A stretch of DNA of 64,000 bases from Sphingomonas faeni. Its GTDB lineage: Bacteria; Pseudomonadota; Alphaproteobacteria; Sphingomonadales; Sphingomonadaceae. The stretch lies in the NCBI RefSeq assembly GCF_030817315.1, contig NZ_JAUSZF010000001.1:914501-978500 (forward strand). Direction: 5' to 3'. Positions 1-64,000 of the stretch are shown piece after piece. The first letter of the stretch is position 1, and each line of letters starts with the position of its first letter. The position numbers and the translations under genes are program-made. The notes beneath the pieces were generated by a model, which saw only the letters and a program-made list of their open reading frames with translations, searched no databases and was not told the origin of the DNA.

Positions 1-519
1 GGTAACCAGATAAACCGGGCCGGCAAAGGCGTAGGGCGTAACGCGCGTGCCGGGGGTCGGCGGCAGGCGCAATATCGCGAGCGCGGCGAAGGTGGCGGTA
101 GTTGGTACCGTTACGCGCGGGATGTCGACGGCGACCGACCGCCCGGGATCGATCACCACGCGCTCACCGAAGACGTCGTCGTCGAACCGCAGGTTACCCG
201 TCGCGCGTATCGTCTGGCGCTTGACGTCGGGATCGAGTGTCGAGGCATCCACCGCGATACCGACTGCGCCCGACCAATAGCCCAGCCGCGCACCGAAGAT
301 CGTCGAATTGGTCGGCCGGAGCCTGTCGATGTCGATCCGGAGCTGGGCGGGAATGACGGTGTCATTGACTCGCGCCTCGTCGGCCCGGAGCGTGGCGGCG
401 GTGTTCTCGGGCATCGAGCGTCCAGCGAAGAGGTCCACGTACACTTGCGAGGAAGCTGGGGTGACCGTCATAGCCAGAGTTAGCGTTGTAACGATCGCAT
501 AGAGTGCCGGTCGCATCAT
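1..519 (-). CDS. Secreted outer-membrane-type protein, 3' end cut by window edge
   Basis: An open frame of 173 codons runs from an ATG at 519 to the window edge with no stop, so the C-terminus is missing. The first 25 or so residues form a signal peptide (Leu/Ala-rich core ending near TPASSQ). The mature part begins VYVDLFAGRSMPENT and continues with alternating polar/hydrophobic stretches such as GARLGYWSGAVGIAVDAS, which resembles opacity-type outer-membrane beta-barrels that report on a glycine-rich strand. The ATG at 519 is followed directly by a second ATG at 516; a GGGGGA stretch lies just upstream. Gene assignment is confident, the barrel family is inferred from pattern only. It lies downstream of nothing visible here on the same strand, so it is probably monocistronic. 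Confidence 0.65.
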   Translation of the reverse strand, partial: MMRPALYAIVTTLTLAMTVTPASSQVYVDLFAGRSMPENTAATLRADEARVNDTVIPAQLRIDIDRLRPTNSTIFGARLGYWSGAVGIAVDASTLDPDVKRQTIRATGNLRFDDDVFGERVVIDPGRSVAVDIPRVTVPTTATFAALAILRLPPTPGTRVTPYAFAGPVYLVT

Positions 520-895
520 TTTCCCCCGAGTAATTATGAGGGTAATGAAGTGGGGCCGATACGGTTCCGTTGAACGGCAGTTGCAGACGTTGATCCTCTG
601 CGAATGCGCGGCATTGGCGGATGTGTTTGGGGACCGTGAAGCGTCGCTCCAGGTGCCGAGCGGGATCCCGACCACGGTCGCCGCACTTTCCTTAGTGATG
701 GTGCACATCAAAAAGCCGGAGCGGGATCGGCACGGTCATCATCCCCAAGACGCGGAGGCTGTAATCGTCAGATTGTCACCCATGCGTTGCGGCGCCGAGC
801 GATGGGAACATCCGCAAATTGGAGACGAGCGGCTAAGCGGCGTCAGGCCTGTTTGCCCCCATATCTGTCGACCGGCTATCGTTTGGATTGGCAGA
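520..895. other. Intergenic region without a recognised gene
   Basis: About 375 bases separate the left-edge gene from the 3' end of the CLC gene. A plus-strand open frame at 536-916 runs into the CLC coding sequence and has a composition (many His, Arg, Pro, Gly without pattern) that looks random. The promoter of the left-edge gene must lie here; I could not pick out a convincing -35/-10 pair. Confidence 0.5.
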
Positions 896-2251
896 TCAGG
901 GGTGCGGCCGGCGTAGTCCACGGTGTGTGCGCGCCTCACGCAAGGTTGCGTTCGGGGTAAGGCCGTCCGCCGGCACCTTGGGTACGGCAAGCCGCTGCGA
1001 CAGGTAAATGCCGTTGTGGCCCGAGCATAGGTAAGCGATGAAGCAGGCCACAGCGATCGGCACCGCATAGGTAGCGCCGAACAGTTCGATGCCCATGAAC
1101 GTGCAGGCGAGCGGCGTGTTCGCCGCGCCCGCGAACAGTGCGACGAACCCGATCGCGGCGAACACGCCGGTCGGGACGCCAAACATCGGGGCGAGCGCGT
1201 TGCCGAGCGCCGCGCCGATGAAGAACAATGGTGTGACCTCGCCGCCTTTGAAGCCGGCGCTGAGGGTCACGACGGTGAACAGCAGCTTCAGCGCCCAACT
1301 CCACGGATGCGTGTCCGGCCCGAAGAAGTTGTCGATGGTAAGGCCGCCGGGCGTCGCCGCTAAAGTGCCAAGGCCAAGATAGTCGCGCGTGCCGAACAAA
1401 TAGACGAGCGCGATGACCGCGACCCCGCCGATCACAGGCCTGAGCGGGCCATAAGGAACGAGCCGCTTGAGCCATCCGCCCAGCGCGTGGTTGGCTTCGG
1501 CGAAGGCGAGACCTGCTAACCCGAATGCCACGCCGGCGATGCCGGCCTTTGCGACCAGCAATGCATCGACCGGCACGAGTGCATCAACCCGGTAGACGCC
1601 GTGATGGATACCCCAGGCAAGGCACGTCCAATCCCCGACCAGCGCGGCGGCCAGGCACGGCACCAGCGCGCGATACTCGACGCGCCCGATCGCCAGCACT
1701 TCCAGCGCGAACACGGCCCCCGCGATCGGTGTACCGAACACCGCCCCGAACCCGGCCGCGATACCTCCCATCAGGAGTATGCGGGTGCCGTCCGCGTCGA
1801 GCTTGAGCGCGCGACCGAAGCCACTGGCGAGGCTCCCGCCCAACTGGACGGCGGTGCCCTCACGTCCGGCCGAACCGCCGAACAGATGCGTCACCACCGT
1901 GCCGAAGAAGATCAGTGGTGCCATGCGCAACGGCACCCCGGCTCCCGGTTCATGTATCTGCTCGACGATGAGGTTGTTGCCGCCCTCCACCGAGCGACCC
2001 GCCAGATGGTAGAGCAGACCGACTACGAAACCACCCAGCGGCAGCAGGTAGAGCAGCCAGGGCAACGCGAAGCGCAGTCGCGTGGCGGCATCGAGGCTCC
2101 AGAGAAATGCCGCACACAGCGTCCCGACAAGTGCTGCCATCGGCACCAGGATCAGCGCCCAGCGAACCACGGATACGACATGGGCGTGACGGTTACGGGC
2201 GAACGCTGCAACGTTCAGACCGTCGAAGAGATTACGAAAGGTAGCGCGCAC
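896..2251 (-). CDS. CLC-family fluoride/proton antiporter (CLC-F type)
   Basis: 451-residue membrane protein of the CLC channel/antiporter family with about ten hydrophobic segments. The first ion-binding motif, which in chloride CLCs is GSGIP, reads GGNNLIVE near residue 92, and the second reads GREGT rather than GREGP; both departures are known from the CLC-F branch that exports fluoride in exchange for protons. The GKGG/GxFxP-like region is [12 protein letters not shown], also typical of that branch. The start is a GTG at 2251 preceded by an ideal AAGGAGG site. A fluoride riboswitch lies 30 bases upstream, which makes fluoride the likely substrate. Function would be inner-membrane fluoride resistance. 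The fluoride assignment is inferred from motif plus riboswitch; the family is certain. Confidence 0.9.
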
Positions 2252-2280
2252 GTTTCCTCCTTGCTGCCTTGCGGCGCCAA

Positions 2281-2345
2281 GTAGGAATCATCAGCTCTTG
2301 TCAGAGCGGTTCGGCGAAATGCCCGGCGGAAATCCATCGCCGTCG
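2281..2345 (-). promoter_or_regulatory. Fluoride riboswitch (crcB motif)
   Basis: Read on the minus strand this leader contains, in order, GGCGATGG, a C-rich loop with TTCCGCC, CGAACCGCTC, and GAGCTGATGATTCCTAC, the conserved blocks of the crcB RNA motif that binds fluoride. GCTC and GAGC pair to make the internal stem. The outermost helix P1 is imperfect in my pairing (GACGG against CCTAC gives only three pairs), so its exact ends are uncertain. The element ends 29 bases before the GTG of the CLC gene, close enough to the ribosome-binding site for translational or transcriptional control. Confidence 0.82.
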
Positions 2346-2437
2346 CGCGGCCCATGGGGGAACGAAGTGAACTCGTCAACTCCGTCCCGCACTCCTACCC
2401 ATAGCGGGTCGCGGGACGATCGTTGAAACCGACGTTC

Positions 2438-2779
2438 CTATCGCGCATCGGGACGGCGGGTGGGGGCGTGAAAGTCGGGAGGTTTGTCTGCGATCCAGCG
2501 CAGGAAGCGACCAATGTCCGGGCGTGCTTTCAGGGCATCTAGATCCGCGAATGTCGTGGCGAGATCCTGATTGGACACGCTGGCGTGGATGATACGGTGG
2601 CAGATCGGGTGAACGGGTATGACCTCGGTACCGCCGCGGCTTTTCGGAATCCGGTGGTGCCATTCCACCTTTCGACCCAGGGTTCGCTCGCATAGCCCGC
2701 ATCGTCTGGCATCTTCAGTGGCGATTGCCCGCGCCATGGCCTGCTCAAGCCCCGCCAGTCGCTTCACACGTCCGCCCAT
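2438..2779 (-). CDS. HNH endonuclease
   Basis: 113-residue protein with the HNH nuclease core: a CGLCER zinc-ribbon half near residue 27, then VEWHHRIPKSRGGTEV and HPICHRIIH, supplying the catalytic His pair and the downstream metal-binding Cys/His. Such small free-standing HNH proteins cleave DNA with a single metal ion, but their cellular role varies and cannot be told here. It lies 63 bases downstream of the last gene of the long glycosyl/inositol operon and on the same strand, so it could be read through from it, but nothing links it functionally. ATG start at 2779. No restriction-modification partner is visible next to it. Confidence 0.8.
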   Translation of the reverse strand: MGGRVKRLAGLEQAMARAIATEDARRCGLCERTLGRKVEWHHRIPKSRGGTEVIPVHPICHRIIHASVSNQDLATTFADLDALKARPDIGRFLRWIADKPPDFHAPTRRPDAR

Positions 2780-2842
2780 CGCCCGAATATGGTGTATTGC
2801 GAAGGAAATAACAGCGGTTCGGGACAGCGCTCGCTTCGCGCT

Positions 2843-3766
2843 TTAGCGCATCGCTGGCGACCGGTTCCGGCGCAGGTTCGACCACCAGTAGGAGGCGAAG
2901 CCCCTGGCCTTGTGACGAAGGCGGAACCAGTAGAAATGCTTGATGCCCGCGTGCGTGGTGACAGGCCGTATCACGTCTAGGCGAACGTCAAAAATATCTG
3001 CGGCGATGGCGAGCAGAGCGCGCCGGTCGGAAAACAGATACTTGGCGTACAGGGCGCCATCACCGAAGCTGTAGCCCGCCAGCAATCGGGTTTCCTCCAC
3101 CGTATCACGACGTCCGTGATGGTGATCGACGACGATCCGCGGGTTGTAGAGAACCGCGACGCCCAACCCTGCGGCACGGAACAGAAAGTCCGTATCCTCG
3201 GCCGCCACGAAGGGGGCTCCGGCTCCGAACCGTTCGTCGAACCGTCCCGTCAACGTCACGACATCGGCGGTGAACGCGAGGTTCGCCCCCATGACGAAAC
3301 CGCCTAGGAATCCGCCCGATGGGGCGACCATGTCATGATCTTCAAGTTTTATGGTGACGGAAAGATCGGCCGGGTCGCCAAGAAGAATACGGCCGCCGAT
3401 GATCGTCGGTCCGCCGACGCTTTCGAACGCCGCGCGAAGGGCTGCGAAATAGTCGGCATGGAGGACGCAATCGTCATCCGTCATGGCGATGATACGGCCC
3501 CGACACAGCGCGAGCCCCGTATTGCGGGCACACGCAAGCCCCGGCCTCGGCTCTCGGACCAGATGGACCGGGAACGCCTGCATGGCTTGCCACGCCGCCA
3601 ACCGCTCTGGCGTATCATCGACGGAGCCATTGTCGACGAGCACGACTTCCACCGTCATGCCGGGCGCGTACGCAAAAGCTCGCCCGACGGAATCGAGCGT
3701 CGTCATGAGGGAGCCGGCACGGTCACGCGTACAGATCAGCAGGCTGACGTCGATGGCGGCAGTCAT
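2843..3766 (-). CDS. Family 2 glycosyltransferase (last gene of the inositol/YcaO operon)
   Basis: 307 residues, GT-A fold. The N-terminus DVSLLICTRDR and VVLVDNGSVDD are the nucleotide-sugar-binding start of GT2 enzymes, and AMTDDDC near residue 95 supplies the metal-binding DXD motif; AAEDTDFLFRA is the ED acceptor-side motif. The C-terminal part has amphipathic/hydrophobic stretches (RHKARGFASYWW) that may contact membrane. Its ATG at 3766 overlaps the stop of the upstream pyruvyltransferase-like gene as ATGA, implying translational coupling. Sugar donor and acceptor cannot be deduced. It is the thirteenth and last gene of the operon that begins at 15994. Confidence 0.88.
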   Translation of the reverse strand: MTAAIDVSLLICTRDRAGSLMTTLDSVGRAFAYAPGMTVEVVLVDNGSVDDTPERLAAWQAMQAFPVHLVREPRPGLACARNTGLALCRGRIIAMTDDDCVLHADYFAALRAAFESVGGPTIIGGRILLGDPADLSVTIKLEDHDMVAPSGGFLGGFVMGANLAFTADVVTLTGRFDERFGAGAPFVAAEDTDFLFRAAGLGVAVLYNPRIVVDHHHGRRDTVEETRLLAGYSFGDGALYAKYLFSDRRALLAIAADIFDVRLDVIRPVTTHAGIKHFYWFRLRHKARGFASYWWSNLRRNRSPAMR

Positions 3767-4695
3767 CTTGTGGCGAGAAGCCCGTCGGCAAGACTCAGGG
3801 CTTCCTCCATCGTCGCAGCCTTCGTCACGATCTCTTTTGGGAAGGACCAGGCATCCAGATACTTGGCGATCTTGCCGTACTCATTGTCCAGTACGACGTG
3901 CGGAATACCCAGCAGGTCTGAAAGTATGTGCCCATGCAGTCGGTCCGTCACGACGACCCGGCCTTGCGCGAGCAACCGCAGTCCACGATCGACGCGTGCA
4001 ACCGCTTGAGCCTCGCGTGCTATGGCGTCGACGCCGACCGGTAAGTCTGGATCGTCCTCCAGCCAATCTGCGACGATCGCCTGGGTCGTCGATGGCATGG
4101 CGTAGCCCTGCCGCTCGTCGTCGGTGCGCATCAGCATCAGCAGGTCGCACTGTGGCGGGCCTGCCGATCGTTCGCCCAGTGCATACGCAGAGTCCGGAGC
4201 GAGGTGCGATGGGCATGACAAATGCTTCCGGGCGAAGTCCAAGCTGCGCGTATCGCGGACGTACAGGACGAAGTCCGGATGGTCGGCGACGAGCGTGGCG
4301 AACCGGTCAACCTGCGCAAGTACGCGGAAATGGACCGACTGGGGGAGCTGCACGACCGTTCGATCGCGGATCGTTGCGAGGATATGCTCGCGAAACCGCT
4401 GGTGATGCGGCCAGATGTCGCCGAGGTTGCCGCCGCCATGTAAAAACAGGATGCCGTCGGGGCAGGCGTCGCGAAAGGCATCGATCTCGAAATCGTGCCA
4501 GGTCGAAACATAGCACGGATCGCGCCCGGTTATCTGGCGTAGCAGGGCAAGCTCGCCGAGCCAGATCGCGCTGTCGCCGACGTTCGCGTGATCCGGAAAG
4601 TCGACCAGCGCATAACGCGATCCGGGTGCCACGTGCGTCCGATAGACTGTAGCGAGAATGGTACGCTGTGCCGTCAGGTGATCACTGGCCGTCAT
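3763..4695 (-). CDS. Polysaccharide pyruvyl transferase family protein
   Basis: 310 residues from the ATG at 4695, whose ATGA overlaps the stop of the preceding glycosyltransferase; a longer frame upstream lacks support. Motifs of the pyruvyltransferase family are visible: HANVGDSAIW near the N-terminus, LHGGGNLGD in the middle, and DRLHGHILSDLLGIPHV with the conserved Arg and His near residue 260. Family members add a ketal pyruvate to sugars from phosphoenolpyruvate, though many act as ordinary glycosyltransferase-like enzymes. With glycosyltransferases on both sides it probably decorates the same glycan. Cytoplasmic; no signal or membrane segment. Confidence 0.85.
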   Translation of the reverse strand: MTASDHLTAQRTILATVYRTHVAPGSRYALVDFPDHANVGDSAIWLGELALLRQITGRDPCYVSTWHDFEIDAFRDACPDGILFLHGGGNLGDIWPHHQRFREHILATIRDRTVVQLPQSVHFRVLAQVDRFATLVADHPDFVLYVRDTRSLDFARKHLSCPSHLAPDSAYALGERSAGPPQCDLLMLMRTDDERQGYAMPSTTQAIVADWLEDDPDLPVGVDAIAREAQAVARVDRGLRLLAQGRVVVTDRLHGHILSDLLGIPHVVLDNEYGKIAKYLDAWSFPKEIVTKAATMEEALSLADGLLATR

Positions 4696-5765
4696 GCACG
4701 CTGTCCCAATCCGTGGCCGATGACATCGCGGTAGAGGCCCTCGCATCGGTCGAGCCACCGATCACGCGTGAACGCGGTCTCGACACGATCGCGCTGCGGT
4801 TCGCGGGGGCGTTGGACCGCGTCGGTGATAGCGCGGGCAAGGGCTGGAACGTCGCCGGGCGGTGCGAAACATCCTGTCTCGCCGATGATCTCCCGCAAGG
4901 CGCCACGATCGAACGCCGCCACCGGCAGGCCGCACGCCATCGCCTCGATCGCGACCAGTCCGAACGGCTCGTCCCAGCATGGCGTAAAGACGAACACAGA
5001 GGCGCGGCCCATTTCCCGTGCCAACGCCGCGGCATCCAGATGTCCGCCATATCGGATGCTACCGTCGATCAGCGGCGCGACGTCGGCGTCCCAATAGTCG
5101 CGATCCTCGATCGGTCCGAACAGGGTCAGCGGGACGCCGGCGATCCGGGCCGCCTGCGCTGCCAGATGCGGCGCCTTGTCCGGCGTCATCCTTCCGCACC
5201 AGACCGCGCTGCCGTCGCCTCGCTCGACGAAAGGCCATGCGTCTGGGGCGATGCCGTTATGCAGCACCGACGCTTCGCGTGGCGGTCCGTCCGGCCACCA
5301 GGCGGCAAGCTGGTGCGCAGAAGTCGCTGTAAGGTGGTGGGTCGGCGCCGCGCTGGCGTGCACGAACCAACGGAGCGCATCATAGGGCGGGACGTGCAGC
5401 GACGTGACCGTCGGCACCCTTGCGGTCCGCGCGGGCTCGAGCGGAAAGCGATGCAGGCTGTTATTGTGTACCACGTCGAAGCCATCGGCGGCGATCCGGT
5501 CGCAAGCGGCGGCATAGCCTTCGTCGAGATGGGCGATCAGCGGGGCGAAGCCGAGGTGTTCGGCGTCCGGAAAAGTGCGGTCGTAAGCTTCGGGGATCAC
5601 GGCATCGATTGCGAACTGAGGGTCGCTATCGCCCGAGGCGAACAGCACGACGTCGTGTCCGCGACCCCGTAGCCCCGCCGCCAGATGCCAGCATTGCGAT
5701 TCCATCCCGCCGGCAAATGGTTGGGCGATCGGCTGGCGGACATGGCAGAGAATTGCGATCCTCAT
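4692..5765 (-). CDS. Family 4 glycosyltransferase
   Basis: 357 residues from the ATG at 5765 (MRIAILCHVRQPIAQPF), which fits the family start better than the longer open frame. Rossmann GT-B fold: glycine-rich PFAGGMESQ near residue 20 and the C-terminal donor site EPFGLVAIEAMACGLPV with the E-x7-E pattern characteristic of GT4 enzymes. It starts 7 bases after the stop of the upstream GT2 gene and its own stop overlaps the next gene as ATGA. The donor is a nucleotide sugar of unknown identity. Part of the 13-gene operon; probably extends the glycan started by the other transferases. Confidence 0.9.
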   Translation of the reverse strand: MRIAILCHVRQPIAQPFAGGMESQCWHLAAGLRGRGHDVVLFASGDSDPQFAIDAVIPEAYDRTFPDAEHLGFAPLIAHLDEGYAAACDRIAADGFDVVHNNSLHRFPLEPARTARVPTVTSLHVPPYDALRWFVHASAAPTHHLTATSAHQLAAWWPDGPPREASVLHNGIAPDAWPFVERGDGSAVWCGRMTPDKAPHLAAQAARIAGVPLTLFGPIEDRDYWDADVAPLIDGSIRYGGHLDAAALAREMGRASVFVFTPCWDEPFGLVAIEAMACGLPVAAFDRGALREIIGETGCFAPPGDVPALARAITDAVQRPREPQRDRVETAFTRDRWLDRCEGLYRDVIGHGLGQRA

Positions 5766-5772
5766 CGGGCTC

Positions 5773-6702
5773 TCATTCGGCCGCCGCGGCTCGTTCGGTC
5801 GCCGCCAGCCGATCTTCCAGGAGACGGATGACGGTCGCGGTATTGGCATAGGGCTGATGGCTTTGCTGTCCGGTCAGCGCAAGATCGGCGGCGTCGGGGC
5901 GTCGCAGGATGCGGATCGGCCGACCCGGGGTCGGGTCGATCAGGCCCATCAGGCGGAATGCTTGGAGCCAGTGGCCCATCGTCCGATAGCCCCACTTGGT
6001 CTCGAACAACTCGGCATTGCGCACCACGCTGTCGAGATGGTGCACCGGCGGCATGTGGTGCGGATGATATTGGTGATAGGCCAGACCGCCCTTGATCCAC
6101 GCGATCGCCACGCCAGCCTCGTCGAGCGCCTTGCCGAAATCGGTGTCCTCGCCGCCATACCCGACATAGCGTTCGTCGAAGCCGCCGAGGTCGAGGAACG
6201 TCGTCGTTCGCATGGCGAAATTGAGCGACCAGAAACAGCGATAGTCGGTGCAGATTTCGATGCCTTGCGGCGGTGGGCCGCGGCGGTCCGAATGCTTCAC
6301 CGCGATCTCGGCGAACCGGTCGTACTGCCAGTCGCCCTCGGTCGCGCCGCCCGGCAGGTACAGGACTTCGCCCATCAACAGCCCGTCGAACGTGTCGAGG
6401 AACCCGGCATAATCGGAAAGCAGCGTGGGCGTCGGAATGCAGTCCATGTCCAGAAACACGATGACGTCGCCGATCGCCGTGCGCGCCGCGGCGTTACGCG
6501 CCGAAGCGAGTGGCAAGGCGTCGGCGACGACCTGAATCTGGCGGATGGGGAAGGGCGCCTCGGGCAGGTCGTACAGATCGTCCTGCATTACCGCGACGAT
6601 CAGTTCGGTCGGCATCAGCGTCTGGCGTATCAGGCCGCGGACGACGTTGACGAGGTGGTCGGGACGCCCCTTGCCCAGGGTGACGACAGAAACTTCGGTC
6701 AT
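5773..6702 (-). CDS. Family 2 glycosyltransferase, galactosyltransferase-like C-terminus
   Basis: 309 residues. The start MTEVSVVTLGKGRPDHL and the LDMDC motif near residue 95 are GT2 features. The acceptor region reads GGFDERYVGYGGEDTDFG, the arrangement found in the galactosyltransferase-type GT7/GT2 fold, so a hexose donor is plausible but unproven. A His-rich stretch, AYHQYHPHHMPPVHH, follows and is unusual. The gene is separated from the PIG-L gene by 52 bases, the largest gap in the operon, and no peptide gene fits there. Cytoplasmic, no signal peptide. Confidence 0.88.
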   Translation of the reverse strand: MTEVSVVTLGKGRPDHLVNVVRGLIRQTLMPTELIVAVMQDDLYDLPEAPFPIRQIQVVADALPLASARNAAARTAIGDVIVFLDMDCIPTPTLLSDYAGFLDTFDGLLMGEVLYLPGGATEGDWQYDRFAEIAVKHSDRRGPPPQGIEICTDYRCFWSLNFAMRTTTFLDLGGFDERYVGYGGEDTDFGKALDEAGVAIAWIKGGLAYHQYHPHHMPPVHHLDSVVRNAELFETKWGYRTMGHWLQAFRLMGLIDPTPGRPIRILRRPDAADLALTGQQSHQPYANTATVIRLLEDRLAATERAAAAE

Positions 6703-6754
6703 GGCGATGGCTCTGCTTGGAATAGGGGGACGCGGGGCGGCTGTTGGCGGTCGC

Positions 6755-7450
6755 TCAGTGCGTGTGAAGCGGGTAGAAGCGTTCCTCGACGATCCGCGCA
6801 GTCCGCTCCGTCATTGCGTCGACGCCGCCGAACTGGAAGCCCAGTTGCGACCCGTACGCGGCACAGGCGGCAATCCGCCGCGCGCGCGTTTCGGGGGTAA
6901 GGCGTTCGGTCAGCGCCGGCATGGCGGCAACCCGGTCTTCACGATCGGCATAAGGCCAGTCTTCCCACAGCAATACTGTATGATCGGCACAGGATCGCCG
7001 TATCGCATCCAGAACGACGTGATGGTCGACATGGTTGCCGAGGCATAACGGCCCGAGGATTAGATCCGGCCTTTCCGCCGCGAAAAGTTCGGCCAGCGCG
7101 GTCGCGACATCGCTTATAATCCGATCATCGGGCAGCCGTGCCTCGAACAACATCTTTGCCGAGGTGTAACCGCGATGCGGTGCTTCCAGAAACGGGAGGT
7201 GGATCGCGCTCGCCCCAAGTGCCCGGCACGCTGCGACATCCTCGGCACGGCGCAGCGCCATGTAGTCGACGTCGGCGCCCAAGCCTTTGTCGAGCTGGCA
7301 TGCCAGCGCGAACCCGGTTGGCTGCGCGACGTTGCCGGTGAAGCATGTCGCGACGGTGACGTCCCAGCCTTGATCGACGCGGGACGCCAGCAGCGCACCG
7401 GCGGAGAAGGCGGCATCGTCCAGATGCGGTGATATCGCGAGCAGCTTCAT
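6755..7450 (-). CDS. PIG-L (LmbE) family N-acetylglucosaminyl deacetylase
   Basis: 231 residues. SPHLDDAAFS at residues 7-16 holds the zinc-binding His and Asp-Asp of the PIG-L/MshB family, and GNHVDHH near residue 138 supplies the third metal ligand. Family enzymes are zinc hydrolases that remove N-acetyl groups from sugars linked to inositol or lipids, for example MshB in mycothiol synthesis and BshB in bacillithiol synthesis. Here it sits between glycosyltransferases in an operon that begins with inositol-1-phosphate synthase, the same combination of activities, which suggests deacetylation of an N-acetylhexosamine-inositol type intermediate. That substrate is inference. Confidence 0.88.
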   Translation of the reverse strand: MKLLAISPHLDDAAFSAGALLASRVDQGWDVTVATCFTGNVAQPTGFALACQLDKGLGADVDYMALRRAEDVAACRALGASAIHLPFLEAPHRGYTSAKMLFEARLPDDRIISDVATALAELFAAERPDLILGPLCLGNHVDHHVVLDAIRRSCADHTVLLWEDWPYADREDRVAAMPALTERLTPETRARRIAACAAYGSQLGFQFGGVDAMTERTARIVEERFYPLHTH

Positions 7451-7457
7451 CGGTCGC

Positions 7458-8666
7458 TCACAGCAGGTGCGGCTCGCTGCGGAAGCGGCAGGGCGTCATC
7501 GGCAGGTCGGTATCGAAGGCGGTCTGCGGATGGCCACGCAGGTCGCGGTAGATCCCGACGATCTGCTGTCCGACAGCGTCCCAGCTATACACCCGGCGGC
7601 ATTCTTCGAGCGCGGCCGTGGCCAGGCGCGCGCGCAGGCTCGTATCGGTGACTACACGGGTCAGCGCGGCCGCCAGGCCCGGCACGTCGCCGGGATCGGT
7701 CAGCAGGCCGTTCTCGTCGTCGCGGACGCAGTCGACGACCCCGACGGCGTGGCACGAAACGACCGCAAGGCCGCATGCCATCGCCTCAAGGATGGTGTTC
7801 GAGAACCCCTCGGCATAGGTCGGCGACACGAAGACGCCGTGCGCACGGTAGAGTTCGGGGACGGCGTCATAGTCGGCATAGCCGCTGAACGTCACGCGGT
7901 CCGTAAGTTCGAGTTCGACCGCGAGCGCCTGCGCGGTTTCGACGTCCGGACCGATCCCGGAGATGGTCGCATGCCAACCCCCTCTTACGTCCGGTAGCGC
8001 CTCAAGGAAGTCGAGCACGCCTTTGCGACGGTCGACGCGGCCATGGTAGAGCAGGCGGACCGGGCCTTCGGGCGCGGCTTTCGATGCCGGCGTGAAATGA
8101 TCGGTATCGACTGCGCCCGGAACAATCGTGAACCGGTCGAGCGGCGTGCCGAGTCGGTCGTGGACTTCGCCCGCGAAACTGTTGCCGCCGATCAGCAGCG
8201 CGCCGGCGCTATCGAGCACGCGCACCATCGCCAGCCGGTGCGTCTCGCAGCACGATCCGACCCAATGCCCGTCGCCGCCCTGGATCGACACGACGCAGGG
8301 CAGTCCAAGGCGCCGGGCCGCGATCATCGTGGCCCAGCCGGTCGGATAGCCATATTGCGCGTGAAGCATGTCGAACGGATTCACGGCATGGTCGCGGGCG
8401 ATGGCCTCGACGATTGCGTCTATGTCGCGCTCGAAGTCGCCGCCATCCTGTTCGCCCAGCGCTTCTAGGCCGACGACGCGCACGCCCGGCACCGGGGGTG
8501 GGGGGCCGCCGCCATAGACGCGGGCGCGTGCGGGATCGCCGTAATATTGGCTGATCATCGTCACGTCGTGGCCGGCCGCGACGAGTTGCCGCAACAGGTT
8601 GATCGCGTAGATCGACATGCCTGATATCGCGGGGAAAAAGCGACGCGAGACGAAGCATATCCGCAT
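7458..8666 (-). CDS. Family 4 glycosyltransferase
   Basis: 402 residues, GT-B fold. The start MRICFVSRRFFPAISGMSIYAINLL is the acceptor-domain loop of GT4 enzymes; YHGRVDRRKGVLDFLEAL begins the donor domain and EGFSNTILEAMACGLAVV carries the E-x7-E motif. Its ATG overlaps the stop of the upstream TIM-barrel gene (ATGA), and the PIG-L gene follows after 7 bases, so these two are probably coordinated: GT4 then deacetylase is the MshA-MshB or BshA-BshB order. I infer that this is the transferase that adds the amino-sugar precursor; a UDP-GlcNAc donor cannot be read from sequence. Confidence 0.9.
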   Translation of the reverse strand: MRICFVSRRFFPAISGMSIYAINLLRQLVAAGHDVTMISQYYGDPARARVYGGGPPPPVPGVRVVGLEALGEQDGGDFERDIDAIVEAIARDHAVNPFDMLHAQYGYPTGWATMIAARRLGLPCVVSIQGGDGHWVGSCCETHRLAMVRVLDSAGALLIGGNSFAGEVHDRLGTPLDRFTIVPGAVDTDHFTPASKAAPEGPVRLLYHGRVDRRKGVLDFLEALPDVRGGWHATISGIGPDVETAQALAVELELTDRVTFSGYADYDAVPELYRAHGVFVSPTYAEGFSNTILEAMACGLAVVSCHAVGVVDCVRDDENGLLTDPGDVPGLAAALTRVVTDTSLRARLATAALEECRRVYSWDAVGQQIVGIYRDLRGHPQTAFDTDLPMTPCRFRSEPHLL

Positions 8667-9496
8667 CAGGACAGGGCCCCCCGGAGATAGGCGATCGATT
8701 CAGGAATGGCCTGATGCGCGCGCGGGCTTTCACGCGATAGTTCGACGCATACCAGCTTGTCGAAGCCGATCGACTTCAGCGCGGCGAGGATGACGGGTAT
8801 GTCCATGTCGCCCTGACCGAAGGGGAGATGCGTGTGATCCCCTCGGCGCATGTCCTCGACCGCGACCGTCCCGAGGCGGTCGGCATAGGCGCGTACAGCG
8901 GCATCGGGGGCGATATCCTGCGTGACGAGGCAGTGCCCGGTGTCGAGCGCGAGCCGCAGGTCCGGGTGGTGGATCGCGAGCCGCGCATAATCCGCGACGG
9001 TCTCGATCAGCATGCCGGGCTCGGGCTCCAGGCTGACGGGGATGCCCGTGCGCGCGGCGTGCTCGACGACCTTGCCCAGCCCCTCGTCGAGCCAGTCGAG
9101 GGCATCCGCGTGGCGCACGTCGGGCTTGGGCACGCCCGCCCAGAACGACACGGTCTCGGCGTTCAGGATTGCTGCGACCTCAAGCGCGCGGGCGAGGAAT
9201 GCGACGCGACGGTCACGTCCTTCGGAGTCCGCCGTGACGAGGGTCGGCTCGTGCTTGTCGCGTGGGTCGAGCAGATAGCGTGCGCCGGTCTCGATCACTG
9301 ACCCCAGACCGAGCGACCGCAACAGCGCGCCAACACGTTCCGCCTCGCGCGTCCAGTCGTCGGCGAAGGGATCGAGGTGGTGATGATCGAGCGTTAGCGC
9401 GACGCCGTCATAGCCGGCATCGGCGATCAGGTGCAGCGCGTCGTCAAGCCGGTGGTTGGCCGCACCGTTGGTGTTGTACGCGAAACGGAGCGTCAT
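8666..9496 (-). CDS. Sugar phosphate isomerase/epimerase-type TIM barrel (IolE/IolI-like)
   Basis: 276 residues from the ATG at 9496, which overlaps the YcaO stop as ATGA. Xylose-isomerase-like TIM barrel: GYDGVALTLD near the first strand, SLEPEPG (metal Glu), LALDTGH (metal Asp and His) and LVCVELSRE (final metal Glu) are the metal-binding positions of this superfamily. Members include inosose dehydratase IolE and inosose isomerase IolI, so in an operon headed by inositol-1-phosphate synthase and holding a Gfo/Idh oxidoreductase a role on a keto-inositol is attractive. This reaction is inferred from context only; the fold is confident. Confidence 0.85.
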   Translation of the reverse strand: MTLRFAYNTNGAANHRLDDALHLIADAGYDGVALTLDHHHLDPFADDWTREAERVGALLRSLGLGSVIETGARYLLDPRDKHEPTLVTADSEGRDRRVAFLARALEVAAILNAETVSFWAGVPKPDVRHADALDWLDEGLGKVVEHAARTGIPVSLEPEPGMLIETVADYARLAIHHPDLRLALDTGHCLVTQDIAPDAAVRAYADRLGTVAVEDMRRGDHTHLPFGQGDMDIPVILAALKSIGFDKLVCVELSRESPRAHQAIPESIAYLRGALS

Positions 9497-11019
9497 CTTG
9501 CCGCCTCCGTCTCGAGGCTCTGTTCCGACCAAGCGACGTGATGCGCCTCGGGCTCGCGGTAGAGCGGGTAGAGCGGCCCGACGATGGCGTCTGCCAGCGC
9601 AGTGTCGAAGAAGGGCTGGCCTCCCAACCGGGCCATGGCCTCGTCGGTCAGGCGAACGGGGCGTCGCGTCGCGCTTTCCTCGCCGCCGAAGCTGACCAGC
9701 GGGCTGTCGAGGGCGACCAGCTTGGCGACGTTGCGCTCGCCGATCCGGTAATAGCTCATCGTCTCAACTTCCATGCCGGGCACGATCACCTTGACGACCG
9801 CGACGCTGGCGTCGGCGGGGGACATATCGACGTAGAAGATGTCGAACCCGGCCGCCTCGACCGCCTCCCTCGCAAGCTGCCCGCGCGCCCGTGCATCGGG
9901 CACGTCGGCGCGCGGCAGGTCGGCGAAGGCGCGACGGCTGCGCTCGGCGAGCATCGTGTCGGCCAGCCATGCGCGCAGCGTCGCGGCATCGACATCGACA
10001 TCGGTCCAGCGCCGCATCTCGGCGAAGGCGCGACCGTCGCTCGATTTGGCGGCACCGCCAGCCTGCGCCATGAACCGGTCGACATACCCGCGCGGGGCGA
10101 TCGACCTGGCGAGCGCCATCGGGCCGTGTGCGAACGCTTTGCGCGCGCGACTGGCGGCATATTCGGCGATCGCCTTCGCCAATGCCTGCACCGCGTCGGG
10201 ATGCGCCGCCTCGCCGCAAGCCGTCGCCATGATCGGTACGGCGGGCTCGCGCGCATCGACGCCGACGCAATAGACGTTCGCCATGCCGAACTCGTCGGTG
10301 GCGAATTTCGGGATCACGCGGATGCCGGCCGCGGCGAACCGGTTGATCAGGTCGCCGATCTCGCCGGGCAGGCTTTCCGGCAGGTCGATCGCGACGCCGC
10401 GGTCGAGCGCGCGGAACAGCAGCCCGTTGCCGTCGCGCTGGAGGATTTCGCACAGCCCGTGGCCGATCGCCCAGTCAAGGTCCGGCCCTGCGCCCATCCC
10501 GTTGGAGATGATGGTCGTGAACGGCACATAGCCGGGGTCGAGTTCCTTGGCCGAATAGGCGGCAAGGTCGGTCGGCACGAGGACGCTCGATCCGTCCGCC
10601 CAGCGCCGGGCCTCGACCCAGTCGAGCGGCGTGTCGCGGTCGACCGGCGATCCCGCGGGCAGGCACAGCGTCAGCGGATCGGCGATCCCGCGCATGCCGC
10701 GTTCGCGGACGAGCTCGGCATAGCTGCCCTGCGTCTTGCCGCGCGCCGACAATGTCAGCGTCGGCCAGACCATCTCGGCGATCTCGCCCAGCGCGCTCAG
10801 GATCGCGGCCTCGTCGGTCGCGCCATAGCCGACGCCGTACGGCATGATGCCGTCGAGGTCGGCGGTCTCCGGGAACAGCGCGACCACCCAGACGGGTATG
10901 CCGACGCGGTCGATGCCGTCGATCGGAAACGCGACGATGTCGCCGGCGGGAAATGCATCGAGATACAGACGGCAGGCCGCGCCGAGTTGCTCGGGAAGGC
11001 CGGTGATGCTGCGAGTCAT
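9493..11019 (-). CDS. YcaO-domain ATP-dependent cyclodehydratase/thioamidation-type enzyme
   Basis: 508-residue YcaO protein. The ATP/Mg-binding signature is complete: ALGEIAE near residue 77, ISNGMGAGPDLDWAIGHGLCEILQRD at 171-196 (discontinuous motif with SNG, E191, R195, D196), GEAAHPDAVQALAKAIAEY near 268, and VPGMEVET in the C-terminal region. YcaO enzymes phosphorylate amide oxygens to let a thiol, hydroxyl or sulfide attack, giving azolines, amidines or thioamides; most act on ribosomal peptides, but the 6-thioguanine pathway shows a small-molecule use. No TfuA, E1-like or dehydrogenase partner and no precursor peptide gene lies nearby: both ends overlap neighbours (ATGA at 11016-11019 and at 9493-9496). 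A non-peptide substrate is therefore likely. Confidence 0.93.
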   Translation of the reverse strand: MTRSITGLPEQLGAACRLYLDAFPAGDIVAFPIDGIDRVGIPVWVVALFPETADLDGIMPYGVGYGATDEAAILSALGEIAEMVWPTLTLSARGKTQGSYAELVRERGMRGIADPLTLCLPAGSPVDRDTPLDWVEARRWADGSSVLVPTDLAAYSAKELDPGYVPFTTIISNGMGAGPDLDWAIGHGLCEILQRDGNGLLFRALDRGVAIDLPESLPGEIGDLINRFAAAGIRVIPKFATDEFGMANVYCVGVDAREPAVPIMATACGEAAHPDAVQALAKAIAEYAASRARKAFAHGPMALARSIAPRGYVDRFMAQAGGAAKSSDGRAFAEMRRWTDVDVDAATLRAWLADTMLAERSRRAFADLPRADVPDARARGQLAREAVEAAGFDIFYVDMSPADASVAVVKVIVPGMEVETMSYYRIGERNVAKLVALDSPLVSFGGEESATRRPVRLTDEAMARLGGQPFFDTALADAIVGPLYPLYREPEAHHVAWSEQSLETEAAR

Positions 11020-11831
11020 AGCGGGATCCTCTTCACGCCCGGCGCGCGGGACAGCGCTTCGTCCAGCACCGCGACGGCGACGTCGCGACCGACTTCGGGG
11101 GCATATTCGAACGGAGTCAGGACGGCGTCGAACGCCAGCGGCGCGATCACGTCTCGATACTGGCGGATCTCGCCATGTGTCAGCGGGATGTCCTTGTGGA
11201 ACGCCTTGTGGCTGGAGATCGCGTGGCTGATGCCCGCCTCGTCCTGGTCGATCTTGAACATGTCGCCACAGAACAGGCGGCGGCCGACCGCGTCGTGGAG
11301 TGCCGCCTGTCCCTCGTAATGACCACCGACGTGATGCAGCGTGTAGCCAGGCGCGATCTCCAGCACGTCGTCATACGGCGTCGTGACGCGGAACGCCTTG
11401 GTCATGCCGAGGTCGTCCTTGTGGATCGCAAGCATCTCGGGCGCGCACTCCCGCTGGAGCTGGAACAGCGCGCCATAGCCATGCGCATGGCTGGCCGCGA
11501 GATAGCGGATGCCGCCGAGCCGCGCGATCTGCGCGAGCATCGCCGGCGAATAATAGGGTGCGGCTTCGAACGCGATGTTGCCGCTCTCGCGCACGATCAG
11601 CCAGCCGGTGCCACCAAGCCCAAGGTGCGGCGTGGTGGTGAACGCCCAGAGATCGTCGGCGACCTGTCGCCAGCTACCGTCGTGACTCGCCGCAACCTCG
11701 TGCTCGGGGAGAAAGCACCAGCCATCCTCGGGCAGGTCGTTGCGCGTATCGTTGCAGACCGGGCAATCGGCGGGCGCGAAATGGCGCTGCCAAAAGCCGC
11801 AATGCGCGCAGGCGTACCAGCTCAAAGGCAT
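11016..11831 (-). CDS. Metallo-beta-lactamase-fold protein with N-terminal zinc ribbon and altered HxHxDH
   Basis: 271 residues. C8-x2-C11 and C23-x2-C26 (CAHC, CPVC) form a zinc ribbon or rubredoxin-like knuckle at the N-terminus. The beta-lactamase-fold core follows: SHAHGYG around H115/H117 in place of HxHxDH, GGH at H171, and CGD at D190. The Asp-His pair that would hold the second metal is replaced by Tyr-Gly, so at most one metal site (H115, H117, H171) is expected. This could be a hydrolase, a redox protein or a metal/sulfur-handling partner of YcaO next door. Start codon ATG at 11831 lies within the end of the Gfo/Idh gene; its own stop overlaps the YcaO start. Confidence 0.85.
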   Translation of the reverse strand: MPLSWYACAHCGFWQRHFAPADCPVCNDTRNDLPEDGWCFLPEHEVAASHDGSWRQVADDLWAFTTTPHLGLGGTGWLIVRESGNIAFEAAPYYSPAMLAQIARLGGIRYLAASHAHGYGALFQLQRECAPEMLAIHKDDLGMTKAFRVTTPYDDVLEIAPGYTLHHVGGHYEGQAALHDAVGRRLFCGDMFKIDQDEAGISHAISSHKAFHKDIPLTHGEIRQYRDVIAPLAFDAVLTPFEYAPEVGRDVAVAVLDEALSRAPGVKRIPL

Positions 11832-12817
11832 GATCGCGCCTCGGTATAGGCGGCGTCGAAAAGGCGCATCAGCGACAGGTCCCGGTCGATGGAAAAATCA
11901 TGCGCCTCGCCGCGGACCGCGGCGGCGAACGCGGCGGCCTGTGCGGCAAACGGCGACAGCGCGGCGCCGAAGGGCAGGGCGGTTTCCTCCCCGGTCCGCG
12001 CGCAACGGCGGATCACGGTGCCGCCCTCGGTCTGGCCCATCGTGTTCGTGGCGACCAGCAAGCCGCCCTCGCCGAGGATCTCCAGCCGGCGGCGGGGCAA
12101 CACTTCGGGGCAGTTATAGGCGACATGGCTCTGGACCAGCACGCCGCCTGCGGTGCGACCCGACAGAATGCCGCCATCGTCGACCGGATAGTCGTGAATG
12201 CGCCGCTGCAGGTCGATGTGCAGGCGGTCGAGCGGTTCGTCGACCAGCATCGCCGCTAGGTCGAGACCGTGCAGCGCGAGGTCGATGACCGCACCGCCGC
12301 CCGCTGCTGCCGGATCGGCGCGCCAGTTGCAGCCATCGCCGATGGCGGACGGCGACCAGCTAGGGTCGACCCAACACGCATAGACGATCCGGACCGCGAT
12401 CGGGCGGCCGATCGCACCGTCGCGGATCGCCTGCGCCATCGCCCGGTGCGCGGGGTGGTGGCGCTGGTCGAACGCGGTGCCGTACAGGTGTCCCGCAACC
12501 GCCGCGCCGATCGCTTCGGCGTCGGCGAGCGTCGCGGCGATCGGCTTTTCGCACAGCACCGGCACGCCGGCCGCGACCGCCGCGCGGACCGGGTCGGCAT
12601 GGCGATTGTTGGGCGTGGCGACATAGACGCAGTCGAGCGCGGCATCGGCCAGCATCGCCTCGGCGGTATCGTAGGCGAGTATCCCACCCGACATCGCGCT
12701 GGCCTGTGCCATCGGGGATGGGTCGGCGATCGCGACCAGCGTCCCGCCGGCCGCGGCGATGCCCGGCGCCATGTAATCGCGCGCAACCCAGCCGAAGCCG
12801 ACGATCCCCCAGCGCAT
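11822..12817 (-). CDS. Gfo/Idh/MocA family NAD(P)-dependent oxidoreductase
   Basis: 331 residues from ATG 12817 (MRWGIVGFGWVARDYM); a GTG at 12823 in the same frame overlaps the methyltransferase stop and is an alternative. Rossmann GxGxxA/G at residues 5-10, the family signature CEKPIA near residue 97 with its catalytic Lys, and GGGAVIDLALHGLD in the C-terminal sheet. Members oxidise or reduce sugar and inositol carbonyls, including inositol 2-dehydrogenase IolG. Within this operon an inositol or amino-sugar oxidation is plausible, inferred only from context. Overlaps the downstream gene by 10 bases. Confidence 0.9.
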   Translation of the reverse strand: MRWGIVGFGWVARDYMAPGIAAAGGTLVAIADPSPMAQASAMSGGILAYDTAEAMLADAALDCVYVATPNNRHADPVRAAVAAGVPVLCEKPIAATLADAEAIGAAVAGHLYGTAFDQRHHPAHRAMAQAIRDGAIGRPIAVRIVYACWVDPSWSPSAIGDGCNWRADPAAAGGGAVIDLALHGLDLAAMLVDEPLDRLHIDLQRRIHDYPVDDGGILSGRTAGGVLVQSHVAYNCPEVLPRRRLEILGEGGLLVATNTMGQTEGGTVIRRCARTGEETALPFGAALSPFAAQAAAFAAAVRGEAHDFSIDRDLSLMRLFDAAYTEARSCL

Positions 12818-12819
12818 GG

Positions 12820-13929
12820 TCACCACCGCGCCGGTAGGTCGAGGACGCGACGGTTCCGCGCGGGATCGCCAGCATCCGTCAGCCATGTGGCCGCAGCGCC
12901 ATATTCCGCGCGGTAGCGATCGGAGGGCCATCGCGGGGTATCGCCGTCGAGCAACGGATTCTGCTTTAGAACCGCATCGGCGAGGGGCATCGCCAGTCCA
13001 CCGGTCAGCGCCCGCGCCTTGACGCCGTCCGCCCCGCCGCCATCTGCTTCGACGATCGACCATGCCTCGATAGCGGAATCATCGGACCACTGGGTCGAGG
13101 CTGGCGCATCGGCCGCGAGCAGAGCGCGGCGTAGCTCGCGCTCGTCATAAACGGCCGCATCGGGGAACAGCGCAGCCCATTCGGCCCCGGCGCGCGCCGG
13201 TCCCATCGCACCGCCGGCGACCGCGGCATTGTGGAGGTGGCTGACCGCGAGCACGCCGCCGGGCGCGACGGCCGCGCGCAGCAGTCGGGCGACCCGCGGC
13301 TGATCGGGCAGGAAATACAGGGCGTCGTGGCACCCGACGAGGTCGAAGCGCTGCGTCTCGACCGGCCAGCCCGCGGCTGCGTCGAACACGACATACTCCG
13401 CCTCGGGCGCGACCCAGTGCTTCGCCAGCCAGCATTTCGAGAACACGACGTCCGCGCCGACGCACGCAACCCCGCGCGCCGACAATTCGCGCAAATAATG
13501 GCCGATGCCGCACGCCAGTTCGAACGCGGTAGCCGGCTGCCGCCAATGCGCTTCGATCAGCGCGAGCCCGGCGAGGTACGTCGGGTCGCTCCAGCGATGC
13601 GCGAAATAATCCGCCACCGGTCCCATCCGCAGCAGCGCCATCGCCGCGCGCAACGACAGCGTCTCGCGCTCGCGGACGAGGCGTTTCAGCTCGCGAAGAT
13701 CGGTCGCCGGGCCGGTCCACCACGCATCCTGGTCGGTCAGCAGCGCAACCAGCGCATCGTCCGGACAGTCCGCGTCGAGATGGTCGAGTGCGACCGCCAC
13801 CAGCCCCTCGCTGTCGGTCCGCAGATACGGGATCCCGTCGACCACCGGCCAGCGCTCGCCGGGTGCGGCCAGCGAATGCGGCGTGTCGGCGACGAGCGGC
13901 CGTCCCGTGAGGGGAGAGCGATAGGTCAC
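12820..13929 (-). CDS. Class I SAM-dependent methyltransferase
   Basis: 369 residues from a GTG at 13929 that overlaps the preceding stop (GTGA). An N-terminal domain of about 150 residues beginning YRSPLTGRPL has the look of a Trm112/zinc-free beta segment, then the SAM site FELACGIGHYLREL near residue 165 (motif I) and VVFDAAAGWPVETQRFDLVGCHDALYFL with motifs II-IV. About 90 C-terminal residues after the core are not recognised. It probably methylates the operon product or an intermediate. The ORF is longer upstream in the same frame, but overlap geometry favours this start. Confidence 0.87.
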   Translation of the reverse strand: MTYRSPLTGRPLVADTPHSLAAPGERWPVVDGIPYLRTDSEGLVAVALDHLDADCPDDALVALLTDQDAWWTGPATDLRELKRLVRERETLSLRAAMALLRMGPVADYFAHRWSDPTYLAGLALIEAHWRQPATAFELACGIGHYLRELSARGVACVGADVVFSKCWLAKHWVAPEAEYVVFDAAAGWPVETQRFDLVGCHDALYFLPDQPRVARLLRAAVAPGGVLAVSHLHNAAVAGGAMGPARAGAEWAALFPDAAVYDERELRRALLAADAPASTQWSDDSAIEAWSIVEADGGGADGVKARALTGGLAMPLADAVLKQNPLLDGDTPRWPSDRYRAEYGAAATWLTDAGDPARNRRVLDLPARW

Positions 13930-14819
13930 AGCAGGCCGACGTTGGCCAGCACGCGGTCGTGGAAGTCCTTCACGGGACCTGCATGGACGAGCTCGTAGGT
14001 GTGGAGGACGCTGTCCATCGCCGCCGAGGCGGCGCGCAGATGCTGCTCGATCTCCAGCACGCGGTCGAGCACGTCGGCGGCATGGAACGCGCGTGCCGCC
14101 GGCGTCGCGTCGCCGGCGATCGGCGCGATCGCCGCGCGGACCTGCGCTGCCACCGCCGGATCGAGCATCGCCATCGCCTGTTCGCGCGCACCGTCGATCA
14201 CGCGGTCGAGCAGGTCGCCGAGCAGCACCTCGCCGGTGAACCCCGCATCGGGCATCGCCGCATTGTGGAAATGATGCGCCATCGACGCGAGGAACACCTC
14301 CGCCGGATCGGCGCCGTAACCGGGCGCCGCGAGCACACCGTACACCGCGACGATCAGGCAATGCTCGGCATGGTTCTCGGGCGGCTGGAGCAACAGCCGC
14401 GGCCGACCCGGACAGGTGACACCCGCGCGCGGTTGCGTCGCGAGCTGGGTAACGAACCGTGGTACCGGCCCGGCCGCCGGCGCGCCCTCGGCAAGCGCCT
14501 TGCGCAAATCGGCTGCCAGCGCCGGGTCGACCTGCACCGCGATCTCGTCGAACCCGCGTTCGAGCACGGCGCAGGCTTCGGCATCCGACAACCCAAGCTC
14601 TGCCAGCGTGGCGCGGTCCAGATCACCCAATCGTGCCGCGGCAAGCGCGGCCGCGGCGGTACGCCGCATTACTCCCGCCGGAGCCTCGCCCGCCGCCAGC
14701 GCCGCCCAGCCGCGCGCGAACAACCGCTCCGCGATCGACCCGTCGCGATCCGCCGACCGGATCCGCTTCAGGTCGCCAAGCTCGCGCAACAGCGGCAAAT
14801 GCGCCGCACTCAGCATCAC
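13926..14819 (-). CDS. HD-domain-like protein with HD replaced by HH
   Basis: 297 residues. The N-terminal 120 residues are helical and unassigned. The middle shows an HD-type metal site: NHAEHCLIVAVYG (H150, H153), then AHHFHNA (H182-H183, H185) where a canonical HD protein would read HD, and AFHAADVLDRVLEIEQ with the distal Asp. Substitution of the metal-bridging Asp by His would change the metal chemistry, so phosphohydrolase activity cannot be assumed; HD folds also include oxygenases such as inositol oxygenase. It directly follows inositol-1-phosphate synthase (start GTG 14819 or ATG 14816 overlapping its stop), so dephosphorylating or oxidising inositol phosphate is a reasonable guess. 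Confidence 0.65.
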   Translation of the reverse strand: MMLSAAHLPLLRELGDLKRIRSADRDGSIAERLFARGWAALAAGEAPAGVMRRTAAAALAAARLGDLDRATLAELGLSDAEACAVLERGFDEIAVQVDPALAADLRKALAEGAPAAGPVPRFVTQLATQPRAGVTCPGRPRLLLQPPENHAEHCLIVAVYGVLAAPGYGADPAEVFLASMAHHFHNAAMPDAGFTGEVLLGDLLDRVIDGAREQAMAMLDPAVAAQVRAAIAPIAGDATPAARAFHAADVLDRVLEIEQHLRAASAAMDSVLHTYELVHAGPVKDFHDRVLANVGLL

Positions 14820-15994
14820 CGACGGTCGAGCCAGGTATCGAGGATCAACTGCTGCTCGCCGAAGGCGTGGATCGGCTCGCCGCCATCGGCGGTCTGCGGC
14901 ATCTTGAAGAAAATCCCCATCTGATCCTGCACGCCGCCTTCACCGCGCGTCTGCGCCAGTGCCAAGCACCGTGCGATCTCGATCGCGAGCGGGGCCGCCA
15001 GCACCGAATCCTTGCACAGGAAGTTCAGCTTCAGCTGCATCTTCTGGCCGAGGAAGCCGGTCAGGTCGATATTGTCCCACGCTTCCTTGTTGTCGCCGCG
15101 CGGCTTGTAATAATGGATCATGATGATGTGATCCTCGACCGGATAGCCGAGGATCTGGTCGAGCACCGACTTCTTGGTATCGACCTTCGAGGCGAGGCTC
15201 TTTGGGTCGTCGAGCGCGAGGCCATCCGAATTGCCGAGGATGTTGGTCGAGAACCAGCCATCGACGTGCAGCGCACGATCCCGCAATGCCGGCGCTATCA
15301 CGGTTTTCAGCAACGTCTGGCCGGTCTTGCCGTCCTTGCCGGCGATCGGCACGCCGCGCTGGCGGGCGAGTTCGGCAAGCGGCGCGACGTCGGCGGCGAC
15401 CGACGGCGTGAAATTGGCATAGGGCGTGTCACTGGCAATCGCGGCATAGGCGTAGAGCATCGCCGGGCTGATCGCCGCATCGTCGCCGTCTAGGCCACGT
15501 TCAAAGCCCTCGACGCTGGTCAGCGCGTCGGCCCCGAGATCGGCCTTGCGCTCGGTCGAGGCGAGATTGACCATCACCACCCGGTCGAGATTCTGCTCGG
15601 ACTTGAAGCGCGCGAGATCGTCCTGGATGTGCTTGACCGCCGCACGGTGACCGGGGGCGGCGATCTTGTTGGCTCCGTCGATATTGGCACAAAAGTCGGT
15701 CGACCCGACCGCGGGCCAAGGCCGCATGTCCGACAGGCTTGCAGCGCCATTGGCAAGATCGCTCTCCGTCAGCACGCCGTGCTTCAGCGCGGCGGTCGCG
15801 AGGTCGTCATGGCTAAGATCCCAACCGCCAAAATGGAGGTCGCGGTATGCCGCCATGCCCTCAACGTCGCGGCTGGCGAGCGGCAGGCCCGACAGGTCGT
15901 TCGACCCTGCGCGGATCATCGCGATACCCGCGGCAGCAGTAGTGGCCACCGCGCCATTCAGCCCGATCACTGCGATCCCGACCCGTTCGCCCAT
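14816..15994 (-). CDS. myo-Inositol-1-phosphate synthase
   Basis: 392 residues. Converts glucose 6-phosphate to 1L-myo-inositol 1-phosphate with bound NAD. The dinucleotide fold starts at GIAVIGLNGAVATT (residues 6-19); MVNLASTER and DKYPYANFTPS-like elements follow, GKDGKTGQTLLKTV is the active-site lysine loop, and LKLNFLCKDSVLAAPLAIEI near residue 330 is the C-terminal family signature. The length matches short bacterial forms. Start ATG at 15994 with an AGAGGA site 8 bases upstream; it is the first gene of a 13-gene operon, so the operon's raw material is probably inositol phosphate. No phosphatidylinositol synthase is nearby, which argues against membrane inositol lipid as the only product. 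Confidence 0.95.
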   Translation of the reverse strand: MGERVGIAVIGLNGAVATTAAAGIAMIRAGSNDLSGLPLASRDVEGMAAYRDLHFGGWDLSHDDLATAALKHGVLTESDLANGAASLSDMRPWPAVGSTDFCANIDGANKIAAPGHRAAVKHIQDDLARFKSEQNLDRVVMVNLASTERKADLGADALTSVEGFERGLDGDDAAISPAMLYAYAAIASDTPYANFTPSVAADVAPLAELARQRGVPIAGKDGKTGQTLLKTVIAPALRDRALHVDGWFSTNILGNSDGLALDDPKSLASKVDTKKSVLDQILGYPVEDHIIMIHYYKPRGDNKEAWDNIDLTGFLGQKMQLKLNFLCKDSVLAAPLAIEIARCLALAQTRGEGGVQDQMGIFFKMPQTADGGEPIHAFGEQQLILDTWLDRR

Positions 15995-16283
15995 AACTAC
16001 GTCCTCTCAAACAGAGGGCGTGGCTAGCCAACCGATAAGCAAAGTCCACCGATGTCTGCGTAGATGGCGGCTAAAGTGCTCAGGCGATTACATATGTTGC
16101 CGTTTTTGGCGGCAAGATGAAGGTGCCCGTAGGAACGCCCTCGCGCCGCCATCAGCGTAACGGTCAGCGTATTTCTCTGATCGCTAGCCTCTGTCGGAGG
16201 ACACTGATCCGTGGATCAATCATGCCAAACTCGCGACCAACCAATTGGACCGTGTTCGGTGGGTTCCGCATCGACCGTCCGCA
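15995..16283. promoter_or_regulatory. Promoter region of the inositol/YcaO operon
   Basis: About 290 bases between the inositol-1-phosphate synthase start and the PI-PLC remnant. All transcription of the 13-gene operon must begin here or further upstream. A small inverted repeat (TTGCCG/CGGCAA, near 16090-16110) is present. No FixJ-type or FNR-type box like those in the right part of the window was seen, so I have no regulator to propose. Confidence 0.4.
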
Positions 16284-16741
16284 TCACTTGCCACTTTTGT
16301 CGAGGTCGCCAAAGCCCTTGGGACGGCGCACGGGATTGCAGCGCGCGATCAGACCACCGGGGAGGGCGACGTGATAGCTGCTGGGCAGTCGCGGATCGGG
16401 CCAGAGATAGTCGGTCGAGACATACTGCGCGCCGCCCGCCAGCGCGGTATCGCGCGGGACGGTGTCGTTGGCGCGTGCTTCCCCGCATTGGCCGGCATCG
16501 CGTCCCGCAACGTCGGATAGTTACCCTGCACGTCGTCGGTTACGATCAGCTTGCCGGGCGCCATCACTGAGCGGATCTCCGAATCTAGCGCGTCGTATGC
16601 CGTCTCGAACGGCAGCGAGTCGATCCCGCCGACGGTCGCTTCAGGTACGGGCGTCGATCGTGCGTGAGCGGTCGATGCAAAGGTCAGAATGACCAGCGAT
16701 GCCGCGGTTGCTCGCAGCATGAAGACGGGACGCATGAACAT
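16284..16741 (-). pseudogene. Decayed Ca2+-dependent phosphatidylinositol-specific phospholipase C gene
   Basis: A signal-peptide start at 16741 leads into about 85 residues ending with DALDSEIRSVMAPG, IVTDDVQGNYPTLRDAM, which is the middle region of the Ca-dependent PI-PLC family. The reading frame then shifts near 16460: in the other frame the text GEARANDT, GGAQYVSTDY, SSYHVALPGG and ARCNPVRRPKG, ending at a stop at 16284, is the family C-terminus. The N-terminal catalytic GTHNSYH block and a long central segment are absent. So the gene has at least two internal deletions and a frameshift, about 150 residues remaining of roughly 350-400. It lies beside inositol-1-phosphate synthase, possibly by chance. 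Confidence 0.8.
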
Positions 16742-16831
16742 AAACCCCCGTTGTTGATCGGATTGCTGTCCGATTTGTCCAGGGCGTTATGAACATTCTT
16801 GATGACTGTCGCGCGGCGCTTTTGTTGCGGA

Positions 16832-18319
16832 TTACCAGAACCGCTTTGAACCCATGAGCCGCTCGTACGCGTCGGTCGCGTCGGACAAGATCGGCTCCCG
16901 CTCCGCGACCGGCAACACCGTTTCGTGGTCCAGGCCGAAACGGTCCAGCAATGCAGGCGCAGTCGCCAGATCGTTCAAGATGCCCAGATGGTCCTGCAAG
17001 GCCTCCAGATGTTTCGTGAACGCCTTGAACCGCCGCCGCGACCGTTTGTCAGGGTACAGGCTCTGGAAGAATCCAGTCGCATATCGCAGCTTTTTGGCAG
17101 TGATCCGCACTTGGTGACGCGCCTCGTCGTCGAGGTGGTCGAGATCGCGACCGCGTCGCTTGATGCGCCGACGTAATTTTCTCAATACCTCGCTGGCAAA
17201 CGCAGCCGCAGGCGCATGCACCCTCTTCGGATCCAGCGGCTGAGTGCGCCACATGCCCAACGCCGTCCATTCGACCACGTCGATCATCAGGTCCCGCGTC
17301 CGCTTGGAGTCCAGCGCGGCTAGCGCCGTCGTATAAGCGTCCTCGTGCGCCGCCAGGAGTGCTGGATGCGAAGCATCGCCAACCCTTTGCCGCAGTATAT
17401 CCAGGTCTCGCGCCGCACCAAGCGACCCGGCCAGCCATTTGAGCTCACTTGCGAGATGCGCAAAGCGGTCGTCGGCAACGACTGGCTTGAAGATCGACAG
17501 CGCAGACCGCAGCCGTCGCAAGGCAACCCGGGCCTGATGCAATGCCTCGGGTCCGGGATGGCGGCGCAAGACGTTCTCGTTCAGGCGGAAGTGGCGCAGG
17601 CACGTGCCGACGATCTGCGCGAAAGCTTCAGCCGTGGTGGTGTCCGGTGCCAGGTCCAAACGTTCGGCCTTAATCGCGTCCGACATTGCCGCGTCGATCA
17701 GCCGATATCCTCGCTCCCCCTTCGTCAGGACGCCGAGGCGCATGGGAATGTCGACTCCCAGCTCGCGAGCCAGCGCGAATATCGCGCTTGGCCGGCCATC
17801 CTTCAGTTCCAGCTCTAGTTCGGAGACGGGCGTGACGCGGTCGCTTGCAGAAACGGAGCCCGTATCGGCAACGAGTTCCACCGTACAACCGTCATGCACG
17901 ACGACCCACTGCTTGCGCGTTATCGTGACGGTGAAAGCCTGCCTGACCTTGCCAAGCGTTTTGCCTGCGATCAGCGTGTGTATCGGCGATCCGGTTTCTA
18001 TCTCTGGCTCGAAACCGGCGACTTCATGCTCCCATTCCGGGCGGGCAAACAACCCTGCCGCCGCCCCGCCGCTGACCTTGATCGTCTGGACATGCTTGCC
18101 GCCGGCTGTCCGTACACGCAGCGATACGCCTGCCGCGCGCAGATCTTGTTCCGGCGTATCGAAATAGGCTGAGACTTGATGAATGACCTTGGGAGTGGTG
18201 TTCCGCAGTATCTCGGCTGTGGTCAGGCGATCCATTGCCGCCTGATCTATTTCGAGCTTCAACTCGATTTCGCTTGCCGCGTCGCCTGACGACAGACGGT
18301 CTGTGGTTTCGATGGTCAT
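16832..18319 (-). CDS. CYTH and CHAD domain protein (polyphosphate/triphosphate-binding)
   Basis: 495 residues. The N-terminal CYTH domain opens with EIELKLEI at 17-24, the ExExK metal-binding pattern of triphosphate tunnel enzymes; the tunnel continues through residue 210. The C-terminal half is a CHAD domain: helical, His/Arg/Lys-rich, with HQARVALRRLRSAL and DDEARHQVRITAKKLRYATG blocks that line a polyphosphate-binding cavity. Such fusions are known as inorganic triphosphatases or polyphosphate-granule-associated proteins. Predicted cytoplasmic. It sits on the minus strand between the PI-PLC remnant and an MFS gene with no operon partner. Confidence 0.93.
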   Translation of the reverse strand: MTIETTDRLSSGDAASEIELKLEIDQAAMDRLTTAEILRNTTPKVIHQVSAYFDTPEQDLRAAGVSLRVRTAGGKHVQTIKVSGGAAAGLFARPEWEHEVAGFEPEIETGSPIHTLIAGKTLGKVRQAFTVTITRKQWVVVHDGCTVELVADTGSVSASDRVTPVSELELELKDGRPSAIFALARELGVDIPMRLGVLTKGERGYRLIDAAMSDAIKAERLDLAPDTTTAEAFAQIVGTCLRHFRLNENVLRRHPGPEALHQARVALRRLRSALSIFKPVVADDRFAHLASELKWLAGSLGAARDLDILRQRVGDASHPALLAAHEDAYTTALAALDSKRTRDLMIDVVEWTALGMWRTQPLDPKRVHAPAAAFASEVLRKLRRRIKRRGRDLDHLDDEARHQVRITAKKLRYATGFFQSLYPDKRSRRRFKAFTKHLEALQDHLGILNDLATAPALLDRFGLDHETVLPVAEREPILSDATDAYERLMGSKRFW

Positions 18320-18386
18320 CGATAGACAATCGTCGACCCGCGATATCGATCCGACGGCGTCGTGGCCGATCCGGTCGACCGAGCGG

Positions 18387-19580
18387 CTAGGCCGCTTCCG
18401 GCGCGACCGTTTTCGTCATTTGCGGCTGGGTGTGATTGCCCTGCCTCCGCACACTCGCGATGACCGCGACCAAACCGAGCACCGAGGCCGCAGCACCAGC
18501 CAGCGCCACGGCGGGGTAACCCAGACCAGCTGCGATCACGCCGCCGCCCACCGCCGCGCCGATCGCATTGCCAAGATTGAAGGCCCCGATATTCATTGCC
18601 GAAGCGAGGTTGGGCGCATCGGCAGCAGCGTGCATGACACGAACCTGAAGCGGCGGGACCAGGGCGAAGCTGGCAACGCCCCACAGGAACATCAAGATGG
18701 CTGTCGGCGCCTTGAAGGGCATGAGCACCGCGAAGGCTATCAAGATCAATGCGAGCAAGGTCAGCGTAACGATCAGCGTGCGGTCGACCGAGCGATCGGC
18801 GAAGCGCCCGCCCAGCCAATTGCCGACCGTCAGCCCGACGCCATAGGTCACCAGCATGGCGGTGACGAAGCCGAGCGAGGCATGCGTTACGTCGCGCAGG
18901 ATTGGCGTGATGTACGTGAACACCGTGAACATGGCGCTCGCCCCGACGGCGGTAAGCCCGAGCGCGCCGAGAACCGGGCCGCGCGTGAGGACGCGCAGCT
19001 CGGCCATCGCATTGCTATCGGACGGTGCCGGCAGTGCGGGAAGCGTAAGCCTGAGCGCCGCCATCGTGACAACGCCCAGCACAGACACGCCCCAGAAGGA
19101 CGAGCGCCAGCCGAGGTGTTCGCCTGCCCACGTCGCGAGCGGCACCCCGACGACATTTGCGATCGTCAGGCCCATGAACATCGCCGCCACAGCGCCTGCG
19201 CGCCGCTCGGCCGGCACGAGGCTGGCTGCCACCACGGAGCCGACCCCGAAAAAGGCCCCATGATTGAACGAGGTCAGGATCTGTGCCGCCAGCAGCATGC
19301 CGTAGCTGCCCGAGAGCGCCGCCAACACGTTACCCAGCGTGAAGATGCCGGCCAGCAGGATCAGCAGCGTCCGACGCGGGACGCGCCCCGTCGTCAGCGT
19401 CATCAGCGGTGCGCCGATCACGACGCCGAGCGCGTAGGCACTGATGAGCAGTCCGGCGCTCGGGATCGACACGCCGAGATCGTCGGCAATGACGGGCAAC
19501 AGTCCCATCGGCGCGAACTCGGTGACGCCGATGCCGAACGCACCGACCGCTAGCGCCAGCAAGCCTGGATTGAGTTTCAT
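18387..19580 (-). CDS. MFS transporter (drug/sugar efflux DHA1 type)
   Basis: 397 residues from ATG 19580 (MKLNPGLLALAVGAFGIGVTEF), which matches the family start; the longer frame upstream is the overlapping aldo/keto reductase region. Twelve hydrophobic segments with a GRVPRRTLLI loop between helices 2 and 3, typical of AraJ/NepI-like exporters. It starts 11 bases after the aldo/keto reductase stop, so both are one operon, divergent from a LysR gene. Export of a compound reduced by its partner is plausible; the substrate is unknown. Confidence 0.9.
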   Translation of the reverse strand: MKLNPGLLALAVGAFGIGVTEFAPMGLLPVIADDLGVSIPSAGLLISAYALGVVIGAPLMTLTTGRVPRRTLLILLAGIFTLGNVLAALSGSYGMLLAAQILTSFNHGAFFGVGSVVAASLVPAERRAGAVAAMFMGLTIANVVGVPLATWAGEHLGWRSSFWGVSVLGVVTMAALRLTLPALPAPSDSNAMAELRVLTRGPVLGALGLTAVGASAMFTVFTYITPILRDVTHASLGFVTAMLVTYGVGLTVGNWLGGRFADRSVDRTLIVTLTLLALILIAFAVLMPFKAPTAILMFLWGVASFALVPPLQVRVMHAAADAPNLASAMNIGAFNLGNAIGAAVGGGVIAAGLGYPAVALAGAAASVLGLVAVIASVRRQGNHTQPQMTKTVAPEAA

Positions 19581-19591
19581 CGTGTGCGTCC

Positions 19592-20626
19592 TCAGACCAG
19601 TGGCGGGTTGAGGCGGGCAAAGCCCTCCTGCTGATGATAAGGAGTATGGGGGTAGGGCGGCAGTACGGCGCTGGCCGCATCGAGCACCGCGACCTGATTG
19701 GGCGACAATGCCCATCCGACAGCACCCAGATTGTCGCGCAACTGCGCTTCGTCACGCGCGCCGATGATGACGGACGCGACGGTTGGACGGCGCAGCAGCC
19801 AGTTGATCGCGATCTGCGGCACGCTCTTGCCCGTCTCGGCGGCGACGGCTTCCAGCGCATCGATCACGCGGTAGAGACGTTCGGCCTCGACCGGTGGCGC
19901 GAACTGCTCGGTATCGTGCAGCCGGCTGCCCTCGGGAATCGGCCTATCGCGTCCGATCTTGCCCGTCAGCCTGCCCCAGCCGAGCGGGCTCCACACGAGC
20001 GCGCCGACACCCTGATCGGCGCCGAGCGGCATCAGGTCGGCCTCATAGGCGCGACCGATCAGCGAATAATAGACCTGGTGCGCGACGAGACGCGGCCAAC
20101 CGTTGTGGTCGGCAATCCCTTGCGCCTTCATCAGCTGCCAGCCGGGATAGTTGGAGACCCCGGCATACCGGACCTTGCCCGCGGCAATCAGTCCGTCAAG
20201 CGTGCCCATCACCTCCTCGGCAGGCGTGGAAGCATCGAGCGCGTGGAGCTGCAACAGGTCGATATGATCGGTCCCGAGCCGGCGCAGCGAGGCCTCTACG
20301 GCGCGGATGAGCCGCGCGCGCGACGCGCCCCAGTCCTGCGGCCCGTCGCCCATCGGCAAACCGGTCTTGGTCGAGATCAGTACCGCATCGCGTCGCCCCT
20401 TGATCGCCGCGCCGAGCACGGTCTCGGATGCGCCGTTGGAATAGACGTCGGCGGTGTCGAACATCGTGACGCCTGCCTCCAGGCAGATATCGACCAGTCG
20501 CCGCGCTTCGGTCTCGTCGCTCTGGCCCCACGCGCCGAACAGGGGCCCCGTGCCCCCAAAGGTGCCAGTGCCGAAGCTCAAGGCCGGCACGCGTAGTCCC
20601 GAAGATCCCAATTGCCGATAGTCCAT
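19592..20626 (-). CDS. Aldo/keto reductase
   Basis: 344 residues, TIM-barrel NADPH-dependent reductase of carbonyl compounds. MFDTADVYSNGASE near residue 55 contains the catalytic Asp and Tyr, STKTGLP the catalytic Lys, and DHIDLLQLHALD the conserved His; the C-terminal PQIAINWLLRRPTVASVIIGAR is the NADPH-binding signature. ATG start at 20626. It is transcribed divergently from the LysR gene across 87 bases and is followed by an MFS transporter gene, the usual layout of a LysR-controlled detoxification unit. Confidence 0.93.
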   Translation of the reverse strand: MDYRQLGSSGLRVPALSFGTGTFGGTGPLFGAWGQSDETEARRLVDICLEAGVTMFDTADVYSNGASETVLGAAIKGRRDAVLISTKTGLPMGDGPQDWGASRARLIRAVEASLRRLGTDHIDLLQLHALDASTPAEEVMGTLDGLIAAGKVRYAGVSNYPGWQLMKAQGIADHNGWPRLVAHQVYYSLIGRAYEADLMPLGADQGVGALVWSPLGWGRLTGKIGRDRPIPEGSRLHDTEQFAPPVEAERLYRVIDALEAVAAETGKSVPQIAINWLLRRPTVASVIIGARDEAQLRDNLGAVGWALSPNQVAVLDAASAVLPPYPHTPYHQQEGFARLNPPLV

Positions 20627-20713
20627 GCGCGCTTCCCTAATTCATGTCTTGGGGCATAGATGGCGGATATTGCTGCACCGGATAAGCCTGTGATGCCGCG
20701 AAGGACTTTTGAC

Positions 20714-21622
20714 ATGGACGCAAAGGTGAGCATGGGCGCCGATCGTGCACGAGCGCTGGAGATCTTCGCGGCGGTGATGCGCGAGGGTAGTTTCTCCGCT
20801 GCCGGACGAATGCTGGGCTTGACGCCGTCCGCCGTCGCGCGGTCGATCGACCGGATCGAGGCGCGGCTGGGCGTGCGCCTGCTGTTGCGATCGACCAGGG
20901 CGTTGACGCCGACGGCCGAGGGGCAAGCCTATCTCCAGACCGCGCGGCGCATCCTCGCGGACCTCGACGATGCCGAACGGCAGCTTGCCGACCAGGGGGC
21001 CCCCCGCGGCCGGTTGCGGATCAGCGCTGCGCTATCGCACGGGCGACTTTGTATCGTGCCGCTGCTCGGTGAGTTCGCCGCGCTATACCCGCACATTCTG
21101 ATCGATATCGCGTTGAGTGATGGCATCGTCGATATCGCCGCCGGACAGGCGGACGTCGCGATCCGGTTCGGCGCGCTTGCCGATAGTTTGCTGACCGCGC
21201 GCAAGCTTGGCGAAAGCGGCCGCGTGATCGTCGCGGCCCCCGACTATCTGGCACGATACGGTACACCGCTCGCGCCCGAGGACCTCCACGCGCATAATTG
21301 TCTGAACTTCAACTTTCGCCGTGCCGAGCCGATCTGGCCGTTCCGCCGGGGCAGCGAGGACATCGTGCTGTCGGTGAGAGGGAATATCGAGGCGAACAAT
21401 GGCGAGACGCTTGGCCAGCTCGCGGCTGCCGGCGTCGGCGTGGCGCGCGTCGGCGCGTTCAGCGTCGTCGACGACATCGCGGCTGGGCGCCTGGTACCGA
21501 TCCTCGAAGACTTTAATCCGGGTGACGTCGAACTCATTCACGCGGTCTTCGTCGGCGGCAGCCAAACCCCCGCGAGAGTCCGTGCGTTCGTCGACTTCCT
21601 GGCCCAACGCCTCGCCGAATGA
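20714..21622 (+). CDS. LysR family transcriptional regulator
   Basis: 302 residues from ATG 20714. Winged helix-turn-helix at residues 10-65: RALEIFAAVMREGSFSAAGRMLGLTPSAVARSIDRIEARLGVRLL. The substrate-binding domain follows with the RGRLRISAA linker. An ATG at 20660 in frame would add 18 residues but would leave only 33 bases for the divergent promoter, so I prefer 20714. It faces the aldo/keto reductase and MFS genes and probably regulates them and itself in response to an unknown inducer. Confidence 0.93.
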   Translation: MDAKVSMGADRARALEIFAAVMREGSFSAAGRMLGLTPSAVARSIDRIEARLGVRLLLRSTRALTPTAEGQAYLQTARRILADLDDAERQLADQGAPRGRLRISAALSHGRLCIVPLLGEFAALYPHILIDIALSDGIVDIAAGQADVAIRFGALADSLLTARKLGESGRVIVAAPDYLARYGTPLAPEDLHAHNCLNFNFRRAEPIWPFRRGSEDIVLSVRGNIEANNGETLGQLAAAGVGVARVGAFSVVDDIAAGRLVPILEDFNPGDVELIHAVFVGGSQTPARVRAFVDFLAQRLAE

Positions 21623-21830
21623 TCGCTCGTGGGGGAAAGAATAGCCGCCTTGGGATGGCAGGCTGCGGAGCCGAACGCGAGCCATTGCCGTGTACGGCGC
21701 AATTATTTGCGTCGCGATCGTTCTGGGTTCGCTCGTCAGGGCGGGCGTCATCACGGACCACATCCTCTGGTAAAGATCGGCGGGTCGTCGCTATCCTGCT
21801 TGACCATTCTCCAGGTGCGTCAGCCTCGGC

Positions 21831-22628
21831 TCATTTCAATTTCCCCGCCCAACTGATCGCATTGACCAGAACGCGGTGATAGTTCGGATCGTCGTATGCC
21901 TCCGCTGAGTGGCCTAGCGCGGAGTAGACGACACGGCCTTTTGTCGCAGGGTTGGTCCAGATGACGGGATGCCTACCCATCGCCAGCTTGGCGCCAGGAC
22001 GGTAACTGGCCTCGTCGATCCGCGCGAGCACGGTCATACCGCGGGCCGCTGGATTGGCGTCGAAGGAATACCATTCGTCGATCGGCGACCACGGCAATTT
22101 GACGCCAGCCATGACGGCATGGTCCGGTCGATCGACGATGATCCGTGCGGGTTGAAACTGGTCGCTCCCGCCTGGATGTCCGACGAACTTGGTGCCGATG
22201 ATCGTGTCGCTATACCAGGCGTCGGTGTGACTATCGTCGCCCGCGGCGTGCAACGCCACGACGCCGCCACCGCGTGCCACGAAGCGGGCGAACGCAGCGC
22301 GTTGATCGGGCGTGAGGAAGTCGCCGCTCGCGCTGTTGAGCACGACGACGGAGAAGTGCCGCAACTGTTCGTCGTTGAAGACTGCCGCATTCTCGGTGGC
22401 GTAGCTCGCGCGGCCCAAGCTCTTCGCGATATCGGCAAGCACGACGTTCGAGTGCGGGATATGCTCGATGTGGCGCCAACCATTGGTCTTCGAAACGATC
22501 AGCACCGCGTTCCGCAAGCCCTTGGGCAGCACGGGGGCGACGCTGTCGTACGTGGCAGCGGGCAGATGCGGATTAGGCGCGGCCTGCGCCAGCGTCAGTA
22601 GTGCGACCAGCGCCAACATCTTGTGCAT
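21831..22628 (-). CDS. ThuA domain protein, secreted
   Basis: 265 residues from ATG 22628, preceded by GGAGAT at good spacing; the longer frame upstream is non-coding. An N-terminal signal-like segment (ALVALLTLAQAAP) suggests export. The ThuA glutamine-amidotransferase-like core has VLIVSKTNGWRHIEHIPHS, VVLNSASGDFLTPDQ, GGGVVALHAAGDDS, and DEWYSFDANP. Members are associated with disaccharide (trehalose-type) utilisation and 3-keto-sugar chemistry. It is divergent from a DUF1080 gene (22826 on), and DUF1080 proteins act on 3-keto-disaccharides, so the two are probably partners. Confidence 0.9.
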   Translation of the reverse strand: MHKMLALVALLTLAQAAPNPHLPAATYDSVAPVLPKGLRNAVLIVSKTNGWRHIEHIPHSNVVLADIAKSLGRASYATENAAVFNDEQLRHFSVVVLNSASGDFLTPDQRAAFARFVARGGGVVALHAAGDDSHTDAWYSDTIIGTKFVGHPGGSDQFQPARIIVDRPDHAVMAGVKLPWSPIDEWYSFDANPAARGMTVLARIDEASYRPGAKLAMGRHPVIWTNPATKGRVVYSALGHSAEAYDDPNYHRVLVNAISWAGKLK

Positions 22629-22825
22629 CGTGCAATCTCCTGCCCGGTAGATAGCCCAAATGGCAGGAGCGCGCGAGCAAACACCGGCGATGGTTTTAGC
22701 AGGCCGAAATAGCCGCGAGGACCACGATGACCCGAGGGCGCACAGACCGACGTTCAATTGGTATCGATAACGCGCTAGGCTATCGAAATGATCGCCGGTC
22801 GGGCGACGGTGGGGGGCGAACGGAT

Positions 22826-23767
22826 ATGTGGTTTGATCGAGCAATGGTGGCGCTTTTGGTGGTGTCCGCCCCCGCGACCGCGCAAACATCGAAGGATCGG
22901 GCACGGGCTATCGCGGGCGAACCGGCAAAGACCGCGCAGCGGTTGACGCTGACGGACATACCCGTGCCGACCGGCAAGCCGACCGCGTTGTTCGATGGGC
23001 GCAGCCTGAAGGGATGGGCGCCCTGGCTCGGCTATGCCGACCCCTCGATCACGTATCGATCGAACCCTGGCACGTCGCCGATCGGTACCAGCCGAGACAC
23101 CGGCGGCGACTTCGCCGTACGCTCCGTCGATGGCGCTCCCGCGATATGGGTAAAGGGCGAGACGTGGGGCAGCCTCGTCAACAGCGCCGACCTCGGCGAC
23201 TATCACCTGCGATTGCAGTTCAAATGGGGCGCAAAGACCTGGGCACCGCGCGTGACGCTGCCGCGCAACAACGGGCTGCTCTATCACACCCACGGCACCG
23301 CCGGCGAAGTCTTCGGGACATGGCGTCCGTCGGTCGAGTTCGAGATCATGACCGGGTCGACCGGCATGATCGTCGCGGTGGGCGGCAAGCTGCGCGGACG
23401 TACCAACGTGACGTTCGATCCGTCGTTGGGCGAGCCCCATCTCCGTTTCCGTGCCGGGGGGCGTGACATCGACATCGTCAACGGCACCCCGACCTGGAAC
23501 GTCGAAGCAGCGACCGATGCCGAGCGTCCGATCGGTGAGTGGAACACGCTCGACCTGTATGTCGTCGGCGACCGCGCTGTGCATGTCGTCAACGGCGTAC
23601 CGGTTGCAGAAGTGCACGACTTGGCGACGATCGCGCCAGACGGCACCCGGCGTCCGCTGACGCATGGCCATATCCAGCTACAATCAGAAGGCGCCGAGAC
23701 GTGGTTCCGCGCGATCACGGTCGAACCCATCACGACACTCCCGAAGATCGTCGTCGCGGGTAAGTAG
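22826..23767 (+). CDS. DUF1080 (3-keto-disaccharide hydrolase) family secreted protein
   Basis: 313 residues from ATG 22826 (MWFDRAMVALLVVSAPATAQ signal peptide). The mature domain starts at LFDGRSLKGWAPW, the DUF1080 entry motif, and follows with NNGLLYH, EFEIMTGSTG, and the jelly-roll strand GEWNTLDLYVVGD, all of the concanavalin-like fold that cleaves keto-disaccharides. A longer frame from 22727 has no start signal. Divergent from ThuA with about 200 bases between; the paired promoters lie there. Role likely extracellular or periplasmic degradation of oxidised glycosides. Confidence 0.9.
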   Translation: MWFDRAMVALLVVSAPATAQTSKDRARAIAGEPAKTAQRLTLTDIPVPTGKPTALFDGRSLKGWAPWLGYADPSITYRSNPGTSPIGTSRDTGGDFAVRSVDGAPAIWVKGETWGSLVNSADLGDYHLRLQFKWGAKTWAPRVTLPRNNGLLYHTHGTAGEVFGTWRPSVEFEIMTGSTGMIVAVGGKLRGRTNVTFDPSLGEPHLRFRAGGRDIDIVNGTPTWNVEAATDAERPIGEWNTLDLYVVGDRAVHVVNGVPVAEVHDLATIAPDGTRRPLTHGHIQLQSEGAETWFRAITVEPITTLPKIVVAGK

Positions 23768-23834
23768 ATGTCGCCGGTTTACCTGGGATGAGAATGCGAT
23801 CGAGACGTCGCACCGGCGTCTGGCCACCGCGCGC

Positions 23835-25910
23835 TCACCATATCCGCACGCGATCGGCGGGCGCCAGATACTGTTTCTGGGTTGGGTCGATCTTCCATGC
23901 GGCGTACCAGGCGTCGACGTTGCGCAGGGGGTTCACTGCGCGGATCTGGCCCGGTGAATGCGGATCGCTGACGAGCTGCTGGCGAAGTGCCTCGTTGCGG
24001 AACAGCGTCCGCCAGACCTGTCCCCAACCCAGGAAGAAACGCTGGTCGCCGGTGAAGCCGCCTATCACCGGCGCGGGCTTACCGCCGAGCGAGGTATGAT
24101 AGGCGTCGAGCGAGATCAGCACCCCGCCTAGGTCGCCGATATTCTCGCCCATCGAGGCGCGGCCGTTGATGTGGAGACCGGGCAGTCCCTCGAAGCTGTA
24201 TGCCTCGTACTGGCTTCCGAGCCTTGCCGCCTGCGCCTCGAACTTGGTTGCGTCCTCCGCGGTCCACCAGTCGCGCAGAATGCCGCGACCATCCGACTTT
24301 CGACCCTGGTCGTCAAAGCCGTGACTGATTTCATGGCCGATCACGCCACCGATGCCGCCATAGTTCACCGCGTCGTCGGCCTTCGGGTCGAAGAACGGCG
24401 GCTGCAGGATCGCCGCGGGAAAGACGATCTCGTTCTTGACCGAGTTGTAGTAGGCATTGACCGTCTGCGGGGTCATGCCCCACTCGGCTTTGTCGACCAG
24501 GATTCCGATCCGCCGCCGACGATAATCCCATTCGAAGCGCTGCGCGGCCTCGGCGTTGCCGACGAGGTCGCCTGGCTTAACCTGAAGCGCCGAATAGTCG
24601 CGCCACTTGTCCGGGTAGCCGATCTTGACGTTGAACCCCTGCAGCTTCCCGAGCGCCTGCTCCTTCGTGGCCGCGCCCATCCATGTCAGGTTGCGGATGC
24701 GCCCTGCCAACGCCACACGCAGATTGCCGACGAGCTGGTCCATCTTGGCCTTGGACGCGGGCGGAAAATAGAGGGCTACATAGTCCCGACCGATTCCCTC
24801 GCCGACGCCGTTTTCGGTGAACGCCACCGCGCGCTTCCAGCGCTCGCGCTGCTGTGGTTGACCGTTCAGGAACTTCGAACGAAAATCGAATTGCGCGTCG
24901 ACGAAGCGTTTCGAAAGAAGTGGCGCGACATCGTCGGTGATGCGGAACGCCTCCCACGCCTTCAGCGTGGCCAGATCGGTCTCGGCGAACACCTTGGCAA
25001 TGCCGGGGAAGGCGGTGTTCTGCGCCACGATCGCGCGGTCGGCTGCGTCGACGCCGGCGGCCTTGAAGAACGTCGCCCAGGGGAAGCCCGGCGCCTGGCT
25101 GGCCAGTTGCGCAGGCGTCGTCGGGTTGTAGGTCTTGTCGCGGTCGCGGCTCTGCGCGCGCGTCCAGTGTACGGTGGCGAGCTTGATCTCCATCGCCACG
25201 ACGTTCCCCGCCGCAGTCTCGGCGTCCGGCCAGCCGGCGAGGGTCAGCATCTGAGCCACGTACTGGCGATATCGCGCGACCTGCGGGGCGAACTTGGCAT
25301 CTAGGTAGAGATCACGATCGCCGAGGCCCAATCCGGACTGGCGCAGGTAGAGCGCGTATACGTCTGGCTGCTTGGCGTCGTCGTTGACGCCCGGCGCGAA
25401 GAAGCTTGCGCCGAAGCCGCCGAGCGAGCGACCCATGAACCGCGCGATGTCGTCCTTGGACGTGGCGGCTTTCAGCGGCGCTAGTCGCTGGACCAACGGC
25501 GCGGCATCCAGCGTCTCCGCAGTCCCGGTGTCCATGAAACCTGCGTAGAGGATTGCCGCCTTCATTCGATCGGGATGGACCGTGTCGGAGGCGCTGTAGC
25601 CGCCGATCAGGCTGCGCAACCGTTGTTCGGAGATGTCGCGTAAAACGGCGAAGGCGCCGTACGACGAGCGATCCGGCGGAATCCGTGTTCGGTCCACCCA
25701 GGCGCCGTTGACGAAGCGGAACCAGTCGTCACCCGGCTTCACGCTGCGATCCATCCCGGTCATGTCGAAGCCCCAACTGCCGTAGCTGGTCGCGGCCGCG
25801 TCGTTCGTTGTCGACGCTGCCGTTGTCGATTGCGGGGTCTGGCCAGTGACCGAACTTGCGATCGCGGCTGCACCGAGCAGGGTAGCGAGCGGTATATGCT
25901 TCAATACCAA
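23835..25910 (-). CDS. M13-family zinc metallopeptidase, secreted
   Basis: 691 residues from a TTG at 25910, five bases after GGAGAA; a second TTG lies at 25904, and the open frame extends further upstream with no start of its own. The signal peptide is KHIPLATLLGAAAIASSVTG. Neprilysin-type catalytic motifs are in place: IGHEISHGFDDQG (HExxH), GENIGDLGG (ENxxD), and NAYYNS near residue 535; the protein ends PADRVRIW like its family. Typical length for M13 is about 670-700, so it is full-length. Located between a DUF1080 gene and a DUF885 gene on the same strand as the latter. Confidence 0.92.
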   Translation of the reverse strand: MVLKHIPLATLLGAAAIASSVTGQTPQSTTAASTTNDAAATSYGSWGFDMTGMDRSVKPGDDWFRFVNGAWVDRTRIPPDRSSYGAFAVLRDISEQRLRSLIGGYSASDTVHPDRMKAAILYAGFMDTGTAETLDAAPLVQRLAPLKAATSKDDIARFMGRSLGGFGASFFAPGVNDDAKQPDVYALYLRQSGLGLGDRDLYLDAKFAPQVARYRQYVAQMLTLAGWPDAETAAGNVVAMEIKLATVHWTRAQSRDRDKTYNPTTPAQLASQAPGFPWATFFKAAGVDAADRAIVAQNTAFPGIAKVFAETDLATLKAWEAFRITDDVAPLLSKRFVDAQFDFRSKFLNGQPQQRERWKRAVAFTENGVGEGIGRDYVALYFPPASKAKMDQLVGNLRVALAGRIRNLTWMGAATKEQALGKLQGFNVKIGYPDKWRDYSALQVKPGDLVGNAEAAQRFEWDYRRRRIGILVDKAEWGMTPQTVNAYYNSVKNEIVFPAAILQPPFFDPKADDAVNYGGIGGVIGHEISHGFDDQGRKSDGRGILRDWWTAEDATKFEAQAARLGSQYEAYSFEGLPGLHINGRASMGENIGDLGGVLISLDAYHTSLGGKPAPVIGGFTGDQRFFLGWGQVWRTLFRNEALRQQLVSDPHSPGQIRAVNPLRNVDAWYAAWKIDPTQKQYLAPADRVRIW

Positions 25911-26031
25911 CGATCTTCTCCGTTTAAGGTCACCGCACCTTACCTTTAAGATGCTCTGGCGCCAGCGAAAAAGACGCCGCGGCGTGAGCTCGACGGTCCT
26001 TGCGTTCGGGCACCTCAAAGACTGGCGGATG

Positions 26032-27756
26032 TCAGCGTGTTTTCTCGGCCGTGATCCACTTCAGCATTTCGGCCTCCATCACCGGCAGGGGTACGGAGCC
26101 CATGTTCAGCAGGGTTTCATGGAAGCGCCGCTGGTCGAAGCGATTGCCCAATCCCGCTTCCGCCTTCGCCCGCAACTCCCGCATTTTCATCTCGCCGAGC
26201 TTGTAGGCGAGCGCCTGGCCCGGCCAGCTGATGTAACGGTCGACCTCGATCTCGACGTCCAGCTTGGCGAGGGCAGTGTGTCCGGCAAGATAGTCGATCG
26301 CCTGTTGACGGCTCCATCCCATAGAATGGATACCGGTATCGATGACCAGGCGCGCGGCGCGCCACATCTCGAATGTCTCGCGGCCGAATTCCTCATAGGG
26401 TGTGCGGTACATGCCGAGCTTGGTGCCGAGCCATTCCGAATAGAGCCCCCAACCTTCGCCATAGCCCGAGAAGTACGTCTCCCGGCGAAAGGCGGGCCGG
26501 TCCGGAGCCTCCAGCGCCATCGCGGCTTGATGGCTGTGGCCAGGAACGCATTCGTGCAGCGTCAGCGCGACGATGTTGTAGAGCGGGCGCGACTTCAGGT
26601 CGTATGTGTTCATAAGGCACGCGCTGAGCCCGCCGCGACCCGACGTATAGACCGGCGCGATCGCGTCGGGCACCGGCTGGATGGTGAAGCGGTAGCGGGG
26701 CAGGGTGGTGAAGACGTCCTTCAGCCGTCCGTCCATCCGCTTTGCCACATAGGACGAGAAGCCGAGCAGCTCGTCGGGGGTGCGGGCGTAGAATTGCGGG
26801 TCGCTGCGCAGGAAGGCGAGGAAATCGGCGAAGCTGCCCTTGAAGCCGGTGGTGGCGATCGTCGCCTTCATGTCGGCGTCGATGCGCGCCACTTCCTTGA
26901 GGCCGATCTGGTGGATCGCCTCCGGTGTGAGTTCGAGGGTCGTGTATTCGCGGATCTGGCTTTTGTAGAACGCCTCGCCGTCTGGCAGTGCGGCTGCACT
27001 GACCGTCGCGCGGGTTCCGGGCAGGTAGGTGTCGCGGTAGAAGGCTAGAAGCTTCGCATAGGCCGGAGCGGCGGCGGTATCGACAGCAGCTAGTCCTTCG
27101 GCGAGCAAAACAGCCTGTTGGCTTGCCGGGATCGAAGCGGGCATCGCCTTGAACGGTTCGGCGAGCGGGTTGTCGGCACCCGGCCTGGTAAACGCGGCGA
27201 TGGTCGCATCGCGTCCGGCGAGCGACATGCGCGGGGGCGTGAAGCCGCGCTTCAGTCCGGCCCGCATGTTGGCGATGTTCTGGTCGAACCAGCGCGGCAC
27301 GTCCTTCAGTCGTCCTATGTAGCGGCGATAGTCGTCGGCAGTCTCGAGCGGGGAATAGGGCTTCACCCCGCCCCAAAAGTAGGAGTCGCTGTTGAGCGGC
27401 GCCTCGTAGGTGCGGAAGTCGATGTTCGCGACCTCGGCGCGGAGCGACTCCTTGAGGACCGCGGCGTTGAGTTGCTCCTCGGACGAAAGTTGCGTCGCAG
27501 GAATGCGCGCGATGCGATCGAGTACAGTGTTCCAGTACGTGCGTCGGCGCGCCCAATCTGCGGGGGCTACGGCGGGGAAATGATCGTCGGGCTTGCTGCG
27601 CAGGCCGTCCGCGATCTGAGCGAATTCCTTCTGCCGCCACGCCCATTCGGCTTCGTAGATCGCCTTTAGCTGCGCGTCTGCAGGGGCGGGTTGCGCCAAC
27701 GCCGTCGCAGGTGCGAGTGCGAGCAACGCCGTCGCTACCATGTATCCGAACCGCAT
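26032..27756 (-). CDS. DUF885 family secreted metallopeptidase-like protein
   Basis: 574 residues with signal peptide MVATALLALAPATALAQ. The family signature HECVPGHSHQAA near residue 388 (HExxPGH) is a likely zinc site; FSGYGEGWGLYSEWLG and the SYYFWGG-like segment are also family features. Proteins of this type (DUF885) are thought to be carboxypeptidase-like hydrolases. ATG 27756. It lies upstream of the M13 gene on the same strand with 13 bases between the M13 open frame start region and its stop; co-transcription is possible but the M13 start at 25910 leaves about 120 bases. Confidence 0.92.
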   Translation of the reverse strand: MRFGYMVATALLALAPATALAQPAPADAQLKAIYEAEWAWRQKEFAQIADGLRSKPDDHFPAVAPADWARRRTYWNTVLDRIARIPATQLSSEEQLNAAVLKESLRAEVANIDFRTYEAPLNSDSYFWGGVKPYSPLETADDYRRYIGRLKDVPRWFDQNIANMRAGLKRGFTPPRMSLAGRDATIAAFTRPGADNPLAEPFKAMPASIPASQQAVLLAEGLAAVDTAAAPAYAKLLAFYRDTYLPGTRATVSAAALPDGEAFYKSQIREYTTLELTPEAIHQIGLKEVARIDADMKATIATTGFKGSFADFLAFLRSDPQFYARTPDELLGFSSYVAKRMDGRLKDVFTTLPRYRFTIQPVPDAIAPVYTSGRGGLSACLMNTYDLKSRPLYNIVALTLHECVPGHSHQAAMALEAPDRPAFRRETYFSGYGEGWGLYSEWLGTKLGMYRTPYEEFGRETFEMWRAARLVIDTGIHSMGWSRQQAIDYLAGHTALAKLDVEIEVDRYISWPGQALAYKLGEMKMRELRAKAEAGLGNRFDQRRFHETLLNMGSVPLPVMEAEMLKWITAEKTR

Positions 27757-27952
27757 CTCGTCTCCCGTTCCTGCCCGTAACGAGATTCCTACCTGCGCGG
27801 GCTGGTAAGGGAAAGGCTGACGACCGTTGCATCGACCAACCGAAGCGCAGGACGAATTGACCTCATAATTACGGGCCCGTAGCGAGCCTTCCCGGATTCG
27901 ATATATTTATGGAACGAGCACCGGGGCACCTAGAACGGTGCCACCATCGCTT

Positions 27953-27987
27953 GGTAGTGCCGCAACCCAGCAAGTTGCGGCACTACC
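27953..27987 (-). terminator. Perfect 14-bp hairpin behind the SDR gene
   Basis: GGTAGTGCCGCAAC at 27953-27966 pairs perfectly with GTTGCGGCACTACC at 27974-27987 around a 7-base loop, 3 bases beyond the SDR stop. There is no T-run on the minus strand side, so this may be a factor-dependent or RNA-stabilising hairpin rather than a classic intrinsic terminator. A second, weaker hairpin (GCACCG/CGGTGC) lies at about 27918-27942. Confidence 0.6.
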
Positions 27988-27990
27988 CGG

Positions 27991-28980
27991 TCATGCCGGT
28001 TGACCGTTTCCGCCAGTCGAACCGAAGATCTGGCCTGTCGAATAGCTCAGGGACGGATCGGCCGCGGCGACGTACAGCGCTGCGATTTCGGCGGGCTGGC
28101 CAGCGCGCGCCATCGGGGAGTCTCCGCCGAAGCTCCGCAGCTTTTCAGGCGTAGCTCCACCGCTGACCTGTAGCGGCGTCCAGAACGGACCCGGCGCGAC
28201 TGCATTGACGCGGATGCCGCGGCTGGCCAGTTGCTTGGCCATGCTCTTGGTGAAATTCAGTACCGCGGCACGTGTCAGCGCATAGTCGACGATGTCGGGC
28301 GATGGATTGCCCGCCTGTTCGGAGGACGTGTTGACGATCACCGCGCCTGAACTCATGCGTTCGAGTGCTGCCTTGGTCAGCCAGAACGGCGCATAGACGT
28401 TGGTTTTTATCGTGTCGTCGAAATCCTGACTCGAGATAGCGGCGATACCGGGACGCGTCTGCTGACGTGCTGCATTGTTCACCAGGATATCGAGCCCGCC
28501 AAGCTGCTCGCTCGCTTGCTGCACCAGCCGGCGGCAGAAGCGCTCGTCACGCAGGTCGCCGGGAATCGCGACCGCCTTGCGACCCTCGGCCCGGATCAGG
28601 GCGACGACTTCGCGAGCGTCGGGCTCCTCGGCGGGCAGATAGTTGATCGCGACATCCGCGCCCTCCCGCGCATACGCGATGGCCGCAGCGCGACCGATAC
28701 CACTGTCTCCACCGGTTATCAGCGCTTTCTTGCCCGCAAGCTTACCCGAACCCTTGTAGCTTTTCTCGCCATGGTCCGGTCGCGGTGTCATCTTCGACGC
28801 AAGTCCCGGCCAAGGTTGGCGCTGTACGGGGTAGGGGGGCTTAGGATAGGTTGCGGCGGCAGGTGTCGTCGCGGCGTTACCACCAGCGCTTTGCGTCGCG
28901 GCGTTCGCAGACGTCGCAGCAATGGCGCCAGCGGTAATCGCTGCGCCCGTAACGAATGTACGGCGTGTTGTATCGGTCAT
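27991..28980 (-). CDS. SDR-family oxidoreductase with Tat-like signal
   Basis: 329 residues from ATG 28980 (MTDTTRRTFVTGAAITAGA); a second ATG at 28986 is two codons upstream and closer to GGGAG. The RRTF twin-arginine pair and Ala-rich segment suggest export by Tat. The SDR core shows GGDSGIGRA (cofactor loop), NNAA, and YALTRAA (YxxxK-type position, here Tyr with downstream Lys). Residues 30-75 are a Pro/Ala-rich linker. Enzyme type: glucose/ribitol dehydrogenase-like SDRs with C-terminal long tail. Natural substrate unknown. Confidence 0.9.
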   Translation of the reverse strand: MTDTTRRTFVTGAAITAGAIAATSANAATQSAGGNAATTPAAATYPKPPYPVQRQPWPGLASKMTPRPDHGEKSYKGSGKLAGKKALITGGDSGIGRAAAIAYAREGADVAINYLPAEEPDAREVVALIRAEGRKAVAIPGDLRDERFCRRLVQQASEQLGGLDILVNNAARQQTRPGIAAISSQDFDDTIKTNVYAPFWLTKAALERMSSGAVIVNTSSEQAGNPSPDIVDYALTRAAVLNFTKSMAKQLASRGIRVNAVAPGPFWTPLQVSGGATPEKLRSFGGDSPMARAGQPAEIAALYVAAADPSLSYSTGQIFGSTGGNGQPA

Positions 28981-29545
28981 TGTCATGGCTCCCGGAGTGA
29001 TCAAAGCTCCAAGCGCTAAACAATTGCTTCTGTTCCGAAAATCGCTCGCTCGGCCCCCGCGATCTTCGGAAGCTGCTAAAGGACGCTACACCGGCGTCAT
29101 CGGATTGCCGCTGCGCTGACTGCTCGATGCCACGACGAGGCGCGGTCACCGACCCGGATATCGCCCCGGCGGACATCAACGCGGTCATCGCCTGGCTGGT
29201 TCGAGCGGACCTTCAGTGTGGCCAGACGGGTCGTCGAGACAAATGAATGAAACTACAAATCTCCGCGATCAACTCCTGCTGTTCTAGGCAGAACGCTTTG
29301 ACCTGCGAGTGCCGATTTTGACCAGGATCACGCCTAACCCTGGCTGGTCCAGGACAGCCGGCGCAACCTGGAAAACTCGCTAAGGCCTTGCGCGCGATCA
29401 TGAATGCCGCAAGGTCTGACAGGAAGTGGCGGTCATCGCTTTCTTCTAACCCCCTCTCCCCGACGGCAAGAGGGGGCAGTAAGTTACGCCGCCATCGTGC
29501 AAGTCAGTCGAACGGCGATTTATCGTCAAGCTCAAGGAAACCGCC
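28981..29545. other. Intergenic region with possible remnant and hairpin leader
   Basis: About 560 bases. A plus-strand 39-codon frame at 29127-29246 reads DPDIAPADINAVIAWLVRAD, which resembles the tail of a c-type cytochrome domain (xADIxAVxAWL), and may be a gene remnant. At about 29451-29479 CCCCCTCT pairs with AGAGGGGG, a hairpin 67 bases before the LDH-like gene, possibly a leader element. Nothing else is recognised. Confidence 0.4.
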
Positions 29546-30472
29546 ATGGCCCCATCGTCACGTATCGCCATTATCGGCGCCGGTAATGTCGGGGCTGCAG
29601 CGGCCTACGCGTTGATGCTGCGTGGGCTGGTTGCCGAAATCGTCCTGATCGATGCGGATGCCGACCGTGCGGCTGCCGAAGCGACCGACATTGCCGACGC
29701 CAACGCGATTGCGCGTCCGACCCGGATCTGGGGTGGCGACTATGCGGATGTGCGCGATGCGACCATTCTCGTCATCACTGCAGGTGCGGCCACGAAGGAC
29801 GGGGAGCCGCGCACGGCGATTGCCGGCAAGAGCGCGGCGATCGTGCGCGATTGCGTCGGCCAAGCGATGGCGGCGGGTTTCGACGGCATCCTCGTCGTAG
29901 CCTCGAACCCAGCCGACGCGATGACGCAGGTCGCTCAGGTCGCCAGCGGCCTGCCGTCGGCGCGAGTGATCGGCACCGGCACGCTGCTCGACAGCAACCG
30001 CTTTCGCAAGCGTATCGCCGACCGGCTCGGGATCGCCCCCGGCGCGGTGGAGGCCTTGGTACTGGGCGAACATGGCGATAGCGAGGTCATGGCTTACTCG
30101 ACGGTCCGGATAGGCGGCATGGCCCTGGACGCCTATCTCGACGGCCGAGGCTTCGACCGCGCTGCGATCGCGCATGATGTGATGCGCGCAGGCTACACGA
30201 TCGCCGATGGAAAGGGGTACACCTCGTTTGGCGTCGCCACTGCGATCGTCCGTATTTGTGAGGCGATACACCGCGACGAGCGCATAGTGTTACCCGTGTC
30301 GACGCTCGTGGAAGGGCAGTACGGGATCGACGATCTGTACCTCAGCCTGCCCTGCCTCATTGGCGCGGGTGGCGTGCTTCGCATCCTGACGCCCGACCTC
30401 CACGATGACGAACTTGCCGCGCTGCACGCTTCGGCCGGCGCGCTTCGCGAAACGCTGAAGAACACCGGCTGA
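29546..30472 (+). CDS. L-lactate/2-hydroxyacid dehydrogenase-like (LDH/MDH family)
   Basis: 308 residues. NAD fold: IIGAGNVGAAAAYAL (GxGxxG) at 7-21, and VLIDAD. Catalytic histidine in GEHGDSE near residue 174, Arg in DSNRFRKRI, and NPAD near residue 117 are all LDH-type. The specificity loop, QKPGETR in LDH and RKPGMTR in MDH, reads TKDGEPRTA here, so the substrate may be neither pyruvate nor oxaloacetate. Start ATG 29546 after a GC-rich leader. Convergent with a small unknown gene. A malate or lactate dehydrogenase label is therefore only family-level. Confidence 0.85.
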   Translation: MAPSSRIAIIGAGNVGAAAAYALMLRGLVAEIVLIDADADRAAAEATDIADANAIARPTRIWGGDYADVRDATILVITAGAATKDGEPRTAIAGKSAAIVRDCVGQAMAAGFDGILVVASNPADAMTQVAQVASGLPSARVIGTGTLLDSNRFRKRIADRLGIAPGAVEALVLGEHGDSEVMAYSTVRIGGMALDAYLDGRGFDRAAIAHDVMRAGYTIADGKGYTSFGVATAIVRICEAIHRDERIVLPVSTLVEGQYGIDDLYLSLPCLIGAGGVLRILTPDLHDDELAALHASAGALRETLKNTG

Positions 30473-30515
30473 GTGGATGGCGATGTTGGAGTTCGTTAAA
30501 GCTTGGACTTTCCGA

Positions 30516-30791
30516 TCATCCGCCGGGTTCGGAGATCTTCTCGATGTCCTCGTTCGATAATCCCGAACTTTCGTCCCGCAGGAACTGCAACAACTCGTCG
30601 ACCTCTGTGGAATCGAACTGGATATCCATGGAATCCATCTGGATACGCACGGCAGTCCGCTCTTCTTCAGGGAATTCGGCGATTAAGTCAGCGCATTCGG
30701 ACAGCGTCCCCCGTCCCAGGATCCCGGCGTCCTTGGCATCGTTACCGTCGGCATAAATGGTAGCCGGTTCGCTCAGCGGATAAGTCGTCAT
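30516..30791 (-). CDS. Small acidic protein of unknown function
   Basis: 91 residues from ATG 30791, preceded by AAGGGA at good spacing; the longer frame upstream to 30818 lacks a signal. Highly acidic (DIQFDSTEVDELL, DESSGLSNEDIEKI), no Cys, no membrane segment. The start MTTYPLSEPATIYADGNDAKDAG resembles no family I can name. Convergent with the LDH-like gene. Codon use looks coding. Function unknown; conserved-length small proteins of this type are often stress-related, but I have no evidence. Confidence 0.65.
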   Translation of the reverse strand: MTTYPLSEPATIYADGNDAKDAGILGRGTLSECADLIAEFPEEERTAVRIQMDSMDIQFDSTEVDELLQFLRDESSGLSNEDIEKISEPGG

Positions 30792-30883
30792 GGATTTCCC
30801 TTTGTTGCCAAAAGCCACAACGTGCGATTGCAGATAGTAGACGCGCGTATTTTTCCAGGGCGTTGAATTTCAGCGATCCGCGA

Positions 30884-31873
30884 TCAGTCGGGCGCAGAAC
30901 CCGTTTCGGAATTGAAGCGCGGGTTCGCGAAATCGATCGGCGAGGGGTGGACCTCCGCAGGCGCATTGGCGCTCTCCGTCCACGCACGGCAGAGCATGTC
31001 GCGAAGCATCGCCGCGCCTGCCGTGGTCTGCGTGTAGATGAGCGCGCGCACGTCCTTGTCCGCAAAATCAGCGAAGCCGTTGCGCTTTTCCAGGGAATAG
31101 ACGCGCTCCATCTTGTCGCCGGCGTCGTTCAGAAAGGCGAGGACCGCGTCGAACATGTCGCCTTCGCGGTGGCCGGGCGCGCCGATCCGCGGCGCAATGT
31201 CGGATGCAGTCAGTTTCATGCCGTCGACGAAGCCGCTTTCGAACCGGCCGTGGATCGATCGATCGGTGGTGTAGCCCTTGGGATTGGGCCCGCGCCAGCC
31301 ATCGCTGTTGACCGAATCGTGCAGCGGCTGCGCGCCGTCGCCGATATAGTGGCCCAGGCGGATGACGTCGAAGGCGCAATGCTGCTCGGCGAATGCGGGG
31401 TTCTTGCCCGTCGCCTGCGCAGCGCGGACATCGCGCATGCAGACGACGATGCGGTCATAGGCTTCGATCGCTGCGTAAGGCAGCGTGCCGGTCCAGCGCA
31501 CGTTCGTACGCGCCGCGGTCGCCGGATCACTGCGCTTGATCTTCTCGTGCCGTTTGAAGACCGCGATGACGAATTCGTAGCGCGATCGGGGGATCGGTTT
31601 CAGGAACGTGAACTGCTCGCGGAACCAGCCATGGTTCGGATCCTCCTCGATCTTCGAGAAGTTTTCCGACGAACCGCGCCACGCGTCCGGCAGCGATGCC
31701 GATCCAGCGATATAGTCGACATGACGCCGCAGGAAGACAGGGCCGTCGTCGGGGATCGCCTCGATCGCCGCGCGGTCGACCACCGCATGCGCGGTGCCGC
31801 CCCATGCCAGCGCCGAGGATGGCATCCAGGATACGGCAAAAGCGGTGATCGTGGCTAGCAGGGCAGGGCGCAT
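30884..31873 (-). CDS. S1/P1-type (zinc-dependent) nuclease/phospholipase, secreted
   Basis: 329 residues from ATG 31873 (a GTG precedes it at 31876). Signal peptide (ATITAFAVSWMPSSALA). Mature N-terminus begins WGGTAHAVVDRAA: in S1/P1 nucleases the N-terminal Trp and the following His are zinc ligands. HYIGDGAQPLHDS holds a further cluster of His/Asp ligands. These zinc enzymes cleave single-stranded nucleic acid or phospholipids. It is the last gene after YdcF-like and a TonB receptor, so scavenging of phosphate or nucleotides outside the cytoplasm is a reasonable inference. Confidence 0.85.
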   Translation of the reverse strand: MRPALLATITAFAVSWMPSSALAWGGTAHAVVDRAAIEAIPDDGPVFLRRHVDYIAGSASLPDAWRGSSENFSKIEEDPNHGWFREQFTFLKPIPRSRYEFVIAVFKRHEKIKRSDPATAARTNVRWTGTLPYAAIEAYDRIVVCMRDVRAAQATGKNPAFAEQHCAFDVIRLGHYIGDGAQPLHDSVNSDGWRGPNPKGYTTDRSIHGRFESGFVDGMKLTASDIAPRIGAPGHREGDMFDAVLAFLNDAGDKMERVYSLEKRNGFADFADKDVRALIYTQTTAGAAMLRDMLCRAWTESANAPAEVHPSPIDFANPRFNSETGSAPD

Positions 31874-31891
31874 CACAGGCTCCAGACGGGA

Positions 31892-33073
31892 TCAGGGATC
31901 GAGGGGATCGCGCGGATCAACGCGCAACGACAGTGGCGAAGGCCGGAACTCGACCTCGGTCGGGGACACTCGCCTCCCGATCTGCCCGGGAGCATAACCC
32001 AACTCGGTCAGGTTGCGCTGTACGAATGCGGCGCTGGCGATCGCCTCGCTTTGCCCTGGATTGCAGACGATCAGCGTGTCGCGGTCGAGGGGCGCGCCCA
32101 GCGTGGCAAGAAAGCGGGTCGCGTTGCGCAGGTTGGTCGTGGTGTGCCGTGCATAGGGTTCGATGACGATCGCGTCAGCCGGCACGCCGTAGCGTTCGAT
32201 CAGCGCGGCGCGCATCTGCTCCGCTTCGGTAAACCGGGTGGCGCGGGGATGCGCGCGTCCGCCGGTTACGATGATCAGCGCGATGTCGCCGCGCGCGAAG
32301 CGATCCGCGGCGAGGCGGACATGGTATTTGCCGAAGGGGCTTAGCGCAGTGTCGGGGGTCTCGGGGCCGACGCCGGTGACGATCATCGCGCTGTAGCGCC
32401 ATCGCTTCCAGTCGAGCGACCGCGCGCGCTTCATCGCGGCGGCGTTCAGGCCTCCGGACAGCGGATCGAAGCCGATCGCATCGGTTCGGTCGCTGACGTC
32501 GAGCAAGGCCAGTGCGAAGTCCATGCTTGGGTCGAGCGCCTGCACGGACTGCGCGCGAGGCGTGCGGGACAGCCAGTCGGCCGCTTGCAATCGTGCGCGT
32601 GTCTCCAGCGGATCGATCGGTCCCGGGCCGTCGATCTGCGGGTACCGCGGCACCTGACTGAGACCGAAGGTGCGGAGGATGACGTTGATCCCCTCGATCT
32701 CGCGCCTGGCCTGCGCCGCAGCGCCGTCGTCGGCGGTCGAGATGCCCTGCGGCGTTGCCTCGGCGAGGATAGATGTCTCGGACGGTGTCCAGACCAGCGC
32801 CTGCGCGATGCAGGTCACATCCTCGGCGCAGGCGGTCCGCCGCCCGGCGCGCGCTGCCAGCATGGTAGCGACGCCCGGTTTCGCTTTCACTCGGTCGAGG
32901 GCTGCCGGATCTCCCCCGATCGTATCGAACAGCGGGAACAGGCGGCGCGACAACGCAGCGATGACGCGGTCGCCGACCGGCTTGGCCATTGCCTGCGCGA
33001 CGACCGGCTCGGCGCTGGCAGGCATGCTCGCAAAGCCGACGGTCGCCGCGGCAAGGGCCAAGCGATATTTCAC
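31892..33073 (-). CDS. YdcF/ElyC-type DUF218 protein, exported
   Basis: 393 residues from a GTG at 33073, which overlaps the TonB receptor stop as GTGA, so it is translationally coupled to it. N-terminal signal peptide LALAAATVGFASMPASA. The C-terminal DUF218 domain has IVTGVGPE, ALIIVTGGRAHPRATRFTEAEQM, and ARHTTTNLRNATRFL, as in SanA/YdcF proteins. Function in the family is unclear (envelope integrity, possible SAM binding in YdcF). The N-terminal 180 residues are unassigned. Coupled to a receptor and followed by a nuclease gene after 18 bases. Confidence 0.88.
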   Translation of the reverse strand: MKYRLALAAATVGFASMPASAEPVVAQAMAKPVGDRVIAALSRRLFPLFDTIGGDPAALDRVKAKPGVATMLAARAGRRTACAEDVTCIAQALVWTPSETSILAEATPQGISTADDGAAAQARREIEGINVILRTFGLSQVPRYPQIDGPGPIDPLETRARLQAADWLSRTPRAQSVQALDPSMDFALALLDVSDRTDAIGFDPLSGGLNAAAMKRARSLDWKRWRYSAMIVTGVGPETPDTALSPFGKYHVRLAADRFARGDIALIIVTGGRAHPRATRFTEAEQMRAALIERYGVPADAIVIEPYARHTTTNLRNATRFLATLGAPLDRDTLIVCNPGQSEAIASAAFVQRNLTELGYAPGQIGRRVSPTEVEFRPSPLSLRVDPRDPLDP

Positions 33074-35589
33074 CAGGATTTGCCCACCACCAGACGGACG
33101 TTGCGACCGAAGATCGGACGGCCGTAGATCGCTTCGGAACTGCCCTGGCCGCTCAGCTGGTCGGTACGCGTATTGCCTTCGGTCAGGCCGTGCGCGTTGA
33201 ACAGATTGTCGCCGACGACCTGCACCTGCCACGTGCCATGCCGCAGCGTCACGCCGGCGCCGGTCGTGCCGTACGCCGGTAGCGCAGTGTTGTTGTAGAG
33301 GTCGACGAAGCGCTTCCCCATATACGTGTAGCGACCATAGACCGAGACGGCATTGTCGCCGATATCGAAGTCAAAGCTCGGGCGGATGTTACCGTAGACC
33401 TTGGGCTGGCGAACGATCTGCTTGCCCTCGGCCTGGACCGGATCGGCACCGGTCGAGCTCTGGAAGTTCTTGTATTTGGGATCGCTGATCGTCAGCGCGC
33501 CGTTGAGCGAGAACCAGGAGGTCAACGCCAGCGACCCGTCGAACTCGATACCCTTGACCTGCGCTTCGCCGATAAACGGGATGTTGACGTCGTTGCGCCC
33601 CGTGCTCGGGTCGAACGCCAGGAACGAGGCATTGAGCGGGTCGAAATTGGTATAGAAGCCCGTGACGTACAGGTACGAACGGCCTGCTGCTAGCTTCAGC
33701 CCGGCCTCGTACTGATCCGCGATCGTGGTCAGGATGGTCGGGTTGATGCTCATCACCGTCTGCACACTTGGTGGCGTCTCGAGATGCGAGGCACGACCGT
33801 AGATGCCGATATGCCGGTTGAAGTCGTAGTTGGCCCCCGCGGTCCAGTTGGTGACGTGCGGCTTGCCCGTCTGGTTGATGGTGTTGCCGGTGAAGGCGCG
33901 CGTGGTGTCGTCGGCCAGCGTCCTCGGGTCGCCGAGATTGGCTTGGCCCGTCAGCAAGGCAAAGCCCTTGTAACTGTAGCGCTCGTGGCGGATGCCCGCG
34001 TCGAACCGAAGGCCCGGCAGGATTTCCCACGTGTCGTTGGCGAACACCGCGATCATCTTCGCATCGGAATTGCCGCCGGTCAGCGTCGCGGCATAGTTCA
34101 GCACGCCGTTGTCGGTGACACTACCGATCCGCGTTCCGGCGGCGTTATACGCGATCAAATCGAGCGTCCGGGGCTTGCCCGCAACCTCGATCAGGTAATT
34201 CTGGTAGATCGTCCGGCTGTCTTCGCCGTAGAGGCTGCCATAGACGCCGAGCTTCAGATCGTGGCTGCCGAAGCCCGTCTCGAACTTCTTGGCGACCGAC
34301 AGATTGACCTGGTTCGAATAGAATTTCGACTGGACGTCGCGGTACTGGCCCTGCACGACTAGGCCGGAAGCGGCGTAGGGGTCGTAGACGGTGTTGGTGC
34401 CGGCGAGCACATAGCCGAACGACGCGACCGGACCGAACGCGGTAGTCGCGCGGGCGCGATAGCCACTCGCAAAGGCGTTCGGATCGACCGGGTTGGTGGT
34501 CGAATAGAAAGCGTTGAAATCGAGCTTGCCCATCGTGAAGCCGGCCTTGGCGGAGACCAGCCAGCCGTCGAAATCGGCATCATATTGCGTGCCGATGTTG
34601 ATCATCCGCATGTGGCGACCGTCGGCAAGGTCGCTCGCCTGGTTCTGGACTACGCCTGCTCCGTCGCGGTAGCGCAGGTTGACGTTGCGCAGCGCCGGCG
34701 AGTTCATCGTGCCCGAGAAATAATCGATGTAGCGATCGAGCGAGACGGCCGGATTGCGCGGGTCTGCTGTCGGGATCGGCAAATAGAACACGTTGTGATC
34801 GTTGACGTAGTTGACGCTGAGCCGGAGCGAGCCGTTGTCGAGGTCATGCTTGACGTTGGCGCGGAACTGCCCGCCCTTGTCGTTGGGGAAGCCGTTGTCG
34901 CGGTAACCGTCGTGATAGCGCACGAAGCCACCGACTGCGTAATAGGTCTTCCCGCCGAGGGGACCGGACTGGACGATGTCTGCGCGATAAAGGCCGGTGT
35001 CGCCGATCGTCACCTGCGCCTTGCCGCGCACGTCGTCACGTCCCGTAACCTCGATCGCGTTGATGATCGCGCCCGAATAGCTGGCATAGACGGGGGCGGG
35101 GCCGCCGCGGACGACTTCGACCCGCTCGGTCATAAGGTCGGGCTTCAGGATCGCGTCGCCGCGGAAGAACACGCCGTCATTCTCATGGAACAGCGGCAGG
35201 CCATCCTGCTGGAAACTGACGAAGCCTCCGTCGTTCGGCAGGCCGCGGATACGGTAGATGTTCTGGACTTCGCCGCCGGTGATCTCGGTCTGGAAGCCGG
35301 GGAGCTGGCCGATCAGGTCGGCGAAGTTGACCGGGGCGATCTTCTCGATGTCGGCCTGCGACACGACGTTGATCGCATAGGACGCGTCGAAGCGGCGCTG
35401 CGCGCGCGTCGAACCCGTGACGATGATGTCGCCTTTGGCGTCGTCGGGACCCGCGGCCGAACCATTGGCCTCCCTCGGATCGACTTCGGATGACGCGACA
35501 GGATCGGCGGTCTGAGCATACGCAGGCGCAGCGATTGCCGCGCTCATTGCGACGAGAGCAGCACCGCTTGCGAGAATGGATTTGAACAT
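33070..35589 (-). CDS. TonB-dependent receptor
   Basis: 839 residues from ATG 35589; the longer open frame upstream is not coding. Signal peptide ILASGAALVAMSAAIAAPAYAQ. The TonB box/plug start is GDIIVTGSTRAQRRFDASYAINVVSQADIEKIAPVNFADLIGQLPGF, and the C-terminus ends with the aromatic W (LVVGKSW). The plug motif NIYRIRGLPNDGG is typical. It is about 830 residues, the size of siderophore/cobalamin or nucleotide-type receptors rather than the TonB-Xanth-Caul type at 39399. The downstream YdcF and S1/P1 nuclease genes suggest uptake of a phosphorus compound, but no substrate is proven. Confidence 0.95.
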   Translation of the reverse strand: MFKSILASGAALVAMSAAIAAPAYAQTADPVASSEVDPREANGSAAGPDDAKGDIIVTGSTRAQRRFDASYAINVVSQADIEKIAPVNFADLIGQLPGFQTEITGGEVQNIYRIRGLPNDGGFVSFQQDGLPLFHENDGVFFRGDAILKPDLMTERVEVVRGGPAPVYASYSGAIINAIEVTGRDDVRGKAQVTIGDTGLYRADIVQSGPLGGKTYYAVGGFVRYHDGYRDNGFPNDKGGQFRANVKHDLDNGSLRLSVNYVNDHNVFYLPIPTADPRNPAVSLDRYIDYFSGTMNSPALRNVNLRYRDGAGVVQNQASDLADGRHMRMINIGTQYDADFDGWLVSAKAGFTMGKLDFNAFYSTTNPVDPNAFASGYRARATTAFGPVASFGYVLAGTNTVYDPYAASGLVVQGQYRDVQSKFYSNQVNLSVAKKFETGFGSHDLKLGVYGSLYGEDSRTIYQNYLIEVAGKPRTLDLIAYNAAGTRIGSVTDNGVLNYAATLTGGNSDAKMIAVFANDTWEILPGLRFDAGIRHERYSYKGFALLTGQANLGDPRTLADDTTRAFTGNTINQTGKPHVTNWTAGANYDFNRHIGIYGRASHLETPPSVQTVMSINPTILTTIADQYEAGLKLAAGRSYLYVTGFYTNFDPLNASFLAFDPSTGRNDVNIPFIGEAQVKGIEFDGSLALTSWFSLNGALTISDPKYKNFQSSTGADPVQAEGKQIVRQPKVYGNIRPSFDFDIGDNAVSVYGRYTYMGKRFVDLYNNTALPAYGTTGAGVTLRHGTWQVQVVGDNLFNAHGLTEGNTRTDQLSGQGSSEAIYGRPIFGRNVRLVVGKSW

Positions 35590-35973
35590 GGACCCCCCAC
35601 AGGACTCTAACTTGGCAGAATGGCAATCCGGCTCCGTTGGAGGGCAAATGTGACAGCTTGAATTACAAAACCAAAAAAATACCAATTCTTTTGTGTTCTC
35701 GCATCGACGTGCGGTTGGGCAAACTTGCTGTCACGTGGTCTGTTCATCGGCTCCTATCCGCTAGCTATCCCCCCGCTACTAACGTGTGCTACGCGGCATC
35801 TCGCACGACCGTGGTCGTGTAATTGCTGTCACTAGATGCGGCGGCGAACCGGCAGCCCGCTGCACGTCAGCCGTGACACGAACTTCCACATAGACGGCTA
35901 CTAAATCGCAATCTTACAACTGCTTAGCGGGGCGCGCCTGTCGGACTGACGCGTGACTACCCTGCGATTCCGT
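35590..35973. other. Promoter region of the TonB receptor operon
   Basis: About 385 bases, AT-rich at 35656-35700, beginning with a long A/T run (minus strand TTTTTTTGGTTTTG) that fits a promoter. A palindrome CACGACCGTGGTCGTG (35804-35819) is a possible operator. CTGTCAC...CTGTTCA at about 35729-35747 recalls a Pho box but its spacing is off by one base, so it is not claimed. The halogenase gene ends at 35974, so its terminator also falls here; I saw no intrinsic one. Confidence 0.4.
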
Positions 35974-37479
35974 CTATCGGGTCCCGGACGCGGCTTTAGC
36001 CGGTGCCGCAAAGTAGCGATCCAGGAACTGTTGGTGCGTCGGCATGCCCGCGACAGTGTTCGTGATCGTGCTGCGGATGTTGGTCAACACGCTGGCCAGC
36101 TGCGGGCCACTCATGATGCTGCCGAGGCGGTGGTGATCGCGTGGCATGAGACGCTGGCCGAGCATCACCTGCACCCAGCTGGCAACACGGAACAAGTCCT
36201 CGCCGCCCTGATACGCCTGCGCGCCTTCGACGAACAACGCGATACGCTCGACCAGGGTGTCGGGGATGGGCATGTCTCGGCGCGCCGCCCAGAACGGCTC
36301 GGGACGTTCGTTGAGGTGATAATGAAGGATGATGAAGTCGCGCACCCGCTCCAGTTCCGCCTGCGCCTGATCGTTGAACCGGCTGACCACTGACGGCGCG
36401 ATGCCGCCGAACGGAAAGGTCTGCATCAGCCGCGTGACGCCGGTCATGACGAGATGGATGCTGGTTGATTCGAGCGGCTCCACGAACCCGCTGGCGAGGC
36501 TGAGCGCGACGCAATTGCCCATCCACACCTGCCGCCGGCGACCGGTGCGAAAGCGGATCAACCTTGGCTCGGTGAGCGGCTCGCCGCCGATCGACCCGAG
36601 CAGTCGGGAATGCGCCTCGTCGTCGGATAGATGCTCGTTGGCATAAACCAGCCCGTTGCCGACGCGGTGCTGCAGCGGAATGCGCCAGCGCCATCCCGCG
36701 TCATGCGCGATCGCGCGCGTATACGGATGCGCCGGACCGGTCGAAGCAGTCTGCACGGCCAAGGCGCTGTTGGTCGGCAGCCACTGCGACCAGTCCTCAT
36801 AACCGGCGGCATAGGTGCCCTCGATCAACAGTCCGCGAAAACCGGTGCAATCGATGAACAGGTCGCCTTCGACGCACTCGCCGGAGTCGAGGACGAGGGA
36901 GCGGATGAAGCCGGTTTCGCCGTCGCGGTCGACGCTGGCGATCCGTCCCTCGATCCGTTTAAGCCCGTTCGCCTCGCTGCGCGCGCGCAGGAACCGGGCG
37001 TAAAGGCCGGCATCGAGGTGATAGGCATAGTTGATCGTGCCCTCGGAAGGGATCGCGAACCGCTCTTCCTTGGCCGCCTGAAGCTCCAGGCAATAGTCGC
37101 CGATCTCGCTCGTATCGCCGGCGGCTTTGGCGGCGAGCCAGAAATGGTGGAAGTCGCCCATCCAGGTCGACTTGCCGATGTCGCCGAACGAATGGATGTA
37201 GCGATCGCCGTCGCGTGCCCAGTTTTCGAACGAAATGCCCAGCTTGAACGTCGCTTGCGTCGCGCGCATGAACTCGCGCTCGTCCAGTCCCAGGATCGCG
37301 TGGAAGGACCGCATCGTTGGGATCGTCGCTTCGCCGACGCCGATAGTGCCGATCTCCTCGGACTCGACCAGCGTGATGTCGAGCAGTTGTCCCAATTGCC
37401 GCGACAGGGCGGCGGCGGTGAGCCAGCCTGCGGTGCCACCGCCGGCGATAACCACTTTCTTGACGCGCTGCTCGACCAT
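35974..37479 (-). CDS. FAD-dependent tryptophan 7-halogenase-type enzyme
   Basis: 501 residues. GGGTAGWLTA (FAD GxGxxG) near residue 13, the halogenase motif GWRWRIP at 262-268 (WxWxIP), and the paired catalytic residues K79 (ATFKLG) and E337 (PLEST), which match Lys79 and Glu346 of PrnA. The VGEATIPTMRS loop near 48 is also a family hallmark. Such enzymes make hypohalous acid that moves to the lysine and halogenates an indole or phenol. It is the last gene of a TonB receptor-SapC-cupin-halogenase locus that recurs in sphingomonads; substrates of this clade are mostly unknown. A flavin reductase is not in the locus. Confidence 0.95.
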   Translation of the reverse strand: MVEQRVKKVVIAGGGTAGWLTAAALSRQLGQLLDITLVESEEIGTIGVGEATIPTMRSFHAILGLDEREFMRATQATFKLGISFENWARDGDRYIHSFGDIGKSTWMGDFHHFWLAAKAAGDTSEIGDYCLELQAAKEERFAIPSEGTINYAYHLDAGLYARFLRARSEANGLKRIEGRIASVDRDGETGFIRSLVLDSGECVEGDLFIDCTGFRGLLIEGTYAAGYEDWSQWLPTNSALAVQTASTGPAHPYTRAIAHDAGWRWRIPLQHRVGNGLVYANEHLSDDEAHSRLLGSIGGEPLTEPRLIRFRTGRRRQVWMGNCVALSLASGFVEPLESTSIHLVMTGVTRLMQTFPFGGIAPSVVSRFNDQAQAELERVRDFIILHYHLNERPEPFWAARRDMPIPDTLVERIALFVEGAQAYQGGEDLFRVASWVQVMLGQRLMPRDHHRLGSIMSGPQLASVLTNIRSTITNTVAGMPTHQQFLDRYFAAPAKAASGTR

Positions 37480-37488
37480 GATCGGTTC

Positions 37489-38466
37489 CTATCGGTTGAT
37501 GCGCTGGAGGATTTTGGCGCGCAACCGGCGCGCCGACATCGCGTCCAATGGCGCGAGTTCGCCACGTGCGTGCTCGGGCAGGTGCGCACCAGCCTGCTCC
37601 GCTGGGCCGAAGATGTAATAGTCGAACATCGCGCGCCACGCCTGCTTCTCGTGCTCGGGCCGGTCACGCAGCGACAAAACGCCGTGGAGCAGCGTGTTCA
37701 TCGGTGTATCCACGAACCGCGGCACCGCGTTCCACCAATAGTTGATCATCACGTTGAAGGCGTCCAGCGCCTCGACATTGTGCCACCACAGGGCAGGGTA
37801 GAGCAGCACGTCACCGGGTTCGAGCTCGGCAACCTCTGCGTGCGCCAAGGCCTCGGCATAGCGCGGGTAACGGTCGAGATCGGGTGCGCCGAGGTTGACC
37901 ATGCTCACCACTTGCCCGCCAGGCGTTGGCTCCAGCGGCCCGGGGTAGAGATTGGCGACCTGTTCGGGCGGGAAAAGCGTGAAGCGCCGCCGGCCGACCA
38001 TGCAGCACGCCAAGTTGTTCGACATGTCGTAATGCGTCGAGGCGACGGTGCGATTGCCGATCCAGATACTGACCAGCGGCGGGTTCTCTACGAGTTGCGC
38101 ATCGCCGAACGGCAACGCCGCCTGCGCACGAAGGCCAGGCAGATACAGATCGATGTCGGTCGAGCCGATATAGATGGCGGGCGCATCCGAATCGTCGAGG
38201 CTGGCGAGTAGCTGATCGAGATAGCCGGAAAGCGAACCGCTCTCCCGCTTGAAGTTTAGCCCAGTGCAATCGTCCGAATAGCCGAAGCGGCCACTGATCG
38301 TCGGATCGCCCAGATACGCCGTGACCGGACGACCGCCATCGAACTGCTTGAGCCACGTCATTGCCGACTCCGCGCCTTCCAGCCCGGCAGCGACCAGCGG
38401 CAGGTCGCGCGCGATCCCGCGTAGAATCACCGGGCGGCCGTCGGCGATCAGATCCGCCACGGGCAC
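37489..38466 (-). CDS. Cupin-like (JmjC/cupin-8) domain protein
   Basis: 325 residues as opened by GTG 38466. Iron-type site: STHYDMSNNL (HxD), the second His in LYPALWWHNVEAL, and GRRRFTLFPPEQ. The first 15 residues that homologues usually have (RVIEGASAASVP) are encoded just upstream with no ATG/GTG/TTG, so the start may be further up, for example a non-standard ATT at 38511. Cupin-8/FIH-like oxygenases hydroxylate proteins or small molecules using 2-oxoglutarate. Lies 9 bases from the halogenase and 60 bases after SapC, likely one transcript. Confidence 0.88.
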   Translation of the reverse strand: MPVADLIADGRPVILRGIARDLPLVAAGLEGAESAMTWLKQFDGGRPVTAYLGDPTISGRFGYSDDCTGLNFKRESGSLSGYLDQLLASLDDSDAPAIYIGSTDIDLYLPGLRAQAALPFGDAQLVENPPLVSIWIGNRTVASTHYDMSNNLACCMVGRRRFTLFPPEQVANLYPGPLEPTPGGQVVSMVNLGAPDLDRYPRYAEALAHAEVAELEPGDVLLYPALWWHNVEALDAFNVMINYWWNAVPRFVDTPMNTLLHGVLSLRDRPEHEKQAWRAMFDYYIFGPAEQAGAHLPEHARGELAPLDAMSARRLRAKILQRINR

Positions 38467-38526
38467 GCTGGCGGCGCTCGCCCCTTCGATTACACGCGTG
38501 CGGCGCGTAATTTCCCGGCACCGTGT

Positions 38527-39246
38527 TCAACCGACCTGGCTCAACAGCGTTTGCTTGCGGGCGATCAACTGCTGGACATTGCCGAGCGATGCTGCGGCGA
38601 GGATAGCAAGACGTAGCACGCCCGATTTATGCAGCCGTTCTAGCGGTTCCCCCGTCAGGGCGGCGAGTTGCTCGATGTCCACGACCAGTACGTCGGGTAC
38701 GGTATAGCGACGCTCTTCGCTGACATCGACGGTGAGTGTTACCGGCGTGAGAAGCGCAGCCTCATCGAGCGCCGCATAGGCTGCCGGCGCGGTTTCGATC
38801 CCCTCGTACAGCAGGCGCAGCACGCCGGTAATATGGTCGAGGTACGGCGTATTACCGCCATGTTCGAGGAATAATGGTAGGCCCGCAGTATCACCCACCC
38901 GTGTGTCGTCGAAATCGACATGCAGCATAGGCTCGCCAATTTCGTGATCGGCAGCTCGGGCCATCCCGATCGAGAAGGGGCCACGTTGGTGACTGGCCGG
39001 CACATAGCGGCTCGTCCAATAGTCGTCGGAGAGAAATAGGTTCTCGTCGCGGTCCAGTCCTAAAAGTGCATAGGCTTGTAGGCCGTTTTCGCGGTGGCGA
39101 AATATAATGGCAAATTCGCGTTGGATGTCCTCAAACTCGGCGGGGAAGATCAGCGCCTGGTTGGCGGCGTCACCGAATGCGGCGCCGGCGCGCGGGCTGA
39201 CGCGCAAATCGGCGTGGTCGACATTATTGATCTGTACGGGGTTCAT
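38527..39246 (-). CDS. SapC family protein
   Basis: 239 residues, typical SapC length. FPAEFEDIQREFAIIFR near residue 35 and FLSDDYWTSRYVPASHQRGPFSIGM are characteristic of the family, which was named from a surface-layer secretion gene and has no settled activity. In sphingomonads and Caulobacter, SapC follows TonB receptors and precedes cupin and halogenase genes. Its ATG at 39246 lies 152 bases after the TonB receptor stop with a terminator in between, so a second promoter or partial readthrough probably drives it. Confidence 0.9.
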   Translation of the reverse strand: MNPVQINNVDHADLRVSPRAGAAFGDAANQALIFPAEFEDIQREFAIIFRHRENGLQAYALLGLDRDENLFLSDDYWTSRYVPASHQRGPFSIGMARAADHEIGEPMLHVDFDDTRVGDTAGLPLFLEHGGNTPYLDHITGVLRLLYEGIETAPAAYAALDEAALLTPVTLTVDVSEERRYTVPDVLVVDIEQLAALTGEPLERLHKSGVLRLAILAAASLGNVQQLIARKQTLLSQVG

Positions 39247-39301
39247 CCGCTCCGGTCCGGTCCTGGTGTTGCAGCAGGTCTATCAGCGCGATGGCGGCCG
39301 A

Positions 39302-39345
39302 CAAAAGAAAAAGGAAAGGCCGCCGCACGGCATGGCGGCGGCCCT
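39302..39345 (-). terminator. Intrinsic terminator between TonB receptor and SapC
   Basis: On the minus strand GGCCGCCGC (39343-39335) pairs perfectly with GCGGCGGCC (39326-39318), an 8-base loop, followed by TTTCCTTTTTCTTTTG. This sits between the TonB receptor stop and the SapC start, so it should reduce transcription of the downstream SapC, cupin and halogenase genes relative to the receptor. Confidence 0.85.
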
Positions 39346-39398
39346 TCAAGTGGTGGTGAAGGGGTGAACCAAGATCCACCCACCCCCTTCCGCCTTCA

Positions 39399-42300
39399 TC
39401 AGAAGCGGTAGCGCGCGCCGAGATAGAAGCGTGGCTTGAGCTCCTGGACGTAGACCAGGTTTGTCTCGGTCCGCGCATATTGACGGAACGGTTCGCTGGT
39501 CAAATTCACCGCCTCGAGCGACACCGAGAAGGCGGGCGTGACGTCGTAGCTTATGCTGCCGTCCAGCGTACCGAACGCCGCCGTGAACAGCGGATTGCGG
39601 TTGTCGCCCTGGTTGGTCGCGGCAAGATACTTGTCACGCCAGTTGTACGAGACGCGTGCCGAGATACCGTTCTTGTCGTAGATCGCCGTCAGGTTGGCGC
39701 TGTCGCCAAGCCCGGTAAGCGCGAAGATGTTGACGTTCGGATCGGCATACGGATCGACATTCACGTCGCCGCTGACCTTCGTGTACGAAACCGCGAAGCC
39801 GAAGCCGGTCTGACCGAAGAAGTTGGTCCAGGCGACTTCGAAGCCGTGGATGTTCGCCTCGCGGTTGTTGATCGGCTCGCTGATCGCGAAGTTGACGAGC
39901 GGATCGGCAGCATCGCCAACGAGGTTAACCGCGAGGGCAAGGTCGGTGTAGAACGTACCGCGGAACGTACCCGTCGTGGCATCGAAGCCATTCTGGAAGG
40001 CTGCCGTCGCTGCCGCCCGATTGCCGCCACTCTGCTGCAACAGCGCGGTGTAGGCGAACAGGTTTTCGTCAGTCGTGGCGATATTGTTCGTCCGGAGATA
40101 ATCCAGCGCAGTGCCGGACCGCGACCCCGCCGCGCCCGAACCCGGATCGCGCAACCCGAACAGGTTGCCGTTGCTGACCTGGTTGCCGACGAAGTTGCGC
40201 ACGTTCTTGTTGAAGAAGCCAGCCGAGACGAAGCTCGTCGGCTTGTAGTACCACTCGACCGACACATCGAAATTGTCCGAAACCAGCGGCAACAGCCCCG
40301 GGTTCTGCCGGTTTGCGGGAGCCGATCCAGATCCAAGCGCGGTTGGGCGGGTCGGCGCGTTGGCCGTCACGGACGCGAACAGGCTGCCATAATCGGCACG
40401 GGCCAGAGTCCGGCTGAACGAGGTACGTGCTACGACATTGTCGACCACCTCGATGTTGAAGTCGAGCGATGGCAGCAGGTTGTCATACTTCGACTTGACG
40501 CTGACTGCGCCACCGGCCGCGCCGCCGAGGATCGCAAAGTCGTTGTCCGACTGCCACTCCAGCGCCGACGGGATCGTCTGGAGCGCAAGCGAATTGACCC
40601 GGGTCTGCTCGTAGCGGGCACCGATCAGGGCATTCGCGCTGCGTCCGCCGATGTCGCCGTGCCAGGCCATCTGACCATAGATCGCCCAGGTCTTCTCGCC
40701 GACCCTGTTGTCCGACGAGCCCTGCACAATGCGGCCGCGCCCAGGCACGTTCTGGTAATATGGCGAGAAGATATCGAGCAGGTCGACCGCATCCGCGCGG
40801 AAGGCAACCAACGCCGACCCGGTCGAGTTCGGATTATACTTATCGAACTTGCACGTCATGCAATAGGTACTGACGAGGTCGCCCGCGAGCCGTTCGACGA
40901 TGCCGGTGTCCGTGATGCCCCAGTCACCCAGAAGCTGCTGCGTGTTGGAACTCGTCGAGTGGATCTGAGCGTCCACAAAGTTGCCGCCGACCACGAAACG
41001 GCTCTGGTTGCCCAGATCCCAGCCCAATTCAGCGTTGTACTGGTTGACCTTCGACTCCTGCTTGGAGAAAATCTCGCGCGCGATCTGTGTGCCGAGATCG
41101 CCGACGTCGAGCAGATTGTTGCAATTACCGCCGCGGCCACCGTTGGTCGCGTTGCAATCGTTGAGCGTTTCCGACTGCTGCGGGAAGCCGTTGGAGAAAT
41201 CGACCTTGTGGGTCGCACGCACCGGTGCGCCGATCGAGATCGTCGTTGCCGAGGTTCCGTTCGCATTGTCCGGATCGGTGGTCGACTTGGAGTGGTTCGC
41301 GTCGAGCTTCAGTGACAGCGCGTCGGTGAAGTTCCACTTCAGATTGCCGCCGACCGAATAGAGCTCGGTTTTGGTGGCGAACCGCTGCTGCTCGTAACCC
41401 TTGTCCGCCTGCTTGGCCTCGGCAAGGATGATGGCGGACTGCATCTGCTTGTTGTCGTCGAACGTGATGTCGCTGAACGGCCGCTGGAACCAGTTGGTCT
41501 GCTCGCTGCGCTCGTCGCTCAGCTTGTTGCGGGCGTACAGGCCGTCGACGGTGATCTCCAGCCGGTCCGTTGGCTTGAACTGGATGTTCGCCTGGCCGTT
41601 AAGGCGCTCGCGACGGTTTTCGGAGAACTGGTAGCGGCTGTCGTTCGGGATCTGAACATACGGCGTAGTCGGACGGTTCGTGATGTTCGTCGTCGGGCTG
41701 ATGTACGTCGTGGTATTCAGGAAACTGTCCAGCGTAACGATGTTCCAATAGTTCGGATTGGACTGGACCGATGCCGATTCACGAAGCTGATAGCTGCCGA
41801 ACAGATTGATGCCGAAGGTTTCGGAAGGGTTTTTCCAGTTGATCAGGCCGGAAAGCTCAGGGGTGACCTTCTTGAGGTTGGCCTCTGCCTTCTCGACCGA
41901 GCTGTCGTAAAGCGCCTTTGCGCCGATCGAACCGGAGAACCCGTCCTCGCGGGCGTCCAGCGGCCGGCGGGTGACGACGTTGATCGCCGCGCCGATGCCG
42001 CCCGACGGGATGTTGGAACGGCCGGTCTTGTAGACCTCCAGCGTGGCGACGCCTTCGGACGCCAGATTCTGGAAGTCGAACGAGCGGCCGGTACCTACCG
42101 CGAAAGCGTTGCCGGTGCTGGTATCGATGCTGGTCGACGCGAGCTGGCGACCGTTCAGCGTTACGAGGTTGAAGCCGCCGCTGAAACCGCGGACCGCGAC
42201 CTGCGAGCCTTCGCCGTTGGCGCGGGTGATCGACACGCCGGTGATCCGCTGTAGCGACTCCGCGAGGTTGGTGTCGGGGAACTTGCCGATATCTTCGGCC

Positions 42301-42593
42301 GAGATGGCGTCGACGACGCCTGCGGAATTACGCTTGATGTCGATCGCGCGGCCAAGGCTGGCGCGGATGCCGGTAACGACGATTTCGTCGGTCGGACCGT
42401 CTGGGCTACCTGGGCCAGCACTGAGGCTGTCGGCGACTGGAGCCGTGCCGGGTGCCGTCTGCTGTACGGTGGTGGTCTGAGTGCCTGTGACAGCCGGAGT
42501 AGTGGCCGTCTGCGCGGTGGCCGTCGTCGCAAAGCATGCCACTACGGCGATAGTCGAAACCGAATACGCGAGCGCGCGCGGAAATTTCATCAT
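39399..42593 (-). CDS. TonB-dependent receptor, TonB-Xanth-Caul type
   Basis: 1064 residues from ATG 42593 (an ATG three bases later is equally possible; GGAGG lies just upstream). Signal peptide SVSTIAVVACFATTATAQ. Plug start IVVTGIRASLGRAIDIKRNSAGVVDAISAEDIGKFPDTNLAESLQRITGVSITRANGEG is the diagnostic signature of the TonB-Xanth-Caul receptors found in sphingomonads and Caulobacter. Such receptors are often sugar or glycan importers, so a plant glycan-related substrate is plausible. It heads the SapC/cupin/halogenase locus. C-terminal F (ARYRF) is the beta-barrel assembly signal. Confidence 0.95.
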   Translation of the reverse strand: MMKFPRALAYSVSTIAVVACFATTATAQTATTPAVTGTQTTTVQQTAPGTAPVADSLSAGPGSPDGPTDEIVVTGIRASLGRAIDIKRNSAGVVDAISAEDIGKFPDTNLAESLQRITGVSITRANGEGSQVAVRGFSGGFNLVTLNGRQLASTSIDTSTGNAFAVGTGRSFDFQNLASEGVATLEVYKTGRSNIPSGGIGAAINVVTRRPLDAREDGFSGSIGAKALYDSSVEKAEANLKKVTPELSGLINWKNPSETFGINLFGSYQLRESASVQSNPNYWNIVTLDSFLNTTTYISPTTNITNRPTTPYVQIPNDSRYQFSENRRERLNGQANIQFKPTDRLEITVDGLYARNKLSDERSEQTNWFQRPFSDITFDDNKQMQSAIILAEAKQADKGYEQQRFATKTELYSVGGNLKWNFTDALSLKLDANHSKSTTDPDNANGTSATTISIGAPVRATHKVDFSNGFPQQSETLNDCNATNGGRGGNCNNLLDVGDLGTQIAREIFSKQESKVNQYNAELGWDLGNQSRFVVGGNFVDAQIHSTSSNTQQLLGDWGITDTGIVERLAGDLVSTYCMTCKFDKYNPNSTGSALVAFRADAVDLLDIFSPYYQNVPGRGRIVQGSSDNRVGEKTWAIYGQMAWHGDIGGRSANALIGARYEQTRVNSLALQTIPSALEWQSDNDFAILGGAAGGAVSVKSKYDNLLPSLDFNIEVVDNVVARTSFSRTLARADYGSLFASVTANAPTRPTALGSGSAPANRQNPGLLPLVSDNFDVSVEWYYKPTSFVSAGFFNKNVRNFVGNQVSNGNLFGLRDPGSGAAGSRSGTALDYLRTNNIATTDENLFAYTALLQQSGGNRAAATAAFQNGFDATTGTFRGTFYTDLALAVNLVGDAADPLVNFAISEPINNREANIHGFEVAWTNFFGQTGFGFAVSYTKVSGDVNVDPYADPNVNIFALTGLGDSANLTAIYDKNGISARVSYNWRDKYLAATNQGDNRNPLFTAAFGTLDGSISYDVTPAFSVSLEAVNLTSEPFRQYARTETNLVYVQELKPRFYLGARYRF

Positions 42594-43112
42594 TAATCCT
42601 CCCCTATTCCCGGCCGCCCTGATCAGGCCGGAGTGCACACGGTCGTTGCCGCATATGATAGGGCTACCATTTGCCGAGCTAGTGTCAACAACAGTAACGC
42701 GTGCCTGTGCGGTGGGTTAACTTCTGTCCGAGCGAGACACCGTATGAGATGACGAGAACGGCTTGTCTTGCAGAGGCTTACACAGCGATCTTATCGCGAG
42801 GCGTCTTCTTATGCTCGGAGAAGCTCATGGCTGTCTTCGTAACAATGTTCCCAACGTGTGATAAATTCGGCACTATTATGACAGGATACCTGCCCCTCGT
42901 AGACGTCGGAAGTCATCGGTCTATTGCCGAGGGAATCGGGCGACGAGAACACCGATCATATCCGATCGTTTTCTTGAACCGGAGACTTTGCCGATGGCCC
43001 TACTGGTGAACAGGTACGCAGTGATTTCCGGTGGGCTGGCGAGATCGCCGCGTCGAACACGTCGGCCAAGCCCGTGGCTCGACCCTCTGCCAAAACGCCG
43101 CGTACGATAAGG
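42594..43112. other. Intergenic/promoter region of the TonB receptor
   Basis: About 520 bases with no supported gene; a 102-codon plus-strand frame (42701-43009) has atypical, Cys/Trp-rich sequence and no ribosome-binding site. On the minus strand TTGACA (42688-42683) lies about 95 bases before the receptor ATG and is the best -35 candidate; the -10 partner is unclear. The strand-paired TGTTG...CAACA around 42683-42692 may be an operator. Confidence 0.4.
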
Positions 43113-43964
43113 TCAGGCCGTTCGGTTGCCCATCAGTTCGCCCAAGCGCACCTTACGTTCCGGCGCCCATTCTTCGTTGAACATGATGGTTCCGTGTCCG
43201 AACATCATCACGATCGTCGAGCCGAGCAGGAAACGGCCCATTTCCTCGCCCTTCTTCAACCGAACGTCCTGATCGGTGTAGGTCCATTCGGAGATCTTGC
43301 CGGTGCGCTTCGGGTTGACCACGCCGTGCCATACGGTCGCCATGCTCCCGACAATGGTTGCGCCGACGAGCACCATGACGAACGGGCCATGGTCCGCCGA
43401 TTCAAAGACGCAAACCACCCGTTCGTTGCGCGCGAACAGGTTCGGCACGCCGCGCGCCGTCACCGGGTTCACCGAGAACAGCGTGCCGGGAACGTAGATC
43501 ATGCGCGTGAGCTTGCCGTCGCAGGGCATGTGCAGGCGGTGGTAATCGCTTGGGGACAGATACAGGTTGGCGAAGCAGCCGTGGCGGAAGTGAGCGGCCA
43601 GCGTGGCGTCGCCGCCGACCAACTCCGTCGTGGTGAACCGATGTCCCTTCGCCTGCACCATGTGATGATCGTCGATCGCACCGAACTGGCTGATCGCGCC
43701 GTCGACCGGACAGACGAAATCACCGGTCGCGATCGGACGGGCGTCGGGTCTAAGGGGGCGGGTGAAGAAGTCGTTGAAGCTCTTGTAGCTGGCGATGTCC
43801 GCATTTGCGGCTTCGCTCATGTCGACGGCGTATCGACCGACGAACCAGCGGATCAGCCGGGTGGTCATCGCGCCACGCTCGGCGCTGGCGATCCGACCGG
43901 CAAAACGGGTCAGGCGCTGCTTGGGCAGCACGTGCTGGAGCAGGACTGTCAGGCGATCGGACAT
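43113..43964 (-). CDS. psd: Phosphatidylserine decarboxylase
   Basis: 283 residues from ATG 43964. The proenzyme is self-cleaved at FLLGSTIV: GST near residue 249 gives the pyruvoyl-bearing alpha chain of about 35 residues, the standard GS-T processing site of bacterial enzymes (LGST). HRLHMPCDGKL and GHYNVGSM-like (VGSMATVWHG) elements lie upstream. Converts phosphatidylserine to phosphatidylethanolamine in the membrane. Monocistronic here, flanked by divergent or unrelated genes. Confidence 0.95.
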   Translation of the reverse strand: MSDRLTVLLQHVLPKQRLTRFAGRIASAERGAMTTRLIRWFVGRYAVDMSEAANADIASYKSFNDFFTRPLRPDARPIATGDFVCPVDGAISQFGAIDDHHMVQAKGHRFTTTELVGGDATLAAHFRHGCFANLYLSPSDYHRLHMPCDGKLTRMIYVPGTLFSVNPVTARGVPNLFARNERVVCVFESADHGPFVMVLVGATIVGSMATVWHGVVNPKRTGKISEWTYTDQDVRLKKGEEMGRFLLGSTIVMMFGHGTIMFNEEWAPERKVRLGELMGNRTA

Positions 43965-44170
43965 CAAAACCTCGAAACCATTTCTCTATGGTCATGAACC
44001 GGCGGGTCGCCTGTTGGAAGTCGGTTCAGTGACGCGGCATCGTGACGCACTTACGAGCAAACCGCCAGTACGACACGATTTTCGAGCATGATCGAGCGTC
44101 CGGCCAAGACTGGGCGGCCTCGTCTAGACCGTGAACGCTCGTCGAGAGACGCCGTCGCCGGGATGCGGCC

Positions 44171-44184
44171 TGCGTAGTTCCCGA
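44171..44184 (+). promoter_or_regulatory. Putative FixJ-type site upstream of flavodoxin-like/xfp operon
   Basis: TGCGTAGTTCCCGA, 116 bases before the ATG of the flavodoxin-fold reductase. It is one of seven near-identical 14-mers in the right third of the window (YRCGTRNTTYCCGA). The surrounding gap 43965-44299 has no supported gene. Confidence 0.7.
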
Positions 44185-44299
44185 GGGTCACGTCGCGGTC
44201 TGTCGGCCGGTAAACCTCTCCGACTGGATACCCTGGAGGACGAAGCTGCTCTTCGCTGCAGCCTGACAGGGATCGTGACGCTTTGGCGAGGATTAAACG

Positions 44300-44980
44300 A
44301 TGGTGGGCGAGCAAGCTACGACACGAGGGCGCCATGCGGTGATCCTGTGCCATCCCGATCCGTCGAGCTTCAATCATGCGCTTGCCGGGGCCTATTGCAA
44401 TGCCGTCCGTGCAGCGGGGCAGGAGGTCGTGCTGCGCGACCTGTATGCGATCGGGTTCGATCCCGTGCTGAAGGCGGCGGAGCGGCCAACCAACGTCGCT
44501 GCGGTATATGGGCCCGACGTCATCACCGAGGTGGATGCGATCGCAGGGTGCGACGTGTTCGTGTTGATCTACCCGATCTGGTTCGGGACGCCGCCGGCGA
44601 TGCTCAAAGGCTATGTCGAACGCGTGTTCGGCGCGGGCGTGCAGCCCGAGGCGATGCAGGACCGCGCGCGGACCGACCTGCTCGGCGGCAAGCGGCTGGT
44701 GAGTTTCTCGACCTCCGCAGCCAGCAAGGTCTGGCTCGACGAGCAGGGCCAGGGGCAGGGGCTGAACAGCGTGTTCGACCAGTATCTGGTGCACGCGTTC
44801 GGGATGCGATCGCAGGAGCATCGTCGGTTCGCGCATATCGTGCCGGGGCTGAGCACGCGCTTTGCCGACCAGTATCTACGCGAGGTTGCGGTCCAGGCGC
44901 AGCGGACGTGTGCGCAGATCGCGTTCGGGGACGAGGCGCTGCTGGCGGACCCCGCTCTTGTCGCCCGGATGGGGAATTGA
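44300..44980 (+). CDS. NAD(P)H-dependent oxidoreductase, flavodoxin-fold (NQO1/KefF type)
   Basis: 226 residues from ATG 44300 (GAGGATTAAACG before it). FMN site [14 protein letters not shown] (phosphate loop), [26 protein letters not shown] is the characteristic middle motif of NQO1/KefF/MdaB quinone reductases. Predicted cytoplasmic, FAD/FMN-bound two-electron quinone reductase. It is the first gene of an operon with xfp (3-base gap) and ackA, and lies downstream of a FixJ-type box, so it is presumably induced at low oxygen. Confidence 0.88.
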
Positions 44981-44982
44981 AG

Positions 44983-47367
44983 ATGGCTGATACCGCAATG
45001 CTTGCGCCGACCAAGACGCACCCCTTGTCCCACGACATGCTGCGCCGGATGGACGCGTATTGGCGGGCGGCGAACTACCTGTCGGTCGGCCAGATCTACT
45101 TGCGCGACAACGCGTTGCTCGATCGGCCGCTGACGCTCGCGGACGTGAAGCCGCGGTTGCTCGGCCATTGGGGGACGACGCCGGGACTGAACTTCCTGTA
45201 CGTCCATCTCAACCGGCTGATCGTCGAGCACGACCTCGACATGATCAACATCATCGGGCCGGGGCATGGCGGGCCGGGGCTGGTGGCCAACACGTATCTC
45301 GAGGGTTCGTACACCGAGCGCTATCCGGCGATCGAGCGGAGCCGGAGCGGCATGCACCGGCTGTTCCGGCAGTTCTCGTGGCCGGGGGGCATCCCCAGCC
45401 ATGTAGCACCCGAGACGCCTGGTTCGATCCACGAGGGCGGCGAGCTCGGCTATTCGCTCGCGCACGCGTACGGCGCGGCGTTCGACAATCCCGACCTGAT
45501 CGTCGCGTGCGTTGTCGGCGACGGCGAGGCGGAGACCGGCGCGCTGGCGGCGAGCTGGCATTCGAACAAGTTCCTCAATCCCGCGCGCGACGGTGCGGTG
45601 CTGCCGATCCTGCATCTCAACGGCTTCAAGATCGCCAACCCGACGATCCTCGCGCGGATCGACGGGCATGAACTCGACGCGTTGCTGCGCGGCTATGGGC
45701 ATGAGCCCTATTATGTCGGCGGGAGCGATCCGGCGGCGGTCCACCAACAGCTGGCCGCGGCGCTCGACAAGGCGTTGGCGAAGATCCAGGCGATCCAGGC
45801 GGCGGCGCGGGTCGAGGGCGTGACGCCCGAGCGCCCGCGCTGGCCGATGATCGTGTTCCGCACGCCGAAGGGCTGGACCGGGCCGAAATTCGTCGACGGC
45901 AAGCCGGTCGAGGGCACGTGGCGCGCGCACCAGGTGCCGATCGCGGACTTCAAGGATCCCGAGCATCTGCGACAGCTCGAGACGTGGATGCGGAGTTATC
46001 GGCCCGAGGAGCTGTTCGACGCGAACGGCAAGTTTCTGGAGGAATACGCATCGCTCGCGCCGACCGGGCATCGGCGGATGGGCGCGAACCCGCATGCCAA
46101 TGGCGGTGAGTTGATGGTGCCTTTGTCGCTGCCCGATTTCCGCAGCTTTGCGGTGCCGGTGGACGTGCCGGGCACGGTGAAGGCGGAAGCGACGCGGGTG
46201 CTCGGCCGCTATCTGCGCGACGTGATGAAACTCAACCTGGCGACGGTGAACTTCCGCCTGTTCGGCCCCGACGAGACCGCGTCGAACCGGCTCGCCGACG
46301 TGTACGATGTGTCGGGGAAGGTCTGGATGGCGGAGATCGAGGCGGTCGACGAGCATCTCAGCACCGACGGCCGGGTGATGGAGGTGCTGAGCGAGCATCT
46401 CTGCCAGGGCTGGCTGGAGGGGTATCTGCTGACCGGGCGGCATGGGCTGTTCTCGTGTTACGAAGCGTTCGTCCACATCGTGGATTCGATGGTCAACCAG
46501 CATGCCAAGTGGCTGAAGACGACCCGGACGATCCCGTGGCGGCGGCCGATCGCGTCGCTCAACTACCTGCTGACGTCGCATGTCTGGCGGCAGGATCACA
46601 ACGGGCTGTCGCATCAGGATCCGGGGTTCATCGATCACGTCGCGAACAAGACCGCGGACGTGACGCGGATTTATCTGCCGCCCGATGCGAATTGCCTGTT
46701 GTCGGTGGGCGATCATTGCCTGCGCAGCCGGGGCTATGTGAACGTGATCGTCGCGGGGAAGCAGCCCGAATGGCAATGGCTCGGGATCGACGCGGCGGTG
46801 CGGCATTGCACCGCGGGCGCGGGAATCTGGGAATGGGCGGGCAACGATGCCGATCCCGACGTGGTGATGGCATGTGCGGGCGACGTGCCGACGCTGGAGA
46901 CGCTGGCGGCGGTGACGCTGTTGCGGGAGTATCTGCCCGACATCCGTATCCGGGTGGTGAACGTTGTCGACCTGATGGTGTTGCAGCCGCGTTCCGAGCA
47001 TTCGCACGGGCTGGACGAGCGCGAGTTCGATGCGCTGTTTACGCGCGACACGCCGGTGATCTTCGCGTTCCACGGCTATCCGGCGATGATCCACAAGCTA
47101 ACGTATCGGCGGGCGAACCACGCCAACATCCATGTCCGCGGCTACAAGGAGATGGGGACGACGACGACGCCGTTCGACATGGTCGTGCTGAACGACCTCG
47201 ACCGGTACCGGCTGGCGCTGGATGCGATCGAGCGGATCCCGCGGTTCAAGGACCGGGTGCCGCGCGAGACGGCGCGCTATTGGACGACGATGGAGCGGCA
47301 CAAGCTGTACATCGCCGAGCAGGGCGACGATCTGCCGGAGGTGCGTGACTGGCAATGGTCGCGGTAA
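44983..47367 (+). CDS. xfp: Xylulose-5-phosphate/fructose-6-phosphate phosphoketolase
   Basis: 794 residues from ATG 44983; the longer frame upstream is not coding. Thiamine diphosphate enzyme that cleaves xylulose 5-phosphate or fructose 6-phosphate with phosphate to acetyl phosphate and a C3/C4 sugar phosphate. Length and motifs fit: [19 protein letters not shown] near residue 95, [20 protein letters not shown] with [10 protein letters not shown] (ThDP/Mg site), and HGYP-MIHKL near the C-terminus. It overlaps ackA by 13 bases, so acetyl phosphate made here feeds acetate kinase for ATP. Together they give a redox-neutral ATP route useful under oxygen limitation. Confidence 0.97.
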
Positions 47368-48395
47368 AGGGGGCCGCGGTAGTTCTGGCGCTCAATAGCG
47401 GATCGTCGTCGCTGAAATACGGTCTGTACGCAGTCGATGGCGATCCGGTCCTGCTGGTTGGTGGGACGATCGAAACGCCCGACGATGATGGCGACGATCA
47501 TGGGCGCTTTTTCGACACGATCGAGACCGCGTTGCAGCGCTCTCCGGCTCCGACGGTGATCGGCCACCGGATCGTCCACGGTGGCCCGCATCGCAGCGCG
47601 CATTGTCGGATCGACGATGCGGTGATGGCGGATCTGGAAGCGGCGTGCGCGTTCGCGCCGCTGCATGGGCCGGCGTCATTGGCGCTGATCCGGGCGGCGG
47701 GGGCGCGCTATCCGGGCGTGCCGCAGGTCGCGTGCTTCGACACGGCGTTCCATGCGGGGATGCCGGACGTCGCGAGCACGCTGCCGATCCCCAGCGCATA
47801 TCGGGCGGGCGGGGTGCGGCGCTATGGCTTCCACGGGCTGTCCTGCGAGTCGATCGTCCGGCAGCTCGCCGATGACAGGCCCACGCGGCTGGTGATCGCG
47901 CATCTGGGCAATGGCGCGAGCGTGACCGCGGTGTGCGATGGGGGCTCGATCGACACCAGCATGGGGTTGACGCCGTCGGGCGGCGTGATGATGGCGACGC
48001 GGACGGGCGATCTCGATCCGGGCGTGCTGTTGTATCTCCTGCGCGAGACCGATCTGGATGCCTCGGCCTTGGCGACGCTGGTCGATCACGCATCGGGAAT
48101 GGCTGGGGTCTCCGGGCTGTCCGGCGACATGCGGGTGCTTCGCGCCGCCTCGATTGACGACGCCGACCTCGCGATCCGGATGTTCGAGCGGTCGGTGTGC
48201 AAGCAGATCGCGGCGATGATCGCCTCGCTCGGCGGTGCCGACATGCTCGTGCTCACCGGCGGCATCGGCGAGAACGATGCGGCGACCGGTCGGGCGATCC
48301 GTGCGGGTCTTGCCTGGTTGCCCGGGCTCGACATCCGGATACTGCCCTCGCAGGAGGACGCGCAGATCGCGCTCCACGCCGCCGCAATCGCCTGA
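47355..48395 (+). CDS. ackA: Acetate kinase
   Basis: 346 residues from ATG 47355, inside the end of xfp. Acetate kinase/butyrate kinase fold: [15 protein letters not shown] at 11-25 (phosphate-1 site), [10 protein letters not shown] with the adenine site, [11 protein letters not shown] and [20 protein letters not shown] (acetate and phosphate contacts), and GGIGENDA near the C-terminus. Slightly shorter than the E. coli form (about 400). It converts acetyl phosphate plus ADP to acetate plus ATP. Third gene of the FixJ-box operon. Confidence 0.95.
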
Positions 48396-48409
48396 CGACC
48401 TCTGCGAGG

Positions 48410-48423
48410 TACGTGCTTTCCGA
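48410..48423 (+). promoter_or_regulatory. Putative FixJ-type site before the small gene at 48524
   Basis: TACGTGCTTTCCGA, 101 bases before the start of the 94-residue gene. It is the weakest of the seven copies (G and C at core positions 6-7) but keeps the CCGA end. The region 48396-48523 has no other gene. Confidence 0.5.
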
Positions 48424-48523
48424 GGCCCGACGGCTTCGTTCCCGCGCGCTACTGTCTTGATACGGACCAGCCCTTAGATACCCGCATCATGCGGTGGCGA
48501 TGGCGAACCGGGGGGACTTAGTC

Positions 48524-48808
48524 ATGAACGCTATCCATACCGAGATGCTCTATTTCCAGCGCCGCCTGGATGCCACGCGCGCGATGGCCGACGCTGCTGT
48601 CGGGCCGTGCGCGCGCGCCGCGCACGAGACGCTCGCGCGGTTGTATGGCGAGACGCTGGCGGCACTCGGCGCGACGCTGCCCAGTCTGATCGCCGAGCCC
48701 GTGGGTGGGATCCCGCGGCGTATGATCCGGGTCGAGCGCGCGGTGCCGCCGCCGACGCTGCGTAAGGCGACGGCTCGGCCTCGCCTCACGCTTAAGCTCG
48801 CCTGTTGA
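48524..48808 (+). CDS. Small helical protein of unknown function (FixJ-box associated)
   Basis: 94 residues from ATG 48524. MNAIHTEMLYFQRRLDATRAMADAAVGPCARAAHETLARLYGETLAALG is helical with an Ala-rich second half and one Cys. The basic C-terminal tail (RKATARPRLTLKLAC) ends in Cys. Similar short helical proteins preceded by stress-type promoters occur with universal stress proteins in alphaproteobacteria, but I cannot name a family. Strong bidirectional hairpin follows at 48833-48859. Confidence 0.6.
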   Translation: MNAIHTEMLYFQRRLDATRAMADAAVGPCARAAHETLARLYGETLAALGATLPSLIAEPVGGIPRRMIRVERAVPPPTLRKATARPRLTLKLAC

Positions 48809-48832
48809 GGCGCCGATCGACTGGGAACAGGT

Positions 48833-48859
48833 GAAGGCCGGGGGTATTCCCCGGCCTTC
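48833..48859 (+). terminator. Bidirectional hairpin terminator
   Basis: GAAGGCCGGGG (48833-48843) pairs with CCCCGGCCTTC (48849-48859), loop 5 bases, 11 perfect pairs, followed by CGTTTC. It lies between the convergent small gene and the receiver-like gene and can stop transcription from both sides. Confidence 0.8.
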
Positions 48860-48863
48860 CGTT

Positions 48864-49301
48864 TCAACCCTGAGCGTTCCAGCCAGACCAGCCGCGGTCG
48901 ATCGAGGCGGCAATCGCGGTGAGGAGGGGGGCGTCGCCGGTGGCGCGATCGAGGATGCGGTCGCCGTGGCGTTCGGCCGCGTGGACCAGCGCGGGCAAGG
49001 GCGGTCCGCTGTCGAGCAGGATCGCCTTCCCCCGCCAACCCGAGGCGCGCATCGCGTGGAGCGCGGCCATGCCGCCCCCTTCTGCGCCGCCGCCCTCTTC
49101 GCCGTCCCCCACGACATCGATGACGATACACGACACGTCGCGCGATCGCGGGTCGGCGAGCAGCGCGGCGCAGGTCGCGTAGGAACGGACGTCGTAGCGT
49201 TCGGAGACCAGCATGATCTGGCGTGCGCGGCGGATCACCGGGTCGCCGTCGACCAGCGAAACGCCGATGCCGTCATGGGTGAAGGTGGGCTGGTCGATCA
49301 T
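48864..49301 (-). CDS. Receiver-like (REC) single-domain protein with altered active site
   Basis: 145 residues from ATG 49301. CheY-like fold: SLVDGDPVIRRARQIML holds the acidic pair, VSCIVIDVVG keeps the phospho-acceptor Asp, but the conserved Lys after the last strand is replaced (DRILDRAT instead of LxKP), and a Gly-rich stretch (GDGEEGGGAEGGG) interrupts the alpha3-beta4 region. It is probably a pseudo-receiver or an atypically phosphorylated regulator. It precedes fixJ on the same strand with a gap of 83 bases, so it may belong to the same signalling system. Confidence 0.7.
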   Translation of the reverse strand: MIDQPTFTHDGIGVSLVDGDPVIRRARQIMLVSERYDVRSYATCAALLADPRSRDVSCIVIDVVGDGEEGGGAEGGGMAALHAMRASGWRGKAILLDSGPPLPALVHAAERHGDRILDRATGDAPLLTAIAASIDRGWSGWNAQG

Positions 49302-49384
49302 CGGGCGGTCCTTTGTCCAGACCGTGGATGACATGCGTACTGCGCCGCGTCTGTACGTAGAAGGCGAGGGTTGGGTGCGGAGCG

Positions 49385-50017
49385 TCAGGCGGGCTCGGCG
49401 GTCTCGCCCAGCCCCGCCGCGAATGCGATGCGCAGGACGTCGGACAAGCTCCGAGCGCCGAGTTTCTCCATCAGATTGGCGCGGTGGACCTCGACCGTGC
49501 GGGTGGCGATGTCGAGGTCGTAGGCGATCAGCTTGTTGGGGCGTCCAAGGACCATGCCGTCGAGCACGTCGCGCTCGCGCGGGGTTAGCGCGGCAAGCCG
49601 GACGACTGCGTCGGCGGCCGCGAGGTGTTCGCGGTCGGACCGTGCGGCGTGCGCCAGCGCGGACTCGATCGCCGCCAGCAACGCGCTGCGCTCGAACGGC
49701 TTTTCGAGGAATTCGATCGCGCCTGCCTTGATCGCACGGACCGCGAGCGTCACGTCGCCGTGGCCGGTCAGCATGATCACCGGCAGCGCGACGCCGGCCT
49801 GGGCGAGGCGTGCCTGCACCTCGAACCCGTCGAGATCGGGCATCCGGACGTCGAGAAGCACGCAACCCCGCGTCTCGCGCGTCACGGCCTTCAGAAAGTG
49901 CGTGCCGGCGGGATAGGTCTCGACCGCATAGCCCGCCTTGCGCAGGAGGAAGCCGACCGACTGGCGGATCGCCTCGTCGTCGTCGACGATGTGGACCGTG
50001 CGGTTTTTGTCAGTCAT
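49385..50017 (-). CDS. fixJ: Two-component response regulator FixJ
   Basis: 210 residues from ATG 50017. Receiver domain with acidic DDD (residues 12-14), phospho-acceptor D56 (CVLLDVRMPD), MLTGHGD with the Thr/Ser switch, and FLEKPFE with the conserved Lys. The C-terminal NarL/FixJ-type helix-turn-helix is LTPRERDVLDGMVLGRPNKLIAYDLDIATRTVEVHRANLMEKLGARSLSD. The start overlaps the FixL stop by 8 bases. It is the likely reader of the seven 14-mer boxes in this region. Confidence 0.95.
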   Translation of the reverse strand: MTDKNRTVHIVDDDEAIRQSVGFLLRKAGYAVETYPAGTHFLKAVTRETRGCVLLDVRMPDLDGFEVQARLAQAGVALPVIMLTGHGDVTLAVRAIKAGAIEFLEKPFERSALLAAIESALAHAARSDREHLAAADAVVRLAALTPRERDVLDGMVLGRPNKLIAYDLDIATRTVEVHRANLMEKLGARSLSDVLRIAFAAGLGETAEPA

Positions 50018-51710
50018 GGGTTTCGCCTTCAGGAAGTGGGGCGAGGGGCACGGTGAAGTGGAACGCGGTGCCGCCGCTCGCCACGCCCTCCGCCCAGATC
50101 CGCCCGCCATGCGCCTCGACGATCGTCCGGCAGATCGAAAGGCCGAGGCCCATGCCGTCCTCCTTGGTGGTCGCGAACGCCTCGAAGAGGCGCGCGCGAA
50201 CGGCGGTGTCGATGCCGGTGCCGGTGTCGGCGACGGTGATCTGCATGCAGCCCTCGCGTTCGGGGGCGGTGGCGATCGTCAGCACCTTGCACGGCGAGCA
50301 CGCCATCGACTGGATCGCGTTGCGGATCAGGTTGACCAGCACCTGCTGGATCTGGATGCGATCGACCAGCACCATGACGTCGCCCGGCGCGACCTGTCTG
50401 GTCACGGTGATGCCCGCCTCGTGCGCGCCGAGCAGGCCGAGGCTGGTCGCCTCCTCGACGAGCAGGTCGAGCCGTTCGTCGCGAAACCCGGTGTCGCCGC
50501 CGTCGACGAACGCGCGCAGCCGCCGGACGATCGTCCCTGCGCGCAGCGATTGCGCCGCCGCCAGTTCGAGCGCCTCGGCTACGTCGGCCAATACCGGATC
50601 GTCGCTGTCACCGAGCATCGCGCGCGTCGCTTCGAGATAATTGGCGATCGCGGTCAGCGGCTGGTTGATTTCGTGCGCCAGGGTCGACGCCATCGTGCCC
50701 ATCGCGCTGACGCGGGAGACGTGGACGAGTTCGGACTGGAGTTCCTTCAGCCGCCGTTCGGTCGCGTGGCGGTTGGTGAGGTCGCGGATGAAGCCGGTGA
50801 AGATCCGTTCGCCGCCGATCGACGCCTCGCCGACCGCGAGCTCGATCGGGAACGTCTCGCCGCCTTTGCGCATCGCCCGTTCGAGACGGACGTTGCCGAT
50901 CACGTGGCGCTCTCCGGTATGGCGGTATTTCCGCAGGTGCGCGTCGTGATCGCGCGCGTCCACTTGCGGCATCAGCATCGCGACGTTCTGGCCGACCACC
51001 TCGCTCGCTGCATAGCCGAAGACGAGTTCAGCGGCGGCGCTGAAAGAGGCGACGATGCCGTTCTCGTTCATCACGATCATCGCGTCGGGCACGGTGTTGA
51101 GGATCGAGCGGAGATGATGTTCGCGCCGGACGATTGCGGCCTCGGCGGCCTTTTCGTGCGTGATGTCGCGGATGACCTTGCCGAAGCCGCGCAGCGCGCC
51201 GGCCTCGTCGTGCAGCGCGGTGATCGTGACCGCGGCGAGAAACTCGGAGCCGTCCTTGCGGACCCGCCAGCTTTCCTCCTCGATCCGGCCGCAGGCATGC
51301 GCGCGGGCGAGGTCGGCTTCGGGCTTGCCCGCGGCGATATCGTCGGCCGGGTAGAAGACCGCGACGTCGCGGCCGATGATCTCCGCCTCGGCCCAGCCCT
51401 TGATCCGTTCGGCACCGCGGTTCCAGATCGTCACGCGGCCCTGCGGGTCGAGCATGTAGATCGCATAGGTCGTCGCACCGTCGATCAGCAGCCCCAGTTC
51501 CTCGGCCAGCGTCGCATCGCCGCGCGCGACGGATGCGGCAGTACCGTCGGGGGATTGCGACGCGATCATGCGGGCGGTGCGGTTGCTCGTGGCACGAAGC
51601 GGCAAGTCATTGAGACGGGGGCCCTGTCCTGCGGACGATTCCGATCCGTCGGGCGTCGAGGTTTCGACCTCCGACATCGGAACATGACCCATGTTAAGCG
51701 AAAAATCCAC
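50010..51710 (-). CDS. fixL: Oxygen-sensing sensor histidine kinase FixL
   Basis: 566 residues from a GTG at 51710 (ATG 51677 is an alternative). Two PAS domains (about 75-190, 195-315), then HisKA with phospho-acceptor H346 (LAHEINQPL), and an ATPase domain with NLIRNA, DTGTGI and GMGLGL. The second PAS keeps the FixL heme pocket: HHLRSILNTVPDAMIV, GYAASEVVGQNV, H255 (RDHDAH) at the proximal-ligand position and R275 twenty residues later as in the rhizobial protein. No N-terminal membrane segment, so soluble like some FixL. It should autophosphorylate when oxygen leaves the heme and act on FixJ. Confidence 0.95.
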   Translation of the reverse strand: MDFSLNMGHVPMSEVETSTPDGSESSAGQGPRLNDLPLRATSNRTARMIASQSPDGTAASVARGDATLAEELGLLIDGATTYAIYMLDPQGRVTIWNRGAERIKGWAEAEIIGRDVAVFYPADDIAAGKPEADLARAHACGRIEEESWRVRKDGSEFLAAVTITALHDEAGALRGFGKVIRDITHEKAAEAAIVRREHHLRSILNTVPDAMIVMNENGIVASFSAAAELVFGYAASEVVGQNVAMLMPQVDARDHDAHLRKYRHTGERHVIGNVRLERAMRKGGETFPIELAVGEASIGGERIFTGFIRDLTNRHATERRLKELQSELVHVSRVSAMGTMASTLAHEINQPLTAIANYLEATRAMLGDSDDPVLADVAEALELAAAQSLRAGTIVRRLRAFVDGGDTGFRDERLDLLVEEATSLGLLGAHEAGITVTRQVAPGDVMVLVDRIQIQQVLVNLIRNAIQSMACSPCKVLTIATAPEREGCMQITVADTGTGIDTAVRARLFEAFATTKEDGMGLGLSICRTIVEAHGGRIWAEGVASGGTAFHFTVPLAPLPEGETHD

Positions 51711-51825
51711 TATACGCCAATAATCCTTCGATAATCGTGATTGCGGACAATATCGTCCCGCCGATCGCTATTCTTGGGTTCACCACCACGAACGGCCGCA
51801 AATACTTGCCGTCCCCGGTCATGGC

Positions 51826-52644
51826 TCAGTGCGACAACAAGGTGCAGCGCCGGTCGCGCAGCAACAGGTCGCGGGTGACGCCGCCGAACGCCCATTCGCG
51901 GATCCGGCTATGGCCATACGCGCCTGCGACGACGAGATCGGCCTCTACCTCGTCGGCGACCGCGGCGAGCGTGTCGATGCTGGTGCCCTTCATCCGCGCT
52001 ACGATCTTGTCCGCGTCGACGCCGTGGCGCGCGAGCCAGGCGGCGGCATCGTCGATTGGCGCCCGCGCGTCGATCGCGTCGATCGCCACCTCGGCGATGA
52101 CGACGCGGTCGGCGGCATTGAGCATCGGCAGCGCATCGCTGATCGCGCGGCGGCATTCGCGCGTGTCGGTCCAGGCGACCATGACGGTTTCGAACTTGGC
52201 GGTGGCGGCGCCGTCGGGGACGACCAGCACCGGGCGACCCGCGCGCAGGATCAGGTCGCCTGTATCGGCATGCGTGGCGAGGTCGGCGAACCCTGGCCCT
52301 GCGCTGGTGATGACGAGATCGGCGGCGCGCGCATTCTCCGCGACGACGTGCGCGATGTTGGCGAGCGTCGGGATCGAACGCCATTCGAGCACGTGCCGCG
52401 CGAGCCGCTCGTGTGCGTGGAACTCGGTCTTGGCGCGCGCCAGTTCGCTGGCGACGATGTCGCGCTCGATCACCGCATATTCGCCGCCGAGATAGCCGTC
52501 GCACGTGGCGATCTGGACCGGTTGGCACGCGGCGATGCCGATCACCGCCGCGTCATATTGGTCGGCAAGCGTGGCCGCGACGTCGAGCAGGGCGGCGTTG
52601 GCGTGCCCGCCGTCGAGATGCACCATCAGGGTCGAATAGGTCAT
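51826..52644 (-). CDS. Universal stress protein, two-domain
   Basis: 272 residues from ATG 52644. Two UspA folds in tandem: the first begins STLMVHLDGGHANAALL and is degenerate (no GxxG phosphate loop); the second ends GAYGHSRIREWAFGGVTRDLLL, the G-2x-G-9x-G ATP-binding motif. A 52700 box of the FixJ type (minus strand) lies 55 bases before the start. It faces the BON operon across a 180-base gap, so it shares a divergent regulated promoter. Confidence 0.9.
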   Translation of the reverse strand: MTYSTLMVHLDGGHANAALLDVAATLADQYDAAVIGIAACQPVQIATCDGYLGGEYAVIERDIVASELARAKTEFHAHERLARHVLEWRSIPTLANIAHVVAENARAADLVITSAGPGFADLATHADTGDLILRAGRPVLVVPDGAATAKFETVMVAWTDTRECRRAISDALPMLNAADRVVIAEVAIDAIDARAPIDDAAAWLARHGVDADKIVARMKGTSIDTLAAVADEVEADLVVAGAYGHSRIREWAFGGVTRDLLLRDRRCTLLSH

Positions 52645-52699
52645 GCGCGGTCTCCCTCTTTCGCTGAACTTTCGGCGTTCGGACGGTCCCGCGAAAGGA

Positions 52700-52713
52700 T
52701 CGGGAATTACGCA
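52700..52713 (-). promoter_or_regulatory. Putative FixJ-type site for the usp gene
   Basis: On the minus strand TGCGTAATTCCCGA, 56 bases before the ATG of the universal stress protein. The A in the variable position differs from the plus-strand copies. Paired with the oppositely oriented copy at 52738-52751. Confidence 0.7.
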
Positions 52714-52737
52714 GGTGCGCGGCGGGTTGCCGGCATG

Positions 52738-52751
52738 TGCGTAGTTCCCGA
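52738..52751 (+). promoter_or_regulatory. Putative FixJ-type site for the BON/VIT operon
   Basis: TGCGTAGTTCCCGA on the plus strand, 77 bases before the BON-protein ATG. Spacing similar to the copy before the L,D-transpeptidase gene. Confidence 0.75.
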
Positions 52752-52827
52752 CGCTGTCGGCGATCGGCCGGATCGATAGGCTCGCGATCATCGGCCGGGC
52801 CTCCCCGCGTCGCCTCAGGAGAGTGTC

Positions 52828-53478
52828 ATGTCCCACGACGCAAGATTGCAGAAGGCCGTACTCGCCGAACTCAACTGGGATCCGAGCGTGCCCGCCGGGC
52901 ATATCGGCGTCACCGCGAACAACGGTGTCGTCACGCTGAGTGGCCACGCGGGCAGCTATGCGGCGAAATACGCCGCCGAACGGGCCGCCGCGCGCGTCGA
53001 CGGGGTGAAGGCCGTCGCGGAGAAGATCGAAGTGCAGTTGGAGGACCGCTTCAAGCGTGGCGACGAGGCGATTGCCAGCGCGATCGTCGAGCGGCTGTCC
53101 TGGGACACGACGATCCCGGCCGACTGCATCAAGGCGCAGGTCGAGGACGGCTGGGTCAGCCTGCGCGGCGAGGTGCGCTGGCATTTCCAGAGGGACGCGG
53201 CCGAGACGGCGGTGCGGCCGCTCGCCGGGGTCGTCGGCGTGGTCAACCACATCACGCTGAAGCCGCTCGTCGACGTCACCGACGTCAGCAACGACATCCG
53301 CACCGCGCTGCACCGGTCGTGGTTCTTCGATGGCGACACGATCAAGGTCTCGGTCGATGGTGGCACCGTGCGGCTGACCGGATCGGTCGATTCCCCGCAT
53401 GACCGGATGGTCGCCGAGCGCACCGCCTGGGCGGCGCCGGGTGCGGTGAAGGTCGAGAACATGCTCGAAATCGCGTGA
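52828..53478 (+). CDS. Triple-BON-domain protein
   Basis: 216 residues from ATG 52828. Three BON repeats: GVVTLSGHAGSYAAKYAAERAA, GWVSLRGEVRWHFQRDAAET, and GTVRLTGSVDSPHDRMVAERTAWA with LSGH/LRGE/LTGS cores. No signal peptide, so it is probably cytoplasmic, unlike periplasmic OsmY-type BON proteins. BON domains are thought to bind membranes or phospholipid. It overlaps the VIT gene (TGATG) and is under a FixJ-type box. Confidence 0.9.
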   Translation: MSHDARLQKAVLAELNWDPSVPAGHIGVTANNGVVTLSGHAGSYAAKYAAERAAARVDGVKAVAEKIEVQLEDRFKRGDEAIASAIVERLSWDTTIPADCIKAQVEDGWVSLRGEVRWHFQRDAAETAVRPLAGVVGVVNHITLKPLVDVTDVSNDIRTALHRSWFFDGDTIKVSVDGGTVRLTGSVDSPHDRMVAERTAWAAPGAVKVENMLEIA

Positions 53479-54206
53479 TGGCCCGCGCGATATCCAGCCA
53501 CGGCGCCAGCGACGGCGAACGTCATGTCGTCGACCGGATCGGCTGGCTGCGCGCGGCTGTGCTCGGCGCCAATGACGGGATCGTGTCGACCGCGAGCCTG
53601 ATCATCGGCGTCGCGGCAGCGTCTGCTTCGGGTGCGGACCAGACGAGCGCTATCGTCATCGCGGGGACGGCGGGGCTGGTCGCCGGCGCGATGTCGATGG
53701 CGGCGGGCGAATATGTCTCGGTCAGCGCGCAGGCGGATACCGAGAATGCCGAACTCGCCCGGGAACGGCGCGAGCTGGTCGACGATCCGGGCGGCGAGCC
53801 GGCCGAACTCGCGGCGATCTACGTTGCGCGCGGGGTGGACGAGGCCACCGCCACGACGGTCGCTGCGCAGTTGATGGCGAAGGATGCGTTGGGAGCACAC
53901 GCCCGCGACGAACTCGACATTCCGTTGGGGACGCGCGCGCGGCCGGTGCAGGCGGCGTTCGCGTCGGCGGCGAGCTTCACGGTCGGCGCGGCGTTGCCGT
54001 TGCTGACGGTGTTCGTGGTGCCGCCGGGGCTGCTCGTCTGGGCGGTCGGCCTGGGCTCGTTGCTGTTCCTGGCGCTGCTCGGCGCGATCGGCGCGAAGAC
54101 CGGCGGCGCGATGATCTGGCGCGGCACGGTCCGCGTCACTTTCTGGGGCGCGTTCGCGATGGCCGCGACCGCGGCGATCGGGAAACTCATCGGCGGCGCG
54201 GTATAA
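53478..54206 (+). CDS. VIT1/CCC1-family transporter
   Basis: 242 residues from ATG 53478 (TGATG overlap with BON). Five hydrophobic segments: AVLGANDGIVSTASLIIGVAAAS is the family first helix, GLVAGAMSMAAGEYVSVSAQ the second with the conserved Met/Glu, and a 75-residue cytoplasmic insert rich in Asp/Glu that binds metal in VIT1. Family members move iron or manganese. As part of the FixJ regulon it could store or export iron or manganese when oxygen falls. Confidence 0.9.
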   Translation: MARAISSHGASDGERHVVDRIGWLRAAVLGANDGIVSTASLIIGVAAASASGADQTSAIVIAGTAGLVAGAMSMAAGEYVSVSAQADTENAELARERRELVDDPGGEPAELAAIYVARGVDEATATTVAAQLMAKDALGAHARDELDIPLGTRARPVQAAFASAASFTVGAALPLLTVFVVPPGLLVWAVGLGSLLFLALLGAIGAKTGGAMIWRGTVRVTFWGAFAMAATAAIGKLIGGAV

Positions 54207-54241
54207 AGGCAATCAGGCGGACAGCCGACCTGACGATCCGA

Positions 54242-54255
54242 TGCGTAGTTTCCGA
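54242..54255 (+). promoter_or_regulatory. Putative FixJ-type site for the L,D-transpeptidase/ATPase operon
   Basis: TGCGTAGTTTCCGA, 80 bases before the L,D-transpeptidase ATG; the best match to the common pattern. The gap between VIT1 stop and the gene is about 130 bases and contains only this element. Confidence 0.75.
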
Positions 54256-54334
54256 TGGTGATGCGTGCGCAGCGTGATCGGTAGCGTTTGGTCGACCGCG
54301 CTGTTCGGCGACACCTCTACGATCGGAACCCACC

Positions 54335-55276
54335 ATGACGACGCGCCGCCTGACGTGCAGCCTCGCGCTCGCCCTTGTTTTCGCGACCACGGCTTCGGCG
54401 CAGCTACCGCCGAGCATCGACGGCCGGATCGAGCAGCTCAAGCCCGGCGAATATCTCTGGGCGCCCGAGATAGCACCCGCCGGCCCCGTCACGGTGATCG
54501 TCAGCCTCGCCGCGCAAAAGGCCTATGCCTACCGCAACGGCGTGGCGATCGGGGTCTCGACCGTATCGACCGGCAGCGACGGCCATGCGACGCCGACCGG
54601 GGTCTTCACCGTGCTCCAGAAGGACGTGGATCACGTATCGAACCTCTACAAGGACGCAGCGATGCCGTTCATGCAGCGGCTCACCTGGGACGGCATCGCG
54701 ATGCACGCGGGCAATCTGCCGGGCTATCCGGCGTCGCATGGCTGCATCCGCCTCCCGCCCGCGTTCGCAAAACTGCTGTTCGGGATCACCCGGCTCGGGA
54801 TCACCGTCGTCATCACGCAGGACGCGCGCGTTCCGGTGGTGGCCGCCAAGCCGGGCATGCTGACGTCGGCGGGATCGGCGGGCGGGGACTTCGTGTGGAA
54901 CCCGGCGCTGTCGCCCAAGGGGCCGGTCTCGATCGTGATCAGCGGGCGCGACAAGCGGGTGGTCGTGCTGCGCAACGGGATCGAGATCGGCTCCGGCGCG
55001 ATCGCGTTCGATGCGCCGATCGAGCGGACCGCCGCGTTCACGCTGCAATCGATCGATGCGGACGGCGAGCATTGGTTGCGCCTGCCATTGCCCGGCGATC
55101 CGAGAACCGGCGAACTGACCGCCGAAGACCGCGCCAAGGGGCATCTGGCGGAAGGGTTTCGCGCCGCGCTGGCGACCGTGACGACGCCTGGTACGACGCT
55201 GCTGGTGACGCGCGAGACACTGGCGAGCGCGGGCACCGGTACTCCCGTCACGATTATCGAAGCCACCGGGCAATGA
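54335..55276 (+). CDS. L,D-transpeptidase (YkuD) domain protein, exported
   Basis: 313 residues from ATG 54335. Signal peptide LALALVFATTASAQ. The YkuD catalytic motif is HAGNLPGYPASHGCIRLP, with the nucleophilic Cys in SHGCIR; the domain starts PVTVIVSLAAQKAYAYR. It has an extra C-terminal segment PVSIVISGRDKRVVVLRNG that repeats the N-terminal strand pattern, perhaps a second, non-catalytic fold. It crosslinks peptidoglycan or attaches proteins in the periplasm. Its stop overlaps the ATPase start (ATGA), an unusual coupling of envelope and cation-pump genes. Confidence 0.9.
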   Translation: MTTRRLTCSLALALVFATTASAQLPPSIDGRIEQLKPGEYLWAPEIAPAGPVTVIVSLAAQKAYAYRNGVAIGVSTVSTGSDGHATPTGVFTVLQKDVDHVSNLYKDAAMPFMQRLTWDGIAMHAGNLPGYPASHGCIRLPPAFAKLLFGITRLGITVVITQDARVPVVAAKPGMLTSAGSAGGDFVWNPALSPKGPVSIVISGRDKRVVVLRNGIEIGSGAIAFDAPIERTAAFTLQSIDADGEHWLRLPLPGDPRTGELTAEDRAKGHLAEGFRAALATVTTPGTTLLVTRETLASAGTGTPVTIIEATGQ

Positions 55277-57900
55277 TCGCCGAGCGCCCGATCGACCAGC
55301 TGCGCGACCAGCGTACCACCCCGCGACCATGGCATGCCACGTCTCCGGCGCGCGTGATGGCGCTGCTCGATACCAGCGCGACCGGCCTGAGCCCGAAGGA
55401 TGCCGCCGAACGCCTGATCCATGACGGTCCGAACGAACTCGCGCCACCGCCGTCGCCCTCGACGCTGCTGCTGTTCGCGCGGCAGTTCAACAGTCCGTTG
55501 ATCTACCTGCTGATCGCCGCGGCGGCGATCTCGCTCGGGCTCGGCCACCGCACCGATGCGGGGTTCATCGGTGTCGTCCTGCTCGTCAACGCGGCGATCG
55601 GCACGGTGCAGGAGAGCAAGGCGGCGGACAGCCTCGCCGCGCTCGGCCGGATGATCGGCCAGACCGCGACCGTCCGGCGCGGCGGAGCGGTATCGGTGGT
55701 CGACGCGCGCGCGATCGTCGTCGGCGATGTCGTCGCGCTGGAGAGCGGCATGGCCGTGCCCGCCGATATCCGTCTCTCGTCGAGCAGCGCTCTGCGCGTC
55801 GACCAGTCGACCTTCACTGGTGAATCCGTGGCGGTCGCGAAGGATCAGACGGCGCTGCTGCCCGCCGCCACGCCGCCGGGCGAGCGGACGACGATGGTGC
55901 TGGCGGGCACGATGATCGAGCAGGGGCGGGGTACCGGCGTCGTCGTCGCGACCGGGGCCGATACCGCGCTGGGGGCGATCGACGCGTCGTTGCGGACCGC
56001 TAAAGCGACGCCGCCACCGCTCGTAATCCGGCTCGACCGGCTGGCGCGGCAGATCAGCATCGCGACGATCGCGCTGATCATCCCGTTCGCGTTCGTTTTG
56101 TTGATGCAGGGGCGGCCGGGCGACCAGATCCTGTTGCTCGCGGTCGCGCTCGCGGTCTCGGCGATCCCTGAAGGCCTGTCGATCGCGGTGACGGTCGCGC
56201 TGGCGGCGGGGACCCGGCGGATGGCGGCGCGGAAGGTGATCGTCCGCTCGCTGCCCGCGGTCGAGGGGCTGGGCGCGTGCACGATCATCGCCAGCGACAA
56301 GACGGGGACGCTGACGCGAAATATCCTCTCGGTGGAGAAGATACTGCTCGCCGACGGACGGGGTTTCGCGAGCGCAGACTGGCCGGCTGACAGTCTGGCC
56401 GAGATGCGCCGCGCCGCTGCGCTCTGCAACGAGGCATCGATCGGACCCGACGGTACGCCCGTTGGGGATTCGGTCGACGTCGCGTTGCTGCGGTTCGCGG
56501 GCGAGGGCGGTGAGGATCTGGCCGCGCTGCATGCGGTCGTGCGGACCGGGGCGCTGCCTTACGAACCGGTCCGTAAATTCTCGACCGTCGCGGTGGCGGA
56601 GGGGCAGGGCGTCCGCGTGTTTGCCAAGGGTGCGCCCGAGATCATTCGGCAGATGTGCCGTACGATCGACCCTGCCGCGTTCGCCGCTGCCTTGGCGATG
56701 GCCGGTGAAGGCTATCGCGTGATCGCAGTCGCTGCATCGGATGGTGCGACGACCACTGATCCGACGGCACCGACCGATCTCGTCCTGCTCGGCTGGATCG
56801 GGCTGATCGACCCGGTTCGCCCCGAAGTCCCGGCGGCGATCGCGCGCTGTGCCGAGGCGGGGATCGGCGTGCGGATGGTCACCGGCGACCATCCCGGCAC
56901 CGCCCTGACGATCGCCCGCGGGCTCGGGCTCGACGTCGCGGCGGAGCAGGTCGTCACCGGCACGCAGATGACCGAGCTCGTGGGCCAACCCGAGCAACTC
57001 GCCGCGCTGGTGCTAGGCGGCCGCGTGTTCGCGCGGATCGAACCGGTGCAGAAGCTCGAGATCGTCCGCATCCTCGCCGCCAGCGGTGAACTGGTTGCGG
57101 TCACCGGCGATGGAGTCAACGACGCGCCCGCGCTGCAGTCCGCGCATATCGGCGTGGCGATGGGCGTCGCCGGCACCGACGTCGCGCGCGGCGCCGCCGA
57201 CCTCGTGCTGGCCGACGACAATTTCGCGTCGATCGTAGCCGGCGTCGAAGAGGGCCGCGTGACCTATGCCAACGTCCGTCGGATCGTCATCATCCTGCTC
57301 GCCACCGGGGTTGCCGAGATCGGCATGTTCATCGGCGCCGTCGTGCTCGGGCTGCCGATGCCACTGACCGCGGTGCAACTGTTGTGGCTCAATCTCGTCA
57401 CCAATGGCGCGCAGGACGTGATGCTCGGCTTCGGCCGGGGCGAGGGCGACGAACTGCGCCAGCCGCCACGTCCGCCGAGCGCACCGATCCTCGACCAGAG
57501 CGCGATCGCGCTGATGATCCCGCCGGCGCTGTTGATGACCGGGCTCGCGCTGTATCTCGTGGCGCAAATGCGCGGCGAGGACCGTTCGCTCGCGGAGATC
57601 CAGAACGCGGTGCTGCTGATGACCGTGCTGTTCCAGAACGTCTACGTATTGTGCATGCGCAGCGAGCGCCGTTCGATCTTCCGCGAACCGCTGTTGTCGA
57701 ACGCGTGGTTGCTGCTCGGCGTCGGCGTCGCGCTGGTGTTGCAGGCGACCGCGATGCTGTGGCCGCCGCTCGGCGGGGTGCTCGGCACCTCGCCGGTATC
57801 GGCTGCGACATTGCGGTTCTGCGCCGCTGCGGTGGTCGGGACGATAGTCGTCACCGAAGCGACCAAATTTGCGGTCGGACTGTGGCAGCGACGTCGATGA
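55273..57900 (+). CDS. P-type cation-transporting ATPase (PII-like)
   Basis: 875 residues from ATG 55273. Cation-ATPase start: ATGLSPKDAAERLIHDGPNEL, then the TGES loop (STFTGESV), phosphorylation motif SDKTGTLT near residue 338, the fluorescein-site region FAKGAPE and hinge TGDGVNDAPAL near residue 615. Membrane segment 4 has the PEGL motif (AIPEGLSIAVTVALAAGTRRMAARKVIVRSLPAVE) typical of Ca/H or PMR1-like pumps. A much longer open frame upstream is overlap only. Probably exports Ca2+ or Mn2+, or takes up Mg2+. Second gene of the operon. Confidence 0.9.
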   Translation: MIAERPIDQLRDQRTTPRPWHATSPARVMALLDTSATGLSPKDAAERLIHDGPNELAPPPSPSTLLLFARQFNSPLIYLLIAAAAISLGLGHRTDAGFIGVVLLVNAAIGTVQESKAADSLAALGRMIGQTATVRRGGAVSVVDARAIVVGDVVALESGMAVPADIRLSSSSALRVDQSTFTGESVAVAKDQTALLPAATPPGERTTMVLAGTMIEQGRGTGVVVATGADTALGAIDASLRTAKATPPPLVIRLDRLARQISIATIALIIPFAFVLLMQGRPGDQILLLAVALAVSAIPEGLSIAVTVALAAGTRRMAARKVIVRSLPAVEGLGACTIIASDKTGTLTRNILSVEKILLADGRGFASADWPADSLAEMRRAAALCNEASIGPDGTPVGDSVDVALLRFAGEGGEDLAALHAVVRTGALPYEPVRKFSTVAVAEGQGVRVFAKGAPEIIRQMCRTIDPAAFAAALAMAGEGYRVIAVAASDGATTTDPTAPTDLVLLGWIGLIDPVRPEVPAAIARCAEAGIGVRMVTGDHPGTALTIARGLGLDVAAEQVVTGTQMTELVGQPEQLAALVLGGRVFARIEPVQKLEIVRILAASGELVAVTGDGVNDAPALQSAHIGVAMGVAGTDVARGAADLVLADDNFASIVAGVEEGRVTYANVRRIVIILLATGVAEIGMFIGAVVLGLPMPLTAVQLLWLNLVTNGAQDVMLGFGRGEGDELRQPPRPPSAPILDQSAIALMIPPALLMTGLALYLVAQMRGEDRSLAEIQNAVLLMTVLFQNVYVLCMRSERRSIFREPLLSNAWLLLGVGVALVLQATAMLWPPLGGVLGTSPVSAATLRFCAAAVVGTIVVTEATKFAVGLWQRRR

Positions 57901-57980
57901 CTGCGGTCGTTCCGATCGCCAGCGCCGCGACCCTTGCCGCGGCACTGGCGTTGACGGCATCGGCATCGGCGTCAGGCTGA
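57897..57980 (+). CDS. Tiny overlapping open frame of doubtful reality
   Basis: An ATG overlapping the ATPase stop (ATGA) opens 27 codons, TAVVPIASAATLAAALALTASASASG, very Ala/Leu-rich and long enough for one membrane segment. It ends overlapping the 3' end of the GNAT gene. Coupled tiny hydrophobic partners of transporters are known, so it could be real, but composition alone does not separate it from chance. Confidence 0.25.
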   Translation: MTAVVPIASAATLAAALALTASASASG

Positions 57981-58535
57981 CAGCGTCATCCGCAACATCA
58001 TCGAAGCCGGATCGCCCGGACAGGCGGACGCGATCCAGCCGCGTTCGCGTTCGAGATCGATCGCCTGGTGGTTATCGCGGCTCTCGATCGATTCGAGCGT
58101 CGCGATACCCTTCGCACGGGCGAACGCGGCGACGTGATCGAGCAGGGTCCAGCTGATCCCGCGGCGTTTGAAGTCGGTGCGGATCGCGATGGCGACTTCG
58201 GCGCGGGTAAGGCTCTCGTCGGCCGCCAGCATCGCGGTCGCGACGATCCGGTTGGTGGCGGGATCGAAGGCGAGGAAATTCTCGGTATGCTCGTGATCGA
58301 CCGTGACCAGCGCGCGAAGCTGGTCGTGGCCGACCTTGTGGATCGCGCTGAGGAAGCGGAACCGGAGGTCCTCCTTGTCGACATGCTCGAAGAATTCTCC
58401 CAGTGCGGGTTCGTCGGCGGGTGACGCGGGGCGGACGTAGAAGACATAGCCGCTGCGCGCCGTCAGATCCGCGCTCCACGACACGGCCGATGGTGTTTCC
58501 GCGGCGTCCGCCCGCTTGCTCACGAATTCTACCAT
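57972..58535 (-). CDS. GNAT-family acetyltransferase
   Basis: 187 residues from ATG 58535. GNAT fold: YVFYVRPASPADEPALGEFFEHV, FLAFDPATNRIVATAML, and acetyl-CoA site VAIAIRTDFKRRGISWTLLDHVAAFARAKG with the R/Q-x-x-G-x-G/A-like RRGISW. The first 30 residues are unassigned. Targets unknown. A FixJ-type box on the minus strand (58613-58626) lies 78 bases upstream, so it belongs to the same regulon; related GNAT proteins appear fused to or next to Usp and CBS domains. Confidence 0.88.
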   Translation of the reverse strand: MVEFVSKRADAAETPSAVSWSADLTARSGYVFYVRPASPADEPALGEFFEHVDKEDLRFRFLSAIHKVGHDQLRALVTVDHEHTENFLAFDPATNRIVATAMLAADESLTRAEVAIAIRTDFKRRGISWTLLDHVAAFARAKGIATLESIESRDNHQAIDLERERGWIASACPGDPASMMLRMTLSA

Positions 58536-58608
58536 CTTGATGTCCTTTGCAATTACCCATCGCGATGGCGATGCACCCCATGCCTAACGACAAGGCCGGC
58601 GCCCCCGC

Positions 58609-58638
58609 AGCGTCGGGAAACACGTAGTTTCCGACGCT
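58609..58638. promoter_or_regulatory. 30-bp palindrome combining two FixJ-type sites
   Basis: AGCGTCGG at the left and CCGACGCT at the right are reverse complements; the core GGGAAACACGTAGTTTCC includes the minus-strand site (58613-58626) and the plus-strand site CACGTAGTTTCCGA (58621-58634), sharing 6 bases. It lies between the GNAT gene (78 bases) and the CxxC membrane gene (70 bases) and can serve both. No other copy in the window has this arrangement. Confidence 0.75.
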
Positions 58639-58703
58639 ACTGACGGGCGCGGCGGACGCTAGGCTAGCGTCGAAGGGCGATCTGCGCCCGGTGAGGAGAC
58701 CGC

Positions 58704-59318
58704 ATGACGATCGACATTCAGCGGATGCAGGACATGGCGCACGAGATCGTCCGGCTTCAAGGCGAACTCGACCGCGAGATCGAAAGCCGGCGTCGCGCGC
58801 TCGGTGTCGAGATCACCGGCCGGATCGTCGGCTTCGAACACGGCGTGCTCGATGCGCAACGGCAATTGAAAGTGTCGGTGCTGCGCTTCGTCGCGCGGTC
58901 CGACCTGGTTTCGATCGTCATCGCGCCGGTGATCTATTCGCTGATCGTGCCGCTGGTGATCGTTGATATCTGGGTAAGCGCGTATCAGGCGATCTGCTTT
59001 CGTGCGTACGGCATCGCGCGGGTCCGGCGGGGTGACTACATCATGTTCGACCGCGCGCATCTAGGCTATCTGAACCGGATCGAGGCGATGAACTGCGCCT
59101 TCTGCTCCTATGCCAACGGCCTGATCGGGTTTGTCCGCGAAGTCAGCAGCCGGACCGAACAATATTGGTGCCCGATCAAGCATGCGCTCCGCGTCAGCGA
59201 TCCGCTCCATCGCTATTACGAGTTCCTCGAATATGGCGATGCGGATGGGTACCGCTCGCGGCTGGCGGAGTTCCGCGATCGGCTGCGCGAGGGAGAGGTC
59301 GCGGACCGCGTCGCCTGA
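58704..59318 (+). CDS. Uncharacterised membrane protein with CxxC...CPIKH motif
   Basis: 204 residues from ATG 58704 (GAGGAGACCGC before it). An N-terminal helical/coiled-coil-like part (EIVRLQGELDREIESRRRALG), one or two hydrophobic segments at 66-98, then C131-x2-C134 (NCAFCSYANG) and C156PIKH160. The three cysteines and the histidine are placed as for a metal or heme site, and the RTEQYWCPIKHA pattern recurs in my memory of unannotated proteins next to oxygen-response genes. Downstream of the double FixJ-type palindrome. I cannot name a function; a membrane-bound redox or metal sensor is a guess. Confidence 0.75.
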   Translation: MTIDIQRMQDMAHEIVRLQGELDREIESRRRALGVEITGRIVGFEHGVLDAQRQLKVSVLRFVARSDLVSIVIAPVIYSLIVPLVIVDIWVSAYQAICFRAYGIARVRRGDYIMFDRAHLGYLNRIEAMNCAFCSYANGLIGFVREVSSRTEQYWCPIKHALRVSDPLHRYYEFLEYGDADGYRSRLAEFRDRLREGEVADRVA

Positions 59319-59332
59319 TTGACCGCCGTCAA
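59319..59332 (+). promoter_or_regulatory. FNR/FixK-type box upstream of the gene at 59379
   Basis: TTGACCGCCGTCAA matches the palindromic FNR/FixK pattern TTGAN6TCAA. It starts 60 bases before the ATG at 59379, near a usual activator distance from a promoter. The gene for an FNR-type regulator lies 700 bases away. Confidence 0.75.
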
Positions 59333-59378
59333 TGTGTCGCGCGAAGTGGAATGCCATTGAGGCTCATGGAGAGCCGCG

Positions 59379-59915
59379 ATGACCGAGCATGACGAGTTTG
59401 CCGCGTGCGTCGTGCCGTTTGCGCGGCGCTGGCATGTCATCCACGAACTCGATCTGGCGCGGTTGATCGCGGCCCACGCCCGGGTTCGCGACGTATGCGA
59501 TCGGCTGGAGGCGTGCGCCGATGCGTTGCCCCGCCGGTTGTCCGATGCCGAAACCGACGTGGTCTGTCGTGACCTGCGCGCCGTCTTCGTCAGCTACCCG
59601 CGCGACGAAGATTCACTGATCGATGCGCTGTTCGCGCGTGGTTTGGGCGATCCGCTAACCGCCGCAGTCGTGGCGCGGATAACGGCGCGTCATGTGAGCG
59701 ATGCAATCCAGGCCGACGACATTCTTGCCGCCCTGTCCGGCGTCTCGACGCCGTGCGCGGAGGCGTTCGGGTACATGTTGCGGAGTTTCTTCGACGGGTG
59801 CCGGCAGGCGATCGACTTCACGCAGCTCGCGATCCTGACGCTCGGCGCTGGGCGGCTTACGCGTGGCGCGCGGGATATGCTGGTACGCGGGCTTTGCGAG
59901 CGTAGCGCGGTTTAG
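59379..59915 (+). CDS. Helical protein of unknown function, FNR-box controlled
   Basis: 178 residues from ATG 59379 (GGAGAG before it). All helix: ARRWHVIHELDLARLIAAHARVRDVCDRLEACADALP near the start, then VVARITARHVSDAIQADD, and PCAEAFGYMLRSFFDGCRQAIDFTQLAIL near the end. Histidines at the start, placed as in hemerythrin-type helical bundles, are suggestive only. It overlaps the convergent FNR gene by 4 bases. It is likely induced at low oxygen. Confidence 0.65.
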   Translation: MTEHDEFAACVVPFARRWHVIHELDLARLIAAHARVRDVCDRLEACADALPRRLSDAETDVVCRDLRAVFVSYPRDEDSLIDALFARGLGDPLTAAVVARITARHVSDAIQADDILAALSGVSTPCAEAFGYMLRSFFDGCRQAIDFTQLAILTLGAGRLTRGARDMLVRGLCERSAV

Positions 59916-60622
59916 GCAGCCTCGGCGCGACCTTGGAGCGCATCGGGATCGGAGATCGTGATCGCGCGGCCGCCGGGGAGGGCGATTACGCCAGCGGTCT
60001 TGAGCCGGGTCATCTGGCGGCTGACCGTCTCTATCGTCAGCCCCAGCACGTCGGCGATCTGGCCGCGGGTGAGTGGAAGGTCGAACGTCATCGGCCCGTC
60101 GGGCGTCGCCCGACATCCCGTCGAACTGGCGCGCAACGCCATGTCGAGCAGGAAGCCGGCGATCTTCTCCTGCGCGGATTGGCGCGCGAGCGACAAAATC
60201 CGCGTGCGCGCGACGGCGAGCGCTGCGAGCGTCCGCTGCAGCAACAGGCGCTCCATCCGCGCATGATCCTCCAGCACGCGTTCGAACGCGTCGCGTGGGA
60301 AGATACACAATTCGGACTCGGTCATTGCGGTGATCGTGAAGTCGGCTTGGCCGGCATAGGGCTGGCCGACGAAATCGGCAGGATACAGCAACCCGACGAT
60401 CTGCTCGCGACCATCGGGTGTCGCCGCCACCAGTTTCAGCACGCCCGACAGCAAGTTCGCGCAGATGATGCTCTCATCGCCGGCCCAGATCAGCGTCTGG
60501 CCGCGCGCGATCTTGCGGCGGCGTCCGAGCGTATTGAGCGTGTTCAGCTCGACGTCGCTGAGGCTACTGCAAAGCGCCTGGTCGCGGACCGCGCAGTCCG
60601 CGCAGATGTCGTGGTGAGCCAT
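59912..60622 (-). CDS. FNR-type Crp family oxygen-responsive regulator
   Basis: 236 residues from ATG 60622. N-terminal C7-x2-C10-x7-C18 (CADCAVRDQALC) plus C106 (SELCIFPR) give the four-cysteine [4Fe-4S] cluster of FNR-type sensors. Cyclic-nucleotide fold with GQTLIWAGDESI, and a helix-turn-helix at the C-terminus TRGQIADVLGLTIETVSRQMTRLK, whose E-x2-SR reads FNR boxes. It ends the cydABX transcript unit (gap of 55 bases to cydX) and may be autoregulated. FixK-like or FnrL-like; exact orthology not determined. Confidence 0.95.
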   Translation of the reverse strand: MAHHDICADCAVRDQALCSSLSDVELNTLNTLGRRRKIARGQTLIWAGDESIICANLLSGVLKLVAATPDGREQIVGLLYPADFVGQPYAGQADFTITAMTESELCIFPRDAFERVLEDHARMERLLLQRTLAALAVARTRILSLARQSAQEKIAGFLLDMALRASSTGCRATPDGPMTFDLPLTRGQIADVLGLTIETVSRQMTRLKTAGVIALPGGRAITISDPDALQGRAEAA

Positions 60623-60677
60623 TGATCCAGTATAGTATGAAGGCCCGCGATATCCGCGCGAAATCTTTACGCGGCCG

Positions 60678-60800
60678 TTACGAGTTTGCAGGCGCGTCGG
60701 CATCGTCCTCGATCGGGAGATGGAACTCGTGCCAGATGCCGTTGAGGATGCCGAAGCCGACGGCGAGTCCGAGGCCGAGGACCCAGGTGAAATACCACAT
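60678..60800 (-). CDS. cydX: Cytochrome bd oxidase small subunit CydX
   Basis: 40 residues from ATG 60800 to TAA. MWYFTWVLGLGLAVGFGILNGIWHEF is one membrane helix with the conserved Trp-Tyr-Phe start of CydX; the tail is acidic (EDDAD). Needed for bd oxidase activity and stability. An AAGGA site lies upstream. Only 25 bases from the end of cydB, so it is one transcript. Confidence 0.92.
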   Translation of the reverse strand: MWYFTWVLGLGLAVGFGILNGIWHEFHLPIEDDADAPANS

Positions 60801-60825
60801 GATCAGATATCCTTAGGGAACGGGG

Positions 60826-61965
60826 TCAGTAGAAATCGGGGTTGGTCGCGACCTCCTGCGTGGTCACGCGGCCGAACATCACCTTGTACGCCCAAGCCGT
60901 GTAGGCGACGACGATCGGCAACAGCACGACGGTGACGAACAGCATGATACCGAGCGTCTTGGCGCTCGACGATGCATTCCAGACCGTGAGACTCGAGTGC
61001 GGGTCGATGCTCGACGGCAGGATGAACGGGAACATCGAGAGCCCTACGGTCGCGATGATGCCGAGCGCCGACGCCGAGGATCCGGCGAAAGCGGCGCCTT
61101 CCGATCCGCGCCGGATCCCGAAGAGGGCGAGTGCCGCGCCACCGAACCCGAATGCGGGGGCGATCATCATCCACGGATACAGGACGTAATTGGCGAGCCA
61201 GCCGCCGCGCGCGAGTTCGCTGGTGGTACGCAAGGGATTGGATGGCCCCGAGGGATCGATCGCGCCGACAATGCGGTAGCCGATGTCGCCATAGGCCACG
61301 AACGCCCAGCCGATCGCGAACAGCGCGAGCGACGCGAGGCCGGCTACCGTGCCGAACTTGCGCGCGCGATCGTGCACCGGGCCGCGCTCTATCTTGATCG
61401 CCAGCCACGCGCTGCCGTGAAGCACGAGCATCGCGACCGACAACAGGCCACAGACGAGCGTGAACGGCGTGAACAGCCCGAGGAAGCTGCCGTCGAAGAA
61501 CGCACGCAGATCGCTGTCGAGGCGGAAGGGCGCACCCGACAGGACGTTGCCGACCGCGACGCCAAACACGAGCGCGGGCACGAACCCGCCGACGAACAGC
61601 GCCCAGTCCCAGCGCGACCGCCAGGCGGGGTCCGGCCGCTTCGACCGGTATTTGAACCCCACCGGTCGCAGGATCAGCGCCGCCAGGACGAGGAACATCG
61701 CGAGGTAGAAGCCCGAGAAGCTGATCGCATAGACGAACGGCCACGCCGCGAAGATCGCGCCGCCCGCGAGGATGAACCACACCTGGTTGCCTTCCCAGGT
61801 CGGGCCGATCGAATTGATCACCATCCGCCGCTCGGCATCGGTGCGCCCGACGAACGGGAGCAGTGCCGCGACGCCGAGATCGAAGCCGTCGGTCAGCGCG
61901 AAGCCGATCAGCAGGATTCCCATCAGCGCCCACCAGATCAGACGCAGCGTTTCATAATCGAACAT
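60826..61965 (-). CDS. cydB: Cytochrome bd ubiquinol oxidase subunit II
   Basis: 379 residues. Start MFDYETLRLIWWALMGILLIGFALTDGFDLGVAAL with the Asp (DGFDLG) of the proton channel, then EGNQVWFILAGGAIFAAWP, and FSGFYLAMFLVLAALILRPVGF. About eight hydrophobic segments. It begins 14 bases after cydA and is followed by cydX. Membrane subunit of the oxidase that reduces oxygen to water with high affinity and no proton pumping. Confidence 0.97.
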   Translation of the reverse strand: MFDYETLRLIWWALMGILLIGFALTDGFDLGVAALLPFVGRTDAERRMVINSIGPTWEGNQVWFILAGGAIFAAWPFVYAISFSGFYLAMFLVLAALILRPVGFKYRSKRPDPAWRSRWDWALFVGGFVPALVFGVAVGNVLSGAPFRLDSDLRAFFDGSFLGLFTPFTLVCGLLSVAMLVLHGSAWLAIKIERGPVHDRARKFGTVAGLASLALFAIGWAFVAYGDIGYRIVGAIDPSGPSNPLRTTSELARGGWLANYVLYPWMMIAPAFGFGGAALALFGIRRGSEGAAFAGSSASALGIIATVGLSMFPFILPSSIDPHSSLTVWNASSSAKTLGIMLFVTVVLLPIVVAYTAWAYKVMFGRVTTQEVATNPDFY

Positions 61966-61979
61966 CGTCGTGTCTCCTG

Positions 61980-63563
61980 TCAGGCGGCCAGGGGGAGAAT
62001 GGGAGGCGTCGTGGGAACGAGGCCGGCGACGGGCTTCGGATCCTCGTCATGCTCGAACGGCCCTTTTCGGATCGTCGCGAGGATCAGCCGCACCTCGATC
62101 ACCGCCAGCGTGCCGTAGATCGCGGTGAAGCCGATGATGGTCGTCCACAGCACCCCGCGGGTCAGCGACGAAGCCGCGAGGAAGGTCGGGAGGACGCCTT
62201 CGATCGCCCAGGGCTGGCGACCGATCTCGGCAAGCATCCAGCCCAACTCGATCGCGATCCATGGCAGCGGGATCGCGATGACCGCGAGCTTGAGGAACCA
62301 GCGCGTCTGCGTGTGCAGCCTGAGCGAGGTCAGGACGAACGCGGCACCGAAGAGCGCGATCATGAAGAAGCCGATGAACGCCATGATCCGGAAGCTCCAG
62401 AACATCAGCGGCACGTTCGGCACCACGTCCCATGCGGTCGCGGCGATCAGTTGTGGGCTCGCCATCCGGGGATCGGCGACGTGGCGCTTCAGGAGCAAAG
62501 CATAGCCGAGGTCGCGCTTGTGCGCCTCAAACCGGGCACGCTGCGCGACGTCGGTGCGGTCGATCTTGAGATGCTCGACCGCGTCATAGGCGATGACGCC
62601 CGAGGTGATTCGCTCCTGCGCCTTCAGCACCAGTTCGGACATTCCCGTCACCTCCTTGTCGAGGCTGCGCGTCGCGATCAGGCCGAGTACCCAGGGCACC
62701 TGCACCTCGTACCGCGTCTCGTGCGCGGCGACGTCGGGCAAGCCGAACAGCGTCAGCCCGGCGGGGGCGGGGGCGGTGTGCCACGCGGCCTCGATCGCGG
62801 CGAGCTTCATCTTCTGGTTGTCGGTCAGCGCGTAGCCGCTCTCGTCGCCGAGCACGACAACCGACAGCGATCCGGCGAGCCCGAATGCTGCGGCGACGGT
62901 CATCGAACGGCGGGCGACCGCGGTGTAGCGGCCCTTCAGCAGCCAGAAGGCCGAGATGCCGAGCACCACGACCGAGGCGCAGACATAGCCCGCGCTGACG
63001 GTGTGGACGAATTTCGCCTGAGCGATCGGGTTGAACAGCACCGCGCCGAAATCGCTGACCTCCATCCGCATCGTGTCGGTGTTGAACTCCGCGCCGGTCG
63101 GGTTCTGCATCCAGCCGTTCGCGACGAGGATCCACAGCGCCGACAAATTGGTGCCGAGCGCGACCATGCACGTGACCGTCAGATGGCCGAGCTTCGACAG
63201 GCGCTCCCAGCCGAAGAACATCAGCCCGACGAACGTCGCCTCGAGGAAGAACGCCATCAGCCCCTCGATCGCGAGCGGCGCGCCGAAGATGTCGCCGACA
63301 TAATGCGAGAAATACGACCAGTTGGTACCGAACTGGAATTCCATCGTCAGCCCGGTGGCGACGCCCAGTACGAAGTTGATCGCGAAGATCCGGCCCCAGA
63401 ACCGCGTGATGACCCGCCAGATCGGCCGGTTCGTCATCACGTACACGGCTTCCATGATGACCAGCATCATCGACAGCCCGAGCGTCAGCGGTACGAACAG
63501 GAAATGGTACAGGGCGGTCAGCGCGAATTGCAGCCGCGACAGATCGATGACCCCAAGGTCCAT
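61980..63563 (-). CDS. cydA: Cytochrome bd ubiquinol oxidase subunit I
   Basis: 527 residues from ATG 63563. Starts MDLGVIDLSRLQFALTALYHFLF with H20 (heme b595/d-type ligand position). KFVHTVSAGYV near 188 gives the second heme ligand, the Q-loop follows after helix 6, and GWMLAEIGRQPW is the heme b558 region. Length matches the long-Q-loop form. Upstream (63636-63649) lies an FNR/FixK palindrome, with cydD divergent. Confidence 0.97.
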   Translation of the reverse strand: MDLGVIDLSRLQFALTALYHFLFVPLTLGLSMMLVIMEAVYVMTNRPIWRVITRFWGRIFAINFVLGVATGLTMEFQFGTNWSYFSHYVGDIFGAPLAIEGLMAFFLEATFVGLMFFGWERLSKLGHLTVTCMVALGTNLSALWILVANGWMQNPTGAEFNTDTMRMEVSDFGAVLFNPIAQAKFVHTVSAGYVCASVVVLGISAFWLLKGRYTAVARRSMTVAAAFGLAGSLSVVVLGDESGYALTDNQKMKLAAIEAAWHTAPAPAGLTLFGLPDVAAHETRYEVQVPWVLGLIATRSLDKEVTGMSELVLKAQERITSGVIAYDAVEHLKIDRTDVAQRARFEAHKRDLGYALLLKRHVADPRMASPQLIAATAWDVVPNVPLMFWSFRIMAFIGFFMIALFGAAFVLTSLRLHTQTRWFLKLAVIAIPLPWIAIELGWMLAEIGRQPWAIEGVLPTFLAASSLTRGVLWTTIIGFTAIYGTLAVIEVRLILATIRKGPFEHDEDPKPVAGLVPTTPPILPLAA

Positions 63564-63635
63564 GATTAAGCTCCCCACAGTGCCGTCGACGGCCCTGTCT
63601 GGATGCCGGGCTAGGCCCCGGCGGCGGCGCGAACA

Positions 63636-63649
63636 TTGACCGCGGTCAA
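63636..63649 (+). promoter_or_regulatory. FNR/FixK-type box between divergent cydA and cydD
   Basis: TTGACCGCGGTCAA is a perfect palindrome of the TTGAN6TCAA type, about 73 bases before the cydA ATG on the minus strand and 24-36 bases before the cydD starts on the plus strand. It should regulate cydA directly; for cydD it may overlap the promoter or transcription start, so activation or repression could differ. Confidence 0.85.
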
Positions 63650-63672
63650 AGACGCGCATGGCCGCTCCCCCG

Positions 63673-64000
63673 ATGGCAATGGGCATGAGTAGTATTGTCA
63701 AGGACCGCGCGCGCGTCTCTCGCGCCTATCTGAACACGATCGTTGCGGACGGCGGCGGGGTTCGGCTTTCGACCAGCTTGCTGTTGCTCGATACGGTTGC
63801 GGCGATCGGTTTCGCGGCCGGGCTGGCCGGCGGAGTGGTCGCGGTTCCGCAGGGTATCGAGGCGATGTTGCCTTGGGTGATGCTCGCCGGCGTATCGGCG
63901 ATCGGGCGCGGTGCGTCCGCGATGTTGGCGGCCCACGTCGGCGCAAGCGGGGCATACCGGGCGAAGACGCGGTTGCGGCAACGAATCGTGGACGCCGCGC
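63673..64000 (+). CDS. cydD: ABC transporter CydD, N-terminal part (open at right edge)
   Basis: Frame open from ATG 63673 to the window edge with no stop, 109 codons. MSSIVKDRARVSRAYLNTIVADGGGVRLSTSLLLLDTVAAIGFAAGLAGG followed by PWVMLAGVSAIGRGASAMLAAHVGA is the first helices of the membrane domain of CydD, the partner of CydC that exports glutathione/cysteine for bd oxidase assembly. An ATG at 63685 is an alternative start. Position divergent from cydA supports the call. Confidence 0.8.
   Translation, partial: MAMGMSSIVKDRARVSRAYLNTIVADGGGVRLSTSLLLLDTVAAIGFAAGLAGGVVAVPQGIEAMLPWVMLAGVSAIGRGASAMLAAHVGASGAYRAKTRLRQRIVDAA

Follow-up and report, generated by a model that had tools for sequence, protein, structure and literature searches.

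What might be made by a run of thirteen abutting genes that opens with an inositol phosphate synthase, closes with glycosyltransferases and harbours a YcaO enzyme between them? The genes, g1 to g13, occupy positions 2843..15994 of the window (the entire 64,000 nt stretch of Sphingomonas faeni DNA analysed herein), all on the minus strand and all free of internal stops, with third-position GC of 0.72-0.87. An earlier note had described them as overlapping or nearly touching, with a widest gap of 52 bases, and an ORF check of the window confirms this arrangement, the spacings from g1 to g13 being -4, -4, 2, -10, -4, -4, -1, 7, 52, 7, -4 and -4 bases. The longest starts in the mechanical ORF list are too long for five genes, for which starts at 13929 (g3), 12817 (g4), 9496 (g7), 5765 (g11) and 4695 (g12) were adopted. 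A promoter scan of the operon returned none, against 1.8 expected, and a terminator scan returned 7, against 6.4 by chance, which is chance level; the gene overlaps point to co-transcription of g1-g13. Intergenic space within g1-g9 never exceeds 7 bases (52 in the whole operon), leaving no room for a precursor peptide gene, and therefore none lies between the core genes. The gene identities proposed earlier also hold, with Pfam supporting 11 of the 13 (MIPS, methyltransferase, Gfo/Idh, YcaO, TIM barrel, GT4, PIG-L, GT2, GT4, PS_pyruv_trans and GT2). Neither g2 nor g5 has a Pfam match at E 0.001, and their HD-like and metallo-beta-lactamase (MBL) assignments are supported by AlphaFold2 models and profile scans. 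NCBIfam equivalog models were run on ten of the products, g1-g9 and g12.

The first gene, g1 (14816..15994), encodes a myo-inositol-3-phosphate synthase (Ino1/MIPS), with both of its domains well above their gathering cut-offs (PF07994, 187.6 bits against 25; PF01658, 115.4 bits against 27). Its closest solved structure by sequence is the inositol-3-phosphate synthase 7nwr (E 6.8e-78), and the conserved lysine/aspartate motifs GKDGKTGQT and GDxKEAWDN, which we take to be catalytic, are invariant across 31 aligned sequences. The product of g2 (13926..14819) is an HD-fold protein resembling YfbR/HDDC2 phosphohydrolases, with HH in place of the HD dyad. Foldseek alone found no match for its model at E 0.001, and VIA-align on the same model led to HD phosphohydrolases. 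The dyad position, H181-H182, is invariant in 29 sequences, and the equivalent of the YfbR catalytic glutamate E72 (a residue taken from PDB titles) is N185 in the window, as matched by spacing. The fold is thus present without the His-Asp dyad or the catalytic Glu, so that g2 may not be a phosphatase. Overlapping g2 with its GTG start is g3 (12820..13929), a class I SAM methyltransferase (PF13489, E 1.1e-11; PF08241, E 2.2e-09), followed by g4 (11822..12817), an inositol-dehydrogenase-like Gfo/Idh/MocA NAD(P) oxidoreductase (PF01408, E 3.3e-22). The top NCBIfam model for g4 is TIGR04380 (IolG), at 85.4 bits against a cut-off of 355, which places it outside the IolG equivalogs; its EKP and DxxxH motifs, presumably catalytic, are invariant in 31 sequences.

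The product of g5 (11016..11831) combines a rubredoxin-like Cys4 stretch with a metallo-beta-lactamase fold, as seen in its AlphaFold2 model and profile scans. Its metal site is degenerate (HxHGYG), the window reading HAHGYG where the two-metal motif would be HxHxDH. Residues H115, H117, H171 and D190 are invariant in 26 sequences, and the Cys4 stretch is only partly retained in one locus (L092). The YcaO protein itself, a putative ATP-dependent amide-activating enzyme, is encoded by g6 (9493..11019) and belongs to the superfamily by both its domain scores (PF02624, 181.5 bits against 25.7; TIGR00702, 92.8 against 75.65) and its acidic residues E79, E82, E191 and E286, invariant in 18 sequences, which we assume to bind ATP. 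A xylose-isomerase-like TIM barrel of the sugar isomerase/epimerase/dehydratase type is encoded by g7 (8666..9496; PF01261, E 3.9e-37), whose best PDB sequence match is an IolE protein (E 3.7e-05) and whose residues E157, D185, H188 and E252 are invariant in 31 sequences. The core closes with a GT4 glycosyltransferase, g8 (7458..8666; PF00534, E 4.5e-33), in which the EX7E motif (E286, E294) is invariant in 31 sequences, and a PIG-L deacetylase, g9 (6755..7450; PF02585, E 3.7e-18), in which HLDD and GxHVDH are invariant in 30. PDB matches to g9 are headed by the deacetylase Dbv21, with teicoplanin Orf2 deacetylases lower.

With regard to conservation, all nine core genes have the same order and strand in 35 of the 40 alphaproteobacterial loci, which excludes chance clustering of g1-g9; in the remaining five, a contig end interrupts the locus. 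L042, which counts among the 35, retains only remnants of g4 and g5 (part of the former and most of the latter are gone), and represents either a decayed cluster or an assembly error. In Bacteroidota, g1, g2 and g4-g8 occur in all six loci, the MBL and YcaO proteins are fused as one ORF in three Hymenobacter, and an HD-profile search found one further member of the phylum with the cluster. Pairwise distances of the core genes correlate at 0.75-0.96, to which common descent contributes. The cluster is plasmid-borne in some hosts and has apparently moved between phyla. The co-occurrence of these genes that the earlier note had proposed looking for in Sphingomonadales is patchy (3 of 196 genomes, that of the window included), the strong signal lying outside the order.

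Matters are different for the four genes downstream, and the earlier claim that all thirteen form one unit has to be given up. The GT2-like glycosyltransferase g10 (5773..6702; PF02709, E 3.8e-09; PF00535, E 1.3e-06), the GT4 glycosyltransferase g11 (4692..5765; PF13692, E 1.5e-19), the polysaccharide pyruvyl transferase family member g12 (3763..4695; PF04230, E 1.3e-28) and the GT2 glycosyltransferase g13 (2843..3766; PF00535, E 4.4e-18) reach more than 200 bits in only 12, 11, 12 and 12 of the 40 alphaproteobacterial loci, respectively. No tail is seen in 28; among these, L015, L033 and L059 stop too early for a judgement. As g10-g13 are optional, and inverted in L019, a single thirteen-gene pathway was rejected. 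The tail is strain-variable and apparently swapped, as in surface-glycan loci; in L018, g8-g13 are 75-94% identical to the window proteins, versus 66-78% for g1-g7. Within flanks of about 5 kb, a Crp/Fnr family (F9) lies near the core in 23 of the 40 alphaproteobacterial loci, and no family besides this and the thirteen genes occurs in more than ten. Flank families derive from a codon-score gene caller that misses or shortens genes; the MBL gene of L045 and most genes of L039, overlooked in this way, were recovered by tblastn.

Independent searches with the g2 HD profile led to Methylobacterium and Kineococcus. The HD marker is present in 108 of 111 Methylobacterium genomes sampled, and all five clusters read there keep the same order. 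The MBL gene is missing from all five and encoded elsewhere in 7/7 genomes; no family is common to the neighbourhoods of the unlinked gene in the five loci read, and these neighbours were rejected as extra partners. Unlinked but encoded in Methylobacterium, and YcaO-fused in Hymenobacter, the MBL protein, by this distribution, accompanies the pathway. In Kineococcus (Actinomycetota), seven cluster loci were read; these lack g1 within the cluster, and their TIM barrel gene lies on the opposite strand, its product being just 33-35% identical. Each of the seven genomes encodes one Ino1 outside the cluster, a family that is also present in 6 of 14 control genomes, and such a distribution would be predicted were inositol phosphate the pathway's input. 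The window genome likewise has a second Ino1, and so g1 need not be the sole source of inositol phosphate in this host. A core of up to nine genes, in maintained order, thus occurs in alphaproteobacterial hosts, Bacteroidota and Actinomycetota. Eleven further actinobacterial loci with YcaO homologues (39-43% identity) were set aside, as the other eight core proteins match in none of them and the nine of their 11 genomes that were tested give no hit to the HD profile.

On this basis, we rate the chances as about even that g1-g9 form a complete pathway in themselves, leading to a small glucosaminyl-cyclitol metabolite. The earlier proposal of one inositol-phosphate-fed pathway, with an oxidoreductase/TIM pair, YcaO, glycosylation and deacetylation, is supported. 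Family and motif evidence suggests that g1 would convert glucose 6-phosphate to myo-inositol phosphate, that g8 would attach a sugar to an inositol-derived acceptor and that g9 would free an amine by deacetylation, the latter two steps resembling early mycothiol synthesis. The sugar is probably GlcNAc, an identity left unproven by g8 and g9 missing the MshA/MshB and BshA/BshB cut-offs. Steps beyond inositol phosphate are proposed from families with widely differing substrates. The HD protein g2 may dephosphorylate, or otherwise act on, a phosphorylated intermediate, whilst g4 and g7 could oxidise the cyclitol and isomerise, epimerise or dehydrate it, following an IolG plus IolE/IolI-like logic. 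An optional methyl group would be added by g3; the methylation proposed earlier has its gene in the core but is not essential, the methyltransferase being missing from five of six Bacteroidota and five of seven Kineococcus loci. With g5 as its partner, g6 would use ATP to activate a carbonyl, which an amine or sulfur could then attack. Because the operon has no peptide gene, this carbonyl would belong to the product itself, as part of an amide or vinylogous amide. In some strains g10-g13 may add further glycosylation and pyruvylation. As the most likely product we infer a metabolite of the glucosaminyl-inositol type that bears a group activated by YcaO. Judging by the host range, this small molecule more probably protects against stress than serves as a core cofactor, and the host genera suggest a role under light or drying.

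Other products could be envisaged from the same enzymes. The strain-variable tail, together with the divergent identities in L018 and the similarity of g1 to 7nwr, which we take to come from Bacteroides and from a source with an inositol-lipid role, would suit the synthesis of a head group or surface glycan, in which the tail glycosyltransferases would decorate an inositol-containing glycolipid or polysaccharide. This is unlikely, given that a lipid transferase, flippase, polymerase and export gene are all absent from the thirteen products and that most alphaproteobacterial loci have no tail. A low-molecular-weight thiol or thioamide cofactor, in which YcaO places sulfur on a GlcN-inositol, would parallel mycothiol in its use of Ino1, GT4 and PIG-L, and g6 is similar to the McrA-thioamidation-type YcaO MJ1094 (E 1.2e-21 with a profile). 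Nevertheless, none of the MshA, MshB, BshA, BshB or mycothiol Ino1 models reaches its cut-off, no cysteine ligase or sulfurtransferase is found among the thirteen products, and bshB1 adjoins the cluster in Hymenobacter volaticus. Moreover, a GSH-S_ATP domain scores 223-240 bits in the window genome and in 3/3 Methylobacterium (0/3 Kineococcus; 1/2 Bacteroidota, at 73.7 bits), where it is likely a glutathione synthetase, although this domain also matches 8 of 14 control genomes (e.g. Bacillus subtilis and archaea), some of them without glutathione. Ergothioneine is also reported for Methylobacterium in the excerpted text of PMC12573535. The new thiol suggested by the earlier note is weakened by the failed models and by this host domain, and we regard it as distinctly unlikely. 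An aminocyclitol antibiotic of the kasugamycin type, joining D-chiro-inositol to an amino sugar with an amidine, is very improbable. An IolG/IolI-like pair could make D-chiro-inositol, as g4 and g7 might, and a YcaO enzyme such as g6 could make the amidine, but no conserved resistance or export gene lies within the flanks of about 5 kb in the 40 alphaproteobacterial loci, and a marker in nearly every Methylobacterium genome sampled would be unusual for an antibiotic.

A mycosporine-like sunscreen derived from inositol is a quite improbable reading that nonetheless matches the enzyme set on paper. Oxidation by g4 and dehydration by the IolE-like g7 would give an enolic cyclohexanedione for O-methylation by g3; once an amine was joined, YcaO would activate the vinylogous amide for a second amine, and a UVA-absorbing vinylogous amidine would be the product. 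Mycosporine pathways are known by a dehydroquinate-synthase-like cyclase and an ATP-grasp ligase, and both are absent from the thirteen products, which places the cluster outside these pathways; the methyltransferase is, furthermore, lacking in most Bacteroidota and Kineococcus loci. Hosts include Methylobacterium, Sphingomonas, Hymenobacter and Kineococcus, and two spore photoproduct lyase family genes adjoin the cluster on a Roseomonas plasmid. Hymenobacter, Methylobacterium and Kineococcus are listed among sun-exposed solar-panel inhabitants in the available part of a study that also notes few UV-resistant isolates (PMC6297676), and this link between carrier and habitat ignores taxonomy. 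Methylobacterium is cited as a source of UVA-absorbing compounds, including methylobamine, in an excerpt of another paper (PMC9664959), whilst the portions of the literature examined give no gene cluster for methylobamine or any other such Methylobacterium compound. Finally, RiPPs are the best-known setting of the YcaO family, and the SagD model (TIGR03604) scores 113.3 bits on g6, so one might suppose an ordinary RiPP locus with YcaO acting on a ribosomal peptide and the sugar genes as unrelated neighbours. This is extremely improbable: the SagD cut-off of 219.25 is missed, E1/ThiF and TfuA partners are absent from the thirteen products, and the same sugar enzymes flank YcaO in alphaproteobacterial and Bacteroidota loci. 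Within the operon, the core gaps are also too small for a precursor, although one could be encoded elsewhere in the genome. Azoline-type TOMM/RiPP membership was rejected on the SagD score and on a precursor peptide gene not being found in the cluster.

Returning to the glucosaminyl-cyclitol metabolite, it is distinctly doubtful, but would be of consequence, that the pathway yields a new class of bacterial small molecule, inositol-derived and amino-sugar-bearing, in which YcaO and a dedicated rubredoxin-MBL partner activate a non-peptide, possibly vinylogous, amide. If true, YcaO chemistry would reach beyond peptides into sugar and cyclitol metabolism, and this MBL protein would gain its first function. 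Were the product a UVA-absorbing cyclohexenimine, mycosporine-like sunscreens would have arisen a second time and independently, in sun-exposed bacteria of three phyla. A pathway of at most nine genes, its marker near-universal in a much-studied genus, seemingly lacks an assigned product; it may partly explain the exposure tolerance of leaf, dust and desert bacteria, and tractable Methylobacterium strains make it testable.

As to known systems, a literature search of open-licence papers found no described cluster of this composition, in agreement with the earlier note. Among the matches listed, the inositol-synthesis papers have eukaryotic subjects by title, and the excerpted text of an Acetobacteraceae paper places YcaO in a different context. 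The Gfo/Idh and AP_endonuc_2 TIM pair recalls iol catabolism (IolG, IolE, IolO), with IolG and IolO as best NCBIfam models; however, g4 and g7 score far under the equivalog cut-offs, are linked to inositol phosphate synthesis, and have no kinase or transporter among the thirteen products. With McrA glycine thioamidation and TOMM systems the cluster shares a full YcaO domain with ATP-site acidic residues, MJ1094 being the nearest solved relative of g6, but the operon has no peptide substrate gene, ThiF or TfuA partner, and the partner of g6 is instead the rubredoxin-like MBL protein. The GT4 and PIG-L pair is shared with bacillithiol synthesis (BshA, BshB, BshC), in which membership was rejected on the BshA and BshB models (TIGR03999, 77.8 against 273.7; TIGR04001, 22.8 against 182.5); here, by contrast, an inositol phosphate synthase is carried, and bshB1 is a separate gene in Hymenobacter volaticus. 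The mycothiol pathway comprises Ino1, MshA, MshB, MshC and MshD. Membership was likewise rejected, the MshA, MshB and Ino1 models scoring 77.2 against 462.5 (TIGR03449), 20.8 against 224.35 (TIGR03445) and 35.7 against 638 (TIGR03450); the thirteen products include nothing resembling MshC or MshD. What the cluster shares with mycothiol is the union of inositol phosphate synthase, GT4 and PIG-L in one pathway, to which it adds the HD, Gfo/Idh, TIM, methyltransferase, MBL and YcaO proteins.

The first nine of the thirteen operon genes belong to a real biosynthetic pathway that is kept across phyla. This core (g1–g9) comprises inositol-1-phosphate synthase (Ino1), an HD protein, a methyltransferase, Gfo/Idh, a rubredoxin-like MBL protein, YcaO, a TIM barrel, GT4 and PIG-L, and is followed by a tail of GT2, GT4, pyruvyl transferase family and GT2 genes (g10–g13). 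All thirteen are open and lie on the minus strand at 2843..15994, with neighbours overlapping or at most 52 bases apart, such that the near-contiguous array described in the earlier note is real. Starts were assigned at 13929 for g3 (GTGA overlap), 12817 for g4, 9496 for g7, 5765 for g11 and 4695 for g12. Pfam supports 11 of the 13 products; no match was found at E 0.001 for the HD and MBL proteins, for which predicted models have pLDDT values of 94.5 and 92.7, respectively. Upstream lies a CYTH-CHAD protein gene (16832–18319, minus strand), and after the operon a fluoride riboswitch (2275–2350, minus strand, 47.1 bits) directly precedes a CLC-type channel gene (896–2251, minus strand), the two being an ordinary fluoride-export unit.

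A single scan of species genomes by YcaO alignment returned 57 loci, counts of which are conditional on YcaO since it was used to find them. Forty are alphaproteobacterial (Sphingomonas, Erythrobacter, Porphyrobacter, Polymorphobacter and relatives, Acetobacteraceae, Caulobacter, Caulobacteraceae and Hyphomicrobiales MAGs), and 35 of these match all nine core genes in identical order and strand, the other five being truncated where their contigs end. Among the 35, L042 retains g4 and g5 as remnants only: its g4 is partly and its g5 mostly deleted (9287–11497), and the remnant is fused to YcaO, reflecting either cluster decay or an assembly error. All six Bacteroidota loci (four Hymenobacter, Solirubrum and Neolewinella) hold g1, g2 and g4–g8, with PIG-L in five (the sixth, L046, is cut) and the methyltransferase in one. 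Pairwise distances of core proteins correlate at 0.75–0.96, in keeping with joint inheritance of the core, although shared descent inflates the figure. Directly before g1, 23 alphaproteobacterial loci carry a Crp/Fnr-type regulator family, Pfam-checked for its L018 member (4046–4828); it is absent there from the loci closest to the window (L004–L014).

The tail is optional: of the 40 alphaproteobacterial loci, 12 have it at >200 bits, 11 of them with all four genes; L011 lacks g11, and in L019 the tail is inverted. Of the other 28 loci, L015, L033 and L059 break off too early to judge. Two Sphingomonas faeni records differ, with a tail in L012 and none in L004. L018 is closer to the window across g8–g13 (75–94 % identity) than across g1–g7 (66–78 %), which suggests that the glycosyltransferase end was exchanged.

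An HD profile matched 6/398 Pseudomonadota genomes: that of the window plus five from a single genus. This genus is Methylobacterium, as the YcaO of its locus L069 shares 98 % identity with the Methylobacterium sp. Leaf106 protein, and further matches carry the names Methylobacterium and Methylorubrum. The HD gene occurs in 108 of 111 genomes of the genus, and all five clusters read hold g1–g4 and g6–g9 in order. The MBL gene is missing from each of these five; it lies elsewhere in 7/7 genomes tested, with 43–45 % identity to g5 (five read). Elsewhere counts are low: 2/247 Bacteroidota genomes by HD profile (one being the search centre) and 2/289 in the class sample (window's own counted). The cluster is therefore rare and patchy outside Methylobacterium. 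The check proposed in the earlier note, a co-occurrence search in Sphingomonadales, likewise shows a patchy distribution, with YcaO in 3/196 genomes, the window's own included.

Plasmid records carry eight cluster genes without MBL (M. aquaticum MA-22A), all nine core genes (Roseomonas haemaphysalidis) and eight without the methyltransferase, Gfo/Idh being annotated as two pieces (Hymenobacter volaticus); the pathway is apparently mobile. M. bullatum has matches to HD and YcaO. On the Roseomonas plasmid, two spore photoproduct lyase family genes (L093, 14819–16940) adjoin the cluster near repA/repB.

Within Actinomycetota, the 11 loci from the YcaO scan hold YcaO and no other core gene. These relatives (L047, L049–L058; 39–43 % identity) occur in Klenkia, Modestobacter, Quadrisphaera, Kineococcus and an Actinomycetales MAG, and 8/11 lie near three gene families (F14, F15 and F18) that read, by sequence, as a probable sugar ABC transporter. 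The HD gene was found in 8 of 12 genomes of the Kineococcus vitellinus family, and not in K. vitellinus itself. All seven loci read of the eight keep the core order for HD, Gfo/Idh, MBL, YcaO, GT4 and PIG-L, with the methyltransferase in two; a TIM barrel (33–35 % identity) lies on the opposite strand in six, and the seventh, L102, ends near HD. Ino1 is in none of the seven loci; each genome has exactly one match, away from the cluster. Actinobacteria make inositol phosphate for mycothiol, so a cluster lacking Ino1 is the pattern expected were inositol phosphate its input. Among 14 control genomes, six match Ino1 (Corynebacterium glutamicum among them) and eight do not. A second Ino1 occurs in three of seven other genomes tested (those of the window, a Methylobacterium and a Hymenobacter); in the window's genome a second such domain lies outside the operon, at C1:687272–687598.

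What the analysis shows is which genes are present and in what order, their co-occurrence and fusion, the predicted folds and the conserved motifs; enzyme roles are read from protein families. Ino1 would yield inositol phosphate, GT4 (g8) would add an amino sugar and PIG-L deacetylate it, Gfo/Idh and the TIM barrel would rework the cyclitol, and g3 would be the methylation step; YcaO–MBL may serve carbonyl activation, and HD may act on phosphate, or its altered metal site may serve otherwise. This input and these enzyme classes are a sound guess. The earlier note had raised a new low-molecular-weight thiol, and a replacement thiol is less likely as product, given the GSH-S_ATP domain in hosts together with general background on these organisms. 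That domain scores 223–240 bits in the window's genome and 3/3 Methylobacterium, and is found in 1/2 Bacteroidota (73.7 bits) and 0/3 Kineococcus; as 8/14 control genomes also match, Bacillus subtilis and archaea among them, it is not proof of glutathione synthetase.

Many carriers belong to genera of exposed surfaces, and their record titles include Leaf isolates and lichen MAGs. A solar-panel study lists Hymenobacter, Methylobacterium and Kineococcus in its isolates or its metagenome, but also comments that few isolates were UV-resistant (PMC6297676); a photoreceptor paper cites UVA-absorbing methylobamine in methylobacteria (PMC9664959). The link to exposure is suggestive only. A search of open-licence literature found no UV-absorbing biosynthetic gene cluster for three carrier genera, nor YcaO with inositol-1-phosphate synthase, a low-molecular-weight thiol or PIG-L, nor with inositol, glycosyltransferase and Sphingomonas together (description elsewhere is possible); for YcaO and Methylobacterium, the one match has a different YcaO context. 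What makes the pathway highly interesting is that almost all genomes of a tractable genus carry its marker.
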